Source of the DNA: Streptomyces sp. CCM_MD2014
GTDB taxonomy: Bacteria; Actinomycetota; Actinomycetes; Streptomycetales; Streptomycetaceae
Direction of reading: 5' to 3'
Assembly (NCBI RefSeq): GCF_000772045.1
Contig: NZ_CP009754.1
Span: 7,874,001 to 7,938,000, forward strand
DNA: 64,000 nucleotides
Position numbers and translations under genes: made by a program. This document shows, one piece after another, positions 1 through 64,000 of the stretch. The notes below the pieces were generated by a model that saw nothing but the letters and a program-made list of their open reading frames with translations, searched no databases and was not told the origin of the DNA. Within the stretch, counting starts at the first letter, position 1; every line of letters begins with the position of its first letter.

Positions 1-2
1 GG

Positions 3-2381
3 TTGATACCGCATCGTCCTGGGATGATCCTGGACGGCATGGAGGATTCCTCCGCCACGGTGATCGTCGACGCCCGCGGACTGGTGACGGGGTGGAGCGA
101 CGGCGCGCGGCGCCTGACCGGATACACGGCCGAGGAGGTCGTGGGGCGCCCCGCGCGGGACCTGCTCGCGCGGGACGCCCCCTCCGGCCCCGCCCTGTCC
201 GGCACCGCCGTGATCCGGCACCGCGACGGCCGCCCGGTGAGCCTGCGGCTGCGGGCGGGCCCGCTGCCGGGCGCCGACGGAGCACCGGGCGGCTGGGCGG
301 TGACCGCCGACCCGCCCGGCGGCCCCGTTCCCACCCTGGTCGACGACGCCGTACGGCAGGCCTCCCTGTCGATGTCCGTCCTCGACCCCGCCCTGCGCTT
401 CGTGCACGTCAACGAGACGACGTGCCGGATGATGGGCCGGCCGGCCGGCGAGCTGATCGGCCGCCGCCTGCCCGACACGCTGGCGGACTTCGAGGGCGAT
501 GCCCGGTCCTTCGTGCACCACGTGCGCGTCGTCGCCGACACGGGGCGACGCGTCCAGTACGAGAGCTACGCGCCCGCGCCGGCCGGCACCCGTCTGCACG
601 CCTGGACCGTGGAGATCTGGCCGGTCCACGACGCGTCCGGCGCGCTCACCGGCGTCGCCATGGCCGCGCTGGAGAGCACCGAACAGCACCGGGCCCGCGA
701 GCGGCTGGCCCTGCTGGACGCGGCCGGCACGGTCGGCACCACCCTCGACGTCGTGCGTACCGCCGAGGAGCTGATCGGGCTCCTCGTACCGCGATTCGCC
801 GGCTTCGCCGCCGTCGACCTGCTCGACTGGGTCCTCGGCAACGACGAACCTTTCGCCAAGCCGCCCGAGCACGCCGAACTGCGCCGGGTGGCCCACACCT
901 CCGCCACCCAGAACTTCCCCACTCCCGCCGTGCACCTCGGCGGACACGAGGTCCACCCGGCCGACAGCCCTCCCGCCCGGGCGATGCGGGAGGGCCGCGT
1001 CGTCCTCACCGGCCCGGGCGACCCGGAATTCGACCGGTGGATGCGCACCCGCGAGGCCGAGGCCCCGCACAACCGCCCCTTCCGCGAAGCCGTCTGCTCG
1101 GTCCTGGCCGTGCCCCTGCGGGCCCGCGGCACCACGCTGGGCGTGGCGCTGGCCGTCCGGACCGCGCCCAGGGAGCCGTACGCCGTCGAGGACGCCGTAC
1201 TGGCCGAGGAACTGGCCGGCCGGGCCGCGGTCTCCGTCGACAACGCCCGGCGCTTCGCCCGCGAGCGCTCCACCGCCCTGGCGATCCAGCGCAGCCTGCT
1301 CCCCAGGGACCTGCCCGGACAGGCCGCGGTCGAGGTGGCCCACCGCTACCTGCCCTCCGCGTCCGCGGCGGGCATCGGCGGCGACTGGTTCGACGTGATC
1401 CCGCTCTCCGGCAGCCGCGTCGGCCTCGTCGTCGGCGACGTCGTGGGCCACGGCATCCCGTCCACGGCGACCATGGGCCGGCTGTGCACGGCCGTACGCA
1501 CCCTCGCCGACGTCGATCTGCCCCCCGACGAACTCCTCACCCATCTCGACGACCTCGTCACCCACCTCGCGGCCGTCGGCGCGCGGGAAGGCGACGCGGA
1601 GATCGCGGAACTGGGCGCCACCTGCCTGTACGCCGTGTACGACCCCGTGTCCCGGCGACTGGCCCTGGCGGCCGCCGGCCACCCCGCACCCGCCCTCCTC
1701 CTGCCCGACGGCAGCACCCGGATCGTCACCATGACCGCCGGGCCGCCGCTCGGAGTGGGCGGACTGCCCTTCGAGGCGACGGAGCTGGAACTGCCGGAAG
1801 GCTCCGTCGTCGCCCTCTACACCGACGGACTGGTGGAGGACCGCGACCGCGACGTCGACCACGCCACCGAGGAAATGTGCCGGGCCCTGGCCGCGCCCGC
1901 GACCTCGCTCGACGCGCTGTGCGACGGCGTGCTCAAGGCCGTACTGCCCGAAGAGCCCGGCGACGACGTCGCGCTGCTGCTGGCGCGCACCCGGGCGCTG
2001 GGCGAGGACCGGGTGCGCACCTGGGACGTCGACCCGGACCCCGTCGGCGTGGCGGCCGTCAGACGGTCCGTCGGCGAGCAGCTGACGGCGTGGGGACTGG
2101 ACGACACCGCCTTCGTCACCGAACTCGTCGTCAGCGAACTGGTCACCAACGCCATCCGGTACGGCGAGCCGCCCATCCAGTTGCGTCTCATCCGCCACAC
2201 CGCCCTCATCTGCGAGGTCTCCGACGCCAGCTCCACCTCACCCCACCTGCGCCGCGCCCACGCCTACGACGAGGGCGGCCGCGGACTGCTCCTGGTCGCC
2301 CAGCTCACCCAGCGCTGGGGCAGCCGCCAGACGGACACCGGCAAGACCATCTGGGCCGAACAGCCGCTGCCCGCGGAGTGA
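3..2381 (+). CDS. PAS/GAF sensor with SpoIIE-type Ser/Thr phosphatase and RsbW-like ATPase domain
   Basis: This is a cytosolic signalling protein of the kind that controls anti-sigma or anti-anti-sigma partners. In order there is a PAS domain (about residues 15-105, with LTGYTAEEVVGRP), a second PAS (about 120-235), a GAF domain (about 245-425), a PP2C/SpoIIE phosphatase (about 428-650) with IQRSLLP, metal-binding GGDWFD near 458 and GDVVGHG near 477, and YTDGLVEDR near 606. A C-terminal HATPase_c domain carries the N-box ELVVSELVTNAI near 708. No membrane segment is seen, so the signal is probably intracellular. The window edge cuts the upstream region. A TTG at 3 and ATGs at 24 and 39 are all in frame, so the true start may lie outside. 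Having phosphatase and kinase-like modules in one chain is typical of Streptomyces. Confidence 0.9.
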   Translation: MIPHRPGMILDGMEDSSATVIVDARGLVTGWSDGARRLTGYTAEEVVGRPARDLLARDAPSGPALSGTAVIRHRDGRPVSLRLRAGPLPGADGAPGGWAVTADPPGGPVPTLVDDAVRQASLSMSVLDPALRFVHVNETTCRMMGRPAGELIGRRLPDTLADFEGDARSFVHHVRVVADTGRRVQYESYAPAPAGTRLHAWTVEIWPVHDASGALTGVAMAALESTEQHRARERLALLDAAGTVGTTLDVVRTAEELIGLLVPRFAGFAAVDLLDWVLGNDEPFAKPPEHAELRRVAHTSATQNFPTPAVHLGGHEVHPADSPPARAMREGRVVLTGPGDPEFDRWMRTREAEAPHNRPFREAVCSVLAVPLRARGTTLGVALAVRTAPREPYAVEDAVLAEELAGRAAVSVDNARRFARERSTALAIQRSLLPRDLPGQAAVEVAHRYLPSASAAGIGGDWFDVIPLSGSRVGLVVGDVVGHGIPSTATMGRLCTAVRTLADVDLPPDELLTHLDDLVTHLAAVGAREGDAEIAELGATCLYAVYDPVSRRLALAAAGHPAPALLLPDGSTRIVTMTAGPPLGVGGLPFEATELELPEGSVVALYTDGLVEDRDRDVDHATEEMCRALAAPATSLDALCDGVLKAVLPEEPGDDVALLLARTRALGEDRVRTWDVDPDPVGVAAVRRSVGEQLTAWGLDDTAFVTELVVSELVTNAIRYGEPPIQLRLIRHTALICEVSDASSTSPHLRRAHAYDEGGRGLLLVAQLTQRWGSRQTDTGKTIWAEQPLPAE

Positions 2382-2390
2382 ACCGCCCGG

Positions 2391-3014
2391 CTAACCCCGG
2401 CCGTCCTCCGCCGCCACCCGGGCCAGCGTGCGGCCGGTGCGCGCGGACCGGGCCCGCCGGGGGTCCGGGGTGCCGCGCCCGCGCCCGCCGCCGGCCGTCT
2501 TCACCAGGAGCCACGCCGCGTCCTCACCGGCCGCGCGGTCCGGACCACCGCGAAAGCGGGTCAGCGCGTACTCGCCGCGCAGCTTCGCCCCGTGCAGCCG
2601 GAACCGGGCGTGCCCGTGCGCCAGCGACTCGGCGAAGTCGACCGGCCGTCCCCGGCGGTCGTGGCTCAGCGGCTCGTAGGTGCCGTGGTCCCACACGATC
2701 ACCGTTCCGCCCCCGTACTCACCCGCCGGGATGACGCCCTCGAACTCCTCGTACTCCAGCGGATGGTCCTCCGTGGGCACCGCGAGCCGCTTGTCGCTCG
2801 GGTCCGCGGACGGCCCCTTCGGCACCGACCAGGACTTGAGCACGTCGGCCACCTGCAGCCGGAAGTCGAAGTGCAGGGTGCTCGCGTCATGGATCTGCAC
2901 GACGAAGCGGGGCTCCCCGCCCTCGCCGGGCGCCCCTTCTCCGGCCGGCTCACCGGTCCGGCCGAAGTCCCGTTTGCCGTGGTACGCGCCTAGCGCGTCG
3001 CTCTCGCCGCCCAC
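2391..3014 (-). CDS. Stand-alone LigD-type DNA 3'-phosphoesterase
   Basis: A 207-residue single-domain protein matching the 3'-phosphoesterase module of bacterial NHEJ ligase LigD, which removes 3' phosphate or ribonucleotide blocks before end joining. The hallmark IHDASTLHFDFRLQ is at 41-54. The catalytic set known from Pseudomonas LigD is visible and falls at the same residue numbers here: His42, His48, Asp50, Arg52, Arg76, His84 and Tyr88. No ligase or polymerase domain is attached, so it would act alone or with Ku and ligase encoded elsewhere. The start is GTG at 3014, preceded by GGAAGGAG. The stop lies 9 nt from the convergent phosphatase gene. The low-complexity tail (about 170-207) is rich in Arg, Gly and Pro. 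Confidence 0.88.
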   Translation of the reverse strand: MGGESDALGAYHGKRDFGRTGEPAGEGAPGEGGEPRFVVQIHDASTLHFDFRLQVADVLKSWSVPKGPSADPSDKRLAVPTEDHPLEYEEFEGVIPAGEYGGGTVIVWDHGTYEPLSHDRRGRPVDFAESLAHGHARFRLHGAKLRGEYALTRFRGGPDRAAGEDAAWLLVKTAGGGRGRGTPDPRRARSARTGRTLARVAAEDGRG

Positions 3015-3093
3015 TTGACGCTCCTTCCGGGAGACCGGGAGACCGGGAGACGGAGGGACCGGGAGATCCCCCGACCGGGACCGGGTACCCCGC

Positions 3094-3924
3094 TCAGAAC
3101 TCCTCGTGCACCTCCGGGTCGCCGCCGATCCGGCGGTGCGCCCGGTCCGCCACCGTGCGCATCTGCCCGGCGTCCAGTTCGAAGCCGAAGACGTCGAGGT
3201 TCGCCCGCTGCCGCGCCGGGTCGGCGGACTTCGGGATCGGCACCGCGCCCAGCTGGGTGTGCCAGCGCAGGACCGCCTGGGCGGGCGTCACCCCGTGCGC
3301 CTCGGCGACCGCGGCGACGGCGGGGTCGTCCAGCAGGTCGCTGCCCCGGCCCAGCGGGCTCCAGCTCTCGGTGCGGATGCCCTTGCGCTCGTGGTAGGCG
3401 CGCAGCCCGTCCTGCGGGAAGAGCGGGTGCAGCTCGATCTGGTTGACGGACGGCAGGACACCCGTCTCCTTCTCCAGCCGCTCGATGTGCTCGGCCGTGA
3501 AGTTGGAGACGCCCACCGACCGCACGAGACCGTCCTCGCGCAGCTTCACCATGGCCTTCCACGAGTCGACGTACTTGTCCACGCGCGGCAGCGGCCAGTG
3601 GATCAGGTACAGGTCGACGTACTCCACGCCGAGACGGGCGCGGGACTCCTCGAAGGAGGCGAGCGTCTCCTCGTAGCCGTGGTGCCGGCCGGGCAGCTTG
3701 GTGGTCACGACGATCTCCTCGCGGGGCAGGCCGGCGGACGCGATCCCGCGGCCGACGCCGGTCTCGTTGCGGTAGTTCGTCGCCGTGTCGATCAGGCGGT
3801 ACCCCGTCCGAAGGGCCTCGCGGACCGCCCGCTCCGCCTCGTCGTCCTTCATCGGCCAGGTGCCCAGGCCCAGGGCGGGGAGCGTGGTGCCGTCGTTGAG
3901 CGTGTACGCCGGGATGCTGATCAC
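3094..3924 (-). CDS. Aldo/keto reductase (AKR5-like)
   Basis: A 276-residue NADPH-dependent carbonyl reductase of the 2,5-diketo-gluconate reductase type, expected to be a cytosolic (alpha/beta)8 barrel. The catalytic tetrad is visible: Asp46 and Tyr51 in LIDTATNYRNE, Lys76 in VVTTKLPG and His109 in YLIHWPLP. The cofactor-binding end has VPIPKSADPARQRANL. Length is normal for the family. The gene sits alone between the phosphoesterase and LigD-PE genes on the same strand, with gaps of about 80-100 nt, so co-transcription is possible but not shown. The physiological substrate cannot be read from sequence. Confidence 0.92.
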   Translation of the reverse strand: MISIPAYTLNDGTTLPALGLGTWPMKDDEAERAVREALRTGYRLIDTATNYRNETGVGRGIASAGLPREEIVVTTKLPGRHHGYEETLASFEESRARLGVEYVDLYLIHWPLPRVDKYVDSWKAMVKLREDGLVRSVGVSNFTAEHIERLEKETGVLPSVNQIELHPLFPQDGLRAYHERKGIRTESWSPLGRGSDLLDDPAVAAVAEAHGVTPAQAVLRWHTQLGAVPIPKSADPARQRANLDVFGFELDAGQMRTVADRAHRRIGGDPEVHEEF

Positions 3925-4020
3925 CGTGGGACCTTCCCTCGACTGTGCGCGGCGGTGTGCCGCCCGGTTCCAGCCTCGCCCACGCCGGGACGGGTGATCA
4001 ACCGGACGGCCGGGACCACG

Positions 4021-5523
4021 TCACTCGAGCGGGATCGTCACCTCGTCCTCGACCGGCGGGTCCTCCTCCTGCGCCCGGTTGCCGGTGGCCGCGTAACAGC
4101 GCAGCCGGACCGCCTCCGGCGTCACGTCCAGGCGCAGGAAGCACTTGAAGAAGGGCGGGCTGTAGGTCGCCGAGCCGGGCGAGAACAACTGCGTGTAGAT
4201 CTTGCGCACGGGCAGCCGGAACCGCTTGCGGCGCTCGGGCCGCCGTGCCGTGCCCAGCAGTCCGGCGACCAGCCGGACGCGCCGGGTGACCCGCGCGTCG
4301 CCGCCCGGGGCGCGGCCGGTGCGGATGCCGAGACGCTCGGCGATCACGGCCGTCGCCTCGGCCTCCGTGAGGGTGAAGAAGCGGCGCAGCCGCAGCCGGC
4401 GGCCGTACAGGGCGCTGTAGAAGGCGAGCGAGTCGCCGCGCAGCGGATAGGAGCGGAAGTCGTCCTCGGTGACCCCGGCCACCGAGACGCGCGGAATGGT
4501 GTGGGTGGCGTGCATGAACGCACCGCCGCCGCCCGCCACGACGTACTGCACGGTGCGGCCGCCCACGTCGACCGGATAGCGCTGGTAGTTGTGGATGTCG
4601 CCGCCGATCGCCGCGACGTAGTGATGGGCGGGATCGCGCACGATGTCGTCGACCGTGCCGCCGCCCTCGATGGGGCACGGGTGGTGCTCGCCGTCCACGT
4701 ACAGGGGCGAGCCGGTGACGAGGATCTTCGGCCGGTCTCCCGCCGACACCTCGCGCAGCCAGGCGCCCTGCTCGGCGTCGACCGTGCCCAGCAGCCCCGT
4801 GTCGATGCCGACGATCCGCACCGGGCCGGCGTCGACGGCCCAGTACGGCCCCGGCTGGACGGCCTGCTGGGCGGGGGACGGGCGCAGCTTGCGCGCCTCG
4901 TCCAGGTGCCGGCCGTCGTCGGGGCGCGGCCGGTGCCACAACAGGTGCCGCAGCCATGCGGGGGTGAACGGGCGCGGCGCCGGCTCCGGCGGCAGGGGCG
5001 GGGCGTCGTCGCAGAAGACGCGCATGAAGCCGCCGAGGTCCTCGTACCAGTCGTGGTTGCCCGGTATCGCGTATATGGGCGCCTGGTAGTCGCGGTAGGG
5101 GCGGAAGAACTTCGTGCCGTAGTCGTCGGCGCTGCCCACCGGGTAGATCACATCGCTCGCGAGGACCGCGAACCGGGTGTCACCGCCCGCCCTCAACAGC
5201 CCGGGCACCACGGCGTACTGGGGACCGTCGCCCTCTCCCGTGTCGCCGACGACCAGGAAGGAGAACCGGTCGGGGTCGTCCCGCCGGATCACCTTGTCGG
5301 CCGGTGCGCCGGCCGCGGACCGCTGCGCCACCCAGCGGGAGCGGGTGCGGCCCGTGGGGTCACCGAACCAGGAGGCCAGCACACCGTTGCGGGCGGCCCA
5401 CAGCGTTCTCGGGTCCAGCCAGGACAGCTTCTCGGTGCGCTGCGGCATCAGCGCCCGGTAGGCGCCGGGCGCGGCGGAGCCCCAGCCGGCGCCTTCGGCG
5501 GAATCACGTGAGGAGTTGGACAC
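4021..5523 (-). CDS. Calcineurin-like metallophosphoesterase
   Basis: A 500-residue protein with a metallophosphoesterase core: VVGDTGEGDG (near residue 90), ASDVIYP, GNHDWYEDLGG and a C-terminal GDIHNYQRYP metal-binding His motif. The roughly 170-residue C-terminal extension carries no motif I recognise and may form a beta domain, as in related Streptomyces proteins. No signal peptide or transmembrane helix is evident, so it is probably cytosolic. The GTG start at 5523 follows a TACCGT -10-like hexamer by only 6 nt, which suggests a leaderless transcript. Substrate (phosphomonoester, diester or nucleotide) is unknown. Confidence 0.85.
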   Translation of the reverse strand: MSNSSRDSAEGAGWGSAAPGAYRALMPQRTEKLSWLDPRTLWAARNGVLASWFGDPTGRTRSRWVAQRSAAGAPADKVIRRDDPDRFSFLVVGDTGEGDGPQYAVVPGLLRAGGDTRFAVLASDVIYPVGSADDYGTKFFRPYRDYQAPIYAIPGNHDWYEDLGGFMRVFCDDAPPLPPEPAPRPFTPAWLRHLLWHRPRPDDGRHLDEARKLRPSPAQQAVQPGPYWAVDAGPVRIVGIDTGLLGTVDAEQGAWLREVSAGDRPKILVTGSPLYVDGEHHPCPIEGGGTVDDIVRDPAHHYVAAIGGDIHNYQRYPVDVGGRTVQYVVAGGGGAFMHATHTIPRVSVAGVTEDDFRSYPLRGDSLAFYSALYGRRLRLRRFFTLTEAEATAVIAERLGIRTGRAPGGDARVTRRVRLVAGLLGTARRPERRKRFRLPVRKIYTQLFSPGSATYSPPFFKCFLRLDVTPEAVRLRCYAATGNRAQEEDPPVEDEVTIPLE

Positions 5524-5613
5524 CCGGGCACGGTAACAACGCCCGGTCCGGGTGCCGGACGGGGCCGGACCGCCAAGTCCGGCCCGGTGCGGGCGGTTTC
5601 GCGGACGCCGGGG

Positions 5614-6369
5614 TCACAATGTCCGGTTCAGGAGGTCGAGCAGCGCCTCCCAGTGGCGTTCGGCCGCCTGCTCGTCGTAGGCGGAGGTGTCGGCCTGGGT
5701 GTAGCCGTGCTGCGCCCCCGCGTAGACCTCGCAGCGGTGGGTCAGGCCCGCCGCGGCCAGGGCCGCCTCCAGTCGCTGCTGCTGCTCGGCGGGCATGCCG
5801 GGGTCCTGGTCGGCATGGGCGAAGTACACCTCGCCCGTGAGGCGCCCGGCCACCCGGTGCGGGCTGTCCGGTGCCTCGGTCGCCAGGTTTCCGCCGTGGA
5901 AGCCGGCCGTCGCCGCGATCCGGTCGGGATACGTGCCGGCGGTGCGCAGGGCGAGGCCGGCGCCCATGCAGTAGCCCACCACCGCCACCGGTCCGCCGGC
6001 CGCCTCCGGGCGACCGGTCAGCCACCGCAGATACGCGTCGGCGTCCCGTTCCACCCGCTCGGGCGTGAGGGCCCGCATCATCGGTCCGAGGCGCTCGAAA
6101 ATTCTCGGCCGCGACGCCTGGTCGATGAACTCGGGGAGGTCCACGACCGGTGCCCGGCCCTCCCGGTAGAGGACATTGGGCACCACGACGGTGTACCCGG
6201 CCCCGGCCAGCCGGTCCGCCATGGCGCGCAGGGACGGGCGCAGCCCGAAGCCGTCCATGTACAGCAGGACCGCGGGACGGGGTTCCCCGTCGGCAGGGTG
6301 GGTCAGATACGCGTCGGCGGTGCCGTCGTCGGTGGGGATGTCCACGGCGGTTCCGGCTACGGCGGTCAT
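5614..6369 (-). CDS. Dienelactone hydrolase family protein
   Basis: An alpha/beta hydrolase of the carboxymethylenebutenolidase family, about 251 residues. The family uses a Cys-Asp-His triad to open lactones. The nucleophile Cys is in VVGYCMGAG, and the C-terminal His is in QHGYTQADTSAYDEQAA. I chose ATG 6369 (MTAVAGTAVD) rather than the longer frame because GAGAAAGG sits about 10 nt upstream. No aromatic-ring cleavage genes are nearby, so a role in chloroaromatic catabolism is not supported. It may act on an unrelated ester or lactone. Confidence 0.87.
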   Translation of the reverse strand: MTAVAGTAVDIPTDDGTADAYLTHPADGEPRPAVLLYMDGFGLRPSLRAMADRLAGAGYTVVVPNVLYREGRAPVVDLPEFIDQASRPRIFERLGPMMRALTPERVERDADAYLRWLTGRPEAAGGPVAVVGYCMGAGLALRTAGTYPDRIAATAGFHGGNLATEAPDSPHRVAGRLTGEVYFAHADQDPGMPAEQQQRLEAALAAAGLTHRCEVYAGAQHGYTQADTSAYDEQAAERHWEALLDLLNRTL

Positions 6370-6451
6370 CGGGCAGATTGCCTTTCTCTCGGTGGTCGCG
6401 GCGGTTCGGCCGCTCACTCGGGGGGAGGGGGCGGTGCAGCGCGGCGCGGCG

Positions 6452-7072
6452 CTACTCGAACCGGCTCGTGTCGCCGGCGCCCCGCCGCACGATCTCCGCC
6501 TCGCCGCCCGAGAAGTCGACGACCGTGGTCGGCTCGGTGCCGCAGTCCCCGGAGTCGACGACCGCGTCCAGCACGTGGTCGAGCCGGTCCTTGATCTCCC
6601 AGCCCTGCGTCATCGGCTCCTCCTCGTCCGGCAGCAACAGCGTGCTGGACAGCAGCGGTTCACCGAGTTCCGCGAGCAGGGCCTGGGTGACGACGTGGTC
6701 GGGGATGCGCACGCCCACGGTCTTCTTCTTCGGATGCTGGAGCATGCGCGGCACCTCCCTCGTCGCAGGCAGGATGAAGGTGTAGCTCCCGGGGGTCGAC
6801 GCCTTGATCACCCGGAACACGTCGTTGTCGATCTGCACGAACCGGCCGAGCTGCGCGAAGTCCTGGCAGACCAGGGTGAAATGGTGCCGGTTGTCCAGGT
6901 GCCGGATCGACCGGATGCGGTCGATGCCGTCGCGGCTGCCCAGCCGGCATCCCAGCGCGTAGCAGGAGTCCGTCGGATACGCGATCAGCGCGCCGGAGCG
7001 GACGCTGTCGGCGACCTGGGCGATGCTGCGCGGCTGGGGGTTGTCGGGGTGCACGTCGAAGTACTTCGCCAT
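6452..7072 (-). CDS. Sua5/YciO/YrdC/YwlC family protein
   Basis: A 206-residue YrdC-fold protein. The family includes threonylcarbamoyl-AMP synthase (tRNA t6A37 synthesis), but this length and the opening MAKYFDVHPDNPQPRSI fit the YciO branch better, whose role is less clear. Visible motifs are IAYPTDSCYALGC (nucleotide and threonine site), RSIRHLDNRHHFTLVCQD, PGSYTFILPAT and GVRIPDH. A typical streptomycete has a separate Sua5 in the prfA/hemK region, so this is probably a paralogue. ATG 7072 follows TAAGCT by 6 nt, consistent with a leaderless transcript. It is divergent from the PucR regulator. Confidence 0.85.
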   Translation of the reverse strand: MAKYFDVHPDNPQPRSIAQVADSVRSGALIAYPTDSCYALGCRLGSRDGIDRIRSIRHLDNRHHFTLVCQDFAQLGRFVQIDNDVFRVIKASTPGSYTFILPATREVPRMLQHPKKKTVGVRIPDHVVTQALLAELGEPLLSSTLLLPDEEEPMTQGWEIKDRLDHVLDAVVDSGDCGTEPTTVVDFSGGEAEIVRRGAGDTSRFE

Positions 7073-7217
7073 TCACCGAGCTTATGCCCGCTCGGCCGCC
7101 CCGCCCGGCAGGCCCGGCGGCCCGGGCCGCCGACGCCGGGACGGGGCCCGCCACGAAGCGATGAGGTAACGTCCCCGACCTGGGGCGGGGACCGGGCGAG
7201 ACGAGGAGAAGGCCGAC

Positions 7218-8747
7218 GTGGCGGGCCGAGAGGACGCGAAACGGCAGCGGACATCCGGGGCCGGTGAGTACGCGGGCTGGGCGCGGGAACTGCTCGAGCA
7301 CCTGCGTCCGGCCGGACGCGACCTGACCCGGGTCGTGGCCTGGCTCGCCGGCACCGCGCAGGCCACCGTGTCGCTGCAGGACGGCACCGGCCGGCTGCTG
7401 GCCGGCACCCGCGTCCCGCTCGACGACGGCCTGGTCGCCGACGTCACCTCAGGCCGGATCGCGTCGGCCGCGCTGGAGGACCGGGGCCGTCACCTGCGGC
7501 TCGTCCGCGTGGAGCGGTCCCACCCGGCGCGGGCCGCCGTCCTGACGGTGGCCCGCGAGGCGCCCTTCGACCGGCGCGTCTCCGACATCGTCACGCACAC
7601 CGCCCAGGTGGTCGAGCTGCTGCTGGCCGGCCACGAGTCGAACGCGGCCGGACACCGGCTGCGGCGTGCCACCTCCGACCTGCGTCTGGCCATCCTGCAG
7701 CTGCTGATGGTGGAGGACACCGTCGCCGCCCGCCGTGTGGCCGCCGGCCTCTGGCCCGGGCTCCTCGACACCGAGACGGCCTGCGTGTACGTCGTGGAGA
7801 GCGACCCCGCCGAACGGGACCGTCTCGCCGAGGAGTGCGTGTCGGCGACGGGGGAACGGGCGCTGGTCGTCCGGTGCCCGGCGGTGGACGCACACGTGAT
7901 CGTCCTCGCGCCGTTCCAGGAGGCCGGGCAGGAGCTGCGCTCGCTCGTCGGCCGCCGCCCCGGCGTCTTTCTCGGCGGCAGCGCCCGGCAGGGCCTCGAC
8001 CGCACGGCCGCGGCCTACGGACAGGCTGTCAGTGCCCTGGCCGTGGCCCGGTTCCGGTCCCAGCGGGCGGCCCTGTACGCCGAGCGCACCCGGCCCGAGC
8101 TGCTGATGGACCCCGCGGAGCTGTACGACTGGACGGCCGGTGTGCTGAGCCCTCTCGACACCCTGTCGCACCACACGCGCGCCGAACTGCTCGCCACCAC
8201 CCGGCTCGGCCTGGAGTTCACGGCGGTCAACACGGCGAAGGTGCTCGGCGTCAGCCGCAACACGGTCCGCGCCCGCATGGACCGGGTCGGGTCGCTGCTG
8301 CGCACGGACTTCGCCGACCTGACCGTCCGGGCCGCGGTCCACCTCGCGCTGAACTCGCAGGTGGGGCTCGCCGAAACCCCGCCGGGCGCCGGCCGGCGGG
8401 GCGGTGCCGCCCGCCTGGCCGACCTGCTCTCCGGGCCCGCGCTGCGGGCCTGGGCCGGCGACCTGCTGGGGCGGCTCGACCCCGACGGCCGGGACCTGCG
8501 GCGCACGCTGCGCACCTGGATCGCCGCCGGCGGCAACGCCGAGCGTGCCGCGCACCAGATCGGCATGCACGCGCAGACCGTCCGCGAGCACGTCCGCAGC
8601 GCCGAGCCCGTCCTCGAGCGCGAGCTGCTCGCCGCCGGCAGCGACCTGTACGAGGTCGTGCTGGCCCACCTGGCGACCGGCGACCTCGATCAGCCGCTCC
8701 TGCTCGGGACGAAACCGGGCCATCCGGACTCACCTGTGCACGACTGA
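7218..8747 (+). CDS. PucR-family helix-turn-helix regulator
   Basis: A 509-residue transcriptional regulator. The N-terminal half (about 1-220) looks like a divergent sensor domain. The C-terminal half has a PucR-type HTH region, with VLGVSRNTVRARMDRV near residue 340, then a second related segment, GGNAERAAHQIGMHAQTVREHVRSAE, near 440. Two HTH-like repeats in one chain are seen in several Streptomyces PucR proteins. The start is GTG 7218 after GAGACGAGGAGAAGG. It is divergent from the YciO-like gene and convergent with the alcohol dehydrogenase. The target genes cannot be inferred; regulators of this family often control local catabolic genes. Confidence 0.85.
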   Translation: MAGREDAKRQRTSGAGEYAGWARELLEHLRPAGRDLTRVVAWLAGTAQATVSLQDGTGRLLAGTRVPLDDGLVADVTSGRIASAALEDRGRHLRLVRVERSHPARAAVLTVAREAPFDRRVSDIVTHTAQVVELLLAGHESNAAGHRLRRATSDLRLAILQLLMVEDTVAARRVAAGLWPGLLDTETACVYVVESDPAERDRLAEECVSATGERALVVRCPAVDAHVIVLAPFQEAGQELRSLVGRRPGVFLGGSARQGLDRTAAAYGQAVSALAVARFRSQRAALYAERTRPELLMDPAELYDWTAGVLSPLDTLSHHTRAELLATTRLGLEFTAVNTAKVLGVSRNTVRARMDRVGSLLRTDFADLTVRAAVHLALNSQVGLAETPPGAGRRGGAARLADLLSGPALRAWAGDLLGRLDPDGRDLRRTLRTWIAAGGNAERAAHQIGMHAQTVREHVRSAEPVLERELLAAGSDLYEVVLAHLATGDLDQPLLLGTKPGHPDSPVHD

Positions 8748-8820
8748 GTCTTCCCGGCCCCTCGGCGGGCACCGGCACGATTCACAACGGCGGAGCCGTC
8801 CACGTAGGTTCGACGGGCAG

Positions 8821-8855
8821 GGGGCACGACCGGAACGGGGGACCGGTCGCGCCCC
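8821..8855. terminator. Bidirectional stem-loop between convergent genes
   Basis: Arms 8821-8833 and 8843-8855 pair over 13 positions with one A-C mismatch, leaving a 9-nt loop. It lies between the convergent pucR-like and alcohol dehydrogenase genes and has no strong T-tract, as is usual for Streptomyces terminators. Confidence 0.6.
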
Positions 8856-8864
8856 TTGGGGGTG

Positions 8865-9905
8865 TCAGCCGTGGGGCAGGATCACCGCGCGGCCGTTGAC
8901 CCTGCCGTCGTGCAGCCGCTCGTAGGCGAGCGGGGCGTCGTCCAGCGAGTACGTCTCGGTGTGCACCGACACGACGCCGGAGCGGGCCAGGTTCAGCACC
9001 TCGATCAGTTCGCTGCGGCTGCCCCAGTACGGCGCGTTGACCGACACCTCGAACGGCAGCATCCCGAACCCGACGGGCAGCGACCCGCCGCCGATGCCGA
9101 CCAGCGTGACATCGCCCTCGACGGCCGCGACGGCCCCGGCGGTCTTCACCGTGGGCGCCGCGCCGACGAAGTCGAACACGGCCTCGGCGCCGAGACCGCC
9201 GGTCAGCTCGCGCACCGCGTCCGCGGCCTTCGCGTCCGACAGCACCGCCTCGTGCGCGCCCACCTCGCGGGCGAGCCGCAGCTTCTCCTCGCTGACGTCC
9301 AGGGCGACGACCCGGGCGGACGACAGGGCGCGCAGCAGCTGGATGGCGACGTGGCCGAGACCGCCGGTGCCGATGACCACCGCGGTCGAGCCTGGGACCA
9401 GCTTGGGCAGCGACCGCTTGATGGCGTGGTACGGCGTCAGCCCGGCGTCGGTGAGCGGCACCGCGGCGACCGGGTCGAGCCCGTCCAGCGGGACCAGGTG
9501 CCGGGGGTCGTCGATCAGCAGGTACTCCGCCATCGAACCCGGACGCCCGAGCCCCGGCGGGCGGATGCCCAGCTCGTCGGCGCGCAGGCAGTAGTTCTCC
9601 TTGCCCTCCGCGCACTTGGCGCAGGTGCCGCAGCCCCAGGGCCCGTACACGGCGACCGCGTCGCCCTCGGCGAGACCGGTCACCCCGGCGCCGAGCGCGG
9701 CCACGGTGCCGACGCCCTCGTGGCCCAGGGTGAGCGGCAGCTCGTACGGGAAGCCCTCGGCGGGCCAGCTCATCACCGCGATGTCGGAGTGGCAGACGCC
9801 GGCCGCGGTCACCTTCAGCAGCACCTGGCCGGGGCCGGGTTCCGGGTCGGGGACCGTGACGACCTCGGGCGGAGCCCCGATGGTGCGGTACTGCAGTGCC
9901 TTCAT
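8865..9905 (-). CDS. Zinc-dependent NAD(P) alcohol dehydrogenase
   Basis: A 346-residue medium-chain dehydrogenase. Catalytic zinc ligands are in AAGVCHSDI (Cys) and LGHEGVG (His-Glu). The structural zinc loop has WGCGTCAKCAEGKENYC with four Cys. The Rossmann motif is IGTGGLGHVAIQLL. It oxidises an alcohol or reduces an aldehyde; the substrate is unknown. ATG 9905 has GAGGAG upstream. It is the last gene of a leftward TetR-SDR-ADH operon, 48 nt after the SDR, so it is likely induced together with it when the TetR protein releases the operator at 11456-11491. Confidence 0.93.
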   Translation of the reverse strand: MKALQYRTIGAPPEVVTVPDPEPGPGQVLLKVTAAGVCHSDIAVMSWPAEGFPYELPLTLGHEGVGTVAALGAGVTGLAEGDAVAVYGPWGCGTCAKCAEGKENYCLRADELGIRPPGLGRPGSMAEYLLIDDPRHLVPLDGLDPVAAVPLTDAGLTPYHAIKRSLPKLVPGSTAVVIGTGGLGHVAIQLLRALSSARVVALDVSEEKLRLAREVGAHEAVLSDAKAADAVRELTGGLGAEAVFDFVGAAPTVKTAGAVAAVEGDVTLVGIGGGSLPVGFGMLPFEVSVNAPYWGSRSELIEVLNLARSGVVSVHTETYSLDDAPLAYERLHDGRVNGRAVILPHG

Positions 9906-9953
9906 GGACCGAACTCCTCTGTTCTCGTTCCCCCCGGGGTGGACGACCGGTGC

Positions 9954-10745
9954 TCAGACGGCGGTGTAGGCGCCGTCGACCAGGTGGTAGCTGCCGGCGA
10001 CGAAGGACGCGCGGTCCGACAGCAGGAAGGCGATCAGTTCGGCCACCTCCTCGGACCGTCCGAGGCGGCCGGCCGGGTGCAGGGCGACCAGGCCCTTGTA
10101 GGCGGCCTCGTCCATGGTCTTCAGCAGCGGCGTGTCGATGAAGCCCGGGCCGACCGCGTTGATCCGCACGCCCCGGGCCGCGTACTCGGCGGCGGCCGCC
10201 TTGGTCAGCCCGACCACTCCGTGCTTGGCGGCGACGTAGGCGGGGGAGCCGGCGAAACCGACCGAGCCGAGGATGGAGGCGACGTTGACGACGGCGCCGC
10301 CCCGGCCCGTGGCCAGGAGGGCGGGCAGCTCGTAGCGCATCGAGTAGAAGACGCCGTCGAGGTTGGTACGGATGACGCGCTGGTAGGCCTCGACGTCGTA
10401 CTCGCCGGTCGGGGCGCTGGGGCCGCCGATGCCGGCGTTGTTCACCGCGAGGTCCAGCCCGCCGTACGTGTCGACGGTGAACTTGACGGCCGCCTCCATG
10501 GACTCCGGGCGGGTCACGTCCAGCTCGACGGCGGCGGCGCGGACGCCCTGCTCCGTGAGCCGGGCGGCGGCCTCCCCGGCGCCCTCGGCGTTGAAGTCGG
10601 CGACGACGACGTTCGCGCCGCCGGCGCCGAGCCGGCGGGCGGTGGCCAGTCCGATGCCGGAGGCGGCGCCGGTGACCAGGGTGGTACGGCCGGCGAACTC
10701 GGCGGCGTACTCGGTGATGGCGGGGGTGGTGTCGGTGGTGCTCAT
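9954..10745 (-). CDS. Short-chain dehydrogenase/reductase
   Basis: A classical SDR of 263 residues with TGAASGIG (cofactor loop), NNAG, active-site Ser in NVASILG and YVAAK for the catalytic Tyr and Lys. Asp in VVVADF after beta2 suggests NAD(H) preference. It begins 10 nt after the TetR gene stop and precedes the alcohol dehydrogenase, so the three form one transcription unit. Together the two dehydrogenases could oxidise a common alcohol or ketone, but the substrate is not visible from sequence. Confidence 0.93.
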   Translation of the reverse strand: MSTTDTTPAITEYAAEFAGRTTLVTGAASGIGLATARRLGAGGANVVVADFNAEGAGEAAARLTEQGVRAAAVELDVTRPESMEAAVKFTVDTYGGLDLAVNNAGIGGPSAPTGEYDVEAYQRVIRTNLDGVFYSMRYELPALLATGRGGAVVNVASILGSVGFAGSPAYVAAKHGVVGLTKAAAAEYAARGVRINAVGPGFIDTPLLKTMDEAAYKGLVALHPAGRLGRSEEVAELIAFLLSDRASFVAGSYHLVDGAYTAV

Positions 10746-10755
10746 GGTGCTGTTC

Positions 10756-11433
10756 TCACTCTTCGGTGGTGCTGTCGGGGGTCGCGGCCGCGGCCTCCGA
10801 GGTCAGGGCGTCGTAGGCCCGCTCCACGAGGGCGGCGAGGTCTGCGGCTCCCGAGTCCCGCTCGTCGCCGCGCGCCCACAGGCGCAGGGCGGCGATCAGG
10901 ACTCCGGCGGCGGCGTCGACGACCGCGGCCGGGCGCACGTCCCGGGTGTCGTCGATGCCGAGCCGGCCGGCGACGATGCGGATCGACTCCTCCTGGGCGT
11001 CGACCCGGATGCGCTGGTAGGCGGCGAACAACTCGGGCTCGGTGCCGGCCAGGGCCAGCAGGCGGCGCATCCGGGGGCGCACGTGCCAGGCCGGGTCCTC
11101 CCCGTCGGCCAGCCAGTCCCGCACGGCCCTGCGGTAGGCGAGCAGGGGCGGCTCCGCGGCGGGGCGGGACCGCAGCAGCGCGTTGATCCGGTCGCCGTCC
11201 CGGCGGACGAAGTCGAGCGCCGCGTCCTCCTTCCCGGCGAAGTGCCGGCTGAACGTGCGGCGCGTGACGTCCGCGCGCTCGGCGATCGCCTCCACCGTGG
11301 TGGCCGCCGGTCCGCGCTCCAGGATCAGGTCGCAGGCGGCGGTGGCCAGCGCGTCGCGGGTCTGCCGCGCCTTGCGCTGCCGCCGGTCCCCGGTGGGGTC
11401 CTCGGCGGTGCGGGAGGGCTTCGTTGCCGTCAT
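10756..11433 (-). CDS. TetR-family repressor
   Basis: A regulator of about 225 residues. The N-terminal HTH reads TVEAIAERADVTRRTFSRHFAGKEDAALDFV, the usual TetR signature, followed by an all-helical ligand domain. I chose ATG 11433 (MTATKPSR); the longer frame would run through the operator at 11456-11472. It is first in an operon with the downstream SDR and alcohol dehydrogenase, which suggests it senses a substrate or product of those enzymes and regulates itself. Confidence 0.9.
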   Translation of the reverse strand: MTATKPSRTAEDPTGDRRQRKARQTRDALATAACDLILERGPAATTVEAIAERADVTRRTFSRHFAGKEDAALDFVRRDGDRINALLRSRPAAEPPLLAYRRAVRDWLADGEDPAWHVRPRMRRLLALAGTEPELFAAYQRIRVDAQEESIRIVAGRLGIDDTRDVRPAAVVDAAAGVLIAALRLWARGDERDSGAADLAALVERAYDALTSEAAAATPDSTTEE

Positions 11434-11455
11434 GCCTTCGAGCGTACACCCGGAA

Positions 11456-11491
11456 ATGTCCCAGTGGGACATGTGACCCGATGGGACATGT
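11456..11491. promoter_or_regulatory. Palindromic TetR-type operator with an extra half-site
   Basis: The palindrome ATGTCCCAGTGGGACAT (11456-11472) is exact, 8+1+8. A second copy of the right half, TGGGACATGT, lies at 11482-11491, 17 nt downstream of the first (11465-11474). It sits 22 nt upstream of the TetR start codon, so autoregulation of the operon is the simplest reading. Confidence 0.75.
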
Positions 11492-11535
11492 CGTGGGCGG
11501 GCGGGAGCGGCCCGCCGTGCGGCCCGCGGCGGGTC

Positions 11536-12408
11536 TCACCCCGCCCGGCGCAACGCGGCGCGCGCCGCCGTGACGGCCTGCTCGGCGTATCCCCGCCCGA
11601 AGAGCACCGCGTGCACCAGCAGCGGGAAGAGCTGGTGCACGCCGATCCGGCCGGCCCAGCCCTCGGCGAGCGGAGCCGCCTCCTCGTAACCCGCCAGGAT
11701 CCGGTCCAGGTGGGGACAGCCGAAGAGGTGCAGCATCGCCAGGTCGGTCTCCCGGTGCCCGCCGTGCGCGGCCGGATCGATCAGGTGGACGTGCCCGTCG
11801 GCGCCCCACAGCACGTTGCCGTTCCACAGGTCTCCGTGCAGCCGCGCCGGCGGCTCCGCGGGCCCCGCCAGTTCGGGCAGCCGCTCGCAGACGCGCTCGA
11901 CGTCGGCCGCCTCGCCCGCCCGGACGGTGCCGGCGTCGACCGCGCGGCGCAGATACGGCAGTACACGATGCGCGGCGTACCAGCGGGGCCAGTCGTCCCC
12001 GGTGACGTTGCGCATCGGGGCGAGCCCGATGTACGCCTCCTCGGGTCCGCCGGGCGGCGCGGCACCGAAGGCCGGCGCCCCGGCGGCGTGCAGCCCGGCC
12101 AGATCCCGGCCGAACCGCACCGCCGCGCTCGCGCTCGCCGGTCCCTGCGCCACCCGGCCGGAGACCAGCCGGCGCTCGTCCACGCCGTACACCACCGGGA
12201 CCCGCACCGTGCCCGCGTCGGCCAGCCAGCGCAGCCCCGCGGCCTCCGCCCGCGCCGCGCCCGGGGCGTCCGCGAGTTTGACCACGACCGTGCGGCCGTC
12301 GTCGAGGCCGACTTCGGTGAGCGCCCCGGACAGCGGGCGCTCACCGGTCACCGCGCGACCCGTGAACCGGGCCGCCGCGGCGGCCGAGGACGTACTGACG
12401 GAACCCAT
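11536..12408 (-). CDS. Fructosamine kinase family protein (aminoglycoside-phosphotransferase fold)
   Basis: A 290-residue small-molecule kinase. Family members phosphorylate ketosamines on glycated proteins or free glycated amines. Visible motifs are the catalytic loop RLHGDLWNGNVLW and the metal-binding IDPAAHGGHRETDLAM, both typical of the family, with VVVKLADAP holding the ATP-binding Lys. Length is normal. ATG 12408 lies 6 nt after TAGGCT, so the mRNA may be leaderless. It stands alone on the minus strand. The substrate is inferred from the family only. Confidence 0.88.
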   Translation of the reverse strand: MGSVSTSSAAAAARFTGRAVTGERPLSGALTEVGLDDGRTVVVKLADAPGAARAEAAGLRWLADAGTVRVPVVYGVDERRLVSGRVAQGPASASAAVRFGRDLAGLHAAGAPAFGAAPPGGPEEAYIGLAPMRNVTGDDWPRWYAAHRVLPYLRRAVDAGTVRAGEAADVERVCERLPELAGPAEPPARLHGDLWNGNVLWGADGHVHLIDPAAHGGHRETDLAMLHLFGCPHLDRILAGYEEAAPLAEGWAGRIGVHQLFPLLVHAVLFGRGYAEQAVTAARAALRRAG

Positions 12409-12744
12409 GCCACGAGCCTAGGACCGCACCACGGCCGAGCCGGTCCACGCCACGGCGGACCGGTGCCGTCTCGCGGTGGGCCAGGAGCACGCCCGGGGAC
12501 GCCGGGGTCCGTGCGGCCTTCGGCCCGGCCGTGCCGAATTCGGCCGACCCGCGGCGGTGCGGCGGGCGGGGCGCGCCCGGTCCCGGCGCGCCCGTAGGCC
12601 GGGAGCGGGCCGGGGCGGCCGGGCTCGTACCGTGGCCCGGCGGGTGCGCGCCGCGTCCGGAGCGCGGCCCAGGCTGCCGCCGACACGGTGAAAAGCGCGG
12701 GGTGCGCCGATCGGACACCCCGGACACGGGGGAGCAATGGGACT
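12409..12744. other. Intergenic stretch without a supported gene
   Basis: 336 nt between divergent genes. It is very C/G-rich, without the third-position periodicity of neighbouring genes on either strand. The left end holds the TAGGCT -10-like element of the fructosamine kinase gene and the right end the GGGGGAG ribosome-binding site of the next gene. Nothing else was recognised. Confidence 0.5.
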
Positions 12745-13068
12745 ATGACCAGTTCAGCGTTTCATCGCACGATCACCCTGCCCGCCCCCGTGTGCCGGCA
12801 GGCCGCACAGCACCTCGAGCAGGCGGTGCACAAGGCCATCGACGGCGCCGCCACACCGTGGCGCGCGTTCCGCGGGGCCGACGGTGACGACTTCGCGTTC
12901 TCCGTCCCCGTCGTCGAGCAGGCCGCGGGCTGTCTGCTGGTGCTGGCCGCCGAGAGCGCCCAGAGCCTGCGGCCCTCCGCGCTGCGGGCCCTGATCACCG
13001 TCGCCCTGCATCTGCGCGACGCGGCCGAGGCGGTCCGCCGCCCGGCGGTCCCCAGCCCGGCCTGGTGA
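12745..13068 (+). CDS. Small protein of unknown function
   Basis: I do not recognise this 107-residue protein. It starts at ATG 12745 (MTSSAFHRT) with GGGGGAG about 11 nt upstream. It looks like a compact alpha/beta domain: a beta-like start (HRTITLPAPV), a helix (QAAQHLEQAVHKAI), an Asp-rich turn (RGADGDDFAF), a hydrophobic strand (VVEQAAGCLLVLAA) and a C-terminal helix (LRALITVALHLRDAAEAV). There is no signal peptide or transmembrane helix. Codon use is normal for the window. It ends 60 nt before the next gene on the same strand. Confidence 0.7.
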   Translation: MTSSAFHRTITLPAPVCRQAAQHLEQAVHKAIDGAATPWRAFRGADGDDFAFSVPVVEQAAGCLLVLAAESAQSLRPSALRALITVALHLRDAAEAVRRPAVPSPAW

Positions 13069-13128
13069 GCGCGGAGCCCGCGGAAAACACCGTGCCCCGG
13101 CCCTGAACGTGTGCTTGGCTCGGACGCC

Positions 13129-13896
13129 ATGGAGTACACCCGATTCCTCGACTGCCTCGCGGCCGACCACGACCGGCTGCGGGCCGTCGTGGAGAGCGGC
13201 GCCGACGCCCCCGTGCCGACCTGCCCCGGCTGGACCGTCGCCGATCTGACCCGCCACGTCGGCGCGGTCTACCTGCACAAGACCGCCGCCATGCGCGACG
13301 GGGCGGAGCCCGAGACCTGGCCGCCGAAGGAGTTCGCCGACGAGGCGCCGACGGCACTGCTCGACCGGGGCTACACCGCGCTGCGTGCCGAGTTCGCCAC
13401 CCGCGCCCCCGAGGACCCGGCCGCCACCTGGTACGGCCCCGACCAGAGCGTCGGTTTCTGGATCCGGCGGATGGCGCAGGAGACCGTCGTCCACCGCATC
13501 GACGCCGAACTCGCCACCGGCCGTCCCGTCACCGCCGTGCCCGACGACCTCGCCGTGGACGGGATCGACGAACTGCTCAAGGTGTTCGCCGCGTACGCCG
13601 TGAGCGAGTGGGGCGACTACTTCACCGACATCCTGGACGGCTCGCCGGGGCGTACCTTCCTGGTCCGGGCCGGCGACGACGCGGCGTGGCGGGTGCGGAC
13701 CGGGCCGGGGGAGTTCACCGTCACGGACGGCGCGGGCGACGGCACGGCCGACGTGACGCTGAGCGGCTCCCCCCAGAGCGTGCTGAGGTGGCTCTGGAAC
13801 CGGGCGGGCGACGACGGGGAAGGCGGCGTGAGCGTCGAGGGAGCTTCCGAGGCCGTGACGGAACTGCGGCGCTGCCTCGTCGTCGCGACCCAGTGA
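13129..13896 (+). CDS. Maleylpyruvate isomerase family mycothiol-dependent protein
   Basis: A 255-residue protein of the MDMPI/DinB-like fold. Proteins of this family use mycothiol, the actinobacterial thiol, for isomerase or transferase chemistry. The N-terminal four-helix bundle has VPTCPGWTVADLTRHVGAVY, with a putative metal-ligand His in DLTRH and another in VVHRIDAEL. The C-terminal part (about 165-255) has the SCP2-like WRVRTGPGEF region. I chose ATG 13129 because family members begin just before the DHDRL helix. The true substrate is unknown; most Streptomyces carry many paralogues. Confidence 0.85.
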   Translation: MEYTRFLDCLAADHDRLRAVVESGADAPVPTCPGWTVADLTRHVGAVYLHKTAAMRDGAEPETWPPKEFADEAPTALLDRGYTALRAEFATRAPEDPAATWYGPDQSVGFWIRRMAQETVVHRIDAELATGRPVTAVPDDLAVDGIDELLKVFAAYAVSEWGDYFTDILDGSPGRTFLVRAGDDAAWRVRTGPGEFTVTDGAGDGTADVTLSGSPQSVLRWLWNRAGDDGEGGVSVEGASEAVTELRRCLVVATQ

Positions 13897-13902
13897 GCGG
13901 AC

Positions 13903-13921
13903 GCCCGGCGCGGGGCCGGGC
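13903..13921. terminator. Short stem-loop between convergent genes
   Basis: A perfect 7-bp stem (13903-13909 with 13915-13921) and a 5-nt loop, between the isomerase family gene and the ArsB-like permease, which converge here. Confidence 0.45.
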
Positions 13922-13929
13922 CGCGGGTG

Positions 13930-15279
13930 TCAGGCGCCGATGACGCGCACCGCCCCCCACAGAGCCGCCGTCGAGGCGGCGACCGTGGCCGGCACGGTGA
14001 GCAGCCCCAGCAGGGTGAACCGGCCCAGCTCCACCTCGATGCCGTGCCGGTGCAGGATGCGCCGCCACAACAGGGTCGCCAGCGAACCGACGTAGGTCAG
14101 GTTGGGACCCAGGTTCACGCCGATCAGTACGGCGAGGACCTGGGCGGGACCGGCGGGCGCGGCCAGCGGGAGCAGGGCGAGCACGGCCGGCAGGTTGTTG
14201 ACGAGGTTGGCCAGCAGCGCGGCGACCGCCGCCACTCCCAGCAGCGCCGGCAGCGAGTCCCCGTCCGGCAGCAGCCGCCCCAGGCCCGAGGCCGGGCCGC
14301 TCACCACCACTGCCTGCACCACGATGCCGAGGGCCAGGACGAACAGGCAGAACAGCGGTGCCGCCGCGCCCACCAGCTCCCGGGGAGCGACATGGCGCCG
14401 GGCCAGGGCCCGCACCCCGAGCACCAGCACGCCCCCGAGCGCCGCCCAGGCCGGTTCCACCCCGGCCGGCGAGGCCAGCGCGAACCCGGCCAGGGTGAGG
14501 GCCACGACGACCACGGTGAAGCGGGGCACCGTGGGCGCGGGCGGCACGGCCGGTCCGGCACCGGCGGCGTGGTCCGGCGCCTTCGCGGGCACGGGGCCGC
14601 CACGCGCTCCCGCGACGGGCACGGGGCCCACGCGCGCGGGCGCGGCGGACACGGGCTCGGCCAGGTCCGCGCGGAAGAAGCGGCGGAACACGGCGTACTC
14701 GACGGCGATCGCGGCCAGCCAGGGCAGCGCCATCAGCGCGGCGAACCGCGTGAAGGTCAGCCCGCTGGCCGTGAACGCCAGCAGGTTGGTGAGGTTGGAC
14801 ACCGGCAGCAGCAGCGAGGCGGAGTTCGCCAGGTGCGCCGTCGCGTACACGTGCGGGCGGGCCCGGGCGCCGGCCCGGGACGCCGTGGCCAGGACGACGG
14901 GCGTGAGCAGGACCGCCGTGGCGTCCAGGCTGAGCACGGCGGTGACCACGCAGGCCACGGCGAACACCCCGCTCAGCAGCCGCCGCGGACTTCCCCCGCA
15001 CCGGCGGGCCACGGCCGCGCCGACCGCCTCGAACAGGCCCTCCTTGGCGCACAGGTACGCCAGCATCAGCACCAGCGCGAGGAAGGCGACGACCGGCAGC
15101 AGCGTGCGGGTCTGCTCCCACGCCTGGTGCGGGGTGACCGTGCCGAGCGCCACCACCAGCACGGCGGCGGGCACGGCGGCCACCGCCTCCGGCAGCCCCC
15201 GGGGGCGCAGCACGGCGAAGGCCAGGACGCCCAGCAGCAGGGCGACGGGGACGGCCTCGGAGAGGACGGTGGTACTCAG
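13930..15279 (-). CDS. ArsB/NhaD-superfamily anion permease
   Basis: An integral membrane protein of about 449 residues with 10-12 hydrophobic segments. It resembles the SLC13/ArsB group: LSLDATAVLLTPVVLA, HLANSASLLLPVSNLTNLLAF and the late repeat GVNLGPNLTYVGSLATLLW are characteristic. It may export arsenite or move another anion. No arsenate reductase or ArsR gene is adjacent, so arsenic is not certain. The start is unusual: GGAGGAG stands 5 nt before a CTG at 15279, and no ATG, GTG or TTG is in frame nearby until inside the first helix. An ATG at 15417 would add 46 non-hydrophobic residues. It is divergent from the hypothetical gene at 15459. Confidence 0.82.
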   Translation of the reverse strand: MSTTVLSEAVPVALLLGVLAFAVLRPRGLPEAVAAVPAAVLVVALGTVTPHQAWEQTRTLLPVVAFLALVLMLAYLCAKEGLFEAVGAAVARRCGGSPRRLLSGVFAVACVVTAVLSLDATAVLLTPVVLATASRAGARARPHVYATAHLANSASLLLPVSNLTNLLAFTASGLTFTRFAALMALPWLAAIAVEYAVFRRFFRADLAEPVSAAPARVGPVPVAGARGGPVPAKAPDHAAGAGPAVPPAPTVPRFTVVVVALTLAGFALASPAGVEPAWAALGGVLVLGVRALARRHVAPRELVGAAAPLFCLFVLALGIVVQAVVVSGPASGLGRLLPDGDSLPALLGVAAVAALLANLVNNLPAVLALLPLAAPAGPAQVLAVLIGVNLGPNLTYVGSLATLLWRRILHRHGIEVELGRFTLLGLLTVPATVAASTAALWGAVRVIGA

Positions 15280-15458
15280 GGCTTCTCCTCCACACCGGTG
15301 AGCCGGGCGGGAACCCGGTGATCGGCGAACGGGGTACAGGGTCGCACCCGGGACCGGGGTCCCGGTCGGCGGGACGTCGTGTGGCCGATGCCACGCCGCG
15401 CGCGAGAGCCGCGCCATGTCCCGCCGGGTGCGCCGCGGGCTACCGTTTCCACGGACCC

Positions 15459-16022
15459 GTGTTCCCCACGACGAGCAGTTCGGACGGCCCGGCAGTGCAC
15501 ACAGATCTCTCCCCCGTCATCGCGGCGACCGCCCAGTGGCTCCCGCGTGCCTACCCGGCGTCCGGCGGCGCGCTGGCCGACGCCCTGTGCGAGGCGCAGG
15601 CCCGGCAGGCCGTGACGGTCGCGGCCCGGCTGCGCTACCCCACCGCCATGGACGTGGCCCTGCTGGGCGTCACGGGTCCCGGCGGGTCCGCCCGGCTCGA
15701 CTGGATCACCGGCGCCGACGGCGCGACGTGCGCCGACCCGGACGCGGACGCCTGGCGGACCTGGGTGGACGAGGTCGCCGCCAGCTGGGCGGCCTGTCTG
15801 CTGACCGACCCGGCGCTGGCCGGGCCGGCCGTCGCCGCGCTGGACGACCGCGGCCCCTCGGCCGGAACGCCGGTGGAGTTCCGGCGTCTGCTCGCACCCG
15901 ACGAGGCGGACCGCCGCGCGGCGGCCCTGCTGCGCCACCCGGACCTCGTCGCCCCCGTCGCCTCCCTGCACCACGCCCAGCTCGTCGCCCGGCTGGATCC
16001 GGGCCAGGCCCTCGTCGCCTGA
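15459..16022 (+). CDS. Hypothetical protein
   Basis: I do not recognise this protein of about 187 residues. The start is uncertain: GTG 15459 follows a TACCGT element by 12 nt, and GTG 15495 (VHTDLSPVIAAT) is the alternative. Neither has a strong ribosome-binding site. Content is a soluble helical domain (PVIAATAQWLPRAYP, ALCEAQARQAVTVAARL) with an acidic C-terminal half, DPALAGPAVAALDDRGPS then DEADRRAAALLRHPDLVAPVA. There is no signal peptide. It is divergent from the ArsB-like permease and convergent with the MFS gene. Confidence 0.65.
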   Translation: MFPTTSSSDGPAVHTDLSPVIAATAQWLPRAYPASGGALADALCEAQARQAVTVAARLRYPTAMDVALLGVTGPGGSARLDWITGADGATCADPDADAWRTWVDEVAASWAACLLTDPALAGPAVAALDDRGPSAGTPVEFRRLLAPDEADRRAAALLRHPDLVAPVASLHHAQLVARLDPGQALVA

Positions 16023-16081
16023 GCCGAGCCCGTCCGGGGGCACGGCGCACACCCGAGGGGGGGAATGACCGGGGTGCGGCC

Positions 16082-17398
16082 TCAGGCGGCAGTCTCCAGG
16101 TTCGCCACCGGGGACACCCGGGGCACCGTCGTCCGGCGTTGGCGCAGGAGGTGGCCCGCGCCGATGGTGCCGGCGATGATCAGCCCGCCCGCGATCAGGG
16201 CGCCGCGCGCACCGGCCAGCTCCATCAGCAGGCCCAGCGCGGGCGGCCCGCCCAGGCTCCACACCGTGCCGATGCTGCCCCACACGCCGAGCACCCGGCC
16301 CCGCAGGTGCGCGGGCGGGTCGGTCTGCAGCACCGCCGTGCCGGCGGTGTCGGAGACGGACTCCACGACGGCCATCGGCAGCACCATCACCAGCAGGACG
16401 GCCAGCGACGGCGACATGCCCGCCACCACCTGCAGCAGCCCGCCCGCCGCCGCCAGCGCGCCCACCACCCGTACGGACGGGCGGCGCAGCCGGGCGCCCA
16501 GGACGGCGCCGACGATGCCGCCGACCGCCAGCACCGTGGACACCGTGCCGAAGGACCCCGCGCCGCCCGCGAGCGGCCCGGTGACCAGCACGGCCAGGGT
16601 CAGCTGGTAGTTGCGCCCGAAGACGGCGCTCACCCCCGTGACACCCGCCAGCGCCAGCAGCCGCGGCCGGCGGACGAAGAAGGCCAGTCCCTCCCGCACG
16701 CTCATGGTGTCCCGCGTAGCGCCGTCCTTCACCTCGGCCGAGTACCCGGCCGCACCGCGCACCGGTCGCAGGAAGGGGATCACCGAAGCCACGAACAGGA
16801 ACGACAGCCCGTTGGCGGCGTAGGCGGCGGCCGTGCCGAGGAAACCGACCGTCACGCCGGCGAGCGCCGCCCCCGTGAGCCGTCCCGCCTGGTGCACCAG
16901 CGCGCCCACCCCGATCGCGGAGGGCACGTCCTCGCGCGGGACGAGGTCGTTGCCCAGCAGGGAACACGCCGGGCCGTCCACGGTGGCGATGACACCGGTG
17001 ACGGCCGCCAGGACCATCAGCGAGGCCACGTCGAGCCGGTCCAGCGCCACCATGAGCGCGGTCGCGAAGGCGACCGCGCCGAGCAGCGCCTGACTGACCG
17101 CGGCCGTCAGCCTGCGCGGCCAGCGGTCGACGGCCGCACCGCCGAACACGCTGATCAACAGGGCCGGCGCGGCCTGGACCGACATGGACAGGCCGGTCGC
17201 GGCGGCCGACCCGGTGATCTGCAGGACCAGCAGGTTCTGCACGGTCAGCTGCATCCACGTACCGGCGTTGGACACGAAGTTGGCGACCGACCACCAGCGC
17301 ATGCTGCGGTACCTCAGGGAGCGCCACGGGGAGGTGCTCGCGGGACCGGACGGCACGGGGGCGGGAGGCGGCGGGGCGGAGACGGGGGAAGAAGACAC
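16082..17398 (-). CDS. MFS transporter (EntS-like multidrug/siderophore exporter type)
   Basis: A 438-residue major facilitator with 12 predicted membrane segments. The opening SLRYRSMRWWSVANFVSNAGTWMQLTVQNLLVLQITGSAAATGL matches the DUF894/EntS group, which exports drugs or siderophores. The conserved loop 2-3 motif is seen as FGGAAVDRWPRRL. The C-terminal half has GSIGTVWSLGGPPALGLLMELAGARGALI. The start is GTG 17398, without a clear ribosome-binding site. It is divergent from the epimerase-like gene across a 440-nt intergenic region with two palindromes. Substrate unknown. Confidence 0.85.
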   Translation of the reverse strand: MSSSPVSAPPPPAPVPSGPASTSPWRSLRYRSMRWWSVANFVSNAGTWMQLTVQNLLVLQITGSAAATGLSMSVQAAPALLISVFGGAAVDRWPRRLTAAVSQALLGAVAFATALMVALDRLDVASLMVLAAVTGVIATVDGPACSLLGNDLVPREDVPSAIGVGALVHQAGRLTGAALAGVTVGFLGTAAAYAANGLSFLFVASVIPFLRPVRGAAGYSAEVKDGATRDTMSVREGLAFFVRRPRLLALAGVTGVSAVFGRNYQLTLAVLVTGPLAGGAGSFGTVSTVLAVGGIVGAVLGARLRRPSVRVVGALAAAGGLLQVVAGMSPSLAVLLVMVLPMAVVESVSDTAGTAVLQTDPPAHLRGRVLGVWGSIGTVWSLGGPPALGLLMELAGARGALIAGGLIIAGTIGAGHLLRQRRTTVPRVSPVANLETAA

Positions 17399-17837
17399 AG
17401 GGCGCCACTCGAACGCGGGTCACGGGACCCGGAGGGGGATACGGACGGGAACGAGTAGGCCGGCTGCGCTGCGCGGTCGTTCCACTGGGCCGGAGACGGC
17501 GCCGACCATCGTGGCAGAAGGGACCGGCGAGTCGTCGCCGCTCCGCGCTCCCGCCCGCGGTCCGGGCGGGCCAACCGTCGCCGTCGGCGCCGGAGTTGGC
17601 GAGCCGAGTGGGTTTGATCACAGCACTCGGCCGCATCGCCGGGCGCCGCGGGGCGGGACCTTCGGCCGTGACCGTGGTCACGGTGAGACGGCCCGACGGC
17701 GGGCGCCGGCGCATGTGAGCGCCCGGGTGGGGCACTCGGGGCACGTTTTCGGCGCTCCGTGAGCCCACGGTGTGCACACCGTGAACGCACACCGCGTGGC
17801 TCGGGCGGCGCCTCGTCGAGGAAGAAGGGTCGTCCTC
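17399..17837. promoter_or_regulatory. Divergent intergenic region with two palindromes
   Basis: Separates the MFS gene from the epimerase-like gene. It holds an interrupted palindrome, CCGTGACC-GT-GGTCACGG (17666-17683), and an exact 18-bp palindrome CACGGTGTGCACACCGTG (17766-17783). The second ends 54 nt before the epimerase start. No coding potential was convincing here. Confidence 0.55.
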
Positions 17838-18875
17838 ATGATGCCGACTGCGGCGTTCAGCCCACGGGGGGAGTCCCGCGCGCCCTGGGGCCGTGTCCTG
17901 GTGACCGGCGGCGCCGGATTCCTCGGCTCCCACCTGTGCACCCGGCTGCTCGACGCGGGCGCCGAGGTCGACTGCCTGGACAACCTCTCCACCGGGCGTG
18001 CGGAGAAGGTGGCCCACCTGGCGGGCCGTCCCGGGTTCCGCTTCCTGGAACGGGACGTCTCCGGACCCGGCTGTGCGGACGCGCTCCCCGGCCCCTACGA
18101 CCTGGTCCTGCACCTGGCCGTCCCCGACTCCCGGGCCGCCCGGCCCGAGCGGCCCGTGGACGTCCTCGAGGCAGGCAGCCTGGGCACGCGTGCCGCGCTG
18201 GCCGTCGCCGGCCGGGACGGTGCCCGGTTCCTGCTCGCCTCCTCTCCGCCGGTGTGCCCCGACGCCCGCGGCGGCGGCGCACCGGACGACGCCGACCCGG
18301 TGGGGCCCCATCGGGCCTGCGCCGACGCCGTCCGGTTCGCCGAGTCCCTGGTCGCCGCCCACGCGGTCGCCCACGGCGCGAACGCCGGGATCGTCCGGCT
18401 GTTCACCGGCTACGGTCCCGGCATGCGGACGGACGGCGGCGGGATGCCGGCCGCCGTTATCGAGCAGGCGCTGGCCGGGCGGCCGGTCACCGTCCCCGGG
18501 GACGGCAGCCGCAGGCACCCCCTGTGCTACGTCGACGACATGGTCGACGGCATTCTGCTGGTCGCGGCCGGACGCTCCGTGCGGCCGGTGGACATCGGCG
18601 GCGACGAGGAGCCCACGGCCGCGGAGATCGCCCGGGTGGTGACCGAGCTGACCGGCTCCGACTCGCCGCCGGTGTTCGTCGAGGACACCGGGGACGGGCG
18701 GGCCGAGCCCCGGCCGGTCACCGGCTTCGCCCGCGAGATCTTCGGCTGGCTGCCGAGCGTGTCCTGGCGGGACGGTCTGGAGCGCACCGTCGCCGCGCTC
18801 CGTGAACGGCCCGATCCGGTGCCCACGGCGGCCGGGGGCCCGGCGGAGGAGCGGACGGGGGAGTGGCGGGCGTAG
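17838..18875 (+). CDS. NAD-dependent epimerase/dehydratase-like protein, catalytic pair apparently lost
   Basis: A 345-residue extended-SDR protein. The Rossmann motif VTGGAGFLGSHL and DCLDNLSTGR place it with UDP-sugar epimerases and UDP-glucuronate decarboxylases. Relatives have a YxxxK pair followed by R(F/V)AE. Here the aligned stretch reads CADAVRFAESL, so Tyr becomes Cys and Lys becomes Val. The usual S/T-x-x-VYG strand reads LLASSPPVCPDA, also without its Tyr. The cofactor site and the substrate-domain motifs GYGPGM and YVDDMVDGILL are intact. It may be a binding protein or a changed enzyme rather than a normal epimerase. The start is ATG 17838 after GAGGAAGAAGGG. Confidence 0.85.
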   Translation: MMPTAAFSPRGESRAPWGRVLVTGGAGFLGSHLCTRLLDAGAEVDCLDNLSTGRAEKVAHLAGRPGFRFLERDVSGPGCADALPGPYDLVLHLAVPDSRAARPERPVDVLEAGSLGTRAALAVAGRDGARFLLASSPPVCPDARGGGAPDDADPVGPHRACADAVRFAESLVAAHAVAHGANAGIVRLFTGYGPGMRTDGGGMPAAVIEQALAGRPVTVPGDGSRRHPLCYVDDMVDGILLVAAGRSVRPVDIGGDEEPTAAEIARVVTELTGSDSPPVFVEDTGDGRAEPRPVTGFAREIFGWLPSVSWRDGLERTVAALRERPDPVPTAAGGPAEERTGEWRA

Positions 18876-18894
18876 GAACGGGTGTTGCCGTCAC

Positions 18895-18948
18895 CCGGCA
18901 TGTGCGAGGGGCCCGTCGCCACGGCGACGGGCCCCTCGCACATGCCGG
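18895..18948. terminator. Strong bidirectional terminator, perfect 26-bp stem
   Basis: Arms 18895-18920 and 18923-18948 are exact reverse complements with only AC between them. It lies between the convergent epimerase-like and hemerythrin genes, 19 and 10 nt from their stops. Such a hairpin would stop transcription from both sides. Confidence 0.9.
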
Positions 18949-18958
18949 CGGTGGCCGC

Positions 18959-19522
18959 TCAGCCGGACTTGCCCCGACCCGACAGGGCGTCCCGCACCCG
19001 GTCGACCATGCCCGCACCGGGGGCGAGCAGCTTGTTCATCGGGGGCTTGTCCGGGGTGGCCGGGTGCGGCCGGGTCGGGGCCGTCTTCTTCGCCTGCCGG
19101 ACCTTCTCGCCCAACTGGTCCAGGGCGTCCGCGGGGCACGCCTCGCGCAGCCTCGGGAACAGGTTGCCCTCCTCGTCGGCGACGTGTGCGCGGATCTCGC
19201 TCATCAGCTTGCCGATCAACCGGTCGAACTCGGCGTCGTCCGCCGCGCAGCCCTCCAGGTCCTTCATGATCTGCTCGGCCTCGGCGTGGTCCTCGAGTTC
19301 CTTGTCCGCGAGGGCGCCGCCGTTCGCCACGTGCTCCCGAACGGCCGGGTAGAGGTACGCCTCCTCCGCCACCGAGTGCCGGACCAGCTCGATCGTGGCC
19401 TGATCGGCGTACAGCTTGCGGTCCTTGTGACCGGACGGCAGTGCCTCGATCTTGCCGAAGAGCTCCTCGACCTCGCGGTGATCGGTCGTCAGCTCGTCGA
19501 TGACGTTTCCTCCGTGTCCCAT
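18959..19522 (-). CDS. Hemerythrin domain protein
   Basis: A 187-residue protein with an N-terminal hemerythrin four-helix bundle that should hold a non-haem di-iron site. The expected ligands are visible in order: ELTTDHREVEELF, LVRHSVAEEAYLYP, LEDHAEAEQIM and IRAHVADEEGNLFP. Family roles include oxygen or nitric oxide sensing, iron repair and redox stress protection. The tail (about 140-187) is Lys/Pro-rich. ATG 19522 (MGHGGNVIDEL) has CTGGAGG upstream. It stands just before the terminator and about 100 nt downstream of the DoxX gene on the same strand, so a stress-related pair is possible. Confidence 0.9.
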   Translation of the reverse strand: MGHGGNVIDELTTDHREVEELFGKIEALPSGHKDRKLYADQATIELVRHSVAEEAYLYPAVREHVANGGALADKELEDHAEAEQIMKDLEGCAADDAEFDRLIGKLMSEIRAHVADEEGNLFPRLREACPADALDQLGEKVRQAKKTAPTRPHPATPDKPPMNKLLAPGAGMVDRVRDALSGRGKSG

Positions 19523-19619
19523 GTTCCACCTCCAGAGGGTCGTGGCGGTCGCGGGACCGAACCGCCACGGAAGCATCGGGACGACCGGGTCCCCTCTCGC
19601 GCGGCGGGCTAACGCCCGT

Positions 19620-20153
19620 TCAGGCGCCCAGCCTGGCGCGGACGCCGCCCGCGCGGGCGGCGGGGCCGGCCGTGGCGCGGACCGAACGGTGCACCAAGCG
19701 GGCGTCGTGTCGCAGGTCCCGGGCGGCGTGCCGGCCGCGCCACAGCAGCGAGGGCGCGCCGCCCGTGTCGTCGGCGGCGATCAGCAGCCCGCCCATCATG
19801 GACAGGTTCTTCAGGAAGTGGATGCGCTGCTGTGCGCGGTCGGAGGGGTCCTCCGCGTTCCAGTAGCGGTGCGCCGCCAGCGTGGTGGGAACCAGCGTCA
19901 CCGCGAGGGCCAGCGCGGCCAGCCGCGGACAGCGGCCGAGTCCGAGCATGAGGCCGCCCACCACGTGAACGGCGCCGTTGAGCCGTACGAGTTGCTCGGT
20001 GCCGTCCGGCAGCACCGGTACGCGGTCGGCCACCGGCCGTACGATCGGCTCGGCCGCCGGGGCCACGTCCTGCGGCCTGCGCAACGACTGCAGGCCGCCC
20101 GCGACGAACATCGAGGCGAGCATCGGCCGGCCGGCCAGACGCAGAAGACTCAT
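19620..20153 (-). CDS. DoxX family membrane protein
   Basis: A 177-residue membrane protein with about four hydrophobic segments. The start MSLLRLAGRPMLASMFVAGGLQSLRRP is the typical actinobacterial DoxX opening. The central part has RLNGAVHVVGGLMLGLGR and HFLKNLSMMGGLLIAADD. DoxX proteins are linked to membrane redox and thiol stress control, with SodA and SseA in mycobacteria. The C-terminal 45 residues are basic and cytosolic. It lies upstream of the hemerythrin gene on the same strand. Confidence 0.87.
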   Translation of the reverse strand: MSLLRLAGRPMLASMFVAGGLQSLRRPQDVAPAAEPIVRPVADRVPVLPDGTEQLVRLNGAVHVVGGLMLGLGRCPRLAALALAVTLVPTTLAAHRYWNAEDPSDRAQQRIHFLKNLSMMGGLLIAADDTGGAPSLLWRGRHAARDLRHDARLVHRSVRATAGPAARAGGVRARLGA

Positions 20154-20315
20154 GACGCTGTCTCGCTCTCTTCTGAGGGGCTGTCAGTGTCGACAGGGGC
20201 ATCAGCGGGGTGTGGCCCCACTGGGATCATCAGGTGCTCCCGGCGGTCGGCGCCATTCGGCGTCCGGTGCGGCACCGGTGTCCGCGGGCACCGCGCCGGA
20301 CGGGGAACACGCAGG

Positions 20316-20807
20316 TCACAGACTGGTGAGAATCTGGGGCGCCAAGTGCTTGATCATGGTGTTGGTCCAGCGCATCTGGCGCAGTGTCCGCGGGTGGCAG
20401 GAGGAGGCGAGTGCCAGCAGCCCGCTGTCCTTCGACGCCTGGGCGGCCTGGGCCAGCATCTCCCAGTGCAGTGAGTTCTCCGCCGCGGCGACGTGCAGCT
20501 CCCGCAGGTCGCGCAGGAGCAGCAGGCCGGGTTCCGGCCGGTGGACGACCGCCTCGGACGCCTTCTCGCGCAGCGTCGCGAGGACGCCGTCCGAGGAGGG
20601 GTCCGGCGGGTCGCCCAGCTTCACGCCGTGCTCGGCGCCGGCCTCGGCGAGTCGCCGCACGTGCTCGCGGGACCAGAGGGCGAGGTCGGTGGCGACGTGG
20701 TGGACCTCGTGCTCGGTGCGGTGCCGCTCGGCGACGGTCACCAGGTGGTGTGCCAGGTGCCGTTCGCCGCGGTGCAGTGTGCGCAGGGTCAGGGTGATGC
20801 CGTTCAC
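20316..20807 (-). CDS. Ferritin-like four-helix protein coupled to the molybdopterin oxidoreductase gene
   Basis: A 163-residue helical protein that starts with GTG 20807 inside the stop of the oxidoreductase gene (GTGA overlap), so the two are translationally coupled. It looks like a four-helix bundle rich in His and Glu: LHRGERHLAHHLVTVAERHRTEHEVHHVATDLALWSREHV, then LLLLRDLRELHVAAAENSLHWEMLAQAAQ. That resembles ferritin- or hemerythrin-like proteins, but I cannot place metal ligands securely. The coupling suggests it is a partner of the molybdoenzyme, perhaps an electron-transfer or assembly protein. That role is inference only. Confidence 0.75.
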   Translation of the reverse strand: MNGITLTLRTLHRGERHLAHHLVTVAERHRTEHEVHHVATDLALWSREHVRRLAEAGAEHGVKLGDPPDPSSDGVLATLREKASEAVVHRPEPGLLLLRDLRELHVAAAENSLHWEMLAQAAQASKDSGLLALASSCHPRTLRQMRWTNTMIKHLAPQILTSL

Positions 20808-23296
20808 CGGGCGCCTTCCTCGTGGCCGTGCGGGAACTGGGTGGGTTCCTGCCGCATGGTGTGCGCCGCCGGTCCGCCCGAGGTGGGCGGGACGACGCCC
20901 GCGGCGGCCGGGGCCGACGCGGTGGTGGTCGGTGCGGGCGAGGGCCGGCCGTCCCCGCGTTCCAGGAGGGTGAGCGCGGCCGCGGCCGTCTTGAACAGCG
21001 GCTGCTTGGAGACGGGGTCCCAGTCGGTGACGGTCGTCTCGTTCGCGGCCCGCCCGGGAGTGTCCGGGCCGGGGCCCGACCCGCCCCCGGTGTCCCAGTA
21101 GCCGTAGTGGAACGGCACGAACAGCAGTCCCGCGCGGATGCCGGTCACCCGCAGCCGGCCGCGCAGGGCGCCGCGCCTGCTGCCGACCTCCACCAGATCG
21201 CCCTCGCCGAGGCCGAGCCGTTCCGCGTCGCCGGTGGAGATCTCCACCCACACGTCGGGAGCGGCGTCGTTGAGCTGGGGGGCGCGTCCGGTCTTGGTAC
21301 GGGTGTGGAAGTGGTAGATCGTCCGGCCCGTCGTGAGCTGGAACGGGTACTGCTCGTCCGGCTCCTCGTGCGGCGGCCGGTAGGCGGCCGCCTTCAGCAT
21401 CGCCCTGCCGTCCGGGTTCAGCGAGCGGTACTCCACGGCCTCCTGCGACGCGCCGGTCTCCAGGTCCTTGCCGTAGCTCTCGCACACGTCGGGGTGGGCC
21501 CAGGAGATGCCGTCCGTGTAGAGGCGCGCGGTGCCCCGCGGGTTCCGCTCGTCGCAGGGCCACTGGATGCCGCTGGTGTCGCGCAGCAGGGCGTAGGACA
21601 GGCCCGTGTAGTCGCAGGGGCGGCCCGCGCTGCACCGCTTCCACGCCTCGAACGCCGACTCGGGGCCGTCCCAGGTGATCAGCGGACCGCCGTCCTTGTC
21701 CCGGAAGTCCATGCGCCGCGCGTAGTCCAGGAAGATGTCCAGGTCGGGCCTGGCCTCGCCGGGCGGTTCCACGGCCTTCTCGGAGAGGTGCACGGTGCGG
21801 TCGGCGTTGGTGAGCGCGCCGGTCTTCTCGCCCCACGTGGCGGCGGGCAGCACCACGTCGGCCAGTTGTGCCGTCTCCGTCAGGTAGAGGTCCTGGACGA
21901 CCGTGAACAGCCGGTCCTGCGACAGGATCGAGCGCATGCGGGACAGCTCGGGCATCGAGACGGCGGGATTGGTGCCGCTGATCCACAGCATCCGCAGCGA
22001 GCCCTGCTCGGCGTAGCGGAAGATCTGCATGGCGTGGGTCGGCGGCGCGAAGTGCGGGACGGTCTCGGGCTCGACGTTCCACACCCGTGCGAGGTCGGCG
22101 ACATGGGCGTCGTTCTGCCAGTTGCGAAAGCCCGGCAGATCGCCGTTGGCGCCGCACTCGCGGGTGTTCTGGGCGGTGGGCTGGCCGTTCATCTGGAGCA
22201 GTCCGGCACCCGGGCGGCCCAGCATGCCGCGGATCAGGTGCAGGTTGTTGACCTGGACGGCGGCGGCGGTGGCCTGGTGGGACTGGTAGACGCCCTGGAG
22301 GACGGTGGAGACCAGCTGGTCGGTGGTGCCGACGAGTTCGGCCGCCTCCTCGATCCGGGCGGCCGGGACGTCACAGATCTCCGCGGCCCACCGGGGTGTG
22401 CAGTCGGCGACGCGGGCGGCCAGTTCGTCGAAGCCGACGGTGTGCGCGGCGATGAAGTCGCGGTCGATCCACCCGTGCCGGATCGTCTCGTGCAGCAGCG
22501 CGTTCAGGAGGGCGACGTTGGTGCCGCTGCGCGGCGCGAGGTGGACGGCGGCGCGTTCGGCGACGCGGGTGGGGCGCGGGTCCACGCACAGCAGGCGCGG
22601 CGGGTCGGCCCCCTCGAAGCGGTCGAGGAGCCGCATCCACTGCACGGGCTGGGTCTCGGCGATGTTGTGGCCGAACAGCGCGATCACGTCGGCGTGGTCG
22701 AAGTCGTCGTAGCTGCCGGGCTGCCCGTCGCAGCCGAAGGTCTCCTTGAGAGCCTCCGCGGCCGTCGAGGTGCACAGCCGGGTGTTGCCGTCGAGGTGGT
22801 TGGTGCCGATGCCGGCCCGGGCCAGGACCGTCAGCGTGTAGTACTCCTCCAGGAACAGCTGACCGGTGGTGTAGAAGCCGATCGAGCCCGGCCCGCGCTC
22901 CTCCAGCAGTGCGCGCGAGCGGGCGGCCACCAGGTCCATCGCCGTGTCCCAGTCCGTCTCCACCAGCTGTCCGTTCCGGCGCACCAGCGGCCGGGTCAGC
23001 CGGTCCCGGGAGGCGTTCGCCTGCCAGCCGAACAGGTCCTTCGGGCCGAGCCGCCCCCGGTTGACCCGGTCCACGTCCCGGCCCCGCACTCCGACCATCC
23101 GGCCGTCGGCCACCGCGATGTCCATGGCGTCGCCGTCCGAGTGCAGGATCGACGCGGCCTGCACCCATCGCTGCACCGCCCCGGGCTCCACCCCGTCCGC
23201 GAGGAACGTGTCCACCCGGGCCGGCCACGTCTCGTGCCGTCCGTAGGGCACCCTGGGACCCCACGGGTGCGCGATCCGGTCCGCCGCATCCTCCAT
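20804..23296 (-). CDS. Molybdopterin oxidoreductase (nitrate reductase/formate dehydrogenase-like) lacking the N-terminal Fe-S cysteines
   Basis: An 830-residue cytosolic MopB-family enzyme with no Tat signal. It follows the assimilatory nitrate reductase/formate dehydrogenase plan: VNRGRLGPKDLFGW at 78-91, TRLCTSTAAEALKETFG with Cys175 as likely Mo ligand, QMNGQPTAQNTRECG, WISGTNPAVSMPEL, LPAATWGEKTGALTNADRTVHLSEKAV, and a molybdopterin-dinucleotide-binding end TTGRTIYHFHTRTKTGR. Relatives carry a Cys-rich 4Fe-4S motif near residue 50. Here that stretch is AASILHSDGDAMDIAV and no Cys occurs before residue 175. The enzyme thus appears to lack the cluster. It is coupled to the ferritin-like gene and divergent from the GNAT gene. 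The substrate is unknown. Confidence 0.88.
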   Translation of the reverse strand: MEDAADRIAHPWGPRVPYGRHETWPARVDTFLADGVEPGAVQRWVQAASILHSDGDAMDIAVADGRMVGVRGRDVDRVNRGRLGPKDLFGWQANASRDRLTRPLVRRNGQLVETDWDTAMDLVAARSRALLEERGPGSIGFYTTGQLFLEEYYTLTVLARAGIGTNHLDGNTRLCTSTAAEALKETFGCDGQPGSYDDFDHADVIALFGHNIAETQPVQWMRLLDRFEGADPPRLLCVDPRPTRVAERAAVHLAPRSGTNVALLNALLHETIRHGWIDRDFIAAHTVGFDELAARVADCTPRWAAEICDVPAARIEEAAELVGTTDQLVSTVLQGVYQSHQATAAAVQVNNLHLIRGMLGRPGAGLLQMNGQPTAQNTRECGANGDLPGFRNWQNDAHVADLARVWNVEPETVPHFAPPTHAMQIFRYAEQGSLRMLWISGTNPAVSMPELSRMRSILSQDRLFTVVQDLYLTETAQLADVVLPAATWGEKTGALTNADRTVHLSEKAVEPPGEARPDLDIFLDYARRMDFRDKDGGPLITWDGPESAFEAWKRCSAGRPCDYTGLSYALLRDTSGIQWPCDERNPRGTARLYTDGISWAHPDVCESYGKDLETGASQEAVEYRSLNPDGRAMLKAAAYRPPHEEPDEQYPFQLTTGRTIYHFHTRTKTGRAPQLNDAAPDVWVEISTGDAERLGLGEGDLVEVGSRRGALRGRLRVTGIRAGLLFVPFHYGYWDTGGGSGPGPDTPGRAANETTVTDWDPVSKQPLFKTAAAALTLLERGDGRPSPAPTTTASAPAAAGVVPPTSGGPAAHTMRQEPTQFPHGHEEGAR

Positions 23297-23392
23297 CGCC
23301 GGCCTCCCGCCAACTTCCGTCCGCGTTCCGTCGTTGCGTCACAGTGCGCGGCGGCGGGTACCCGGGGACGGCCGACCGAAGCGAACCACTTG

Positions 23393-23406
23393 TGGGAGCG
23401 CTCCCA
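23393..23406. promoter_or_regulatory. CebR-type LacI-family operator
   Basis: TGGGAGCGCTCCCA is an exact 14-bp palindrome identical to the known CebR box of Streptomyces cellulose/cellobiose genes. It lies 18 nt before the GNAT start and directly upstream of a CAGGAT -10-like element at 23413-23418, a position where a bound repressor would block RNA polymerase. Confidence 0.8.
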
Positions 23407-23424
23407 AGCGGGCAGGATGCTGCG

Positions 23425-24069
23425 GTGACAGCGACTGCCTCCGTACGCCCCTACCGCGCCGCCGACGCCCCGGCCCTCGACGACATCTGCATCCGGACCG
23501 CGCACAACGGCCGGGACAGCCGGCCCGTGTACGCCGACCCCTCGGTGCTCCCCGCCATCTTCGCCGCCCCCTACGTCCACCTCGACCCGGACCTGGCCTT
23601 CGTGCTGGACGACGGGGAGGGCCGCGCCGTCGGCTACATCCTCGGCACGGCGGACACCGCGCGCTTCGCCGAGGAGTTCCGGACCAAGTGGCTGCCGCGC
23701 GTGGCGGACCGCTACCCGGCGCCGCAGGGCCCGCCCGAAACCCGCACCCCGGACGAGGTCATGGCCGGACTGCTGCACGACCCCGAACGCATGATCGTCC
23801 CCGAGCTGGCCGCGTACCCGGCCCACCTGCACATCGACCTGCTCCCCGACTGGCAGGGGCAGGGCCACGGCCGGACCCTGATGCGGACGCTCTGGCGCGC
23901 CCTGCGCGAGCGCGGCGTCCCCGCCGTCCACCTCGTCATGGCCACGGCCAACACACCGGCCAGGGCCTTCTACGACCGGCTGGGCTTCCACGAGATCGCC
24001 GCGGCCGGGCTCGACCCGGCGGACGTCACCTGCCTGGGGCGTACGACGCAGGACGCGGCACGGACCTGA
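23425..24069 (+). CDS. GNAT-family N-acetyltransferase
   Basis: A 214-residue acetyl-CoA-dependent acyltransferase, with VRPYRAADAPALDDICIRT at the N-terminus. The acetyl-CoA pyrophosphate loop is DWQGQGHGRTLM, and ANTPARAFYDRLGFHEIA is the conserved late helix and strand. FVLDDGEGRAVGYILG forms the central strands. Its size and the RTAHNGRD start recall the O-GlcNAcase-associated acetyltransferases. GTG 23425 lies 6 nt after CAGGAT, so the transcript may be leaderless. The CebR-type box upstream suggests control by a LacI-family sugar sensor. The substrate is unknown. Confidence 0.87.
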   Translation: MTATASVRPYRAADAPALDDICIRTAHNGRDSRPVYADPSVLPAIFAAPYVHLDPDLAFVLDDGEGRAVGYILGTADTARFAEEFRTKWLPRVADRYPAPQGPPETRTPDEVMAGLLHDPERMIVPELAAYPAHLHIDLLPDWQGQGHGRTLMRTLWRALRERGVPAVHLVMATANTPARAFYDRLGFHEIAAAGLDPADVTCLGRTTQDAART

Positions 24070-24089
24070 CGGCCGGCGGCGGGGCGGCG

Positions 24090-24108
24090 CGCGCCCGCAG
24101 CGGGCGCG
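24090..24108. terminator. Short GC-rich stem-loop between convergent genes
   Basis: Arms 24090-24098 and 24100-24108 are exact complements (CGCGCCCGC / GCGGGCGCG) with one base between; in RNA about 8 bp would pair around a 3-nt loop. It separates the GNAT gene from the phosphoesterase operon. Confidence 0.55.
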
Positions 24109-24127
24109 GACGGGCGGGCTCCTGCGC

Positions 24128-24856
24128 TCAGGACGCGCCCAGCCGGTAGACGTTGAAGGCCCGGCGGATGACCGGCTGCGCCACGTTGCGCACCCTGACC
24201 CCGCCCGCCGTCATCCCGTGCTCCGCACCCAGGTGGGCGTGACCGTGGACGGCCAGGTCGGCGCCGGCGGTGTCGATGGCCTCCGCCAGGAGGTAGCTGC
24301 CGAGGAACGGATGGATCTCCGGCGGCTCCCCGGCGAGCGTGTCGGCGACGGGGGAGAAATGGGTCAGGGCCACCCGCGCCGCACAGTCCTCCTCGTCCAG
24401 TTCCTTCAGGGCGGCGTGCAGGCTGTCCGCCGAGCGGCGGGTGGTGCGCACGAACTCCTTCATCACCGGCTCGCCGAACTCGCCCGCGCTGCGCCCCACG
24501 AACCCGCCGCCGAACCCCTTGGCGCCCGCGATCCCCACCCGGCCCCCGGCACAGTCCACGACGGTGTGCTCGCCCTCCAGCACCGTCACACCGGCCTCCC
24601 GGAGGATGGCGGTGACCTTCCCGGGCTGCTCGTCGTGGTGGTCGTGGTTGCCGAGGACGGCCACCACCGGCACCGGCAGGTCGCGTACCTCCCGGGCGAC
24701 CACCCGTGCCTCCTCAGGCGTGCCGTGCCGGGTGAGGTCCCCGGCGAGGAGCAGCACGTCGGCACAGTCGGGCAGGGTCTCGAACGCGGGCCGCAGCAGC
24801 CCCTGACTGTCGGGCCCCATGTGGATGTCCCCGACGGCGGCGACGCGGATCATCAC
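24128..24856 (-). CDS. Calcineurin-like metallophosphoesterase (third gene of a coupled operon)
   Basis: A 242-residue phosphoesterase with all five metal-site motifs: AVGDIHMG, LLAGDLTRHG, LGNHDHHD, ALTHFSPV and AVHGHAHLG. It is a compact single-domain cytosolic enzyme, probably a phosphodiesterase or nucleotidase. The start overlaps the stop of the BON gene (GTGATG at 24851-24856; either codon may be used). It is the last of three genes joined by 4-nt overlaps, after a nucleotidyltransferase and a BON-domain protein. That pairing suggests a linked make-and-break of a phosphate bond, but this is inference. Confidence 0.88.
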   Translation of the reverse strand: MMIRVAAVGDIHMGPDSQGLLRPAFETLPDCADVLLLAGDLTRHGTPEEARVVAREVRDLPVPVVAVLGNHDHHDEQPGKVTAILREAGVTVLEGEHTVVDCAGGRVGIAGAKGFGGGFVGRSAGEFGEPVMKEFVRTTRRSADSLHAALKELDEEDCAARVALTHFSPVADTLAGEPPEIHPFLGSYLLAEAIDTAGADLAVHGHAHLGAEHGMTAGGVRVRNVAQPVIRRAFNVYRLGAS

Positions 24857-25176
24857 AGCTCCTCGGCATGGTCGGGGCTGGTGGTCTCCGCCACTACGAC
24901 GTCCGTGTGCACGGTCAGCCCGGCCAGTTCCTCACGGGCCACGCGCAGTACGGTCTCCCGGCACCGCGCCGAGGGCACCGTGCCCGTGACCGCGACCGCC
25001 CCGGCCCGGATCTCGGCCCGCACGCCGAGTTCACCGAGCTCCTCCGCGGCGAGCCGCTCCTGCAGGTGGGCCACCCGGTACTCCACGTTCTCGGGGGACT
25101 GGGGGCTTCCGGCGCTCCCTCCCGCGGCCGGGGGGCCGCCGGCCGCGGGGCCCTGGTGTCCGACAGGGTCGCTCAT
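24853..25176 (-). CDS. BON-domain protein
   Basis: A 107-residue protein. The first 27 residues are Gly/Pro/Ala-rich and likely disordered. The rest forms one BON domain: VEYRVAHLQERLAAEELGELGVRAEIRAGAVAVTGTVPSARCRETVLRVAREELAGLTVHTDVVV. BON domains often bind phospholipid or mediate contact between proteins. There is no signal peptide, so it is probably cytosolic or a membrane-surface adaptor. ATG 25176 overlaps the nucleotidyltransferase stop by 4 nt and its stop overlaps the next start, so it should be made together with both enzymes. Confidence 0.88.
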   Translation of the reverse strand: MSDPVGHQGPAAGGPPAAGGSAGSPQSPENVEYRVAHLQERLAAEELGELGVRAEIRAGAVAVTGTVPSARCRETVLRVAREELAGLTVHTDVVVAETTSPDHAEEL

Positions 25177-25886
25177 GGCTGCTCCTCCTTCGGGGCGGTG
25201 GCCGCGGGAACGGCCGGGGGGATGATCTCCAGCCGTTCGAGGATGAAGAAGAAGGCGGCGGGCATCGGGGCGTCGCCGCAGTCACGGCGCAGCGCCTCCC
25301 AGTCGATCTTCTCGCGCAGCGTCCGGGCGATCGGCAGTACCGCACCGAAGTCGCAGTGGTGCTCCGAGAAGGCCGCCAGCAGACCGCGCAGCAGATCGGT
25401 CGGCGCCAGGACCGGCATCAGCACCGAGTCGACCGACAGCTCCTGCGCCCGGGACAGCAGTCCCGTCGTGACGGGTTCGTGGGCCAGCTCGAAGATGAGG
25501 TCGACCTGCTGCCCCAGGCAGTCCGCCTTGAGCAGCCAGTCCTCGGGCGGCGTGTAGACCACCAGCCCCGCCTCCCGCAGCGTCGCCGCGACCGCGTCCG
25601 CGTCCTCGGGCCGGATGCAGAAGTCGACGTCGTGCTGGAGGTTCTGGGTGCCGCCGTGCGCGTACACGGCGACGCTGCCGGCCAGCGCGAAGGGATGCTG
25701 CGCCTTCTTGAGGATCGAGCCCACCTGCTTGGCGGCCTGGAGGATCGCCTGATTGCGGTCGAGAGGGAGGTCCTCGCGGGGAGCCTCGTGCCGGGGGCGG
25801 CCGGGGCCCGGGTCCCCGCCGGCCGGGCGCAGCTCGGAGACGCCGGCGCGCCTGTCGCGGGCGTGGTCGTCGGCGGGCTGCCTCAT
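25173..25886 (-). CDS. Nucleotidyltransferase-fold protein (first gene of a coupled operon)
   Basis: A 237-residue protein with a minimal nucleotidyltransferase motif: AGSVAVYAHGG followed by LQHDVDFCI, that is GS then DxD. The second half (LKADCLGQQVDLIFEL) carries a third acidic position. The first 60 residues look disordered and charged. Such proteins transfer a nucleotide to a protein or small molecule, or act as antitoxins. I chose ATG 25886 (MRQPADDH), preceded by GGAAGGGG. It heads an operon with BON and phosphoesterase genes. The target is unknown. Confidence 0.83.
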   Translation of the reverse strand: MRQPADDHARDRRAGVSELRPAGGDPGPGRPRHEAPREDLPLDRNQAILQAAKQVGSILKKAQHPFALAGSVAVYAHGGTQNLQHDVDFCIRPEDADAVAATLREAGLVVYTPPEDWLLKADCLGQQVDLIFELAHEPVTTGLLSRAQELSVDSVLMPVLAPTDLLRGLLAAFSEHHCDFGAVLPIARTLREKIDWEALRRDCGDAPMPAAFFFILERLEIIPPAVPAATAPKEEQP

Positions 25887-26042
25887 CGCTGTCCCCTTCC
25901 CGGGCCGGCGCCGTCGCAGGGGCGGAGCGGACCGGCCCAACCCTGCGCGAACGGGTACCCGGTGCGGTACCGCCGACACCGCGGCCCGTCGCCCTGCTCG
26001 GTGCCGGGTGCGCGGTGCGGCGATCGCGGGCACTCGGCCGGC

Positions 26043-26354
26043 ATGAGCGACGAGCGCGTGCGACAGGAGAACGACCCGGCCGGCCGGCGGACCGTGGCCC
26101 GGCTGGTGGCGGCGTGGCTGGCGGAGACCGAACGGCACGCCCCCGAGGCCGCGGGGCGGGCCCGGGAAGGGTGGGAACGGGGCGCGCTGTCCGAACAGGC
26201 CGCGCAGGACCTGGCCACCTGGGTCACCGCCAGGGTGACGGACACCGGGTTCACCGAGGACGAGGGCCCCTACGTGGCGGGAGCCGTCCGGATCACGCCC
26301 TCGGACAAGGACACCGTCCACGCCTGGCTGCGCGCACGGGGGCACGCCGTGTGA
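26043..26354 (+). CDS. Hypothetical small helical protein
   Basis: I do not recognise this 103-residue protein. It is highly charged and probably all helix: RRTVARLVAAWLAETERHAPEAAGRAREGWERGALSEQAAQDLATWVTARV, then a beta-like tail VAGAVRITPSDKDTVHAWLRARG. There is no signal peptide or Cys. The start MSDERVRQEND at ATG 26043 fits the codon pattern. It is divergent from the nucleotidyltransferase operon and convergent with the phosphatase gene, ending 27 nt from it. Confidence 0.72.
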   Translation: MSDERVRQENDPAGRRTVARLVAAWLAETERHAPEAAGRAREGWERGALSEQAAQDLATWVTARVTDTGFTEDEGPYVAGAVRITPSDKDTVHAWLRARGHAV

Positions 26355-26381
26355 GCCGGGAACGGAGCGGGCCGCCGGCCG

Positions 26382-27602
26382 TCAGCCGGGCAGGAGCGGG
26401 CGCGGGTGCGCCGGCCCGGCCTTCGGCGGCGGCCGCCACTCGAACATCAGCAGCGTCGCGTCGTCCCGCAGCTGCCCCTCCTGCGTGTCCAGGATCGAGT
26501 GGATGAGACGGCGCAGCGACTCCGGCGCCAGTTCTCCCCCGGCCGTGGCCCGGATGACGTAGTAGGCGAAGCGTTCCAGGCCCAGCAGCTTGGCCTCCCG
26601 GGTCCGGGCCTCCACGACGCCGTCCGTGTACATCAGCACCCGGTCCCCGGGTTTCAGGGCCAGCTCGTGCGTCCGGCGCGCCTGGGAGGTGAGCAGGGAC
26701 GGCATGCCCATGGGCGGGTCGGGATCACGCTCCATGGCGTCGATGACCAGCCGTTCGTCGCGGATCAGAATGGGCGCCGGGTGACCGCAGTTGACCCAGC
26801 GCAGCACTCCGGTGACCAGGTCAAGCTGCGCGACGACCGCCGTGCAGAACTTGTCCGGGAGCCAGCTGGACAGCGCCTCGTCCACGCCGCGCACGAGTTC
26901 GGGCAGGGGCATGCCGCTGCGCCGGGCGTTGCGGCAGGCCGCCAGCGCGACGGTACTCGTGAGTCCGGAGGCCAGGTCGTGCCCCATGGCGTCCAGGACG
27001 GCCACGTGCAGCGTCGTTTCGGTGAGCGCGTGGTCGAAGGCGTCGCCGCCGATCTCGTAGGCGGGTTCGAGCACGGCCGTCGACACGACGTTGCCGTCGC
27101 CGATGGTGCGCGGCGGCAGCAGGGCGCGGAGCATCTCGGCGGGCAACTGCATCCGCTGGGTACGGGTGTGCCGGACGAAGGAGTCCTCGTACGCGCGCTT
27201 GGACGTGATCACCATGGCGAGCAGCGAGGCGAGCGCCCGCCCGCGCGTCAGCGAGGACGCGGTGAGGGAGGGCTCGTCGACGGCCAGTACTCCGAGCCGC
27301 TCCGCGCCGTCGAGAAGCGGGAACCACGCGGTGATGCCGCCGCCGGCCGCGGATTCCTCCACCCGCAGCGACTGCGTGCGGTACGCCCAGCCCGCCAGGG
27401 AGTCGTCCACCGGGAGCGCCGGCGCGACGGCCGTCTGGGGGACGAGGCGGCGCTGCTGGATGTCGACGAGGTAGACGACGGCGTGCCGCAGCCCGAGCGC
27501 CTTGGCGGTCCGCGCCGTGGCGGTACGCAGGTCCAGGGTGAGGTGGGCCGGATCGGCGAGGAACCGCCGCAGCGCCGCGTCGCCCGGATCCGACGTGGAC
27601 AC
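26382..27602 (-). CDS. GAF-domain SpoIIE-type Ser/Thr phosphatase
   Basis: A 406-residue PP2C-like phosphatase. A GAF-like domain (about 10-165) has LGLRHAVVYLVDIQQRRLVPQTA and GVLAVDEPSL. The phosphatase domain (about 180-395) has YEIGGDAFDHA, VLDAMGHDLAS, WVNCGHPAPILI and VLMYTDGVVEARTRE, which hold the metal-binding Asp residues and the usual Streptomyces signature. There is no ATPase domain, unlike the related protein at the left end. The start is GTG 27602, 6 nt after GGAGG. It is divergent from the SRPBCC gene. It probably regulates anti-sigma or anti-anti-sigma factors; no partner is adjacent. Confidence 0.88.
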   Translation of the reverse strand: MSTSDPGDAALRRFLADPAHLTLDLRTATARTAKALGLRHAVVYLVDIQQRRLVPQTAVAPALPVDDSLAGWAYRTQSLRVEESAAGGGITAWFPLLDGAERLGVLAVDEPSLTASSLTRGRALASLLAMVITSKRAYEDSFVRHTRTQRMQLPAEMLRALLPPRTIGDGNVVSTAVLEPAYEIGGDAFDHALTETTLHVAVLDAMGHDLASGLTSTVALAACRNARRSGMPLPELVRGVDEALSSWLPDKFCTAVVAQLDLVTGVLRWVNCGHPAPILIRDERLVIDAMERDPDPPMGMPSLLTSQARRTHELALKPGDRVLMYTDGVVEARTREAKLLGLERFAYYVIRATAGGELAPESLRRLIHSILDTQEGQLRDDATLLMFEWRPPPKAGPAHPRPLLPG

Positions 27603-27770
27603 CTCGCCTCCTCTCGTCGGGAGCCCGCCGCGGCGGGTGATGCTGCCCAGCACTCTGGCACCCGGCTCCCCGCCCCGCCCGTCGGGCCGGTCGTCCGTGC
27701 GGCGCTTCGGTCCCGGCAGAAGGGGCACGCGTCACCACGTACGACCCCGAGCGCCGAGGAGTGGTGCCGC

Positions 27771-28184
27771 ATGACCGAGTACGAGCGTTCCCGCACCATG
27801 CCCGCCCAGCCCGAGCAGGTCTTCGACCAGGCCGCGAACGTCGGACAACTGGAGACCTGGCTGCCCCGGGACCTGCACGTGGAGCCGGAGGAGCCGCCCG
27901 CCGTCACCGTGCACGAGGACCGCACCGACCAGGACACCTCGGCCCTGCTGAGCGCCCGGCCCGAGCAGATGCGGCTCGAGTGGGGCACCCGTGAGCAGGG
28001 CAGCTACGCCGGCTGGTTGCAGGTCGCCGGGCTGGACAGCGGGGCCAGCGAGGTCACGGTGCACCTGTCGTTCTTCGACGACAGCCACGACCCGGGGGAG
28101 CGGTCGGTGGCCGAGGCACTCGACGGCAGCCTGCGGCGCCTCGAGGAGCAGGTGAGGATGCGCACCGACAACGCGGCCGGCTGA
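27771..28184 (+). CDS. SRPBCC-family protein
   Basis: A 137-residue START/Bet v1-like protein with a hydrophobic binding pocket expected. It opens MTEYERSRTMPAQPEQVFDQAANVGQLETWLP, the usual first strand and helix of the family. Later strands are MRLEWGTREQGSYAGWLQVAG and SEVTVHLSFFD, and the C-terminal helix is VAEALDGSLRRLEEQVRMR. ATG 27771 has GAGGAG upstream. It is divergent from the SpoIIE-type phosphatase. The ligand is unknown; similar small SRPBCC proteins bind lipids, polyketides or other hydrophobic molecules. Confidence 0.82.
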   Translation: MTEYERSRTMPAQPEQVFDQAANVGQLETWLPRDLHVEPEEPPAVTVHEDRTDQDTSALLSARPEQMRLEWGTREQGSYAGWLQVAGLDSGASEVTVHLSFFDDSHDPGERSVAEALDGSLRRLEEQVRMRTDNAAG

Positions 28185-28216
28185 ACGAGCGCCGGCCCGA
28201 CGAAGGCGGCCAGAAC

Positions 28217-28252
28217 GCGAGGACGGGAGAACACCGGCGAGGACGGGAGAAC
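28217..28252. repeat. 16-bp direct repeat, 20-bp period
   Basis: GCGAGGACGGGAGAAC occurs exactly at 28217-28232 and 28237-28252. It lies in the 332-nt gap (28185-28516) between the SRPBCC gene and the P450 gene. The 20-bp period is close to two helical turns, so tandem binding of a regulator is possible. Nothing else was recognised in that gap. Confidence 0.7.
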
Positions 28253-28516
28253 TCCGGGACAACCCACGGCGGTCCCGCCGTGTCGCGCGGGAAGACCCGG
28301 ACGACGCCGGCGAACCGCAGGCCCGGTCAGACCGCCGCGGGGCAGGCGTGTCCGCGTCCTCGGCCGTCGAGGCGGGCGCGAGGAGGGCGGCGAGCCGCTC
28401 GGCCCCCGGGCGCCGGGTTCCACGGCCGTCGGCGAGCTGTGCCGAACCGGGCGGCGGGCGGTCCGGACGCCGCCCCGGCCGGGTGTCCGCCCGCCGCCCC
28501 GGGGCACCCACCCGCC

Positions 28517-29758
28517 ATGGACGCTCACCGCCGCCCGCTGCTGGACCGCACCCCGGCACTGCTCACCGAGGGCTACGCCTGGCTGCCCAACCGCATGCGC
28601 GACAGCACCCGCTCCGTACTGCGCACCCGGCTGCTCGGCAGGCCCGCGCTGGCCGTACGCGGCCCGGATGCCGTGCCCTTCTTCTACGACGAGTCGCACG
28701 TCCACCGGCACGGCGCGATCCCGCCACCGATCCTGGACACCCTGTTCGGGCAGGGCGCGGTCCACACCCTCGACGGCGCCGCCCACCGCACGCGCAAGGA
28801 ACTGTTCCTGCCGCTACTCGAAGCCGGCCGCGTCGCCCGCCTCACCGAACACGTCACCGGGGCCTGGGACGAAGCCGTGCGCGCCTGGAGCGAGCGCGAC
28901 CGGGTCGTGCTGTTCGACGAGGCGGCCGTCGTGCTCACCCGCGGGGTGTGCGACTGGGCGGGAGTTCCGCCCGGGGCCGTCGACGCGGACGCCCTGTCCC
29001 GGGACCTCGTCGCGATGGTCGACGGCTTCGCCACCCCGGGCCCCCGCCATCTGCGGGCCCGCCGCGCCCGCTTCCGCCAGGAGGCCCGCATGGGCCGCCT
29101 GATCGAGGAGGCCAGGGCGGGCACGGCCGCCGCTCCCGCGGACTCGGTCCTGGAGCGGGTGGCTCGGCACCGGGACACGGCGAACGGCCCGCTGGACTCC
29201 CGGACGGCGGCGGTGGAACTGCTGAACGTCCTGCGCCCCACCGTCGCCGTGAGCTGGTTCGTGGCGTTCGCCGCCCACGCCCTGCACCGGTGGCCGGCCC
29301 ACCGCGAGCGGCTGCGCACCGGTGACGACGCCTTCGCCACGGCCTTCGCGCACGAGGTCCGCCGCTTCTACCCGTTCGCCCCGTTCCTCGGCGCGAGGAC
29401 CGTCACCGAACTGTCCTGGCACGGCGAGTCCGTCCCGGCCGGCGGCATCCTGCTGCTCGACGTGTACGGGCAGAACCACGACGAGGAGCTCTGGGGCGAC
29501 CCGTACTCCTTCCGCCCCGCACGGTTCCTGGACCGGCCCCCCGCGCCCGACGAACTGATCCCGCAGGGCGGCGGCGACCCCGCCGGCAGTCACCGCTGCC
29601 CCGGCGAGCGCATCACCGTGGGCCTGCTCCAGGCGCTGGCGGTGCGGTTGGCGCGCCTGGACTGCACCGTCCCCGACCAGGACCTGCGGATCCCGCTGCG
29701 CCGCATCCCGACCCGCCCCCGCAGCGGCTTCGTTGTCACCGGCGTGCGCGCACCCTGA
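28517..29758 (+). CDS. CYP152-type cytochrome P450 (fatty-acid peroxygenase-like)
   Basis: A 413-residue P450 that matches the CYP152 family (P450 BSbeta, OleT). These use hydrogen peroxide to hydroxylate or decarboxylate fatty acids. Evidence: VELLNVLRPTVAVSWFVAFA carries the Arg-Pro pair (near 239-240) that replaces the usual acid-alcohol pair; EVRRFYPFAPFLGAR is the ExxR and K-helix region; DVYGQNHDEELWGDPYSFRPARF follows; and IPQGGGDPAGSHRCPGERITVGL holds the haem Cys near 361. There is no ferredoxin or reductase gene nearby, as expected for a peroxide-driven enzyme. ATG 28517 (MDAHRRPLLDRTPALL) fits family N-termini. Confidence 0.88.
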   Translation: MDAHRRPLLDRTPALLTEGYAWLPNRMRDSTRSVLRTRLLGRPALAVRGPDAVPFFYDESHVHRHGAIPPPILDTLFGQGAVHTLDGAAHRTRKELFLPLLEAGRVARLTEHVTGAWDEAVRAWSERDRVVLFDEAAVVLTRGVCDWAGVPPGAVDADALSRDLVAMVDGFATPGPRHLRARRARFRQEARMGRLIEEARAGTAAAPADSVLERVARHRDTANGPLDSRTAAVELLNVLRPTVAVSWFVAFAAHALHRWPAHRERLRTGDDAFATAFAHEVRRFYPFAPFLGARTVTELSWHGESVPAGGILLLDVYGQNHDEELWGDPYSFRPARFLDRPPAPDELIPQGGGDPAGSHRCPGERITVGLLQALAVRLARLDCTVPDQDLRIPLRRIPTRPRSGFVVTGVRAP

Positions 29759-29938
29759 CGGCACGTCACGCGCACCCGTGCAGGACCGGTTGGCTGATCG
29801 TTTGCAGCCGTGCGGGTGTGCGGCCGCCCCCGGGCGGCGGAAGGGGTCGTCACCCGAATGGCCCCCGCACGCTACTGGTCGCGGCCGAACCGGTGTCTCC
29901 TGGAGGGTGTCAGCGGCGTCCAGGCTGGGAGGCCGATC

Positions 29939-30133
29939 ATGTACGAAATGTGCGTGGGCCCGGAGAAGGCGGGCGGAGCGTTGGTGTGGCACGTACTGGC
30001 CAAACAGGCCGCGGCCACACTCTGCGGACAGCAGCTCCGCGAACGCAGAGAAGCATCCGACGGTGAACGGGCGCGTCATTGCCCGGACTGCATGGCTTCC
30101 TTCGAGAAGTTGATGGCAACCACACCGTGCTGA
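29939..30133 (+). CDS. Small Cys-containing protein
   Basis: A 64-residue protein from ATG 29939 with GGGAGG upstream. It contains ATLCGQQLRERREASDGERARHCPDCMASF, that is a single Cys in LCGQ and a CPDC pair about 20 residues later. This spacing could bind zinc as a small ribbon, but a fourth ligand is not obvious (MCVG near the start or the terminal Cys could serve). It lies between the P450 gene and a strong terminator on the same strand, so it may be the last gene of that unit. Function unknown. Confidence 0.7.
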   Translation: MYEMCVGPEKAGGALVWHVLAKQAAATLCGQQLRERREASDGERARHCPDCMASFEKLMATTPC

Positions 30134-30148
30134 CGGACCGTCCGCAAA

Positions 30149-30185
30149 CCGTCCGCCCCGCCGCTTCCCGCGGCGGGGCGGACGG
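30149..30185 (+). terminator. Perfect 16-bp stem-loop terminator
   Basis: Arms 30149-30164 and 30170-30185 are exact complements with a TTCCC loop. It starts 16 nt after the small Cys protein stop. Confidence 0.85.
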
Positions 30186-31013
30186 CGTACCCGCGCCGGT
30201 GCGAGGGTCCGGTCGGGGCATCCGGCCGGCCGCCCGGCCGCCGGTCTGCCGGGCCACGCCGGACAGCCTGGCGCGGTGCGCGTGCGCGAACCCGCTCATC
30301 CGTGGGCGGGTCGGGGCCGCGAAAACGCCGCACGACGTCGTCCAGGCCCCGGCGAACCGGTCGGCTTCCCGGACCGGGCTGCCCCGGCACGGCCCCTGAC
30401 GATCACTCGGGTGGTGCAGTGTCGCGGCCGGGAGCCGGGGAAGTCGCCGGTCATGCCCCGCCGCGCGCCGTCCTCCCGCGCCCGGGGCGGCAGGACGCGC
30501 CGCGGCCGGGATCCCCGAGTCGGCCGCGGCGCCTCCTCCTTGGACCGCCCAGCGGCTCGCCTGCCCGGCCGGCCGATGGGTGTCGGCCGTCGGACCATTT
30601 GGGTGTCGTCCCCGATGGCCGCCCGGCCCCCCGGCGTGTGACCGTTGACCGACGTCGCGCCCCGGGGGGTCTTTTCGGGGCCGCCGACGCTCGGGGAAAG
30701 CCCGGTCTCGCCCGTTCGCGGGCCCTTCCGCCTGGTTCGGTGCGGTGTCCCGTGCGCACCCGGGGCGCCTGGGCGGCCGGTCGGGCCGGCACACCGCCGC
30801 GGACGCGACCCGTGTACGGGTCCTCGGCGTGCGGGCTCGTGGCCGGTCCCCGCCCCGGTCCGTCCGACGACGGACAACCCCGACGACGACCGACCCCGAC
30901 GACGACCGACCCCGCAACGACCAACCCGACGCACGACCGACGAAGGAGAATGCGCATCCATCCCCGTCCAGTGAAGCCCTCCCGACCCTCCGCGCGAGTG
31001 AAGGCGGTGACCC
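30186..31013. other. Long gene-poor stretch with a decaying tandem repeat
   Basis: About 830 nt with no convincing gene on either strand. Open frames exist but are Arg/Pro/Gly-rich without the usual codon pattern. Near its right end CGACGACGACCGACCC is repeated exactly at 30881-30896 and 30897-30912, with degraded copies on both sides (about 30862-30940). A 25-codon frame from ATG 30950 ends inside the antiporter start region (31027); its GGAG is only 1 nt from the ATG, so I do not call it. The stretch probably holds the antiporter promoter. Confidence 0.55.
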
Positions 31014-32327
31014 GTGGGTCACGCTGACACCCTGCTCGCCATGGGCGGTGCCTTCGTGGCCGCCGCGTTCCTCGCCCGCCTCGGCGGCAGGATCGGACTT
31101 CCGACGATCCCCCTCTTCATGCTCGCCGGCATCCTGCTCGGTCCGCACACACCGGGCTTCGTCCTGGTGGAGGACGCGCACGACTTCGAAATGCTCTCCG
31201 CGCTCGGACTGGTGCTGCTGCTCTTCTATCTGGGACTGGAGTTCCACCTCGACGACCTCAAGAGCGGCGGCAAACGGCTGCTCACCGCCGGGGGCGTCTA
31301 TCTGCTCCTGAACGTCGGCGCCGGGCTCGGCTTCGGCTTCGTCCTCGGATGGGGTGTGCGCGAGGCACTGGTGCTGGCGGGCGTGCTCGGCATCTCCTCG
31401 TCCGCGATCGTCACCAAGATCCTCATCGACCTGGGCCGCATCGGCCGCCCGGAGACCCGGCTGATCCTGGGCGTCATCGTCGTGGAGGACATCTTCCTCG
31501 CGCTGTACCTGGCCGCCCTGCAACCGGTGATCTCGGGCGCGCACGGCATCGCCGACACGGCGCTGCAGGCCGGCAAGGCCTTCGGCTTCCTGCTGGTCCT
31601 GGCCGCCGCGGCCCGCTACGGCACCCGGCTCGTGGGCCGCCTGATCGACACGCGGGACAGCGAACTGCTCGTCATCAGCTTCCTCGGTGCCGCGGTGCTC
31701 GTCGCCGGAGTCTCCGAAGTCCTCGGCGTCGCCGACGCGATCGGCGCCTTCATGGTCGGCCTGATCCTCGCCGGCACTCCCTCGGGGCCGCGGATCCGTG
31801 AACTGGTGCATCCACTGCGCGACGCCTTCGCGGCCATCTTCTTCTTCGCCTTCGGGCTGGCCATCGACCCCGGCGACCTCGCCTCCGTCGCCGGTCCGGT
31901 CGCCGCCGCGGCGGCCCTGACCGTCGTCATGAACGTCGTGGCGGGGCTGTGCGTCGCCCGGGTCTACCGCTACGGCAGCGAACCGGCGGCGGAGATCGCC
32001 ACCACCCTGGTGGCGAGAGGGGAGTTCGCGCTGATTCTGGCCGCCATGGCCGCGGGCGCCGGACTGGACGCGCGGCTCGCGCCCTTCATCGCCGGATACG
32101 TGCTCGTCCTCGCCGTCCTCGGCCCCGTCGTCGCGGGACGCGCCCATGTACTCGCCGGCGCGCTGCGGGCCGGCGGCCGGCTGCTGCCCGGGACGACGGC
32201 GACGGCCGCGGTGCCGGGCGGCGGGACCGCGGAGGACACGGAGGCGGACAGGAGGCCGGTGCCGGCCCGGGCCTCCTCTTCGTCCGGCCCCTCGCCCTCC
32301 TCGGCGCACGCGGAGGCGGAGCGTTAG
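31014..32327 (+). CDS. CPA2-family cation:proton antiporter (KefB/Na-H exchanger type)
   Basis: A 437-residue membrane transporter with about 12 hydrophobic segments. GRIGLPTIPLFMLAGILLGPHTPGF, LVLLLFYLGLEFHLDDL, GISSSAIVTKILIDLGR and GVADAIGAFMVGLILAGTP are typical CPA2 features and include the ion-site region. It should exchange Na+ or K+ for protons. The C-terminal tail after residue 400 is disordered and contains no TrkA-N domain, so regulation would need a separate protein. The start is GTG 31014. The last 10 residues are echoed by a partial duplication after the stop (32295-32401). Confidence 0.9.
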   Translation: MGHADTLLAMGGAFVAAAFLARLGGRIGLPTIPLFMLAGILLGPHTPGFVLVEDAHDFEMLSALGLVLLLFYLGLEFHLDDLKSGGKRLLTAGGVYLLLNVGAGLGFGFVLGWGVREALVLAGVLGISSSAIVTKILIDLGRIGRPETRLILGVIVVEDIFLALYLAALQPVISGAHGIADTALQAGKAFGFLLVLAAAARYGTRLVGRLIDTRDSELLVISFLGAAVLVAGVSEVLGVADAIGAFMVGLILAGTPSGPRIRELVHPLRDAFAAIFFFAFGLAIDPGDLASVAGPVAAAAALTVVMNVVAGLCVARVYRYGSEPAAEIATTLVARGEFALILAAMAAGAGLDARLAPFIAGYVLVLAVLGPVVAGRAHVLAGALRAGGRLLPGTTATAAVPGGGTAEDTEADRRPVPARASSSSGPSPSSAHAEAER

Positions 32328-32401
32328 GGCCCTCCCTCGCAGTCCTGTCGCGGAGACGGAGCGAGGATGCCCCCTCGTCGGCGCACACGGCGGCGGAGCG
32401 T
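32295..32401. repeat. Imperfect direct repeat across the antiporter stop codon
   Basis: The segment 32295-32324 at the gene end recurs with few changes at 32371-32401; TCGGCGCAC is shared exactly. It looks like a small duplication of the end of the antiporter gene. Confidence 0.55.
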
Positions 32402-32554
32402 CTGGCCGGAAAGGGCGTCCTGGGGAGGCCAGCAGGTGGCCGGTCGCCGCCCCGGGCGGAAGGGCACTGCCTGTCCCGGTGGGACAATCTGCCCACAGGG
32501 CCGTTGCCACGACGCCGTGGCCGGACGCGTCCGGGACCGGAAGGAGCCGTCAGC

Positions 32555-32998
32555 ATGATCGAGTGGGTGCCCCTGGGCAGCGGTGCCAGACCCGTCCCCA
32601 GGCCGATCGCGGCCCCCCTGGTGTGGGCGGGAGCGTTCGGTGGCGCCCTCCTCCTGGTCGCGCTCCTCAACGGCACCGTGGGCTCGGGCCGTCCGGGCCT
32701 CGCCCTGGTCGCGCTCTCCCTGCTGGCGGCGCTGCTCGGACTCTGCGCCCGGTTCACGGCCGCACCGGGGACGGCCGTCCTGTGCTGGCTGTCCCTCAAC
32801 GGCTTCGCCATACCGCCGGCCGGCGTCCTCACCTGGGCCGGCCGGCGGGACGCGTTCTGGCTGGCCTGCCTGCTCGGCGCGGCCCTCGTCGGTACGGCAC
32901 TGGCCCGCCTGGTCCACGCGCGGGCCGCCTACCGCCGGCTGACCACGGCGACGGTCCTCGACGCACCGGAGCCGGGGGCCGGTCCCGGCGACGTCTGA
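32555..32998 (+). CDS. Small membrane protein, DUF4118-like helices
   Basis: A 147-residue protein from ATG 32555, with GGAAGGAG upstream. It has four hydrophobic helices: PLVWAGAFGGALLLVALLNG, GLALVALSLLAALLGLCARF, GTAVLCWLSLNGFAI and FWLACLLGAALVGTALARL. The layout resembles the DUF4118 membrane domain of KdpD-like sensor kinases, without any kinase part. It follows the antiporter on the same strand by 227 nt; a link between the two is possible but unproven. Confidence 0.75.
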   Translation: MIEWVPLGSGARPVPRPIAAPLVWAGAFGGALLLVALLNGTVGSGRPGLALVALSLLAALLGLCARFTAAPGTAVLCWLSLNGFAIPPAGVLTWAGRRDAFWLACLLGAALVGTALARLVHARAAYRRLTTATVLDAPEPGAGPGDV

Positions 32999-33095
32999 AC
33001 CGCCCGGCCACGCGGCCATGGTGGGGCGGCCCGGAGGCCGGTGGTGCGGGAGGGCCGGACCGGAGAACGGCCCGCCCCTCCCCACCCCCGCCGGA

Positions 33096-34268
33096 TCAGG
33101 CCGTGTGGAGGGTCAGGCCGTAGCGGTTCAGGATCTCGTTGACCGGCTGGAACCAGGTCTCCCCGCCGCCGGAGCAGTTGCCCCAGCCGCCCGAGGTGAC
33201 GCCCTGCGCCTGGTCACCGCTGATGAAGGAGCCGCCGGAGTCGCCGGGCTCGGCGCACACACTGGTCTTGGTCAGCTGATGCACCACCGAGCCGTCGCTG
33301 TAGTTGACCGTCTCGTTGTGGGCGAGCACGGTGCCGCAGTGCCAGTGCGTGGTGGAGCCGGAGCGGCAGATCGAGGCGCCCACCGGTGCCACGTTCGAAC
33401 CGCGCACGAGCTGGTCGGAGACCGTGCCCCAGCCGAGCACGACCGGCACCGTCCACCAGCCGCTGCCCACGCTGACCCACGCGTAGTCGTTGTCGGGGAA
33501 GGACGAGCCCTGGAACGTGCCGATGTACGAGCGGTCCCAGCCGCTGACACCGGCGCCGGCCCGGCCGCAGTGCCCGGCGGTGACGAACCCGCCGTGCACC
33601 GAGAAGCCGATGGAGCAGCGGACGTTGCCGGTGTAGTACGGGTCGCCGCCGACGGTGCCCGCGGCGAAGGTCCGCGGGGCCGACGGCACCGAGCGCACCG
33701 TGACCGGCCCCGCCTCGCGGGCCTGCTTCAGGAAGTCCTGGACATCGTTGTCAGCGCGGTCGCTCGCGACCACGTCGACGACCACGGTGTTGGCGCTCTG
33801 GTCCACGCGCCAGCTGCTGACGCCCGCGGGAGCGTCGAGGCGGTCGACGCGTGCCTTGACCGCGTCCAGCTGCCGCGCGCTGTGCTCGACGGTGCGCACC
33901 TGCGCGCCGGTGGCGCGTACCGCGCGCAGGGTCGAGGGTGCCGCGTCCGAGGTGACGGCCACGGTCAGTTTCCCGGCGTCGGCGTCGAACCACGAACCGC
34001 CGAACGCCTTTCCGGCGGCCCGGCGTGCCACCGGTTCCAGTGCGGTGGCGTCGCGTTCGGCGGCGAGCCGTTGCTCGGCCTCGGCCCGGGTGAGGCCGAA
34101 GTCGTGCCGCATGGCCTCCAGGAGGCCGGCGGAGGCGGGCTGCTCGTTGGCGGAGGGGGAGGCGGAGGGGGCGTCGGCCGCCGAGGCCGGCAGGGTGCCG
34201 ACCGCGGTGAGGCTGCCGAGCACGAGGAGGCCGGCCAGGCCGAGGTGCCTGAGTCTGCTGCGTCTCAC
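33096..34268 (-). CDS. Secreted S1 serine protease (streptogrisin/alpha-lytic type) with propeptide
   Basis: A prepro-protease of about 390 residues. The signal peptide reads LRHLGLAGLLVLGSLTAVGTLPASAADA. An alpha-lytic protease prodomain follows (about 40-190, with FGLTRAEAEQRLAAERDA), then the mature chymotrypsin-like domain from about 205. The triad is visible: His in FVTAGHCG (near 231), Asp in FPDNDYAWV (near 257) and Ser in AEPGDSGGSF (near 342). Three disulfide-type Cys pairs are present. No carbohydrate-binding domain is attached. GTG 34268 fits a GAAGGG site 8 nt upstream. A LacI-type palindrome lies 66 nt upstream. Confidence 0.92.
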   Translation of the reverse strand: MRRSRLRHLGLAGLLVLGSLTAVGTLPASAADAPSASPSANEQPASAGLLEAMRHDFGLTRAEAEQRLAAERDATALEPVARRAAGKAFGGSWFDADAGKLTVAVTSDAAPSTLRAVRATGAQVRTVEHSARQLDAVKARVDRLDAPAGVSSWRVDQSANTVVVDVVASDRADNDVQDFLKQAREAGPVTVRSVPSAPRTFAAGTVGGDPYYTGNVRCSIGFSVHGGFVTAGHCGRAGAGVSGWDRSYIGTFQGSSFPDNDYAWVSVGSGWWTVPVVLGWGTVSDQLVRGSNVAPVGASICRSGSTTHWHCGTVLAHNETVNYSDGSVVHQLTKTSVCAEPGDSGGSFISGDQAQGVTSGGWGNCSGGGETWFQPVNEILNRYGLTLHTA

Positions 34269-34333
34269 GGGAGTTGCCCTTCGTCGTTCCAGCAAGGTGG
34301 GGGTGGAACAGATGGCATGGAACAACCGCGGTT

Positions 34334-34347
34334 TGAGAGCGCTCTCA
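34334..34347. promoter_or_regulatory. LacI-family-type palindrome upstream of the protease
   Basis: TGAGAGCGCTCTCA is an exact 14-bp palindrome with the central AGCGCT of LacI-family boxes in actinomycetes. It is 66 nt upstream of the protease GTG and 192 nt upstream of the divergent SRPBCC gene, so either could be its target; the protease is nearer. Confidence 0.6.
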
Positions 34348-34538
34348 TCGGGTCGCTTCGAGCTTAGCCAGCCCTTGTCATCAGGTCCATGCCAATGCAG
34401 CGCCTTTCCGCACCGCCGCCTCCACGCCCCGGCGCCCCGACCCGTTCGCCCCGGTTGGCCGGTCGCCTACGGGGCACTCAGGCACCGTCCCGGCAATGAC
34501 GGCCCCATGGCGGTGGCCGCTGGACGTGGGAGGCACAC

Positions 34539-35045
34539 ATGGCGGTTCGGCACCGGCTGATCCAGGCGACCCCGGAGGCCGTCTGGGACGTCCTCGCGGA
34601 CGGAGACAGATACGTGGAATGGGTGGTCGGCCCCTCGGAGGTCGTCCCCAAGTCCGGGCAGTGGCCGCAGGTCGGCGCCACGATCGCGTACGAGGTGCGG
34701 CTAGGGCCGCTGCTGCTGCACAACGAGACGGTGGTCAGACGCTGCGTGGAGGGCTCAGAACTGGAGCTGGAGGCCAAGGCGGGCCGGCTCGGCACGGCCC
34801 GGATCGCCGTGGAACTCCGCCCCTGGGGTGAGCAGTGCCTGGTGATCGTGGACGAGCACCCCCTGCGGGGTCCCGGGGGCCTGGTGCACAACGTCGGTGT
34901 CGAGGCGCTGATCCAGGTGCGGCACCGCGCCATGCTCGCCAGGCTCGCGAAGCTCTGCGAGTCGCGCGCCGGTGACCAGTGCCGGCCCGACCCGCCCGAC
35001 GCGGTGGGTTCCGTGCGCTACCGATGGGGAACCGGCCGTGACTGA
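34539..35045 (+). CDS. SRPBCC/polyketide cyclase-like protein
   Basis: A 168-residue START/Bet v1-fold protein. RLIQATPEAVWDVLADGDRYVEWVVGPSEV is the standard family opening, and HNVGVEALIQVRHRAMLARLAKLCE is the long C-terminal helix lining the pocket. ATG 34539 follows GTGGGAGG. It overlaps the next gene by 8 nt and leads an operon with an FAD-dependent oxidoreductase and an SDR, which suggests it binds or carries the hydrophobic substrate of those enzymes. The pathway is unknown. Confidence 0.87.
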   Translation: MAVRHRLIQATPEAVWDVLADGDRYVEWVVGPSEVVPKSGQWPQVGATIAYEVRLGPLLLHNETVVRRCVEGSELELEAKAGRLGTARIAVELRPWGEQCLVIVDEHPLRGPGGLVHNVGVEALIQVRHRAMLARLAKLCESRAGDQCRPDPPDAVGSVRYRWGTGRD

Positions 35046-36666
35046 TGCCGTCGACGCCGTCGTGGTCGGAGCCGGGCCCAACGGCCTGGTGGCGGCCAAC
35101 CTGCTGGCAGACGCCGGCTGGAGCGTGACGGTCCTGGAGGAGCAGCCCGAGCCGGGCGGCGCGGTGCGGCACGACGACGCGGTCGCCCCCGGCTTCGTCA
35201 ACGACCTGTTCAGCTCCTTCTACCCGCTCGCCGCCGCCTCCCCGGTCCTGCGCGGTCTGCGGCTGGAGGACCACGGGCTGCGCTGGGCCCACGCCCCCCA
35301 CGTACTGGCCCACCCCCTGACCGACGGCACCTGCGCCGTCCTCGACCGCGACGTCGCCACCACCGCCGACTCGCTCGACGCCTTCGCACCCGGGGACGGC
35401 GCCGCCTGGGAACGGCTCCACGAGGTCTGGGACCGCTACCGGGCCGACATCGTGGACGCCCTGTTCACCCCCTTCCCGCCGGTGCGCGCCGGCGCCAGGC
35501 TGGCCCTGCGGCTGCGCGGCGCGGGCGGCCTCAGGCTCGCCCGCACGCTGGTCCTGCCGGTGCGCCGCCTGGGTGAGGAGGAGTTCCGGGGCGAGGGCGG
35601 CAAACTGCTCCTGGCCGGCAACGCCCTGCACGCCGACCTCGCCCCCGAAGCGGCCGGCAGCGGCGGCTTCGGCTGGCTGATGTCGATGCTCGGCCAGACC
35701 TACGGCTTCCCCGTGCCGGTCGGCGGCTCCGGCGTCCTCACCGAGGCCCTGGTCCACCGGCTGCGCGCCCGGGGCGGAACCCTGCACTGCGGACGGCGCG
35801 TCGATCGGGTCCTGGTCCGCGACCGGCGCGCGGTCGGTGTGCGCACCGCCGACGGGGAGACGGTCACCGCCCGTCGCGCCGTCCTCGCGGACGTCTCCGT
35901 CCCCGCCCTCTACGGCCGGCTCGTCCCCCCGGCGGACCTGCCGGACCAGGTCCGCGCCGACCTGCGGCACTTCCAGTGGGACTTCGCCACCTTCAAGGTG
36001 GACTGGGCGCTGGACGGACCCGTGCCCTGGCGGTGCGAACAGGCGGCGCGGGCCGGTACCGTGCACCTCGCCGACGGCCTCGACGAGCTGACCCGGTTCG
36101 CCGCCCAGATCGCCATGCGGCAGGTCCCCGACCGCCCCTTCGCGTTGTTCGGCCAGATGACGACCACCGACCCGACCCGCTCACCGAGCGGTACCGAGTC
36201 CGCCTGGGCCTACACCCACGTACCGCACGACATCCGCGCCGACGCGGGCGACGAGGGCATCACCGGCACCTGGGACGCCGGGGAGCAGGAGCTGATGGCC
36301 GACCGGGTCGAACGCCAGGTGGAACGGTTCGCGCCCGGCTTCCGCGCACTGGTCCGGGCCCGCCGCGTGCTCGCCCCGCCGACGCTGCAGGCCATGAACG
36401 CCAACCTGGAGGGCGGCGCCATCAACGGCGGCACCACCGCCATGCACCAGCAACTCGTCTTCCGGCCCGTGCCCGGCACCGGACGGCCGGAGACGCCGGT
36501 GACCGGTCTCTTCCTCGCCTCGGCGGGCGCCCACCCGGGAGGCGGGGTGCACGGAGCACCCGGCGCCAACGCCGCGCGCGCCGCCCTGCGCCAGCACCGG
36601 TTCGCGGCCCTCGCCCGGGTGCAGCGGGTCCTGACCCGCCGGGACCGGGCCGGCGACCGGTGCTGA
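35038..36666 (+). CDS. FAD-dependent oxidoreductase (phytoene desaturase-like superfamily)
   Basis: A 542-residue flavoprotein. The start VTDAVDAVVVGAGPNGLVAANLLADAGWSVTVLE is the classic FAD-binding GxGxxG motif with the acidic end of beta2. The C-terminal motif LFLASAGAHPGGGVHGAPGANAARAAL is that of CrtI/Rv-type NAD(P)/FAD oxidoreductases. It differs clearly from the true CrtI at 41683, so it probably works on another lipid or isoprenoid. GTG 35038 overlaps the SRPBCC gene by 8 nt. Together with the SDR at 36721 it forms a three-gene operon. Confidence 0.9.
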   Translation: MTDAVDAVVVGAGPNGLVAANLLADAGWSVTVLEEQPEPGGAVRHDDAVAPGFVNDLFSSFYPLAAASPVLRGLRLEDHGLRWAHAPHVLAHPLTDGTCAVLDRDVATTADSLDAFAPGDGAAWERLHEVWDRYRADIVDALFTPFPPVRAGARLALRLRGAGGLRLARTLVLPVRRLGEEEFRGEGGKLLLAGNALHADLAPEAAGSGGFGWLMSMLGQTYGFPVPVGGSGVLTEALVHRLRARGGTLHCGRRVDRVLVRDRRAVGVRTADGETVTARRAVLADVSVPALYGRLVPPADLPDQVRADLRHFQWDFATFKVDWALDGPVPWRCEQAARAGTVHLADGLDELTRFAAQIAMRQVPDRPFALFGQMTTTDPTRSPSGTESAWAYTHVPHDIRADAGDEGITGTWDAGEQELMADRVERQVERFAPGFRALVRARRVLAPPTLQAMNANLEGGAINGGTTAMHQQLVFRPVPGTGRPETPVTGLFLASAGAHPGGGVHGAPGANAARAALRQHRFAALARVQRVLTRRDRAGDRC

Positions 36667-36720
36667 CCGCGGGAGAGCGTCCGCACAGCCCGTGACGAAT
36701 TCCGAGGAAAGGGCCGACCG

Positions 36721-37599
36721 GTGACAGACAGTCCCCTCCAGAACCGCATCGTCGTGGTGACCGGCGCCGCACGCGGACTCGGCGCCGAACTGGCCCGCGC
36801 CTGCGCCCGCCGCGGCGCCCGGCTCGCCCTCCTGGGCCTCGAGAAGCCGCGCCTGGACGCCCTGGCGGCGGAGCTGCCGACCCCCGCGCTCGCCGTCGAG
36901 ACCGACGTCACCGACCCCGCCGCGCTGGCCGACGCGGCCGACGAGACCCGCCGGCGCCTGGGCAGGCCGTCGGTCGTCGTGGCGAACGCCGGTGTGGCGC
37001 ACGGCGGACCGTTCGCCACGTCCGATCCCGCCGAGTGGCGCCGCGTCGTCGAGGTGAACCTGTCCGGCAGCGCCCACACGGTCCGGGCCTTCCTGCCGGA
37101 CCTGCTCGACACGGCGGGCTACCACCTCCAGATCGCCTCGCTGGCCTCGCTCGGCGCCGCGCCCCTGATGAGCGCCTACTGCGCCTCCAAGGCGGGCGTG
37201 GAGGCCTTCACCCACTCGCTGCGCGCCGAGGTGGCCCACCGCGGCGTCGCCGTGGGCATCGCCTACCTCAACTGGATCGACACCGACATGATCCGCGACG
37301 CCGACCGGTACCCGGTCCTGCGCGAACTGCGCGCCCACATGCCGCCCCCGGCCCGCCGCACGTTCCCGCCCGAGGACGTCGCCGCCCGGGTGGTCCGCGC
37401 CGTGGAGCGCCGCCGCACCGCCGTGTACGTGCCGGGCTGGCTGCGCCTGGTCCAGTGGGGACGCGTGACCCTGCCGCCCGTGGTGGTACGGCTGTCCCGC
37501 CACGAGCTGCCCCGGATGGAGGCCGAGGGCTCGCTGGGCCACACCGGCCCACTGGGCGCGGGCGGCCTGGCCGACCGGGCGGCCGACACGGGGCGGTAG
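36721..37599 (+). CDS. Short-chain dehydrogenase/reductase
   Basis: A 292-residue SDR with VVTGAARGLGAELA, ANAGVA, the Ser of IASLASLGA and the catalytic YCASK. The C-terminal 60 residues (RRRTAVYVPGWLRLVQWGRVTLPPVVVRLSRHELPRM) form a helical extension with a hydrophobic face, seen in SDRs of lipid and retinol type. The start is GTG 36721 with GAGGAAAGG upstream, 54 nt after the oxidoreductase. It probably acts on the same hydrophobic substrate as its two upstream neighbours. Confidence 0.9.
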   Translation: MTDSPLQNRIVVVTGAARGLGAELARACARRGARLALLGLEKPRLDALAAELPTPALAVETDVTDPAALADAADETRRRLGRPSVVVANAGVAHGGPFATSDPAEWRRVVEVNLSGSAHTVRAFLPDLLDTAGYHLQIASLASLGAAPLMSAYCASKAGVEAFTHSLRAEVAHRGVAVGIAYLNWIDTDMIRDADRYPVLRELRAHMPPPARRTFPPEDVAARVVRAVERRRTAVYVPGWLRLVQWGRVTLPPVVVRLSRHELPRMEAEGSLGHTGPLGAGGLADRAADTGR

Positions 37600-37936
37600 C
37601 CACCGCGCCACCGAGGCCTGCCGGTGTCGATGCGCCCCGACCCGATGCACCCCGACCCCATGCGCCCCGAAGTGCCCCGGTGCCCGTGCGCCCGGAACCG
37701 CCGGGGTCGGTCCGTTCCGCCGCGCCCCGCGCCGCCGCGGCCGGCCGGCTTGAGGGGACTCCGAACCGGCGCGCCTGTGCCCGTGCCGCTGCGGCCTGCC
37801 CGTGTCGGTGCGCCCGGTCTCGCCGCGGCCGGTCGGCTTGCGTGCTCCGGACCGGTGCGTCGGGGGACGCGGCGTCGCGGGCCGGCCGGGGCACGCGGCG
37901 TTGCGGCCGCCCGTACCGCTGCATCCTGAACCGCCG
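37600..37936. repeat. Degenerate repeat-like stretch without a gene
   Basis: C/G-rich stretch with related segments: CGCCGCGGCCGG-x-CGGCTTG occurs near 37733 and 37821 with nearby CTCCG-x-ACCGG copies (spacing about 86-88), and GTGCGCCCGG occurs near 37686 and 37808. It looks like a decayed repeat. No reliable coding frame was seen on either strand. Confidence 0.4.
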
Positions 37937-38276
37937 TGGCCGGCCGGCACCCAGGACCGGGCCCACCGCACCGACGACGCCGAGCGTCTGCGGCTGGCCG
38001 CCGCCGGCCTCAGGACCGACCCGTCGAAGGTGCACGTCCTGGCGGGCACCCCGGCCCCCACCGTCTACGGCACCGAGGTCCACCGCCGTTTCAGGCCGGT
38101 CCGCCGCCCGGTGCGGGTCGTCGACGCCGACGGGGTCGTGCGCCGCCACGCGCCGGACGCCCGGGTCGAGGCGACCACCGTCGCCGCCGCCCCCGAGGAG
38201 CTGGCCGAGCTGGTCGCCGAGCACAGTGCCCTCCCGACCGTGCTCGGGGCCCGGCGCGGCCGCCCGCCCGCCCGTG
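37937..38276 (+). pseudogene. Coding-like fragment of unknown origin
   Basis: Within this stretch the + frame beginning at 37970 (DDAERLRLAAAGLRTDPSKV, then VYGTEVHRRFRPVRRPVRVVDADGVV and ELAELVAEHSALPTVLG) shows strong third-position G/C bias up to about 38260, as in real genes of the window. No start codon with a ribosome-binding site is present. The frame enters from the degenerate repeat and runs out into the antisense of crtU. It may be a gene remnant or the tail of a deleted gene. I could not assign a family. Confidence 0.4.
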
Positions 38277-39848
38277 TCAGTGGGCCCCGAACCGGCGTGC
38301 CAGGGCACGCAGCGGCGCGGAGCGGCCCCGGTCGGGCACCGTCCACAGCGTCTCGCCCCGCACTCCCCACCGCTCCAAAAGGGCGCCCGCGGCGAGGAAC
38401 CCGGAGGTGGCGGCGCGTTCCATCAGCGCCACCGGAAGATCCGTACGGACCAGGTCCCCGGCGACCACCACGGCCGGATCGGGGGTGCGCACCGTGGGAC
38501 GGTCCCGGTAGCCCCCGACGGTGAACAGCGGGCAGTCCGCCCGCCACTCGTGCCGTGCGGCGACCACGCGGGCCCGGCGGGTCTCCGGGTACACCCGGTG
38601 CAACTGGTCGACGAGCCGTTTCTCCTCGACCTCCCGGACGGCCGCCGACGGCAGCGCGTAGGCGTGGAGTTCGACGACACAGCCGCCGGTGCGCGCCGCC
38701 CAGCGGGCCGCCTCGCCCTCCCAGTGGGAGAGCACGCTGACGTTGTCCAGCGAGCCGTAACCGCTCGTGCCGAGGAACCCGGGCCGGCCGGAGGCGACCG
38801 GGCGGTCCAGCCACAACCGGGAGACCAGGAAGGGCGGAGCGTTGCGCAGCCCCGCCACCCGCGCCCGCCACGCGGCGTCACCCAGATGCGGCGAGCGGCT
38901 CACCACGCCCCGCAGGCCGCCGACGTCCGTCGCGAGCACCACGGCGTCGTACGTCCGGGCCCCGGCGGCGTCGACCACGAGCCGGCCGCCGGACGGAGCG
39001 GGCCGGACGGCCTCGACGGACGTGCTCGTGCGCACCTCGACGCCGTGCCGGGCGAGATACCCGGCGAGGGGATCCCACAGCGCCTGCGGAAACGGCTCAC
39101 GCGGCACGTCGAACAACAGCCCCTCGCTGGAGCCGAGGAAGTAGATGTGGAACATCAGCGCCATCTCCGCGGCCGACAGCTCGCGCGGGTCCGCGAAGAA
39201 GCTGCGGGAGAACACCTCGAAGGCCAGATGCCGCGCGGCCGCGGGAAAGCGCAGGGAATCGAGGAAGGCGGCGGCGCTGACGTCGTCCAGGCGCTCGTGG
39301 ACGCGGCGGGTGCGGACGTCGAGGAGCGGCAGTGCCGCGGCGGGCCGCAGGGCCGCCAGGTCACGCGGCCCGAAACTGGGACTCAGCGCGACGAAGGCGA
39401 GCGCGCTGAACGGGGGAGTGCGCGGAATCCTGCGGAAGCTGTCGTGCAGTCCGCTGCTGTGCCGCAGGGGGTAGTCCGGCAGTCCGGTCAGCATGCCGAG
39501 GCCGGGATCGCAACGGCGCAACAGGCTCCGCAGGTTGTAGTACTGGCGGAAGAAGGCGTGGAACCCCCGGCTCATCGTGGCGGGTGTGCCGTCCGGCAGG
39601 GCGATCGTGCGGCCCGCGACCCGGCCGCCGAGTACGGGCTCGCGCTCGTGCAGCACGACGCGCACCCCGCGTTCGGCCAGCACCGTCGCCGCCGCGAGGC
39701 CCGCGATGCCGCCGCCGATCACCGCCACCGACGGCGGATCGCCCTCGACCCGCTCCCGCCCCGGCCCGGGACTCAGCACCCGCGCCCGCCGGTCCCGCCC
39801 GGGCCGCCGCGCCTCGTCGCCCCCGGCGCCCACGCCCCGCCGGATCAC
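38277..39848 (-). CDS. crtU: CrtU-type carotene desaturase/methyltransferase
   Basis: A 523-residue FAD-dependent enzyme that turns beta-ionone rings into aromatic phi end groups, giving isorenieratene from beta-carotene in streptomycetes. Evidence: SVAVIGGGIAGLAAATVLAERGVRVVLHERE, MSRGFHAFFRQYYNLRSLLRR, SLRFPAAARHLAFEVFSRSFF, ALMFHIYFLGSSEGLLFDVP and the C-terminal VVVAGDLVRTDLPVALMERAATSGFLAA. The GTG start at 39848 overlaps the stop of the crtT-like remnant (GTGA). It is co-transcribed with crtY. Confidence 0.9.
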   Translation of the reverse strand: MIRRGVGAGGDEARRPGRDRRARVLSPGPGRERVEGDPPSVAVIGGGIAGLAAATVLAERGVRVVLHEREPVLGGRVAGRTIALPDGTPATMSRGFHAFFRQYYNLRSLLRRCDPGLGMLTGLPDYPLRHSSGLHDSFRRIPRTPPFSALAFVALSPSFGPRDLAALRPAAALPLLDVRTRRVHERLDDVSAAAFLDSLRFPAAARHLAFEVFSRSFFADPRELSAAEMALMFHIYFLGSSEGLLFDVPREPFPQALWDPLAGYLARHGVEVRTSTSVEAVRPAPSGGRLVVDAAGARTYDAVVLATDVGGLRGVVSRSPHLGDAAWRARVAGLRNAPPFLVSRLWLDRPVASGRPGFLGTSGYGSLDNVSVLSHWEGEAARWAARTGGCVVELHAYALPSAAVREVEEKRLVDQLHRVYPETRRARVVAARHEWRADCPLFTVGGYRDRPTVRTPDPAVVVAGDLVRTDLPVALMERAATSGFLAAGALLERWGVRGETLWTVPDRGRSAPLRALARRFGAH

Positions 39849-40153
39849 CGAGCGCCCCCGCCGCACGCGCGGCGGGCACGCGTGCCGCCGGCGCGGACAC
39901 CGCCGTACCCTCGGTCGCCCGTCCGGAGGCCGGCGTCGCCGGGGGAGGCCGCCGCAGGCAGGGCGGTCGGGGCCTTCGTGCGGCCGCCCGGGTCCAGGAC
40001 CCGGCGTCCGGCGCCGCCGCCCGTGAGGACCGGACGGCGGGCGCAGCGGCCCACCGGGGCGTGGCGGCCCGGCGCGAGGGCGGCGAGGCGGTCGTGGCCG
40101 CCCGTCCCGCGGGCGGAGCCGGCGGTCGGCGCGGCGTCGCGCGGCAGGGGCAT
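39845..40153 (-). pseudogene. Decayed, truncated crtT-like methyltransferase
   Basis: A 102-residue ORF between crtY and crtU. ATG 40153 has GGGAG 8 nt upstream, and the stop overlaps the crtU start (GTGA). In crtY-crtT-crtU clusters such as that of S. griseus, crtT, a SAM-dependent methyltransferase gene, occupies this spot. The ORF keeps worn traces of that family: GGHDRLAALAPGRHAPVGRCARR resembles the YDRLxAxxPGYHxxLRxSARR region, and RVLDPGGRTKAPT resembles the SAM motif VLDLGCGTGAST with its glycines lost. The rest of the enzyme is missing. The match is by eye and from memory. Confidence 0.55.
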
Positions 40154-40176
40154 CGGGACTCCCGGGGGATCGGTGC

Positions 40177-41379
40177 TCAGCGGACGGGCAGGTGGCGGCG
40201 CGGTACCCACGGCAGTTCGGCCGCCGTGCGCAGCATCGGCAGGACGGGGACGCACACGCCGACCGCGAGGTCCTCGTACGGCCGAGACCGGCCGTCGAGG
40301 AAGCGCAGCAGCCGCCCGGCGGGGACACGGTCGAACAGGCGGAAGAAGAGGTCGGGACCGTCGACCCGGCCCGTGGCCAGGGCCCGCAGCAGCACCGCAT
40401 CCATCCACCGGGCCCGCGCCGGATGCGGGGGCGGCGGCACCGGGCGGCGGCCCGCCCGCACCGCCCGCGCCACGGCCTCGGACTGGCGCTGCACGGCGGC
40501 GAACGTGTAGCCGGTGGACGCCCGGGTCGCGCCGCCCGCGACACCGATCCGGAAGACCCGTTCGCAGCCCTCGGCACACTGCTCGAAGACGGCGTCGGTC
40601 ATCGGGATGACCCCCTGTTCGGTCGACAGGACCTCCAGGGGGCCGGTGCGCAGGACACGGCGCGTGTAGTCCTCCAGCGCGCCGTCGTACACCTCGGCCG
40701 GCAAGGGCGCCGGGCCGAACTCCGTGTACTCGACCAGCGCGGTGTGCCGTCCGGTCGGCAGCACGTAGCCGAACGACAGGCCCCGCCGCGGCTGCGCGGT
40801 GCGGAAGTCCATCAGGTCGACCACGTCGGGGTCGAAGACCGGCCGCCGGGTGCGGACGAACCAGCCCCGGAAGTGCTGGAGCAGCCGGGTGCGGGCGGCC
40901 GGCAGCCGGTCGGGCGGCCGGGAGTCGAAGACCCAGCGGGCGCGCAGGCCGACCGGTGCCCCCGCGGCGTCCGTGGCCGCCACCCGCACGGTGCCGTCGG
41001 GCAGGCCGGTCACGGCGCCGACGGCGGCCTCGACGCGCCGCAGCCCCGGACGGTCCTTCAGGTCCCGCTCCACCAGCGCCTCGAAGTCGTCCGAGCGGAT
41101 CATCTTGTACCGGGCGGGCGCGATGTGCCGCCGTACGGCCGTCCCGTCCCGTGCGTGCACCCGCAGCGACTCCCACGACGCCGTCGCGGCCCGGTCGAAG
41201 CGGCCGGCCCCGGCCTCCCAGAAGCACCAGGTGCGTCGCGGAGGCCGCAGCGGGCCCGGCGGCGGATCGACCAGGACGACGGAGGGCGCCGCACCGCGCC
41301 GCGCGTCGGCCGACAGCCGGTGCACCAGGGAGAGACCCGCCGCCCCCGCGCCGACGACCACGATGTCCGCGTCGAGCAC
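40177..41379 (-). CDS. crtY: Lycopene beta-cyclase CrtY
   Basis: A 400-residue FAD/NAD(P)-fold cyclase that converts lycopene to beta-carotene. Motifs are DIVVVGAGAAGLSLVHRL at the N-terminus, RRTWCFWEAG, ARYKMIRSDDFEALVER, VFDSRPP, LLQHFRGWFVRT, DLMDFRT, GVIPMTDAVF and GGATRASTGYTFAAVQRQSE, all standard CrtY features. The start is GTG 41379 after AAGGAGG. It is first in a leftward unit with the crtT-like remnant and crtU, and is divergent from crtI. Confidence 0.93.
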   Translation of the reverse strand: MLDADIVVVGAGAAGLSLVHRLSADARRGAAPSVVLVDPPPGPLRPPRRTWCFWEAGAGRFDRAATASWESLRVHARDGTAVRRHIAPARYKMIRSDDFEALVERDLKDRPGLRRVEAAVGAVTGLPDGTVRVAATDAAGAPVGLRARWVFDSRPPDRLPAARTRLLQHFRGWFVRTRRPVFDPDVVDLMDFRTAQPRRGLSFGYVLPTGRHTALVEYTEFGPAPLPAEVYDGALEDYTRRVLRTGPLEVLSTEQGVIPMTDAVFEQCAEGCERVFRIGVAGGATRASTGYTFAAVQRQSEAVARAVRAGRRPVPPPPHPARARWMDAVLLRALATGRVDGPDLFFRLFDRVPAGRLLRFLDGRSRPYEDLAVGVCVPVLPMLRTAAELPWVPRRHLPVR

Positions 41380-41405
41380 GCCCGCCTCCTTCCCTTCCGT
41401 CCGCC

Positions 41406-41430
41406 GGTCCGGTCCGGTCCGGTCCGGTCC
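41406..41430. repeat. Pentamer tandem repeat in the crtY-crtI divergent region
   Basis: GGTCC is repeated five times in a row within the 303-nt region between crtY and crtI, 26 nt upstream of the crtY start. Slippage of such a repeat could change spacing in the crtY leader or promoter. Confidence 0.75.
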
Positions 41431-41584
41431 GGCGGAGTATTCCGCCCGCCGCCGTCCGTGCGACGTGCGGCGCGCTGGACGGCGCGAGACGGGTACCCGC
41501 CGGGGGACGCGATACCGCCGGGCGGGTGACTGCCGGGCGGGAACCCGCCCCCGCGGCGTCGCGCCGGAGGCCGACGGGGAAGAC

Positions 41585-41686
41585 ATGACGCCGACCCGTA
41601 CGAGAGGACCCGCCATGCGCCCCAGCACGGTCGCCCACGGCAGACACCGGCCGGACCAACCGCTCGCGGACCGGGGCGCGCGATGA
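41585..41686 (+). CDS. 33-codon ORF coupled to crtI
   Basis: ATG 41585 with a GGGGAAG site just upstream opens a 33-residue, Arg/Pro-rich frame ([20 protein letters not shown]...) whose TGA overlaps the crtI ATG (ATGA). A second ATG at 41615 is in frame. In S. griseus crtE, the GGPP synthase gene, stands directly before crtI and is absent here. The ORF may be a leader peptide or the scar of a crtE deletion; its sequence matches nothing I recognise. Confidence 0.4.
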
Positions 41687-43200
41687 CGCGGACCGTGGCC
41701 GGGCGCACCGACCACGTCGTGGTCGTCGGGGCCGGCCTGGCCGGGCTGTCCGCCGCCCTGCACCTGCTGGGCGCGGGACGCCGGGTGACGGTCGTGGAAC
41801 GCGACCCGCTGCCCGGCGGCCGGGCCGGACGGCGCGCGCTCGGCGGCTACCACCTCGACACCGGCCCGACCGTGCTCACCATGCCGGACCTGGCCGACGA
41901 GGCCTTCGCGGCCGTCGGCGAGCGGCTGCGCGACCGCGTCGAACTCCTGCCCCTGCACCCCGCCTACCGCGCCTGCTTCGCCGACGGCACCACCCTGGAC
42001 GTGCACACCGACGCCGACGCGATGGAGGCGGAGGTCGAACGGTTCGCCGGGGCCCGCGAGGCGGCCGGGTACCGGCGGCTGCGCGACTGGCTCGGGCGGC
42101 TGTACGCCGTGCAGATGCGCCGGTTCATCGACGCCAACTTCGACTCGCCGCTCGGCCTGCTCACCCCCGACCTGGCCCGGCTCGCCGTCCTCGGCGGCTT
42201 CGGCCGCCTCGACACCCGCATCGGACGCTTCCTGACGGACGAACGGCTCCAGCGGGTCTTCTCCTTCCAGGCCCTGTACGCCGGTGTCGCACCCTCCCGG
42301 GCGCTGGCCGCCTACGCCGTCATCGCCTACATGGACACCGTCGCCGGCGTCTACTTCCCGCGCGGCGGCCTGCACGCCCTGCCCCGCGCCATGGCCGCGG
42401 CCGCCGCCGACGCCGGGGCCGACCTGCGTCTGGGACGGAACGTCACCCGTCTGGAGCGGTCCGGCTCCCGCGTCACCGCCGTCGTCACCGACCACGAGCG
42501 CATCCCGTGCGACGCCGTCGTCCTCACCCCCGACCTGCCCGTCGTGCACCGGCTTCTCGGCCGCCGCCCGCGCCGTCCCGTCGCCCTGCGGCACGCGCCC
42601 TCCGCCGTCGTCCTGCACGCCGGCACCACCCGCACCTGGCCGCACCTGGCCCACCACACGCTCTCCTTCGGCGCCGCGTGGCGACGGACCTTCGACGAAC
42701 TCACCCGGACCGGCACCCTCATGACCGACCCCTCCCTGCTCATCACCCGGCCCACCGCCCACGACCCCTCCCTCGCCCCCGAGGGCCGCCATCTCCACTA
42801 CGTCCTCGCGCCCTGCCCCAACACCGACATCGGCCCCGGCGCCCGCGCCTGGAGGGACCTCGCGCCCCGCTACCGCGACCGGCTGCTCGCCACCCTGGAA
42901 CGCCGGGGACTGACCGGCATCGCCGCCGCCGTGGAGGAGGAGTGCCTCGTGACACCCGCCGACTGGACCGCGCAGGGGCATGCCGCCGGCACCCCGTTCT
43001 CGGTCGCCCACACCTTCGCCCAGACCGGGCCGTTCCGCCCCCGCAACCTGGTGCGCGGCACCGACAACGCGGTCCTGGCGGGCTGCGGGACCACCCCGGG
43101 CGTCGGCGTACCGACCGTTCTGATCTCCGGCAAGCTGGCCGCCGCCCGCATCACCGGCGCCCCCGCCCGCACCGGGGCGGCGAGGGGCGGGCGGCGATGA
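41683..43200 (+). CDS. crtI: Phytoene desaturase CrtI
   Basis: A 505-residue FAD-dependent desaturase that makes lycopene from phytoene. The N-terminus [29 protein letters not shown] binds [64 protein letters not shown] and the C-terminal [37 protein letters not shown] are signature parts of CrtI. ATG 41683 overlaps the small ORF before it, and its TGA overlaps the crtB start. The operon is crtI-crtB-Rieske. Confidence 0.94.
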
Positions 43201-44198
43201 CCGGGCGCGAACTCGACGCCGCCGGCATCACCGACCCGAAACTGCGGGCCGCCTACACCCGGTGCCGGCTCCTCAACGCCCGCCACGGCCGCACCTACTT
43301 CCTGGCCACCCGCCTCCTGCCCGCCGACCGCAGGCCCGCCGTGCACGCCCTGTACGGGTTCGCCCGCTGGGCCGACGACATCGTCGACGACACACGGACC
43401 GACGCCACGCCCGCGGAGCGCGCGGCCGCCCTCGACCGCCTCGACCGACTGCTGCGGCGGGCGCTCACCGGCGGCCCGCCGGCCGACGAGCCCGTGGTGC
43501 TCGCCCTGGCCGACACCGCCGCCCGGTACGCCATCGAACCGGCGCACTTCACCGACTTCATGGCCTCGATGCGCGCCGACCTCACGGTCACCGACTACGC
43601 CACCTACGCCGACCTGTGCGCCTACATGCACGGCTCGGCCGCCGTCATCGGCCTCCAGATGCTCCCCGTCCTCGGCACCGTGACCGGCAGCGCCCCGGCC
43701 GCCCCGCACGCCGCCGCACTGGGCGTCGCCTTCCAGCTGACCAACTTCCTGCGGGACGTCGGCGAGGACCTGGACCGCGGCCGGATCTACCTTCCCGCCG
43801 ACCTGCTCGCCGCGCACGGCGTCCATCGGGACCTGCTGCTCTGGAGCAGGCGCACCGGCCGCCACGACCGGCGCATCACCGCCGCGCTGCGGGCCGCCGA
43901 GGACCTCACCCGGGGCGTCTACCGCGAGGCCGGGCCCGGCCTCGCCCTGCTCGACCCCGTCGCCCGGCCCTGCATCCGCACCGCGTACCTGCTCTACCGC
44001 GGCATCCTCGACACCATCGCGGACGGCGGGTACGCGGTACTGCACCGGCGTGCGGTGGTGCCGCGCCGGCGGCGCGCGGCCGTCGCGGCGGACGGGCTCG
44101 CCCGCGTGCTCGCCGCCCGGCTCCGCGCCCGCCGCTCCACCCCGCCGACGCCGGTGCCGTACGGCGGCGACGCCCTGCCCGCGAAGGAGCCCGGATGA
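43197..44198 (+). CDS. crtB: Phytoene synthase CrtB
   Basis: A 333-residue squalene/phytoene synthase that joins two GGPP molecules. Both Asp-rich substrate motifs are present: [15 protein letters not shown] (DxxxD type) and [16 protein letters not shown]. Other family marks are [15 protein letters not shown] and YCHGSA-like [17 protein letters not shown] 43197 overlaps crtI by 4 nt and the stop overlaps the Rieske gene. It needs GGPP, but no GGPP synthase gene is in the window. Confidence 0.94.
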
Positions 44199-45217
44199 GC
44201 ACGGACCACCGCCCCCGCCGAGGACGCCTGCCCCTGCGGCTGCGGCGCCGCGCGGTCCCCTGGGAGCGGCAGCGCCCGACGTGGCGCGAGGCCCGCCCCG
44301 CCGTCATCGCCGCGGCCCTCAAACGGGCCGGGGCCCGTCCCTCCGGCAACTGGTACGTACTCGGCGCGACCACGGACGTGCGTCCCACGCGTCCGCTCTC
44401 CGGCGCCGTCGCCGGTGTCGAGGCCGTCGTCTGGCGGGACGCGCGAGGGCGTCTCGTGGGCGGCCCCGGAGCCTGTCCCCACCTCGGTGCCCCGCTGGCC
44501 GACAGCCCGGTGCGGTGCGGCACGCTCGTGTGCCACTGGCACGGACTCGCCCTGGACGGGGCCCCGTTCGCCGGCTGGGAGCCGCTGCCCGTGCACGACG
44601 ACGGCGTACTGGTGTGGGTGCGGCTGGACAGCGTGGGGGAGGAGCCGCCCACCCCGGCGCCCCTCGTCCCCGCCCGGCCGCCCCGGGCGACGGCCCTGAC
44701 GTCCGTGTGGCGCGGGGTGGGGACCTGCGAGCCCGAGGACGTCGTCGCCAACCGGCTCGACCCCTGGCACGGCGCCTGGTTCCACCCGTACTCCTTCGTG
44801 GACCTCACCGTCGTCGAGGCACCCGGGGAGAGCACGCCCCCCGACGGGGACGGCGACCGCTTCGTCGTGGACGTGTCCTTCCGGGTGACCGGCCGTCTCG
44901 TCGTCCCCGTACGGGCCGAGTTCACCGCGCCCGGACCCCGCACCGTCGTCATGCGCATCACCGAGGGCGAGGGAGCGGGATCCGTCGTGGAGAGCCACGC
45001 GACGCCGCTGGGTCCGGACCCGAACGGCCGGCCGCGCACCGCGGTCGTCGAGGCGGTGCTCGCCACCTCGGACCGGCCCGGATTCCCCGTGGCCCGCCGC
45101 CTGGCACCGGCGCTGCGGCCGCTGATGCGGGCCACCGCGGGCCGCCTGTGGCGCGACGACCTCGCCTACGCCGAACGCCGCGCACAGCTGCGCGCCCGCG
45201 GCCTCTTCCCCGGCTGA
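44195..45217 (+). CDS. Rieske [2Fe-2S] protein, DUF5914 type, in the carotenoid operon
   Basis: A 340-residue protein with an N-terminal Rieske domain: [10 protein letters not shown] and [10 protein letters not shown] give the CxH and CxxH ligands of a [2Fe-2S] cluster near residues 90-120. The C-terminal half (about 165-340) carries [22 protein letters not shown], which has His residues that might bind iron, as in Rieske non-haem oxygenases. This matches the DUF5914 family found beside Streptomyces carotenoid genes. ATG 44195 overlaps crtB by 4 nt, so it is made with the pathway. It may hydroxylate or otherwise modify a carotenoid; the reaction is unproven. Confidence 0.85.
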
Positions 45218-45233
45218 ACGGAGCGGCACCGCG

Positions 45234-45731
45234 ATGCAGACCTTCCTTCCCCACCCCGGCTTCCGCGACTCGGCCCTGACCCTGGACCGGCGCCGCCTCG
45301 GCAAACAGCGCGTGGAGGCGCTCCAGGTGCTGCGCGGACTCACCGTCCCCGGCTACGGCTGGCGCCGGCACCCCGCGGTGCGGATGTGGACGGGCTACGA
45401 GGAGGCGCTCGTCCGCTACGGCCTCGACGTCTGCCGGGTCTGGCGCGAACAGGGCCACCAGGACAGCTGCGCCGCCTCACTCGTCGCGGGGCTCGCCGAG
45501 TGCCGTCCGGGCGAGCCGGTGCGGGACCAGCGGGAGCTGGCCGAGGCCGGGGAACTGCCGCCCTGGCTCGGCGACGAGGCCTTCCACCGCAGCCACCGCT
45601 CGGCGCTGGTGCGCAAGGAGCCCGCCGTGTACGCCGAGCTGTTCCCGGGGGTCCCGGACGACCTGCCCTACGTGTGGCCGCGCTCGGACCGGGAGCGGGA
45701 GCCGGACGGCCCGGGAAACGGCGACCGGTGA
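45234..45731 (+). CDS. MSMEG_6728/pyrimidine-dimer DNA glycosylase family protein
   Basis: A 165-residue protein. MQTFLPHPGFRDSALTLDRRRLGKQRVEALQVLRGL and RHPAVRMWTGYEEALVRYGLDVCRVWREQGH are hallmarks of the MSMEG_6728/Pyr_excise family, related to T4 endonuclease V, which nicks DNA at UV-made pyrimidine dimers. The C-terminal FHRSHRSALVRKEPAVYAELFPGVPDDLPYVWP is also conserved. It starts 16 nt after the Rieske gene and probably belongs to the crtI operon, pairing light-protective pigment with UV repair. Confidence 0.83.
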   Translation: MQTFLPHPGFRDSALTLDRRRLGKQRVEALQVLRGLTVPGYGWRRHPAVRMWTGYEEALVRYGLDVCRVWREQGHQDSCAASLVAGLAECRPGEPVRDQRELAEAGELPPWLGDEAFHRSHRSALVRKEPAVYAELFPGVPDDLPYVWPRSDREREPDGPGNGDR

Positions 45732-45827
45732 CGGCCGCCGTACCGGTGAGTGGTCGGCGAGTGGTCCCCGACGACGCCCTCGAAGTGGACCCCGTAAGGG
45801 ACCGCCGCGTTTCCTAGCGTCGTCGGC

Positions 45828-46766
45828 ATGAACGCCACCACCACGCGCGGGGCCCTGCTCGCCGCGCTCGCCTGTGTCCTCGTCGGAGGGTCCTTCACCG
45901 CCAACAGCCTGCTCGGCGACTACCCGTACGCGGGCGGGCAGTTCCTGCGCTACGGCCTGGCCTTCCTGCTGCTCCTTCCGCTGGCCGGCCCCGGCGCCAC
46001 GGCCCGGCTGCGCGCGCTCGGCGCCGGCCGGTGGGTGCGCCTCGCGCTGCTCGCGGCCGTGGGCATGGTCGGCTTCAACCTGGCCGTCCTCGCCGCGGAA
46101 CGCACGGCGGAACCCGCGGTACCCGGCGTCTTCGTGGGCTGCGCGCCCGTGGTCGTCGCCGTCGTCGTTCCCCTCCTGGAGGGGCGCGGACCGCAACGGG
46201 TCGTCCTGTACGGGGCGTCGTTCGTGGCCCTCGGCGCCTTCACGGTGCAGGGCTGGGGGCGCACCGACGGCGCGGGCATCGCCTTCTCGGTGTGCGCGCT
46301 GGCCGGGGAGGTCGGGTTCGCCGTGCTCGCCGTGCCCGTACTGCGGCCCCTGGGACCGCGGCTGCTGTCCGCCGTGGTGTGCGGCGTCGCGGCGGCCGAG
46401 TCGGCGGTCGTCGGCGTCCTGGCCGACGGGGCCGGGTGGCTGCGCCGGCCGGACGCGGTGGAGGCGGGCGCGCTGCTGTGGCAGGCGGTGGTGGTCACCG
46501 TCGTCGGGTTCGTGTGCTGGTACATGGGCATGCAGCGGATCGGCGCCGAGCGCGCCACTCTGTTCTCCGGGCTGATCCCGGTCGCGGCCGCCTGCACGGC
46601 CCCGCTCGTCGGCACGGGCTCCTACGGCGCGGCGCAGGCCGTGGGCAGCGCCCTGGTCTTCGCCGGGGTCGCCGTCGGGTCGGGAGCGGTGCGGCCGCCT
46701 GCGCGCGGGCGGCGAGCCGGGGCCGGGCGTCAGGAGGCCTTCGAGCGGTCCTTGGAGAAGCTGTAG
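45828..46766 (+). CDS. EamA/DMT-family transporter
   Basis: A 312-residue membrane protein with ten hydrophobic segments in two EamA repeats (about 1-140 and 145-290). ALACVLVGGSFTANSLLGDYPYAGGQFLRYGLAFLLLLPLAG and WYMGMQRIGAERATLFSGLIPVAAACTAPLVG are typical. It probably exports amino acids or metabolites. ATG 45828 lies 7 nt after TAGCGT, so the transcript is likely leaderless. Its 3' end overlaps the convergent MHS transporter gene by 37 nt. Confidence 0.88.
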   Translation: MNATTTRGALLAALACVLVGGSFTANSLLGDYPYAGGQFLRYGLAFLLLLPLAGPGATARLRALGAGRWVRLALLAAVGMVGFNLAVLAAERTAEPAVPGVFVGCAPVVVAVVVPLLEGRGPQRVVLYGASFVALGAFTVQGWGRTDGAGIAFSVCALAGEVGFAVLAVPVLRPLGPRLLSAVVCGVAAAESAVVGVLADGAGWLRRPDAVEAGALLWQAVVVTVVGFVCWYMGMQRIGAERATLFSGLIPVAAACTAPLVGTGSYGAAQAVGSALVFAGVAVGSGAVRPPARGRRAGAGRQEAFERSLEKL

Positions 46767-48268
46767 AGGTCCCTCGAGGTCGTGATGAGCTCCCGCTGCT
46801 CCTGCCGGGAGCCGACCATGGGCTGCGAGCCGTGCAGCGGCACCTGGGCGCTCTCCGGCAGGAACCTCACGGTGACCAGCCCGATGGCGCCGGCGACCAT
46901 CAGGTAGTAGGCGGGCATCAGGTCGTCGCCGGTGATGCTCACCAGCGCCTCGGTGACCAGCGGCGTGGTGCCGCCGAAGGCCGCGACGGCGAAGTTGAAG
47001 CCGATGGCCATCGCGGCGTAGCGCACGGCGGTCGGGAACAGCGCGGGCAGGGTGGCCGCGCTGGGTGCGGCGAAGCAGGCCAGCAGGGTGGACAGCAGGA
47101 GCACCCCGAGGACCGGCGCCCAGACGCCGTCCGACTTGAGCAGCAGGAACGCCGGGACGGCGAGAACGATCATCGCCGCCGCGCCGACGGCGTACAGCGG
47201 GCGGCGGCCGACATGGTCGCTGAGCCGGCCGAGAAAGGTGATCAGCAGCACGATCCAGACCATGCCGATCAGCACCAGCACGTCCGCGAAGCCGCTGGAA
47301 CGGTCCAGGGTCTCCGTCTGGTACGTCGGCAGATAGCCGGTGACCATGTAGTTGGTGACGTTGTAGAGCAGTACCAGGCCCATGCAGATCAGCAGCGGCC
47401 GCCAGTGCTCGCGCACGATCGTCTTGAACTCGCTGCCCGCCGACTCCTGCGCGAGGCCCTTCTCGTGCTCGTCGAGCTGCTGCTGGAAGGCGGGGGATTC
47501 CTCCAGTTTGAGCCGCATGTACAGGCCGATGACGCCGAGCGGGCCCGCGATCAGGAACGGCAGCCGCCAGCCCCAGTGCAGCATCTGATCGTCGGTCAGC
47601 GTCAGGTTCAGCACGGTGACCAGCGCCGAGCCCAGCGCGTAGCCGGCGAAGGTGCCGAAGTCGAGCCAGCTGGAGAGGAAGCCGCGCCGCCGGTCGGGTG
47701 AGTACTCGGCGACGAAGGTGGTGGCGCCGCCGTACTCGCCGCCGGTGGAGAAGCCCTGGACCATCCGGGCGAGCAGCAGCAGGATCGGGGCGGCGATGCC
47801 GATGGTGGCGTAACTGGGGATGAGGCCGATGGAGAAGGTGCCCAGCGCCATCATGATCATGGTGGTGGCGAGCACCTTCTGCCGTCCGACGCGGTCCCCG
47901 AGCGGGCCGAAGACCAGGCCGCCGAGCGGGCGTACGACGAAGGCCGCGGCGAAGGTGGCGAAGGAGGAGATCACCTGGGCGGCGGGGGAGGCCCCGGGGA
48001 AGAACACCTTGCCGATGGTGGCCGCCAGATAGCTGTAGACGCCGAAGTCGAACCACTCCATGCAGTTTCCGAGCGCCGAGGCCCCGACCGCGCGCTTGAG
48101 CAGCGGCGCCTCGACGACCTGGACGTCGTCCTCGCGAAAGGCCCGTTTGGTGCGGCGGAGCCGGCGGGCCAGTTCCTCGCGCACCTGCCGCGGCAGTCGC
48201 GCGACCGTACTCGGTATCTTCGCCCCGCCCCGGGGACCGGACCCGTCGTCGGACTTCGCGTCGACCAC
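46730..48268 (-). CDS. MHS-family MFS symporter (ProP-like)
   Basis: A 512-residue transporter of the metabolite:H+ symporter group, which includes ProP (proline/glycine betaine). GNCMEWFDFGVYSYLAATIGKVFFPG, RPLGGLVFGPLGDRVGRQKVL and ARMVQGFSTGGEYGGATTFVAEYSPDRRRGF are diagnostic. A charged N-terminal tail of about 60 residues precedes helix 1. I chose GTG 48268 because CAGGAAGG lies 8 nt upstream. The substrate may be an osmolyte or a carboxylic acid. Confidence 0.88.
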   Translation of the reverse strand: MVDAKSDDGSGPRGGAKIPSTVARLPRQVREELARRLRRTKRAFREDDVQVVEAPLLKRAVGASALGNCMEWFDFGVYSYLAATIGKVFFPGASPAAQVISSFATFAAAFVVRPLGGLVFGPLGDRVGRQKVLATTMIMMALGTFSIGLIPSYATIGIAAPILLLLARMVQGFSTGGEYGGATTFVAEYSPDRRRGFLSSWLDFGTFAGYALGSALVTVLNLTLTDDQMLHWGWRLPFLIAGPLGVIGLYMRLKLEESPAFQQQLDEHEKGLAQESAGSEFKTIVREHWRPLLICMGLVLLYNVTNYMVTGYLPTYQTETLDRSSGFADVLVLIGMVWIVLLITFLGRLSDHVGRRPLYAVGAAAMIVLAVPAFLLLKSDGVWAPVLGVLLLSTLLACFAAPSAATLPALFPTAVRYAAMAIGFNFAVAAFGGTTPLVTEALVSITGDDLMPAYYLMVAGAIGLVTVRFLPESAQVPLHGSQPMVGSRQEQRELITTSRDLYSFSKDRSKAS

Positions 48269-48352
48269 GCCGCTGCCTTCCTGTCGCTCCGCCACAGTTC
48301 GCCTGAGCGAATTCTGTGCCGCAACCGGGGAGGGGCGCATGCCGGAGCCGCT

Positions 48353-48379
48353 GCCCGGGGTGGCGCGGACGCCCCGGGC
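48353..48379 (-). terminator. GC stem-loop downstream of the lipase gene
   Basis: GCCCGGGG (48353-48360) pairs with CCCCGGGC (48372-48379) around an 11-nt loop, 19 nt beyond the lipase stop and before the MHS transporter gene. Confidence 0.4.
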
Positions 48380-48397
48380 CGCGGCGGTGCGTACGGC

Positions 48398-49735
48398 TCA
48401 GGGCTGCACCGGCATGCTCCAGCAGTTGGAGCCGGCCGGCTCGCCGGAGAGGCGGTCGGTGAGCCAGGAGACGGCGTTGCCCTGATCGGCGAGCAACGGG
48501 GCGAAGTGGTTGAGCAGGCCGCTGCCCACGCCCGGCAGGACCACGGGTACGTAGGTGACCTTCGCGCCCTTGTCGCACCACTCGACGGCCAGCCGGCGGG
48601 CCTGGGCGTGGGGGACCAGGTCGTCGCCGGTGCCCGTGGCCACGCGCACGGGGCTGCCGGGCTTCAGCGAGCCGATGCGCTGCTCGGCCAGGAACGTCTG
48701 GAGCGCGGGCTCGGCCCGGATGATGTCGCCGAGGGACTGCCCGGTCTTCGTCCAGGCCGTGCTGCTCCGGCCGCCGTATCCGAAGAGCGCGTCGCCGACG
48801 CACATGGTTGACAGGTCCCTCAGCGCCTCCTCGCCCGCCTCGTTGACGTACCGGTCGGCGAGGGGCCGCAGGGCCGGCTCGGTCTGCAGGAAGCCGTTCA
48901 GCGACCAGCCCAGCGCGCCCGCCAGGTCGCCGCCGTCGATCGCCTCCGTCACCTCCGTCAGATCGGCGGGCGGGGCACCGGCGTAGGTGCCGGCCAGCCG
49001 GACGTCCGGGGCGTAGGACGGCTGGAGTTCGGCCGCGGCCGCCGTGGCTCCGCCGCCCTGGCTGTACCCGAACAGACCCACGCGGGATTCGGAGGTGACG
49101 GACGCCTGGTCGAGGGAGCGCGCGGCGCGTACGGCGTCCAGCACGGCGTGGGCCCCGTCGACGCGGTTGACGTAGGTGTACAGCCGGTCGGTGGTGCCGA
49201 GGCCCACGTAGTCGGTGACGACGACGGCGACGCCGCGCAGCAGGAGGCGGTACACCGACAGGTCCTCGTAACCGACGGAGACGGTCTGCCCGTTGAACCG
49301 CAACGGGTGCTCCAGGGCCATCGAGGCGGCGCACTGGTCGCCCTGGCCCATGGTGCCGGGTGCGACGGCCACCAGCGGGCGCGGTCCGCCGCCGCGCCAC
49401 TTCGCGGCCGGTTCGACGTAGGCGCCGGTCACGGCGACGGCTTCGCCGTTCGCGTCGGTGGACTTGTACATCAGCCGCGTCGCCCGTCCCGGAAGGGGGC
49501 CGTCGATGCCGGGCAGGCTCAGCGCCAGGGGCAGCGGCTCGGTGCGGATCAGGGTGCCGTCGGCGCCGGGGAGCTCGGACGGCGGGGTGTAGAAGGCGGG
49601 TATCTCGACGCCGCGCGACGTCGTGGCCGACGGGCCGGTGGCCGCGCCGTCGGCCGCGGCGGCCGGGACGGCCTGCGCACCGAGGGCGAGCGCGGCGGTG
49701 ATCGCCGCGGCGAGCATGCGTGGACGTGGGGGCAT
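48398..49735 (-). CDS. Secreted lipase (LIP family)
   Basis: A 445-residue secreted alpha/beta hydrolase. The signal peptide is MPPRPRMLAAAITAALALGAQAVPAAAADG. The nucleophile elbow is GLFGYSQGGGAT (Ser). Asp in TGTGDDLVPHAQARRL and His in GLLNHFAPLL complete a likely triad. The pattern SVYRLLLRGVAVVVTDYVGLGTTDRLYTYVNRVDGAHAVLDAVRAA is that of secretory lipases such as those of Candida and actinomycetes. Upstream lie two TTAC-N6-GTAA elements, so transcription is probably regulated. Confidence 0.88.
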   Translation of the reverse strand: MPPRPRMLAAAITAALALGAQAVPAAAADGAATGPSATTSRGVEIPAFYTPPSELPGADGTLIRTEPLPLALSLPGIDGPLPGRATRLMYKSTDANGEAVAVTGAYVEPAAKWRGGGPRPLVAVAPGTMGQGDQCAASMALEHPLRFNGQTVSVGYEDLSVYRLLLRGVAVVVTDYVGLGTTDRLYTYVNRVDGAHAVLDAVRAARSLDQASVTSESRVGLFGYSQGGGATAAAAELQPSYAPDVRLAGTYAGAPPADLTEVTEAIDGGDLAGALGWSLNGFLQTEPALRPLADRYVNEAGEEALRDLSTMCVGDALFGYGGRSSTAWTKTGQSLGDIIRAEPALQTFLAEQRIGSLKPGSPVRVATGTGDDLVPHAQARRLAVEWCDKGAKVTYVPVVLPGVGSGLLNHFAPLLADQGNAVSWLTDRLSGEPAGSNCWSMPVQP

Positions 49736-49816
49736 GGCGAACCTCCTGGGGAAGGGCCGGATCCGGTCGTCCGCGGTCCCGTGGGGTCAGGGCCGTGGCC
49801 GCGCTGCTCCTGTGGG

Positions 49817-49881
49817 GTTACGGGACCGTAACCGGGCAGGGGTTACCAGGGGTAGCACCCGGCTCATTACGGTTCAGTAAC
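49817..49881. promoter_or_regulatory. Two TTAC-N6-GTAA elements upstream of the lipase
   Basis: TTACGGGACCGTAA (49818-49831), inside the exact palindrome GTTACGG-GA-CCGTAAC (49817-49832), and TTACGGTTCAGTAA (49867-49880) lie 49 nt apart in the 158-nt gap between the lipase start and the downstream end of the exonuclease gene. The window is otherwise GC-rich, so these AT-containing dyads stand out as operator candidates. Confidence 0.55.
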
Positions 49882-49893
49882 TTGACGCCGCGT

Positions 49894-50490
49894 CTAACAA
49901 GAGCCGGGCCAGGCGCCCAGGCCGGCCAGGTGCAGCACCAGCGCCGCGATGTTCCAGGCGTCGTCCACGCCCCGGTGGTGCCGTCCCTCGAGCGGCAGCC
50001 CGGCGATCTCCAGCGCCCGCGCCATGCCGGGACGCCTGCGCAGCCCGTGGGCCTCGGTGAAGACCGCCTTGGCGTTGGTGTGCGCGCGCTCGGCCGGGTG
50101 GCCGAAGGGGCAGGCGATCCCGTCCGCCGCGCACTGGCGTACCAACTGCTTGCGGTCGTAGTCTCCCCAGCTCGCCCAGGGCCGCACGCCCGCGCCGTGT
50201 TCCCGCACCAGCGTGTCGCAGGCCTGGGCGAGAGTGACGCCCCGGTCGGCCTCCCCCTGGGTGATACCGGTCAGCTCCGTGCAGAACGCGCCGACCCGGG
50301 AGCGGGCGGGCCGCACCAGGATCCGGTGCCGGGCCACCCGTTCCCGGGCTCCGAGGTCCACCACGGCGAGACCGATCTCGATGATCTCGCTCACCGCGCC
50401 GGGCGGCGGCTGCCCCTCCCAGCAGGTGGCCTCGAGATCGATGACGTTCAGCAGGCCTGCGTGGCCCCCGTGCGCGCCGCGTCGGTCCAT
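49894..50490 (-). CDS. DEDDh 3'-5' exonuclease (ERI-1/KapD-like)
   Basis: A 198-residue exonuclease. The DEDDh residues are in NVIDLEATCWEG (DxE), SWGDYDRKQL (Asp) and GRHHRGVDDAWNIAALV (His and Asp). The ISQGVTxA-like region reads LTGITQGEADRGVTLAQACDTL. It probably trims RNA or DNA 3' ends. ATG 50490 (MDRRGAHG) lies 6 nt after TACGGT, a leaderless arrangement. The earlier in-frame ATG would precede that element. Confidence 0.85.
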   Translation of the reverse strand: MDRRGAHGGHAGLLNVIDLEATCWEGQPPPGAVSEIIEIGLAVVDLGARERVARHRILVRPARSRVGAFCTELTGITQGEADRGVTLAQACDTLVREHGAGVRPWASWGDYDRKQLVRQCAADGIACPFGHPAERAHTNAKAVFTEAHGLRRRPGMARALEIAGLPLEGRHHRGVDDAWNIAALVLHLAGLGAWPGSC

Positions 50491-50548
50491 GGCGGCACCG
50501 TACGGGGGCACGGATCCGGGGGCACCCGGTTTTCCGCCCGCGGATCCC

Positions 50549-52621
50549 CTAGCGACGGCTCCGTACCAGCAGGTACAGGAAGTACGGCGTACCGATCACG
50601 GCCGTCATGAGACCGGCGCCGAGCTGGGCCGGGGCGATGACCGTGCGGCCGATGAGGTCGGCGGCGCAGACGAGGACGGCGCCCAGCAGGACCGCCACCG
50701 GCACGACCCGCACGTGCCGCCGGCCCACGAGGGCGCGCGCCGCGTGCGGAGCCACCAGCCCGACGAACCCGATCGTGCCCGCGCAGGCCACCGCGGTCGC
50801 GCTGAGGACGACGCTCATCACCAGGAAGCCGAGGCGCCCCGGAGCCAGCCGCAGGCCGAGCAGGCGCGGCGTGTCCTCGTCCAGCGAGATCAGGTCCAGC
50901 TCGGTGCGCCGGGCGACGGCCACACCGATGCCGACGACCAGGGCCAGCGCGACCGGCACGACGTCCGGCATGGTCCGCCCGTAGGTCGAACCCGACAGCC
51001 AGGTCAGCGCCTTGGTCGCGTTGAACGGGTCGGTGAGCACGATCAGCAGACTGATCAGCGCCGCCGTCCCCGAGGCCACGCCGATCCCGACGAGGACCAG
51101 CCGGTTCTGCCGGAAACCGCCCCGGGCGGCGAGCCCGAAGACGAGGACCGCGGTGACCGCGGACCCCGCGAACGCCGCTCCCGCGACGCCCCACGTTCCG
51201 GCGGCCGGCACGGTGGTCACGAAGATCACGGCCCCCAGCGCGCCACCGCCGGTCACGCCGAGGACGTTCGGCTCGGCGAGCGGATTGCGCGTGACGGCCT
51301 GCACGAGCGTGCCCGCCAGGGCGAGCGCCGCCCCCGCGCCCAGAGCGGCGAGCACCCGCGGCACCCGCGTGTCCAGCACGAAGGAGACGGCGCGCCCGGC
51401 CCGCCCCTGGGCCCAGTTGACGACGTCGCCGAGCAGCAGCTTGGTGTCGCCCACCAGCACGGCGGCGATCACGAGCCCGACCAGGACCACGACGAGGACC
51501 GCGACCGTGGCCAGGAACACTCCCCGCCCGGGCGTACGCAGCCGGTCCGGCGCCCCGGCCCCGGCGGTGTCCCGCACCCGGATGGCCATGGCGACCAGGA
51601 ACACGGCGCCGACCAGGCTGGTGACCACGCCCGTGGGCACGGACACCGCGCGGTCGCCGGCGACCAGCGCGCGCAGCAGCACGTCCGAACCCAGCACCAG
51701 GGCCGCGCCGGTGAGGGCGGCCGCGGGCATGGCGCCGCGGGAGCGGGTGAAGCCGCGGAACCTGCGGGCGAGCGGGCGCACCAGGGCGGGCGCGCACAGA
51801 CCGACGAAGCCGATGGGGCCGGCGAGCGTGACCGCGGCGGCGGACAGCAGTGCCGCGAGCACGACGACCGTGACCCGGGTGGCCCGGACCGGGACGCCGA
51901 GACCGCGCGCCGCGTCGTCGCCGAGGGTCAGCGCGTCCACCCGGCGGGCCGTCAGCATCAGCCCCGCCAGCCCGATCAGGGCGATCGGCAGCATCTGCAG
52001 GACGCCGTCGAAGCCGTTCTGGGCGATACTGCCCTGGTTCCACGCGTAGAGGCCCTCGGTCTGCTCCGGGAAGAGCAGCAGCAGGCCCTCCGTCATGGAG
52101 TTGAGGCCCAGCATCAGCGCGGTGCCCGCCAGCACCAGCCGGACGGTGCCCGTGCCGAGACCGGACAGGCCGAGCACGACGGCGGCCGCCGCGAGTCCGC
52201 CCGCGAAGGCGACGCCGGAGGAGGCGAGCATCGGCAGCGACACACCGGTCGCACCGGCCAGTCCCAGCGCCAGGTAGGAACCGGCGTTCACCGCGAGGGT
52301 GTCCGGGGAGGCGAGCACGTTGCGGCTGACCGCCTGGAGCACGGCGCCGGCCATGCCCAGGACGACGCCGACGAGGAGCCCCGCGGTCATCCGGGGCAGC
52401 CGGGAGGCGACGACGACGGACGCGTCGTCCGGGTCGGCGCGCCCGGTCAGGGCTTTGAAGACCTCGGACGGACCGACGGCGGCGGTGCCCTGCGTGATGT
52501 CGACGACGGCGAGGACGGCGACCAGCAGGACGATCCCGGCCGTCACCGCGGCCGCGCCCGACCGGGACGTGGGAACCGTCGCCGCCGGGGCAGCGGTGGG
52601 TTCGGTTGCGGTGACGGTCAT
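50549..52621 (-). CDS. Fused FecCD-type iron-siderophore ABC permease
   Basis: A 690-residue permease made of two FecCD domains in one chain, like FhuB, with about 20 membrane helices. The first half carries LAVNAGSYLALGLAGATG and GPIGFVGLCAPALVRPLARRFRG. The second repeats them as GVTGGGALGAVIFV and GTIGFVGLVAPHAARALVGRRHVR, which hold the ATPase-contact (EAA-like) loops. It is the third gene of the ATPase-binding protein-permease operon, 7 nt after the binding-protein stop. Import of a hydroxamate or other ferric siderophore is likely. Confidence 0.92.
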   Translation of the reverse strand: MTVTATEPTAAPAATVPTSRSGAAAVTAGIVLLVAVLAVVDITQGTAAVGPSEVFKALTGRADPDDASVVVASRLPRMTAGLLVGVVLGMAGAVLQAVSRNVLASPDTLAVNAGSYLALGLAGATGVSLPMLASSGVAFAGGLAAAAVVLGLSGLGTGTVRLVLAGTALMLGLNSMTEGLLLLFPEQTEGLYAWNQGSIAQNGFDGVLQMLPIALIGLAGLMLTARRVDALTLGDDAARGLGVPVRATRVTVVVLAALLSAAAVTLAGPIGFVGLCAPALVRPLARRFRGFTRSRGAMPAAALTGAALVLGSDVLLRALVAGDRAVSVPTGVVTSLVGAVFLVAMAIRVRDTAGAGAPDRLRTPGRGVFLATVAVLVVVLVGLVIAAVLVGDTKLLLGDVVNWAQGRAGRAVSFVLDTRVPRVLAALGAGAALALAGTLVQAVTRNPLAEPNVLGVTGGGALGAVIFVTTVPAAGTWGVAGAAFAGSAVTAVLVFGLAARGGFRQNRLVLVGIGVASGTAALISLLIVLTDPFNATKALTWLSGSTYGRTMPDVVPVALALVVGIGVAVARRTELDLISLDEDTPRLLGLRLAPGRLGFLVMSVVLSATAVACAGTIGFVGLVAPHAARALVGRRHVRVVPVAVLLGAVLVCAADLIGRTVIAPAQLGAGLMTAVIGTPYFLYLLVRSRR

Positions 52622-52628
52622 GGCCCCG

Positions 52629-53612
52629 CTACTTCGTCAGGGCGCCGACGACGGCGTCGATGTACGCCTCCATCGACCCGGGACCGCCGAACATCCAGAT
52701 GCCGTCGTCGAGCCGGTGCACGTCCCCGGCCTTCACGAACGGCAGGGACTTCCACACCGCGTTCTCGGCCAGCTCACCGGTGAACGGGGTGGCGCTCGGG
52801 TCCTCGTCGTTGCCGATGTAGGCGAACTGGGTGTCCTTCGGCAGCTTGGTCAGACCCTCGACGTCCGTGGTGCCGAGACCGTAGGCCTCGTCGCCCTTCA
52901 CCGTCCAGGCGTTCTTCAGACCGATAGCCTCGTTGACCTCACCGATGAGCGAGGTGGCCGTGTAGGGGCGGATCGAGACCTGGTTCGAGGCGACGTAGCC
53001 GTCGGCGAAGGCGAAGTCCTTGCCGGCCATCCCCGCGTCGGCCAGGGCCTTCTTGCCCTCGGCGACCTTGGCCTCGAAGTCCTCGCGCAGCGACTTCGCC
53101 CGGTCCGTGGTGCCGGTGGCCTTGGCGATGAGGTCGACGTTCGCCAGCATCCGGTCGATCTGACCGGTGCCGTCGGCGGACGTCACCTCGATCACCGGGG
53201 CGACCTCGCGCAGCTGCTTCACGGCGGCCGGGGTGAGGTCCGTGGTGGCGACGATGAGGTCGGGGGCGAGGGAGGCGACGGTGTCCATGCTCGGCTCGCC
53301 GCGGGTGCCGATGTCCTTCGGCTCGTTCTTCAGCGGAACGGCGCTGTCCCAGGTCTTGTAGCCCTTGACGTCCGCCACGCCGACCGGGTCGACGCCGAGC
53401 GAGACGAGGCTCTCGACGACGTTCCACTCGGTGGCGACGACCTTCTTGGCCGGCCCGTCGAGCTTCACCTCGGTGCCCTTGCCGTCCTTGAGCGTGATCG
53501 CCTCGGAGGCCTTCTTCTCCGTCTTGTCGGCGGCGGGTTCGGTGGTGCCGCAGGCGGCGAGGGTGAGCGCCGCGGCGGTGGTGGCGGCCGCGGTGAGCAG
53601 GAGGCGTCTCAT
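52629..53612 (-). CDS. Iron-siderophore substrate-binding lipoprotein
   Basis: A 327-residue lipoprotein. The signal MRRLLLTAAATTAAALTLAACGTTE has a lipobox (LAAC) for anchoring on the outer membrane face. The periplasmic-binding fold for iron compounds is seen in KKVVATEWNVVESLVSLGVDPVGVADVKGYKTWDS and LAPDLIVATTDLTPAAVKQLREVAPVIEV. ATG 53612 overlaps the ATPase stop by 4 nt. It supplies ferric siderophore to the fused permease. Confidence 0.93.
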   Translation of the reverse strand: MRRLLLTAAATTAAALTLAACGTTEPAADKTEKKASEAITLKDGKGTEVKLDGPAKKVVATEWNVVESLVSLGVDPVGVADVKGYKTWDSAVPLKNEPKDIGTRGEPSMDTVASLAPDLIVATTDLTPAAVKQLREVAPVIEVTSADGTGQIDRMLANVDLIAKATGTTDRAKSLREDFEAKVAEGKKALADAGMAGKDFAFADGYVASNQVSIRPYTATSLIGEVNEAIGLKNAWTVKGDEAYGLGTTDVEGLTKLPKDTQFAYIGNDEDPSATPFTGELAENAVWKSLPFVKAGDVHRLDDGIWMFGGPGSMEAYIDAVVGALTK

Positions 53613-54472
53613 GAGGTGGTGCCGAGCCTTTCGGGGGTTCGTATGTGGTGGCGGCCGATCGGGCGGGTGCGCAGCCGGCCGGTGAGGGGATCGGTGTCGA
53701 CCTCGATGCGGATGCCGTACACGGCGGTCAACCGCTCCGGCGTCAGTACGTCCTCCGGCGGGCCGTCGGCGACGATCCGGCCCGCTTCGAGAAGGGTGAT
53801 CCGGTCGGCGACGGCCGCCGCCTGGTCGAGGTCGTGCAGGACGACCCCGACGGCGATGCCGTGGTCGTCCGCCAGGTCGCGGATCAGGTCGAGCAGTTCG
53901 ACCTGGTAGCGCAGGTCGAGGTAGGTCGTGGGTTCGTCCAGGAGCAGTACGCCGGTCTCCTGGGCGAGACAGCTCGCCAGCCACACCCGCTGCAGCTGAC
54001 CGCCGGAGAGGTGGTCGGCGCCGCGGCCGGCGAGCTCGTCGACGCCGGTGAGCGCGAGCGCCCGGTCGACGGCGGCCGGGCCCTCGGGGTCGGGCCTCCC
54101 CCAGCGGCCCCGGTACGGATAGCGGCCGAACTCGACGACGTCCCGCACGGTCAGCCCGCCCGGCGTCGGCCGTCCCTGCGTCAGCAGGGCGACGTACCGC
54201 GAGAACTCACGGGACGTCAGCGCCAGCGCGTCGGTGCCGCCGTCGAGGTCGATCGTGGCGCTGCGGGCACGCTGCAGCCGGGCCACGGTCCGCAGCAGCG
54301 TCGACTTCCCACTGCCGTTGGGGCCGACCAGGACGGTCACTTCGCCGGGCTTGAGCCTGACACCCGCGTCGTGCACGACGTCCACGCCGTCGTAGGCGAC
54401 GGTCACGCCCGTCGCCGACAACTCGTGACCGCGCAGGCGCGGGGTACCGGCTGCGTCTTCAGCTGATCTCAC
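53609..54472 (-). CDS. Iron-siderophore ABC transporter ATPase
   Basis: A 287-residue ABC ATPase, first gene of the operon. Walker A is VGPNGSGKST, the signature is LSGGQLQRVW, Walker B is VLLLDEPTTYLD, and the H-loop is VLHDLDQAA. The FecE/FhuC-type opening GVTVAYDGVDVVHDAGVRLKPGE also fits. The GTG start at 54472 lies 7 nt from an iron box at 54480-54494, so expression should rise when iron is scarce. Confidence 0.94.
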   Translation of the reverse strand: MRSAEDAAGTPRLRGHELSATGVTVAYDGVDVVHDAGVRLKPGEVTVLVGPNGSGKSTLLRTVARLQRARSATIDLDGGTDALALTSREFSRYVALLTQGRPTPGGLTVRDVVEFGRYPYRGRWGRPDPEGPAAVDRALALTGVDELAGRGADHLSGGQLQRVWLASCLAQETGVLLLDEPTTYLDLRYQVELLDLIRDLADDHGIAVGVVLHDLDQAAAVADRITLLEAGRIVADGPPEDVLTPERLTAVYGIRIEVDTDPLTGRLRTRPIGRHHIRTPERLGTTS

Positions 54473-54479
54473 GTGGCGA

Positions 54480-54494
54480 AGGTTAGCCTAACCT
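54480..54494. promoter_or_regulatory. Iron box for the siderophore ABC operon
   Basis: AGGTTAGCCTAACCT is an exact 7+1+7 palindrome and matches the core of the IdeR/DmdR consensus TTAGGTTAG-G/C-CTAACCTAA. It lies immediately upstream of the ABC ATPase GTG, so the metal-loaded repressor would cover the promoter or start region. Confidence 0.85.
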
Positions 54495-54575
54495 AAAAAC
54501 TGCTGGTAGAGACGGGGCTCACACAGGCCTCGCGACGGCCGCTCCGCTCCCTCGTCCCTCGCCGGGGCGAAGAGC

Positions 54576-55139
54576 TCAACTCGCCGTCCAGGGCCGGGGT
54601 TTCCACAGGCCGGCCCGGTTCAGGGACATCGGGCAGTGGAGGTAGATCTCGTCGATCTCCAGGATCAGCGCGAGGTCCGGTCGCCTGCCGTCACGCGTCA
54701 TCGCGTCGAAGAAGGGCGCGTCGGTGAGGATGCGGGCCCGGCCGTTGACCCGCAGCACCTCCTTGCCGCCGGGGATCAGGTAGAGCAGGCCGGCGTGCGG
54801 ATTGTCGAGGATGTTGTGGAAGCTGTCCCCGCGCCGGTTGCCGGGCCGGTCGGGCAGGGCGAGGGTCCGGGAGTCGAGGACGTGGGTGAAGCCGGGTGCG
54901 TCGCCGCGCGGCGACACGTCGCAGTTGCCGCCCGCGTCGGAGGTCGCCAGGAGGCAGAAGGAGGAGCGGGCCAGGATGGCCCGGTCGTCGTCCGTGAGCC
55001 GGTCGTGGACCTTGTCGATGACGACGGGCCAGGGATCGCCCAGCAGTTCACGCAGTTGCGCGCGCGAGCCGAGCTCGACCCAGCCCTCCTCTGCGGTGGG
55101 GCCGGGGCCGGCGTCCGAAGATTGTTGCGTACTAAACAT
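54576..55139 (-). CDS. FMN-binding PPOX-type protein (MSMEG_1061-like), iron regulated
   Basis: A 187-residue split-barrel flavoprotein of the pyridoxamine-phosphate-oxidase-like superfamily. The pattern SFCLLATSDAGGNCDVSPRGDAPGFTHVLD, RRGDSFHNILDNPHAGLLYLIPGGKEVLRVNGRARIL and EIDEIYLHCPMSLNRAGLW is that of the MSMEG_1061 family. The family probably binds FMN and may reduce a small molecule. It has its own iron box at 55149-55167, next to an iron-siderophore transporter, so a role in releasing iron from imported siderophore is worth considering. That is inference. Confidence 0.85.
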   Translation of the reverse strand: MFSTQQSSDAGPGPTAEEGWVELGSRAQLRELLGDPWPVVIDKVHDRLTDDDRAILARSSFCLLATSDAGGNCDVSPRGDAPGFTHVLDSRTLALPDRPGNRRGDSFHNILDNPHAGLLYLIPGGKEVLRVNGRARILTDAPFFDAMTRDGRRPDLALILEIDEIYLHCPMSLNRAGLWKPRPWTAS

Positions 55140-55148
55140 GGTCTGATC

Positions 55149-55167
55149 TTAGGTACGCCTTACCTAA
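55149..55167. promoter_or_regulatory. Iron box for the PPOX gene
   Basis: TTAGGTACGCCTTACCTAA has exact 7-nt complementary ends and the 19-bp length of IdeR/DmdR boxes. It is 9 nt upstream of the PPOX ATG at 55139. Confidence 0.85.
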
Positions 55168-55205
55168 CACCGGGCGTCGCCCTCGCAAACCCGGGAGAAC
55201 CGCTC

Positions 55206-56387
55206 TCAGAAGGCGTAACGGATCCGCAGCCAGGGCGCGTGAGCGGCGACCAGCGCACGGAGCCGGGCGACCGCCCCGCTCTTGACGTCCACGCGGTACC
55301 GCACGTTGCGCGCGCCGTTCTCGGAGCGCTTGGCCTCCTGGATCTCCGGCCGCCACAGCACCTCCTCGGCGCGCGGATGCCAGCCCAGATTGACCTCGTG
55401 CAGCTCCCGGTTGTGCGTCAGCATGATCACCTCGGCGGCGGCCTGCCGCTTGACGCGGTCCGGCAGGACGTCGTCGAGGTGCCGCAGCAACTCCGCCCAC
55501 GCCTCCTCCCAGCCCGGCCGCACCACCACGGGGGAGAGGTTGAAGTGCACCTCGTAGCCGGCGTCCAGGAAGTCGCCGGCCGCGGCGATCCGCTCGGCGA
55601 CCGGGGAGGTGCGCACGTCCAGCAGCCGGGAGTCGTCCGGCGGCATCAGCGAGAAGCGGATCCGGGTCCGGCCGCGCGGGTCGAGCGCCAGCAGATCGGG
55701 GTTGACGAACTTGGTCGCGAAGGACGCCTTCGCCGTCGGCCACCGCCCGAAGGCACGCACCAGGTCCGCGGTGTTGTCGCAGATCAGGGCGTCCACCGAG
55801 CAGTCGCCGTTCTCGCCGACGTCGTAGACCCAGGCCTCGGCGTCGCACTGGTTCGGCTCGCGCTTGGGCCCCAGCCGGGCGATGTGCCGGCCGAGGTGGG
55901 CGATGATCCGGTCGACGTTGGTGAAGACCGTGATCGGATTGGCGTAGCCCTTGCGGCGCGGCACGTAGCAGTAGGCGCAGGCCAGCGCGCAGCCGTTGGA
56001 GGCGCCCGGCGCGATCCAGTCCGCGGAGCGGCCGTTGGGGCGGGTGGTCAGCGTCTTGCGCTCGCCCAGGACGAGCGTCTCGCCCTTGACCCGCACCCAG
56101 CGCTCGACGTTGCCCTCGTTGCCGTGCAGGCCGGGGATGCCCCAGTGGGAGTCCACCTCGACCACCCGGGCCCCGGGGAACCGGGCGAGGATCTGCCGGC
56201 CGCGCGGGGAGGCGGCCGCCGCCGGCTCGGCGTGGATCTCCCGCACCGGCAGCAGCCTGCGGGCGGCGGCCGAGTCCCGGAAGCACGGTCCGGCCGCGGG
56301 CGCGGCGGCCGGCGGACCGGACACCAGGGCGTCGAGGCCGAACAGGGCGCCGGAGCCGTCGTCCGGCGCGGTGGACGGGTCGTGCAT
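55206..56387 (-). CDS. Spore photoproduct lyase-like radical SAM protein
   Basis: A 393-residue protein. ASNGCALACAYCYVPRRKGYANP carries the CxxxCxxC motif that binds the radical-SAM 4Fe-4S cluster. The overall pattern (RFSLMPPDDSRLLDVRTSPVAERI, VHFNLSPVVVRPGWEEAWAELL, and the C-terminal ARNVRYRVDVKS) fits the SplB/Rv2578c family, which in Bacillus repairs UV-made spore thymine dimers. The real substrate in this organism is unknown. I chose ATG 56387 (MHDPSTAPDD) because the upstream frame lacks the usual codon pattern. Confidence 0.86.
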   Translation of the reverse strand: MHDPSTAPDDGSGALFGLDALVSGPPAAAPAAGPCFRDSAAARRLLPVREIHAEPAAAASPRGRQILARFPGARVVEVDSHWGIPGLHGNEGNVERWVRVKGETLVLGERKTLTTRPNGRSADWIAPGASNGCALACAYCYVPRRKGYANPITVFTNVDRIIAHLGRHIARLGPKREPNQCDAEAWVYDVGENGDCSVDALICDNTADLVRAFGRWPTAKASFATKFVNPDLLALDPRGRTRIRFSLMPPDDSRLLDVRTSPVAERIAAAGDFLDAGYEVHFNLSPVVVRPGWEEAWAELLRHLDDVLPDRVKRQAAAEVIMLTHNRELHEVNLGWHPRAEEVLWRPEIQEAKRSENGARNVRYRVDVKSGAVARLRALVAAHAPWLRIRYAF

Positions 56388-56545
56388 GAGGGCTCCGTGA
56401 CGAGGACGCGGCAGTGACCGGGCGGATCCGCCACGGTCCGGTACCTCCACTGTACGAAGCGCCCGGCACCTCCCGGTCGTGTCACGCCGCCCTTCGGGGG
56501 CATACGTGCTGCACGGCACCGCCCCGGTGCCGCCGATCCGAAGGG

Positions 56546-56731
56546 ATGTGCACCGTGCTCGCCATCGTCGCGGCTGTTCTGTTCCTCCTCGCCTGGCTGA
56601 TCAACGCGGCGGAGGTGTCGACCAACGACGTCTTCACCTCCACCAACGTGATGCTCATCGGCCTCGCCCTGCTGGCCCTGCACGTCGCCGGAATCGGCGG
56701 CGGCTGGGCGACGCGCGGACGCCGCCGCTGA
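56546..56731 (+). CDS. Small two-helix membrane protein
   Basis: A 61-residue protein, mostly hydrophobic: TVLAIVAAVLFLLAWLINAAEV and NVMLIGLALLALHVAGIGGGW form two helices, with a basic end TRGRRR. ATG 56546 follows GAAGGG; GTG 56555 is an alternative start. Function unknown. It is divergent from the radical SAM gene and convergent with the methyltransferase. Confidence 0.6.
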   Translation: MCTVLAIVAAVLFLLAWLINAAEVSTNDVFTSTNVMLIGLALLALHVAGIGGGWATRGRRR

Positions 56732-56759
56732 GCCCGCGTGGCGGCCGGACCCGCGCCGG

Positions 56760-57551
56760 TCAGGGAATGCGCGCCACGCCCGCGTAGATCCCGCTCTCTT
56801 CCGGCGCGGGTGGCTGAAGGCCCTCGCCGAACCACTCGGTGGCGGTGACCAGGCCGGGCGGCACCAGTTCGAGGCCGTCGAAGAAGCGGGCGACCTCGGC
56901 CCGGGTGCGGAAGCCCAGCCGGATGCCGCCCTTGGCGTACTGGGCGATCACCTGCTCCGCCAGCTCGGGGAAGAGGTCGATCGCGGCGTGCGACAGGACC
57001 AGGTGGCTGCCGGAGGGAAGCGTCTCCACCAGCCCCCGCACGATCCCGTGGGCGTCCTGGTCGTCCGGGACGAAGTGCATGAGGGCGATCAGCGACAGCG
57101 CGATCGGCCGGTCGAAGTCCAGGATCCCGCGGGCGTGCCGCACGATCTCGTCCGGCTCGCGGACGTCGGCCTGGATGTAGTCCGTGGCCCCCTCGGGGCT
57201 GCTCACCAGCAGCGCCTCCGCGTGCCGCAGCACGATCGGGTCGTTGTCGGCGTAGACGACCCGGGCCGTCGGCACCGTCCGCTGGACGATCTGGTGCAGG
57301 TTGGGCTCGGTCGGGATGCCCGTGCCGATGTCCAGGAACTGGTCGATGCCCCGCGCGGCGAGGTGCGCCACCGCGCGGTTCATGAACGCGCGGTTCTGCC
57401 GCGCCGCGTCCCGCGCCTCGGGCGGCAGCGTCTCGCCCACCGCCTCGTCGACCGGGTAGTTGTCCTTGCCGCCCAGCAGCCAGTCGTAGACACGCGCGGG
57501 GTGGGCCCGGCCGGTGTCGATGTGGGGAGGCTGGGAATGGTCCGTCGTCAT
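56760..57551 (-). CDS. SAM-dependent methyltransferase (PF04672/DUF574 type)
   Basis: A 263-residue methyltransferase of the large Streptomyces DUF574 group. HPARVYDWLLGGKDNYPVDEAVGE is its signature, followed by FLDIGTGIPTEPNLHQIVQ (SAM motif I), VVYADNDPIVLRHAEALL and DFDRPIALSLIALMHFVPDD. The substrate of this family is unknown. ATG 57551 (MTTDHSQPPH) is chosen because upstream sequence in this frame lacks coding character. It is not clearly part of an operon. Confidence 0.9.
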   Translation of the reverse strand: MTTDHSQPPHIDTGRAHPARVYDWLLGGKDNYPVDEAVGETLPPEARDAARQNRAFMNRAVAHLAARGIDQFLDIGTGIPTEPNLHQIVQRTVPTARVVYADNDPIVLRHAEALLVSSPEGATDYIQADVREPDEIVRHARGILDFDRPIALSLIALMHFVPDDQDAHGIVRGLVETLPSGSHLVLSHAAIDLFPELAEQVIAQYAKGGIRLGFRTRAEVARFFDGLELVPPGLVTATEWFGEGLQPPAPEESGIYAGVARIP

Positions 57552-57664
57552 GGCAGGCTCCGTGGTCCGGGAGGTGACGCTCCGCCGCAGTTTTCGATCA
57601 TCGTACTGCCGTGTCACCGCACCATGTGCCCGGCGGACGGGGGAAGTTGCCGTCCCCCCTCGGC

Positions 57665-58306
57665 TCACCCGGTCTGGTGGCGCATGGTGCGCGGCGGACG
57701 GTAGGACCACTCGCGGTCGGCGTCGGTGATTTCGCGCAGCACCCGGGCCGGGGTCCCGGCGACGACCGTCATCGGCGGCACGTGTGCCGTCACCACGCTG
57801 CCCGCGCCGACCACCGACCCCCGGCCGACGGTCACGCCGGGCATGATCAGCGCGCCGGCCCCGATCCACACGTCGTCCTCGATGCGCACCGGCGCGGAGA
57901 ACTGCGTGCCGTCCCTGCGCAGGTCCGGGTGGACGGGATGGCCGGTCGTGCTGATCGTCACGTGCGGGGCGAACATCACCCGGTTCCCGACGAAGACCTC
58001 GACGTCGTCGACGAGGGTGAGGCCGAAGTTGGCGTACACGTCGTCGCCCAGGTGCGTACGGCTGCCGTAGGCCACGTGCAGCGGCGGCTCGATCCACACC
58101 CCCGCGCCCAGCGAGGCGAACGTCTCCTCCAGCAGCGCCCGGCGTCCCTCCTCCTCCCGCGCGCCGGTCCGGTTGTAGGCGTCGGCCAGCTCCTTGCCGC
58201 GCAGCCGCTCCTCGGCCATGCCCTCCAGGCCCGGGGCGCCGTCCGAGTAGAGCTCCGTCGCCGCCATCCTGCGGCGGACCTCCCGCTCACGGGGGTCGGT
58301 GGTCAT
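57665..58306 (-). CDS. Sugar O-acetyltransferase (maltose acetyltransferase family)
   Basis: A 213-residue left-handed beta-helix acetyltransferase with an N-terminal Maa domain ([32 protein letters not shown]). Hexapeptide repeats run from about 95 to 190, and the catalytic His is in [40 protein letters not shown] is the active-site wall. It transfers acetyl groups from acetyl-CoA to the 6-OH of sugars such as maltose or galactosides. ATG 58306 has GAGGAGA upstream. Proximity to the galactoside locus may be meaningful. Confidence 0.92.
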
Positions 58307-58337
58307 GCGGTCTCCTCGTGTCGTGTCGATGGACCGC

Positions 58338-58377
58338 GGCCCCGCCCGCGCCCGCGTGCGGCCGCGCGGACGGGGCC
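58338..58377 (-). terminator. Stem-loop downstream of the GH30 gene
   Basis: A 13-bp stem (58338-58350 with 58365-58377, one mismatch) and a 14-nt loop, starting 14 nt beyond the GH30 stop and before the acetyltransferase gene. Confidence 0.6.
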
Positions 58378-58391
58378 GCCGTCAGGGGAAG

Positions 58392-60431
58392 TCAGCCGGC
58401 GGACACGTCCGTCAGCGTCCAGCGCTGGTTGGCGCCGGAGTTGGGCGGCCAGGTCGTGACGGCCGCGCCCGCGTGGGTCGCCTGGCCCCCGACTTCGAGC
58501 AGGCGTCCGGTGGCCGCGTTGACCAGGGTCCAGGTGCCGTCGCCGGTGCTCGACGCGATCCACTCGGCGGCCCGGTCGCGCCTGCCGGTGTCGGGCTCGG
58601 CCACCGGGACGTCGTCCCGTACGGCCAGTCGTGTCCCGTCCCCGGCCCGGGTGAAGACGTAGCGGTCGCGGACGCCGCCGTCCTGGCGCACCGCGCTCAG
58701 CCGCCACTGCTCGGCGCTCGCGTCGGCGCCGGTGCCGAGGACCAGGTTCGTGCCGTTCCCGGCCACGGTGACGGCCTTGCCGCTCTGTACGCCGGTCAGC
58801 GTGTAGGTGTGGCCCTTGCGCAGCTCGGCGGCGTCCTTCGCGACGCCCGAGACCCCCTCGATGGAGAAGGAGGTGACGGACCGGGCGGGCACGGTGAAGG
58901 TGGCCGTGCGGTCGCTCACCCGGATCGGGGCCTGCCGCTCCAGCTTGCCGTCGGCGCTCGTCACGACCGGGGTGACGGTGGTCCGGCGGCTCACGTCACG
59001 GAACTTCGACAGGTCGATGGTGACCGTGCGGGCCTCGGCGGTGCGGTTGACGTGGACGACGGAGGCGCCCTTGCCGTCGCGGGTGACGGCGGCGGCGCTG
59101 GAGGTGTCGTCCGTCTTGATCAGCCGGTCGCCGGGCTTGATGAAGTGGGTGAAGTTGCGGGCGGTGTCGAACTTGGTGTTGGTCCGGATCGGGCAGGTCT
59201 CCAGGGTGTCCCCGGCGGTGCAGTCGAACGGGATCTGGATGCTGCCCCAGTTGCCGCCCTTCGCGGACTCGCCGCCCGGCTTCATGTTGTCGTAGTCCTC
59301 GACGGGCTGCCAGAACACCCAGGCCCGGGGCTCCAGTTCCCGCAGGTCGTCGACGATCTGCTGGGCGAGGCCGAGGCCCGGCCGCATGTCCTCGAAGTCC
59401 TGGCCGTCGCCCCAGTCGCCGCCCACCTCGCTCATCCACAGCGGTTTGTCCGCGGCCTTGGCGAGGTCCCGCACGGTGGTGCGCTGCCCGGTTCCGTAGG
59501 TGTGGACGTTCATCTGCCCGACCAGGGCGCGGTCGGCGTCGGAGTACGCGCTCCAGTTCTTCGCGAAGGTCCCCGGGTTGGTCTCGTCCATCGCCGAGAT
59601 GTCCGCCTTGACCTTCGCCTTCCTCAGCGCCGGGGCGAGGGCCCGGAGCACCTCGCGCTGCAGCTCGGGACCCATGTGGGCCCCTTCCTGCCGGCCGCCG
59701 ACGGGCTCGCCGTCCGCGTCCAGTCGGGTGCCCCAGTAAGGGGTGTTGGGCTCGTTGAACGGGTCCACGGTGTCGACCTTGATGCCCTCGGCCTTCTCCA
59801 GCCGCCTGGTCGCGCCCGCGAGGTAGGCGGCGAAGTCGTCGACCGACTCGCGCCTGAGCTGGTCGGCGGAGGAGTCGAAGCCGCCGGAGACGTAGCCGCT
59901 GACGGTCATGAACCAGGGCGGGGAGTTGCTGAAGGTCTCCCAGTGGTCGATGTCGTCCTTGATGCGCTCGACCCACCAGCGCTGGGTGGCGTCGGCGTCC
60001 TCGTTCCAGTCGGCCGGGTCGTCGGCGCTCCACCAGTCGGTGTCCTCGCGCGTGGTGCCGGCGGGCGCCTTCCACCAGCCCTCGACGGCGCCACCGGCGC
60101 GCAGGTAGTCCTCGACGTCCGGCGCGTTGCCGCCGCCGATGTTGTACCGGGCGATGTTCAGGCCCAGCCCGTCGTCGCCGAAGAGCAGCCGGGCCAGCTT
60201 CTCGCGGATCTCGGGCGGGTAGTCGCCGGTGGCGTTGGCGAACCAGACCAGGCTGGTGCCCCAGCCCTCGAACGCCTCCTGCCGGTACGAGGGGTCCGGC
60301 CGCACCGTGACGGAGGCGGCGGCCGCGTCCGGTGCGGCCTGGGCGGGGACGCCGAGCAGGCCGGCCCCGGTGGCCAGGGAGGTCAGAACAGCGGCCCCGA
60401 GGAGGCGTCTGCTGCGGATACGGCGTGCCAT
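58392..60431 (-). CDS. Secreted GH30 enzyme with ricin-type domain, likely endo-beta-1,6-galactanase
   Basis: A 679-residue secreted glycoside hydrolase. Signal peptide 1-32 (LGAAVLTSLATGAGLLGVPAQA). The GH30 catalytic domain follows (about 40-480), with acid/base Glu227 in DPFNEPN and nucleophile Glu335 in LWMSEVGGDWG, plus FSNSPPWFMTVSGYVSGG. A beta-rich C-domain and then a ricin-like trefoil with QRWTL come last (about 545-679). The set resembles Streptomyces GH30_5 endo-beta-1,6-galactanase, which cuts the side chains of type II arabinogalactan; that substrate is inferred. ATG 60431 is preceded by GGGAG. It is the third gene in line with a binding protein and GH42. Confidence 0.88.
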   Translation of the reverse strand: MARRIRSRRLLGAAVLTSLATGAGLLGVPAQAAPDAAAASVTVRPDPSYRQEAFEGWGTSLVWFANATGDYPPEIREKLARLLFGDDGLGLNIARYNIGGGNAPDVEDYLRAGGAVEGWWKAPAGTTREDTDWWSADDPADWNEDADATQRWWVERIKDDIDHWETFSNSPPWFMTVSGYVSGGFDSSADQLRRESVDDFAAYLAGATRRLEKAEGIKVDTVDPFNEPNTPYWGTRLDADGEPVGGRQEGAHMGPELQREVLRALAPALRKAKVKADISAMDETNPGTFAKNWSAYSDADRALVGQMNVHTYGTGQRTTVRDLAKAADKPLWMSEVGGDWGDGQDFEDMRPGLGLAQQIVDDLRELEPRAWVFWQPVEDYDNMKPGGESAKGGNWGSIQIPFDCTAGDTLETCPIRTNTKFDTARNFTHFIKPGDRLIKTDDTSSAAAVTRDGKGASVVHVNRTAEARTVTIDLSKFRDVSRRTTVTPVVTSADGKLERQAPIRVSDRTATFTVPARSVTSFSIEGVSGVAKDAAELRKGHTYTLTGVQSGKAVTVAGNGTNLVLGTGADASAEQWRLSAVRQDGGVRDRYVFTRAGDGTRLAVRDDVPVAEPDTGRRDRAAEWIASSTGDGTWTLVNAATGRLLEVGGQATHAGAAVTTWPPNSGANQRWTLTDVSAG

Positions 60432-60503
60432 CGTGTGCTCCCAACGGAAAGGTGTGGTCGCTGCGGTGGCCCCCTCCACCCGGCCCGGGGCAGGAGGGGA
60501 CGG

Positions 60504-60532
60504 CCCCGGAGCGGGTGCGTGCCGCTCCGGGG
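60504..60532 (-). terminator. Hairpin between the GH42 and GH30 genes
   Basis: CCCCGGAGCGG (60504-60514) pairs exactly with 60522-60532 around a 7-nt loop, 17 nt after the GH42 stop. It may weaken or stop read-through into the GH30 gene. Confidence 0.6.
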
Positions 60533-60548
60533 AGTCAGGGGTGGGGGA

Positions 60549-62594
60549 TCAGTCAGTGGGCGTGCGCAGGACGGCGACCGCCCGGCCCGCCAGGACGACG
60601 GCCCCCTCGTCGTCGGTGGTGCCCACCAGGACCTCCCCGGCGATCCCGGGGACGGTCACGGTCTCGTCGGTGCGGTTGACCAGGAACAGGAAGCGTCCGC
60701 CGGGGCCGCGGCGCACGGTGGCCTCGACCCGCCCCCGTGCCCGGGCCGGCAGCTCGCTCGTCACCCCGGCCGGCTCCAGCAGCCTCGGCAGCAGCGCGGC
60801 GAGCCCGTCGGCGCCGAGCCGGGTGGAGACGTAGGCGGCCGAACCGCTGCCCGCGCCGCGCCGGGTGACCGCGGGGCGGCCCGCGTGCGCACCGGTGCGG
60901 TAGCGGACGAGGACCTCGGTCTCGGGGGCGGTGACGGTGACGTGGTCGGTCCACAGGCTGCCGGTGCCGTCGTCGTCCAGCTCCACGCTCTGCCCCGCGG
61001 GCAGCGGGCCGAACTCCTCGACGCGGATGCCGAGCAGGTCCCGCAGCGCGCCCGGGTAGCCGCCGAGCCACACGTGGTCGTTCTCGTCGACGACACCGGA
61101 GAAGTACGTGGTGACCAGGTGCCCGCCCTGCTCGGCCCAGCGCGTGAGGTCCTTGGCCAGCTCGGCCGGGACCAGGTGCAGCACGGGTGCGATCAGCACC
61201 CGGTGGCGGCTCAGATCGGCGCCGGTGGTGACGACGTCGGCGCGGATGCCCAGGTTGAGCAGCGCCGAGTACCAGTCGAGCGCCTCCTGGTGGTAGTCGA
61301 GCAGCGAGGTGGGGTGCGAGTCCTGCTCGCTCGCCCACCGCGACTCCCAGTCGAAGAGGATGCCGACCTCGGCGGGCTCCCGCTCGCTCCCGGCGACCGG
61401 CGCGAGGGTCTTCAGCGTGTCGCCGAGCGCGGTGACCGAACGGAACAGGTCGCTGTCCGCGCCGGCGTGCGGGACCATCGCCGAGTGGTACTTCTCGGCG
61501 CCGGCCGCCGACTGGCGCCACTGGAAGAAGCAGACCGCGTCGGCGCCGTGCGCCACGTGCGTCAGCGAGTCCCGCGCCATGTCGCCGGGCAGCTTGGCCA
61601 GGTTGACGGGCTGCCAGTTCACCGCGCTCGTGGAGTGCTCCATCAGGAACCAGGGCTTGCCGCCCGCGATGCCGCTGGTGAGGTTCGCCGAGAACGACAG
61701 CTCGTCGCGGGCCTGCGGGTGCGGCACCACGTAGTGGTCGTTGGCGACGAAGTCCACCTCGCCGGCCCAGTCCGCGTAGTTCATGCCCTTGGTGCCGGGC
61801 ATCACCATGAAGTTGGTGGTGACGGGGACGTCGGGGGTCAGCTCGCGCAGCAGGTCGCGCTCCGCGCGCAGGTAGTCCTTGAGCGCGTCCGAGGAGAACC
61901 GCTTGAAGTCCAGCTGCTGGGTCGGGTTCGGGTGCGAGGCCGCCAGCCGGGGCGGCAGGATCTCCTCCCAGTCGCCGTAGCGCTGCGACCAGAACGCCGT
62001 GCCCCAGGCGTGGTTGAGGGCGTCCGTGGTGCCGTACCGGGCACGCAGCCAGTCGCGGAAGGCGCGGGCGGCGTCGTCGGAGTAGTCGTAGACGTTGTGG
62101 CAGCCCAGCTCGTTGTTGACGTGCCAGGCGACCAGGGCGGGGTGCTCGGCGTAGCGGGTCGCCAGCTTCCGCACCAGGCGCAGGGCGTGCTCGCGGAAGA
62201 CGGGCGAGGTCGGGCGCCAGTGCTGGCGCGCTCCCGGCCACAGCGTCTCGCCCCGCTCGGTGACCGGGAGGATCTCGGGGTGGGCCGTGGTCAGCCAGGG
62301 CGGCGGGGACGCGGTGGCGGTCGCCAGGTCGACACCGACCCCGTGCTCGTGCAGCAGGTCCATCACCTCGTCGAGCCAGGCGAAGTCCCAGGTGTCCGGG
62401 CCCGGCTGGATGCGGGCCCAGGAGAAGATGCCGAGCGACACGATGTTCACGCCGGCCTCGCGCATCAGCCGTACGTCCTCCTCCCACACCTCCCGGGGCC
62501 ACTGCTCGGGGTTGTAGTCGGCGCCGTAGGCGAGACGGGGGGCGGGGGCACCGTCCGCCCCGCGGTACGTGCGGGTGTGGAGGGTGGAGATCAT
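60549..62594 (-). CDS. GH42 beta-galactosidase
   Basis: A 681-residue cytosolic enzyme without a signal peptide. LAYGADYNPEQWPREVWEEDVRLMREAGVNIVSLGIFSWARIQP is the GH42 opening. Acid/base Glu162 is in AWHVNNELGC and the nucleophile Glu319 in PWFLMEHSTSAVNW. The trimerisation domain lies about 390-600 and a C-terminal beta domain ends the protein. It should split galacto-oligosaccharides imported by the neighbouring ABC system. ATG 62594 has GGAAGGA upstream, 28 nt after the solute-binding protein stop, so the two are co-transcribed. Confidence 0.94.
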   Translation of the reverse strand: MISTLHTRTYRGADGAPAPRLAYGADYNPEQWPREVWEEDVRLMREAGVNIVSLGIFSWARIQPGPDTWDFAWLDEVMDLLHEHGVGVDLATATASPPPWLTTAHPEILPVTERGETLWPGARQHWRPTSPVFREHALRLVRKLATRYAEHPALVAWHVNNELGCHNVYDYSDDAARAFRDWLRARYGTTDALNHAWGTAFWSQRYGDWEEILPPRLAASHPNPTQQLDFKRFSSDALKDYLRAERDLLRELTPDVPVTTNFMVMPGTKGMNYADWAGEVDFVANDHYVVPHPQARDELSFSANLTSGIAGGKPWFLMEHSTSAVNWQPVNLAKLPGDMARDSLTHVAHGADAVCFFQWRQSAAGAEKYHSAMVPHAGADSDLFRSVTALGDTLKTLAPVAGSEREPAEVGILFDWESRWASEQDSHPTSLLDYHQEALDWYSALLNLGIRADVVTTGADLSRHRVLIAPVLHLVPAELAKDLTRWAEQGGHLVTTYFSGVVDENDHVWLGGYPGALRDLLGIRVEEFGPLPAGQSVELDDDGTGSLWTDHVTVTAPETEVLVRYRTGAHAGRPAVTRRGAGSGSAAYVSTRLGADGLAALLPRLLEPAGVTSELPARARGRVEATVRRGPGGRFLFLVNRTDETVTVPGIAGEVLVGTTDDEGAVVLAGRAVAVLRTPTD

Positions 62595-62622
62595 GGCGGT
62601 CCTTCCGGTGTGGGGGCGTGCG

Positions 62623-63978
62623 CTACTTCTCGACGGTGAAGCCCTGCTCCTCGCCGTACTTGACCGAGGCCTCCTGCCAGGCCTCGAGGCCCTCGGCGAG
62701 CGTGGTGCCGGAGACGTAGGCCTTGCCGACGGTGTCGTTGAAGACCGAGTTCGCGTACACCTGGTAGGGCAGGTAGGACCAGTCGTCCGGAACGTTCGCG
62801 GCCGACTCGGCGAAGATCTCGTTGGCCTTCTGGCCGCCGAAGTACGGGAACGCGGTGTCCTGGAACTTCGTGGACTGCAGATCCGCCGTGGTCGCCGGGA
62901 ACGCGCCGTTCTCCAGTCGGCTCTGCACACCGTCCCCGGCGTTCGCGTACTCGACGAACGCGTACGCCAGCGCTTCGTTCCCACCCAGTTCGGGGAGCGC
63001 GAGCGCGCTGCCGCCGTTCTCGGCGCTGACCTTGCCGCCGGCGGTCCACTGGGGCAGCGGGGCGACCCGCCAGTCGCCGGACGCCGCCTTCGCGCCCGAC
63101 TCGAGGTTGGCGGGCATCCAGGCACCGGTCGCCAGCGTGGCGATGCTGCCGTCGGCGAGGCCCTTGTACCACTCGTCGGTCCAGGCCGGGACCGGGGCGA
63201 GCAGCTTCTCGTCGATGAGCTTCTGCCAGGTGCCGGTGAACGTCTTGGCACCCTGGTCGGAGAAGTCGATCTTCACCTTGGTGCCGTCGACCGTGTAGGG
63301 ACGCGAACCGGCCTGCCAGAGCATGCTGGTGGCGAACCCGGCGTCGCCGTTGTCGGCGGTGATGTACGCCTTCGGGTCGGCCTTGTGCAGGTCGCGTGCG
63401 GCGTCCAGGTACTCGGCCCACGTGGTGGGCACCTTGATGCCGTACTTGTCGAAGACATTCTTGTTGTAGAACAGCGCCATCGGGCCCGAGTCCATCGGCA
63501 GCGCGTAGATGCCGTCCGAACCGGCCTTCACCCCGTTCCACGGACCGGGGGAGAACTTGGCGGAGAGCTTGTCGGCGCCGAAGGCCTTGAGGTCGGTGAG
63601 CTGCTTGGTCAGGGCGTACTGGCCCATCGCGTAGTACTCGATCTGGGCGACGTCGGGGACGCCCTTCTTCGCCGAGATGGCGTTCTGCAGCGCCGTGTAC
63701 TCGTCCTTGTTGGTACCGGCGTTGACGAGGTCGACCTTGACGCCCGGGTGGGCCTTCTCGAAGTCGGCGGCCACCTGCTTGAGCGTGGGCTCCCACGCCC
63801 AGACCGTGATGGTGCCGCCCTCCTTGAGGGCCGCCTGTATGTCCGCCTCGGAGACGGCCTTGTCGCTCGACCCGCCGTCGTCGGAGCCGCCGCAGGCGGT
63901 CGCGCCCAGGGCGAGCGCGCAGACGAGGGCCGTGGCGCGCAGGAGGCGGCGCGTGTGCTTGGTCAGGTGTGTGGGCAT
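62623..63978 (-). CDS. Sugar ABC transporter solute-binding lipoprotein
   Basis: A 451-residue family 1 binding protein. The lipoprotein signal LLRATALVCALALGATACGGS has a lipobox ATAC. GTITVWAWEPTLKQVAADFEKAHPGVKVDLVNAGTNKDEYTALQNAISA and GIYALPMDSGPMALFYNKNVFDKYGIKVPTTWAEYLDAARDL are typical of oligosaccharide binding proteins. Several Trp residues (PYTVDGTKV, PVPAWTDEWYKGL) could stack on sugar. It is first in the visible order with GH42 and GH30. The permease genes and probably a LacI regulator should lie beyond the window edge. Confidence 0.92.
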   Translation of the reverse strand: MPTHLTKHTRRLLRATALVCALALGATACGGSDDGGSSDKAVSEADIQAALKEGGTITVWAWEPTLKQVAADFEKAHPGVKVDLVNAGTNKDEYTALQNAISAKKGVPDVAQIEYYAMGQYALTKQLTDLKAFGADKLSAKFSPGPWNGVKAGSDGIYALPMDSGPMALFYNKNVFDKYGIKVPTTWAEYLDAARDLHKADPKAYITADNGDAGFATSMLWQAGSRPYTVDGTKVKIDFSDQGAKTFTGTWQKLIDEKLLAPVPAWTDEWYKGLADGSIATLATGAWMPANLESGAKAASGDWRVAPLPQWTAGGKVSAENGGSALALPELGGNEALAYAFVEYANAGDGVQSRLENGAFPATTADLQSTKFQDTAFPYFGGQKANEIFAESAANVPDDWSYLPYQVYANSVFNDTVGKAYVSGTTLAEGLEAWQEASVKYGEEQGFTVEK

Positions 63979-64000
63979 GGGCGTGCTTCCACTTCTTCGT

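Follow-up and report, generated by a model that had tools for sequence, protein, structure and literature searches.

On the minus strand of the window, that is, the whole 64,000-nucleotide stretch of DNA analyzed, an open frame of 830 aa is followed by the gene of a small protein, p163, and preceded by a promoter-like motif. These features were as follows:

20804–23296, minus strand: molybdopterin oxidoreductase without Fe–S ligands, 830 aa (ORF, PF00384 and PF01568, NapA-like model)
20316–20807, minus strand: p163, 163 aa, predicted ferritin-like four-helix bundle, with a GTG start overlapping the enzyme stop
23358–23382, minus strand: SigB-like promoter motif GCTT-N15-GGGTAC, lying some 60 bases ahead of the enzyme start codon

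By its two domains (PF00384, E 1.9e-56; PF01568, E 6.3e-26; both exceeding the Pfam cut-off), the 830-aa enzyme is a member of the Mo-bisPGD (MopB/DMSO reductase) superfamily. The structure nearest to its predicted model was NapA 2nap (Z 42.4, rmsd 1.9, 689 aligned, 32% identity). In the case of NCBIfam, all 25 models listed, including nitrate reductases, scored under the cut-off, among them NasC (390/1100 bits), NasA_Halo (360/1000), NapA (326/931), Fdh-alpha (450/666), and bisC_fam (127/1018). No export signal was seen in the enzyme when judged by eye, and Rfam gave no match at positions 15000–30000 of the window.

The family comparison covered 148 distinct (deduplicated) members, including the window protein; beyond the window's own phylum, the family was sampled through plasmid records only. 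The members were divided into 132 Cys-less enzymes (LHS), a Cys-keeping sister group of 11 (CYS; C/C/C with Gly84), and 5 in which active-site residues were also lost (NOMO). Cys-keeping relatives occur in Deinococcus and Halomonas. The positions compared lie in the window as follows:

23111–23155, minus strand: residues 48–62, ASILHSDGDAMDIAV, with ligand positions 49, 52, and 56; codons checked
23150–23152, minus strand: ligand position 49, Ser; codon checked
23141–23143, minus strand: ligand position 52, His; codon checked
23129–23131, minus strand: ligand position 56, Asp; codon checked
23027–23065, minus strand: residues 78–90, VNRGRLGPKDLFG, the fourth-ligand loop; codons checked
23045–23047, minus strand: fourth-ligand position 84, Gly; codon checked
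23039–23041, minus strand: conserved Lys86; codon checked
23036–23038, minus strand: Asp87, specific to the Cys-less group; codon checked
22772–22774, minus strand: Cys175, presumed Mo ligand, invariant (132/132 LHS, 11/11 CYS)
22160–22162, minus strand: Arg379, conserved, active-site region (51/51 LHS, 11/11 CYS, 13/13 outgroup; Leu in 5/5 NOMO)

The canonical Fe–S ligand positions are 49, 52, 56, and 84, and Cys occupied all four in 13/13 outgroup rows. The window protein reads S49, H52, D56, and G84 there, and the four-Cys [4Fe-4S] motif of NapA/NasC/NarB is absent. The initial annotation had given the frame no strand and had named Ser, His, Asp, and Met as the replacements; the first three were recovered at 49, 52, and 56, but the fourth site is G84 and not M58. 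Position 58 was V, M, or L in the outgroup rows, and Cys58 was present in 8/11 CYS members. The VNRGRLGPK loop had also been described as kept. Since the fourth Cys normally sits in this loop (LCxK), it is not fully kept: Lys86 is retained, while Cys84 has become Gly. In E. coli FDH-H, the Lys equivalent to K86 stabilizes the cluster and the Mo cofactor, according to passages of PMC12176258. The Cys motif that the initial annotation gave for related Streptomyces, ACVLCSNGCGCDIAV, does exist and was found in the sister group (L115). Moreover, the first Cys of the window protein is indeed C175, the Mo-site Cys within RLCTST.

The annotation had proposed checking whether close relatives share the loss, and none of the 80 nearest loci, nor any of the 132 deduplicated LHS members, had Cys at 49, 52, or 56. 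A shared lack had been expected to mean that these Cys are normally missing; however, these Cys are present in both the sister group and the outgroups, which makes their lack a derived loss and not what is usual in the wider family. The trees imply a single loss of the cluster Cys, at a time when the fourth Cys had already gone. Only 3/830 positions differed between LHS and CYS at the 95% threshold (C52H, C56D, and G87D), so that the clade-diagnostic changes are confined to the cluster site. In these comparisons, the pattern is conserved throughout the group, which supports loss of the N-terminal cluster, and the Cys-less enzymes are a conserved bacterial group rather than a one-off.

The lost ligands could have been substituted by a new Cys set, but this was rejected on the per-group Cys conservation. 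When each of the window protein's 10 Cys was checked across groups, no replacement set was apparent. The Cys held by at least 85% of LHS also occurred in 55–100% of CYS members, and the only group-biased ones, Cys189 (69% LHS vs 9% CYS) and Cys299 (61% vs 0%), are by this alignment too poorly conserved for ligands. C202 was found in 10/11 CYS and 5/5 NOMO members and was rare in LHS (3/51 rows).

The replacing residues were themselves nearly fixed in LHS. Position 52 was His in 131/132 members, D56 and D87 were invariant together with K86, C175, T176, and T178 (132/132), and position 84 was Asp in 30/132. These co-occurring changes, two of which fall on ligand positions and one on the residue following the cluster-side Lys, would suit a conversion of the cubane pocket into another metal site, in which H52, D56, and D87 (together with S49 and, in part of the members, D84) hold a mononuclear, possibly redox-active Fe, Mn, or Zn by the pterin. 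The cubane relay would then have been swapped for a mononuclear non-haem site, with p163, whose predicted fold is ferritin-like, as a standing partner. However, several residues occur at position 49 (S 115, T 11, A 6; n = 132), one member has S52, the three residues may merely be hydrogen-bonded, and the di-iron ligand set of p163 looks incomplete by helix position. Such a site is therefore considered improbable.

A pseudogene or sequencing error was ruled out for the window gene by the group-wide conservation and by purifying selection (dN/dS 0.165–0.240, 10 pairs). The invariance of C175, K86, T176, and T178, together with a dN/dS of about 0.2, also argues against a non-catalytic scaffold heading for Mo-cofactor loss, like other MopB proteins without cofactor, and we regard this as very unlikely. 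What suggests it is NOMO, which is nested inside the Cys-less group with K86R and R379L in 5/5 and the Mo Cys gone in 3/5, and an internal stop in two LHS genes, L044 (residue 661) and L176 (residue 285). The stops of L051, L088, L159, and L173 were the normal gene end. All six of these rows were included in the counts.

Binding of Mo-bisPGD by the 830-aa enzyme is predicted from the conservation of C175, K86, and R379. The window protein shares with NapA (2NAP) and NasC/NasA/NarB the fold, a Cys as presumed Mo ligand, the Lys between the cluster site and the pterin, and the GQP...R segment. Unlike them, it retains none of the four Cys that hold their 4Fe-4S cluster, has p163 as a partner, and carries Thr where they have Met after the Mo Cys (Thr in 132/132 LHS and 11/11 CYS; Met in 13/13 outgroup rows). 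In metal-dependent formate dehydrogenases, a His (Gln in ForC) follows the Mo Cys or Sec, as passages of PMC8808070 state; the Thr176 of all 132 LHS members departs from this rule. The Ser Mo ligand of the DorA/TorA/BisC branch is likewise absent, Cys175 standing in its place throughout LHS.

The name "nitrate reductase" was attached to 15/24 plasmid records, and an assimilatory or stress-linked nitrate reductase functioning without the cluster would agree with NapA being the nearest structure and with the HPP-family genes that follow downstream in a few early-branching members. Some HPP-family proteins are nitrite transporters. We nevertheless hold this function to be unlikely, as all the listed NCBIfam models stayed under the cut-off, Thr replaces the outgroup Met after the Mo Cys, and the same genome also carries a NasA-like gene whose Cys motif is the standard one (L002). 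The database name is thus unproven for these proteins.

The initial annotation had left open whether the protein uses another electron route or is a non-redox molybdoenzyme. Because C175 and K86 are invariant, as is R379 in the 51 LHS members checked, the first is the likelier half. A non-redox enzyme of the hydratase or transhydroxylase type would need no electron relay, and a lost relay beside a retained Mo ligand fits chemistry without net electron transfer. However, acetylene hydratase, a known non-redox enzyme, keeps its cluster; thus, missing redox chemistry alone would not drive cluster loss. The fold and conserved residues are also nearest to those of redox enzymes, and cluster-free redox enzymes exist, DorA being described as one in the relevant part of PMC10100899. 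A non-redox role therefore appears doubtful.

In the case of p163, the start overlaps the enzyme stop in the four bases GTGA (20804–20807). Its gene lay downstream of the enzyme in 141/148 members, with the identical 4-base overlap in 73/76 among the first 80 loci. It was absent in L069, L090, L098, and L120, where the contigs extend past the enzyme gene and no internal stop occurs, and likewise in L088. In Halomonas KO116, the enzyme and p163 are fused in an annotated 942-aa ORF. Two further candidate fusions were not accepted: L165 lacks the usual C-terminal sequence and looks frameshifted, and in L173 the gene's own stop precedes the p163 part. Since p163 also adjoins the Cys-keeping enzymes, it did not originate as a substitute for the cluster. 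The predicted model (pLDDT 89.4) is a ferritin-like four-helix bundle, resembling XCC3681 (3hiu_D; Z 19.0, 148 aligned) and bacterioferritins (Z about 18) at only 7–12% identity; the best Foldseek E-value was 0.0057, and the likeness rests on the helical bundle. Judged by helix position, E15 and H49 are well kept, while helix 4 has QxxW, not ExxH. Profile searches gave no NCBIfam or PDB match; the sole Pfam match was DUF5810 (E 0.13, below the cut-off), and DUF1641 (PF07849) was absent.

Direct passage of electrons to or from the Mo site is the presumed route in the cluster-free DorA/TorA/BisC enzymes. Taking these as a model, we tentatively favor, at somewhat less than an even chance, a working Mo-bisPGD oxidoreductase, probably cytoplasmic, that belongs to the NapA/Nas/formate-dehydrogenase branch and whose proximal Fe–S cluster has been permanently lost. 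H52, D56, and D87 would fill the vacated pocket as a polar arrangement around K86, which may still position the proximal pterin. Electrons would enter or leave the Mo/pterin site directly, coming from a small soluble donor or passing across the p163 contact, and p163 would be a stable subunit shaping the electron-access site. As for the substrate, the likeliest candidates are an oxyanion and an N- or S-oxide, a guess from the NapA-like fold. Counted against a working oxidoreductase is NOMO, which shows that the scaffold, within the Cys-less group, can shed catalytic residues too.

Expression of the pair may be under SigB-type stress control. The strict SigB pattern GTTTN13-17GGGTA had no match in the window; the upstream motif was found using the looser GNNT-N14-16-GGGTA(C/T). 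This motif occurred upstream at 34/155 loci, compared with 0–2/155 for in-gene windows and 7/155 for the reverse-strand control. Over the whole window, 4 were found against about 4.5 expected, no commoner than by chance, and thus only the position and recurrence of the motif carry weight. A Zn-alcohol dehydrogenase, an SDR, and other neighbors were not accepted as linked genes, as they recur at scattered positions.

In this branch of Mo enzymes, the cluster beside the pterin is taken to be the first electron relay. The family offers an alignable natural series from four Cys to three to none, with one side branch also losing the Mo site, which makes the roles of the cluster and the conserved Lys testable and bears on how a Cys-ligated Mo enzyme can function without the cluster. 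Cluster-free Mo enzymes are already known in the distant DorA branch, and the Cys-ligated group is a further variant. DorA, TorA, and BisC likewise hold Mo-bisPGD without an N-terminal cluster, but they are a separate, Ser-ligated branch; the loss in the window group is independent, with H52, D56, and D87 fixed. For E. coli BisC, a part of PMC6211008 mentions a protein-dithiol and flavoprotein relay.

AioA has three cluster Cys and a changed fourth position. The CYS group shows the same combination and could thus hold a [3Fe-4S] cluster. An amino-acid Mo ligand is missing from AioA and IdrA, as stated in part of PMC10100899, whereas the window protein has C175 and no cluster Cys at all. The ForCE formate dehydrogenases of Bacillus subtilis, like the window pair, consist of a Mo catalytic subunit and a single small partner encoded next to it; in ForCE, this partner is needed for activity, and forCE1 belongs to the SigB general stress regulon (passages of PMC8808070). 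However, ForC has several Fe–S clusters, and ForE is a DUF1641 protein. Among the open-licence titles and abstract openings listed, none described the family, and no paper of that literature contained LCSNGCG, LHSNGDA, or LHSDGDA. M. smegmatis MSMEG_6816, described in parts of PMC7816997 and PMC3662644 as a GlnR-controlled protein of 720 aa that is dispensable for nitrate assimilation, was considered a possible relative by its description alone.

A Cys-ligated Mo enzyme has lost its proximal Fe-S cluster, and this loss is real, conserved and derived. The enzyme (the window protein) is encoded by the following gene:

20804-23296, minus strand: open reading frame of the Mo enzyme, 830 aa

Its ligand region is ASILHSDGDAMDIAV. 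The initial annotation had reported Ser, His, Asp and Met at the four Cys positions and no Cys before residue 175; in the minus-strand frame, C175, the presumed Mo ligand, is indeed the earliest Cys. Outgroup rows carried Cys at 49, 52, 56 and 84 in 13/13 each; thus, the residues at the ligand positions of the window protein are S49, H52, D56 and G84. M58, previously taken as the fourth ligand position, is non-canonical because position 58 was V, M or L in the outgroup and the fourth Cys lies at 84. The VNRGRLGPK loop had also been described as kept; its Lys (K86, beside the cluster site) is indeed retained, but the loop is the site of the lost fourth Cys.

The window protein matched PF00384 (Molybdopterin) and PF01568 (Molydop_binding) in Pfam, and none of the 25 NCBIfam models listed reached its cut-off (Fdh-alpha, 450 bits against 666; NasC, 390 bits against 1100). 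An AlphaFold2 model was built from a 45-sequence alignment (mean pLDDT 78.9, pTM 0.84), and the top structural match of this predicted fold was NapA of Desulfovibrio desulfuricans (2nap; Z 42.4, rmsd 1.9, 689 aligned residues, 32% identity).

A genome scan yielded the best 80 loci among the candidates listed, with 69-94% identity to the window protein, and Cys at 49, 52 or 56 was found in none of them. Subsequently, searches across the phylum (296 genomes) and the class (394 genomes), together with fetched regions, gave a total of 155 loci at ≥50% identity. After eight duplicates were removed and the window protein was added, 148 rows remained, namely, 132 of the Cys-less group that includes the window protein (LHS), 11 of a group keeping the three Cys (CYS) and 5 of a group losing further active-site residues (NOMO). 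All 132 LHS rows had D56, K86, D87 and C175; position 49 was S in 115, T in 11 and A in 6, position 52 was H in 131 and S in 1, and position 84 was G in 100, D in 30 and E in 2. In the case of the CYS group, Cys at 49, 52 and 56 and G84, K86 and G87 were each present in 11/11. When a 95% threshold was applied to both groups, only 52, 56 and 87 among the 830 positions separated LHS from CYS; a 90% threshold added A202/C, and 85% added S49/C and A206/F. The CYS members (L115, L119-L121, L125-L128, L131, L162 and L098), with three cluster Cys and Gly84, had an extra Cys58 in 8/11 and Cys202 in 10/11.

Trees were computed with residues 45-90 excluded. In the 80-row tree, LHS and NOMO formed one group (SH-aLRT 97), with the CYS rows outside as a grade. 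This group was less supported in the 50-row tree with plasmid relatives (bootstrap 87, SH-aLRT 77), where the actinobacterial CYS rows were its sister. S. saprophyticus, whose branch is long, lay outside both, as did Streptomyces BHT-5-2, Deinococcus, Hymenobacter, Halomonas and Gloeothece. CxxCxxxC is present in all of them, and their GPK loop lacks the fourth Cys; at the Gloeothece locus, these two elements do not share one reading frame. The order of loss may be read as an ancestral set of four Cys from which the fourth went first, leaving three with Gly84, and the remaining three were lost later, once. NOMO was nested within LHS, with K86 replaced by Arg and R379, an Arg of the active-site region, by Leu in 5/5, and C175 gone in 3/5. 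NOMO may be a cofactor-free scaffold. Its members (L166-L170, from genomes G411, G569, G309, G368 and G431) have also lost the GQP segment and kept the gene for p163, the partner protein encoded after the enzyme.

In the plasmid collection, 24 records matched at 1e-100, of which 15 were examined: 5 were LHS, all from Actinomycetota, 9 had the three-Cys form, and the Vreelandella match started past the motif and was counted in neither. Outside Actinomycetota, the Cys form was found in 7/7 loci whose motif was read. The plasmid copies of Gloeothece (L184:5500-8600) and Vreelandella (L190:6001-8435) look interrupted, by a frameshift or as several short annotated pieces. The class search matched 13 genomes of the genus Streptomyces, of which G547 carries the CYS form, and left at least 20 without a match; thus, the distribution of the gene is patchy.

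The partner gene lies as follows:

20316-20807, minus strand: p163 gene, 163 aa, with its start within the enzyme stop codon (GTGA)

A p163 homologue came directly after the enzyme in 147/155 loci, or 141/148 deduplicated rows (LHS 127/132, CYS 9/11, NOMO 5/5), and the same start/stop overlap was seen in 73 of the 76 p163-bearing loci among the best 80. Among the seven rows without p163, the enzyme of L044 contains a stop and the L177 locus runs to the contig end; neither reason applied to L069, L088, L090, L098 and L120. Since CYS enzymes also have p163, the partner predates the cluster loss. In Halomonas KO116 (L183:5983-8811), a single ORF of 942 aa encodes both enzyme and p163, and downstream of it come an HPP-family gene, fdhD and a DUF1641-FdhF pair. 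The nearest folds to the predicted p163 model (pLDDT 89.4) were ferritin-like bundles (3hiu_D, Z 19.0, 148 aligned; bacterioferritins about 18), with a lowest Foldseek E-value of 0.0057, and high scores are usual for helical bundles in general. The di-iron ligand set of p163 seems incomplete. By the Nei-Gojobori method (own script), dN/dS was 0.165-0.240 for the enzyme gene against ten relatives and 0.190-0.393 for p163 against four.

The cluster ligands are absent, the Mo-site residues are conserved, purifying selection acts and the co-encoded partner is conserved. Electrons would take a direct route to Mo/pterin, and the vacated cluster pocket would be refitted with polar residues. PMC12176258 describes the counterpart of K86 in E. 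coli FDH-H, K44, as stabilising both the cluster and the Mo cofactor; the invariance of K86 without a cluster fits a cofactor-stabilising role. According to the accessible portion of PMC10100899, several family members lack the N-terminal cluster, with DorA named and TorA and BisC grouped with it as Ser-ligated, IdrA holds a [3Fe-4S] cluster, and Nqo3, FhcB and ActB are listed without the Mo cofactor; in that portion, no mention of a Cys-ligated branch without the cluster was found. As cluster-free Mo-bisPGD enzymes are already known, the group of the window protein is a variant rather than a new kind.

About 60 bases upstream of the enzyme gene lies GCTT-N15-GGGTAC, a SigB-like candidate promoter motif whose form was taken from excerpts of PMC8346170 and PMC3184153. 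A motif of this kind occurred within 200 bases upstream in 34/155 loci, duplicates included, and all ten nearest relatives (L011-L020) carry it. Among the same 155 loci, the five in-gene control windows gave 2, 0, 0, 0 and 0 matches and the reverse strand gave 7. In B. subtilis, the forCE1 operon belongs to the SigB stress regulon and, like the window pair, consists of a Mo enzyme and one small partner (PMC8808070, in part). Two further features flank the pair:

23336-23361, plus strand: second SigB-like motif, with near-palindromic GGGTACC in common with the motif of the enzyme gene
18959-20153, minus strand: hemerythrin-domain gene and DoxX gene, downstream of the enzyme

The second motif faces a divergent acetyltransferase gene. 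The hemerythrin-domain and DoxX genes are kept in the ten nearest relatives and are not retained in most of the rest, and a gene for an HPP-family membrane protein follows the enzyme-p163 pair in the early-branching L096, L116, L117, L183 and L184.

Follow-up and report, generated by a model that had tools for sequence, protein, structure and literature searches.

A conserved CebR-type operator within the core promoter of an SsAT-like acetyltransferase gene in Streptomyces

The acetyltransferase gene and its promoter

Within the window, a 64-kb (64,000-nt) stretch of the Streptomyces sp. CCM_MD2014 genome, the genes for a GNAT acetyltransferase and a molybdopterin oxidoreductase diverge from a common intergenic gap of 128 nt, an arrangement that the first-pass annotation had described correctly (Table 1). 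Judged by its sequence, the GNAT is a member of the SsAT/O-GlcNAcase-HAT-like GNAT family. Its best PDB match, 4bmh, extends over residues 3-212, followed by 3zj0 and the C-terminal domains of O-GlcNAcases. The CoA loop, Q144-G-Q-G-H-G149, retains the Q-x-x-G-x-G pattern intact and matches that of SsAT, and the candidate base His136, together with Asp138, matches SsAT His187 and Asp189; 204-207 of 207 homologues share Q144, G147, G149, His136 and Asp138. SsAT binds acetyl-CoA with a Kd of 20 uM and has a pocket that suits small polar molecules (PMC3919268), and by analogy with this 4BMH structure paper the acceptor of the GNAT would be a small polar amine. A more specific assignment as a glucosamine N-acetyltransferase, modeled on the GNAT region of the fungal RmNag (PMC4680927), was not adopted, no fungal Nag being found among the listed PDB matches.

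Table 1. Features of the GNAT locus and genes associated with the other perfect CebR boxes of the genome
Feature	Position in the window	Strand	Basis and remarks
GNAT acetyltransferase, 214 aa, SsAT/OGA-HAT-like	23425..24069	+	Pfam PF00583 (Acetyltransf_1); PDB 4bmh, E=4e-92
GNAT start codon GTG	23425..23427	+
CebR-type operator TGGGAGCGCTCCCA, perfect 14-bp palindrome	23393..23406	.	Sequence; conserved in orthologues
-35 hexamer TTGTGG	23390..23395	+	Overlaps the first 3 bases of the operator; TTG conservation
-10 hexamer CAGGAT	23413..23418	+	Conservation; 17-nt spacing from the -35; transcription predicted to start at the GTG or beside it
Divergent molybdopterin oxidoreductase	20804..23296	-	Pfam PF00384/PF01568; neighbor, probably not controlled by the box
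Genes behind 9 other perfect boxes (elsewhere in the genome): GH5-fn3, AA10, GH9, GH6/GH48 (divergent), CBM2-Cip1, AA10, cebE/cebR, GH12-CBM2, GH5-CBM2			Pfam

The gap contains the perfect palindrome that the first-pass annotation had pointed out as a CebR operator, and its description of a CAGGAT element behind this box, separated from the GTG by 6 nt, also agrees with the sequence. To these can be added a -35 element, absent from that annotation. The operator occupies the 17-nt spacer between TTGTGG and CAGGAT and is thereby an integral part of the core promoter. An E. coli-type promoter scan of this region returned 0 sites, and the -35/-10 assignment consequently rests on conservation: the TTG directly 5' of the box is 95-98% conserved among 133 boxed orthologues, and several orthologues that have lost the box still retain the -10 (L035, L039-L042). 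With transcription expected to begin some 7 nt downstream of the -10, the messenger would start at the GTG, and the GNAT transcript, given the 6 nt between the -10 and the GTG, is probably leaderless. A longer open reading frame from the in-frame GTG at 23344, in which the box would be coding, was rejected, since upstream of 23425 the orthologues share only the promoter; their alignment from about position 23425 onward places the start there and the box upstream of the gene.

CebR boxes in the genome

The window contains no further perfect copy of TGGGAGCGCTCCCA, and its sole other match with at most two mismatches is TGAGAGCGCTCTCA at 34334. DNA of 74% G+C yields G+C-rich palindromes by chance, and when two mismatches were allowed, two or more matches appeared in 13/100 shuffled versions of the window, so that a fortuitous palindrome devoid of any regulatory role had to be considered. 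The whole genome (8,274,043 nt, or 8.27 Mb, in one contig) contains 11 perfect copies against 0.11 expected from its base composition. As a control, the reversed pattern has 0 perfect copies in the genome, and with one mismatch allowed it has 3 matches against 13 for the true box. These counts, combined with the conservation of the box at a fixed position in orthologues, rule out coincidence, to which practically no weight can be given.

The first-pass annotation had called for a search of the genome for other CebR boxes and for cebR itself, and both were found, the latter in a cebE/cebR/bglC locus furnished with boxes. Pfam scans of the adjacent open reading frames place 9/10 of the other perfect boxes in front of textbook CebR targets, namely cellulases, AA10 LPMOs and cebE/cebR (Table 1). 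At the cebE/cebR site, a solute-binding protein gene adjoins a LacI repressor gene, and the GH12-CBM2 gene adjoins a second LacI gene. The GH1 bglC gene of CCM_MD2014 carries TGGAAGCGCTCCCA, the variant that is listed for bglC of S. scabies (PMC5332605), and the CebR encoded in this genome has the cebE/bglC synteny as well as the other boxes. The GNAT and a DoxX-family gene are the only non-cellulolytic genes with a perfect box ahead of them. The DoxX-family box (L008 1501-1514, genome positions 6180715-6180728) lies roughly 165 nt ahead of its gene and is perfect in 9/9 of the close relatives where this region could be located. CebR normally controls genes beyond the ceb operon as well (PMC5332605, PMC4898821), and the GNAT would be unusual as a CebR target only by the kind of gene that it is.

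Conservation of the box before GNAT orthologues

In a genus-wide draw of 247 genomes, about 98 of which have GNAT orthologues, the best upstream 14-mer was perfect in 43/90 loci, and was within one mismatch of the box in 55/90 and within two in 65/90. Pooling this draw with GTDB species and order loci gave 182 non-redundant GNAT loci. The first-pass annotation had named absence of the box upstream of GNAT orthologues as grounds for abandoning its proposal; in this pooled set a box with at most one mismatch is found in 112/182. With up to three mismatches, a box is present at -75..-20 in 133/182, nearly always within the -35/-10 spacer. Among these 133 orthologues, the columns of the box are 82-100% conserved, and most upstream flanking columns 33-57%. 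Over all GNAT loci, boxes with at most one mismatch fall at the GNAT promoter in 130 cases, 600-1100 nt downstream in 23, and elsewhere in 1. Outside the GNAT promoter such boxes are scarcely found other than in front of an AA10 LPMO gene that lies behind the GNAT in one clade. The status of the box changes 9 times on the GNAT tree compared to a mean of 29 after shuffling. The proposal of CebR-type control over an acetyltransferase gene located outside the ceb operon is thereby supported, with the box conserved genus-wide and most other boxes of the genome preceding cellulases.

A box with 1-2 mismatches occurs in two genomes of the sister genus and is absent from the 11 GNAT loci of a more distant family. 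Because some orthologues lack the box, CebR-type control of the GNAT is not universal; the genomes of these box-less orthologues mostly keep 2-15 other boxes. S. europaeiscabiei, which is related to the well-studied S. scabiei, has kept the -10 of the GNAT but only a degenerate box; speculatively, this may explain why CebR studies there missed the gene. The median number of CebR boxes is 8 in genomes with a GNAT and 3 in those without, a difference confounded by phylogeny, and one in which the box of the GNAT itself is counted. In one clade (L034, L038, L046, L047 and L050), the GNAT has neither the box nor an evident promoter of its own, having moved behind a small cysteine-containing open reading frame and, at loci whose context was read, a gene for an MFS transporter.

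Neighborhood of the gene

The 128-nt gap is common to the GNAT and the molybdoenzyme gene, which remain adjacent in the nearest relatives, and the first-pass annotation had proposed that the molybdoenzyme could also respond. Against the idea that the operator serves this gene, alone or jointly with the GNAT, many loci that lack the molybdoenzyme in their neighborhood have the box at its fixed place in the GNAT promoter; furthermore, the box is upstream of the molybdoenzyme start by about 97 nt, behind any likely promoter for that gene. GNAT orthologues in unrelated neighborhoods retain the box, and this persistence amid varying neighbors indicates that the box belongs to the GNAT. Control of the molybdoenzyme is thus unsupported and very improbable, and this divergent gene is probably a bystander.

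In a different clade, the gene after the GNAT encodes an AA10 LPMO homologous to the AA10 whose gene bears a box in CCM_MD2014; in several members this LPMO gene has a box of its own. This adjacency, restricted to a single group of species, provides independent evidence tying the GNAT to the attack on cellulose. Proximity to cellulase genes was rejected as the cause of the box, since only 1/20 wider loci contained another boxed regulon gene (GH5).

The probable repressor at the box

The closest solved structure to the CebR of CCM_MD2014 is 5ysz, that of T. fusca CelR. The genome encodes more than 30 LacI-family homologues, among them a CebR paralogue, here called LacI2 (genome positions 7490968-7491975), whose gene adjoins that of the GH12 cellulase and lies beside three CebR-like boxes. 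LacI2 and CebR are identical at 189/341 positions and have the recognition stretch AGVGRGTVSRV in common, and LacI2 may be a second regulator of CebR operators, sharing the GNAT box with CebR or replacing it there. These similarities would also fit a GNAT box that is read mainly by LacI2 or by another LacI-family sugar repressor, with an inducer that may differ from cellobiose, as would the finding that some GNAT orthologues (L078, L117, L219) carry TGAGAGCGCTCTCA, the element preceding beta-1,3-glucanases in CCM_MD2014. However, the GNAT site is the perfect CebR consensus, of which CebR orthologues are the characterized binders (PMC5332605, PMC4898821), and another paralogue has a different palindrome alongside, making a main reader other than CebR unlikely, though less so than control of the molybdoenzyme. 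The gene for that other paralogue, a CebR-like LacI protein, adjoins TGGGAACGTGCCCA and TGGGCACGTTCCCA (L255 2703-2737), which resemble the TGGGA(A/T)CG(A/T)TCCCA site reported in Acidothermus (PMC3377646).

The TGAGAGCGCTCTCA element of the window (34334-34347) lies upstream of a gene on the minus strand, ending at 33096, for a secreted protease with an alpha-lytic-protease prodomain. Perfect copies number 4 in the genome, the other 3 preceding beta-1,3-glucanases (two of GH64, one GH16-CBM6). Of 30 protease loci, that of the window included, 29 retain the element (25 perfect, 4 with one mismatch), and the sole locus without it is a contig-end fragment missing the upstream region. This distribution suggests that TGAGAGCGCTCTCA marks a regulon for attack on fungal walls that includes the protease.

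A model for the GNAT in cellulose utilization

The box is most plausibly a working operator of CebR, or of the paralogue beside the GH12 gene, making the GNAT a direct and long-conserved member of the cellulose-utilization regulon, a reading that on the present sequence comparisons can be given a probability of roughly 0.86. We infer that CebR binds this site and that cellobiose induces the gene. CebR, a LacI-family repressor sensing cello-oligosaccharides, would block RNA polymerase by sitting on the -35/-10 spacer, a case of promoter occlusion, until cellobiose or cellotriose imported by CebEFG releases it from the GNAT promoter. The probably leaderless mRNA made upon release would yield a cytosolic, acetyl-CoA-dependent N-acetyltransferase of the SsAT/OGA-HAT-like kind. 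As a CebR-type switch has been kept at one spot across much of the genus, the enzyme is very probably active while the bacteria grow on cellulose.

The GNAT goes unmentioned in the open papers and main texts on CebR regulons that were searched; Book et al. give their predicted CebR genes in a supplementary table (PMC4898821), where an earlier listing of the GNAT is possible. The CebR table for S. scabies contains no GNAT and covers only cellulose-use and toxin genes (PMC5332605). The GNAT very likely belongs to the CebR regulon as a genuine and conserved member that has apparently escaped discussion; its mechanism would be ordinary, the kind of gene unusual.

The CebR regulon sets the timing of cellulose degradation in Streptomyces and, in plant pathogens, of thaxtomin production. 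Conserved membership of an enzyme other than a hydrolase or a transporter points to a metabolic step, so far unrecognized, that goes with cellulose use. More tentatively, and with the odds rather against it, the OGA-HAT-like acetyltransferase could be a dedicated part of the Streptomyces cellulose program, in which cello-oligosaccharides switch on the N-acetylation of a specific small amine, for instance an amino sugar or some inhibitory amine encountered on plant biomass, or the acetylation of a protein required during cellulose use. If so, cellulose sensing would be linked to acetylation, and the orphan SsAT family would gain a physiological role. Growth on cellobiose offers a concrete condition under which to seek the substrate of SsAT, whose family has a solved structure and homology to a human O-GlcNAcase domain.

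Comparison with known systems

SsAT of Streptomyces sviceus (PDB 4BMH; PMC3919268) resembles the GNAT over its whole length, including the pattern of the CoA loop and the His and Asp residues. Sequence homology to the GNAT is also detectable in the C-terminal pseudo-HAT domain of human O-GlcNAcase and in OgAT of O. granulosus (3ZJ0). The loop of the human domain is atypical (PMC3919268), whereas the bacterial GNAT is free-standing and has an intact CoA-binding loop. On the side of the operator, a palindrome equal to TGAGAGCGCTCTCA precedes GH16 endo-1,3-beta-glucanases in Catenulispora (PMC3377646). It is a close variant of the CebR box, and is present in the CCM_MD2014 genome and window as well, but serves other genes, which in CCM_MD2014 are those for beta-1,3-glucanases and the secreted protease. 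The nearest parallel is the CebR (CelR) regulon of Streptomyces and other actinobacteria. The 14-bp operator is the same, boxes likewise occur in CCM_MD2014 at cebE/cebR, bglC, cellulases and LPMOs, and release of the repressor by cello-oligosaccharides is to be expected here too. In contrast to the known targets of this regulon, which are cellulase, transporter, regulator and thaxtomin genes, the gene controlled here would be that of a cytosolic acetyltransferase, whose probably leaderless gene has the operator between its -35 and its -10.
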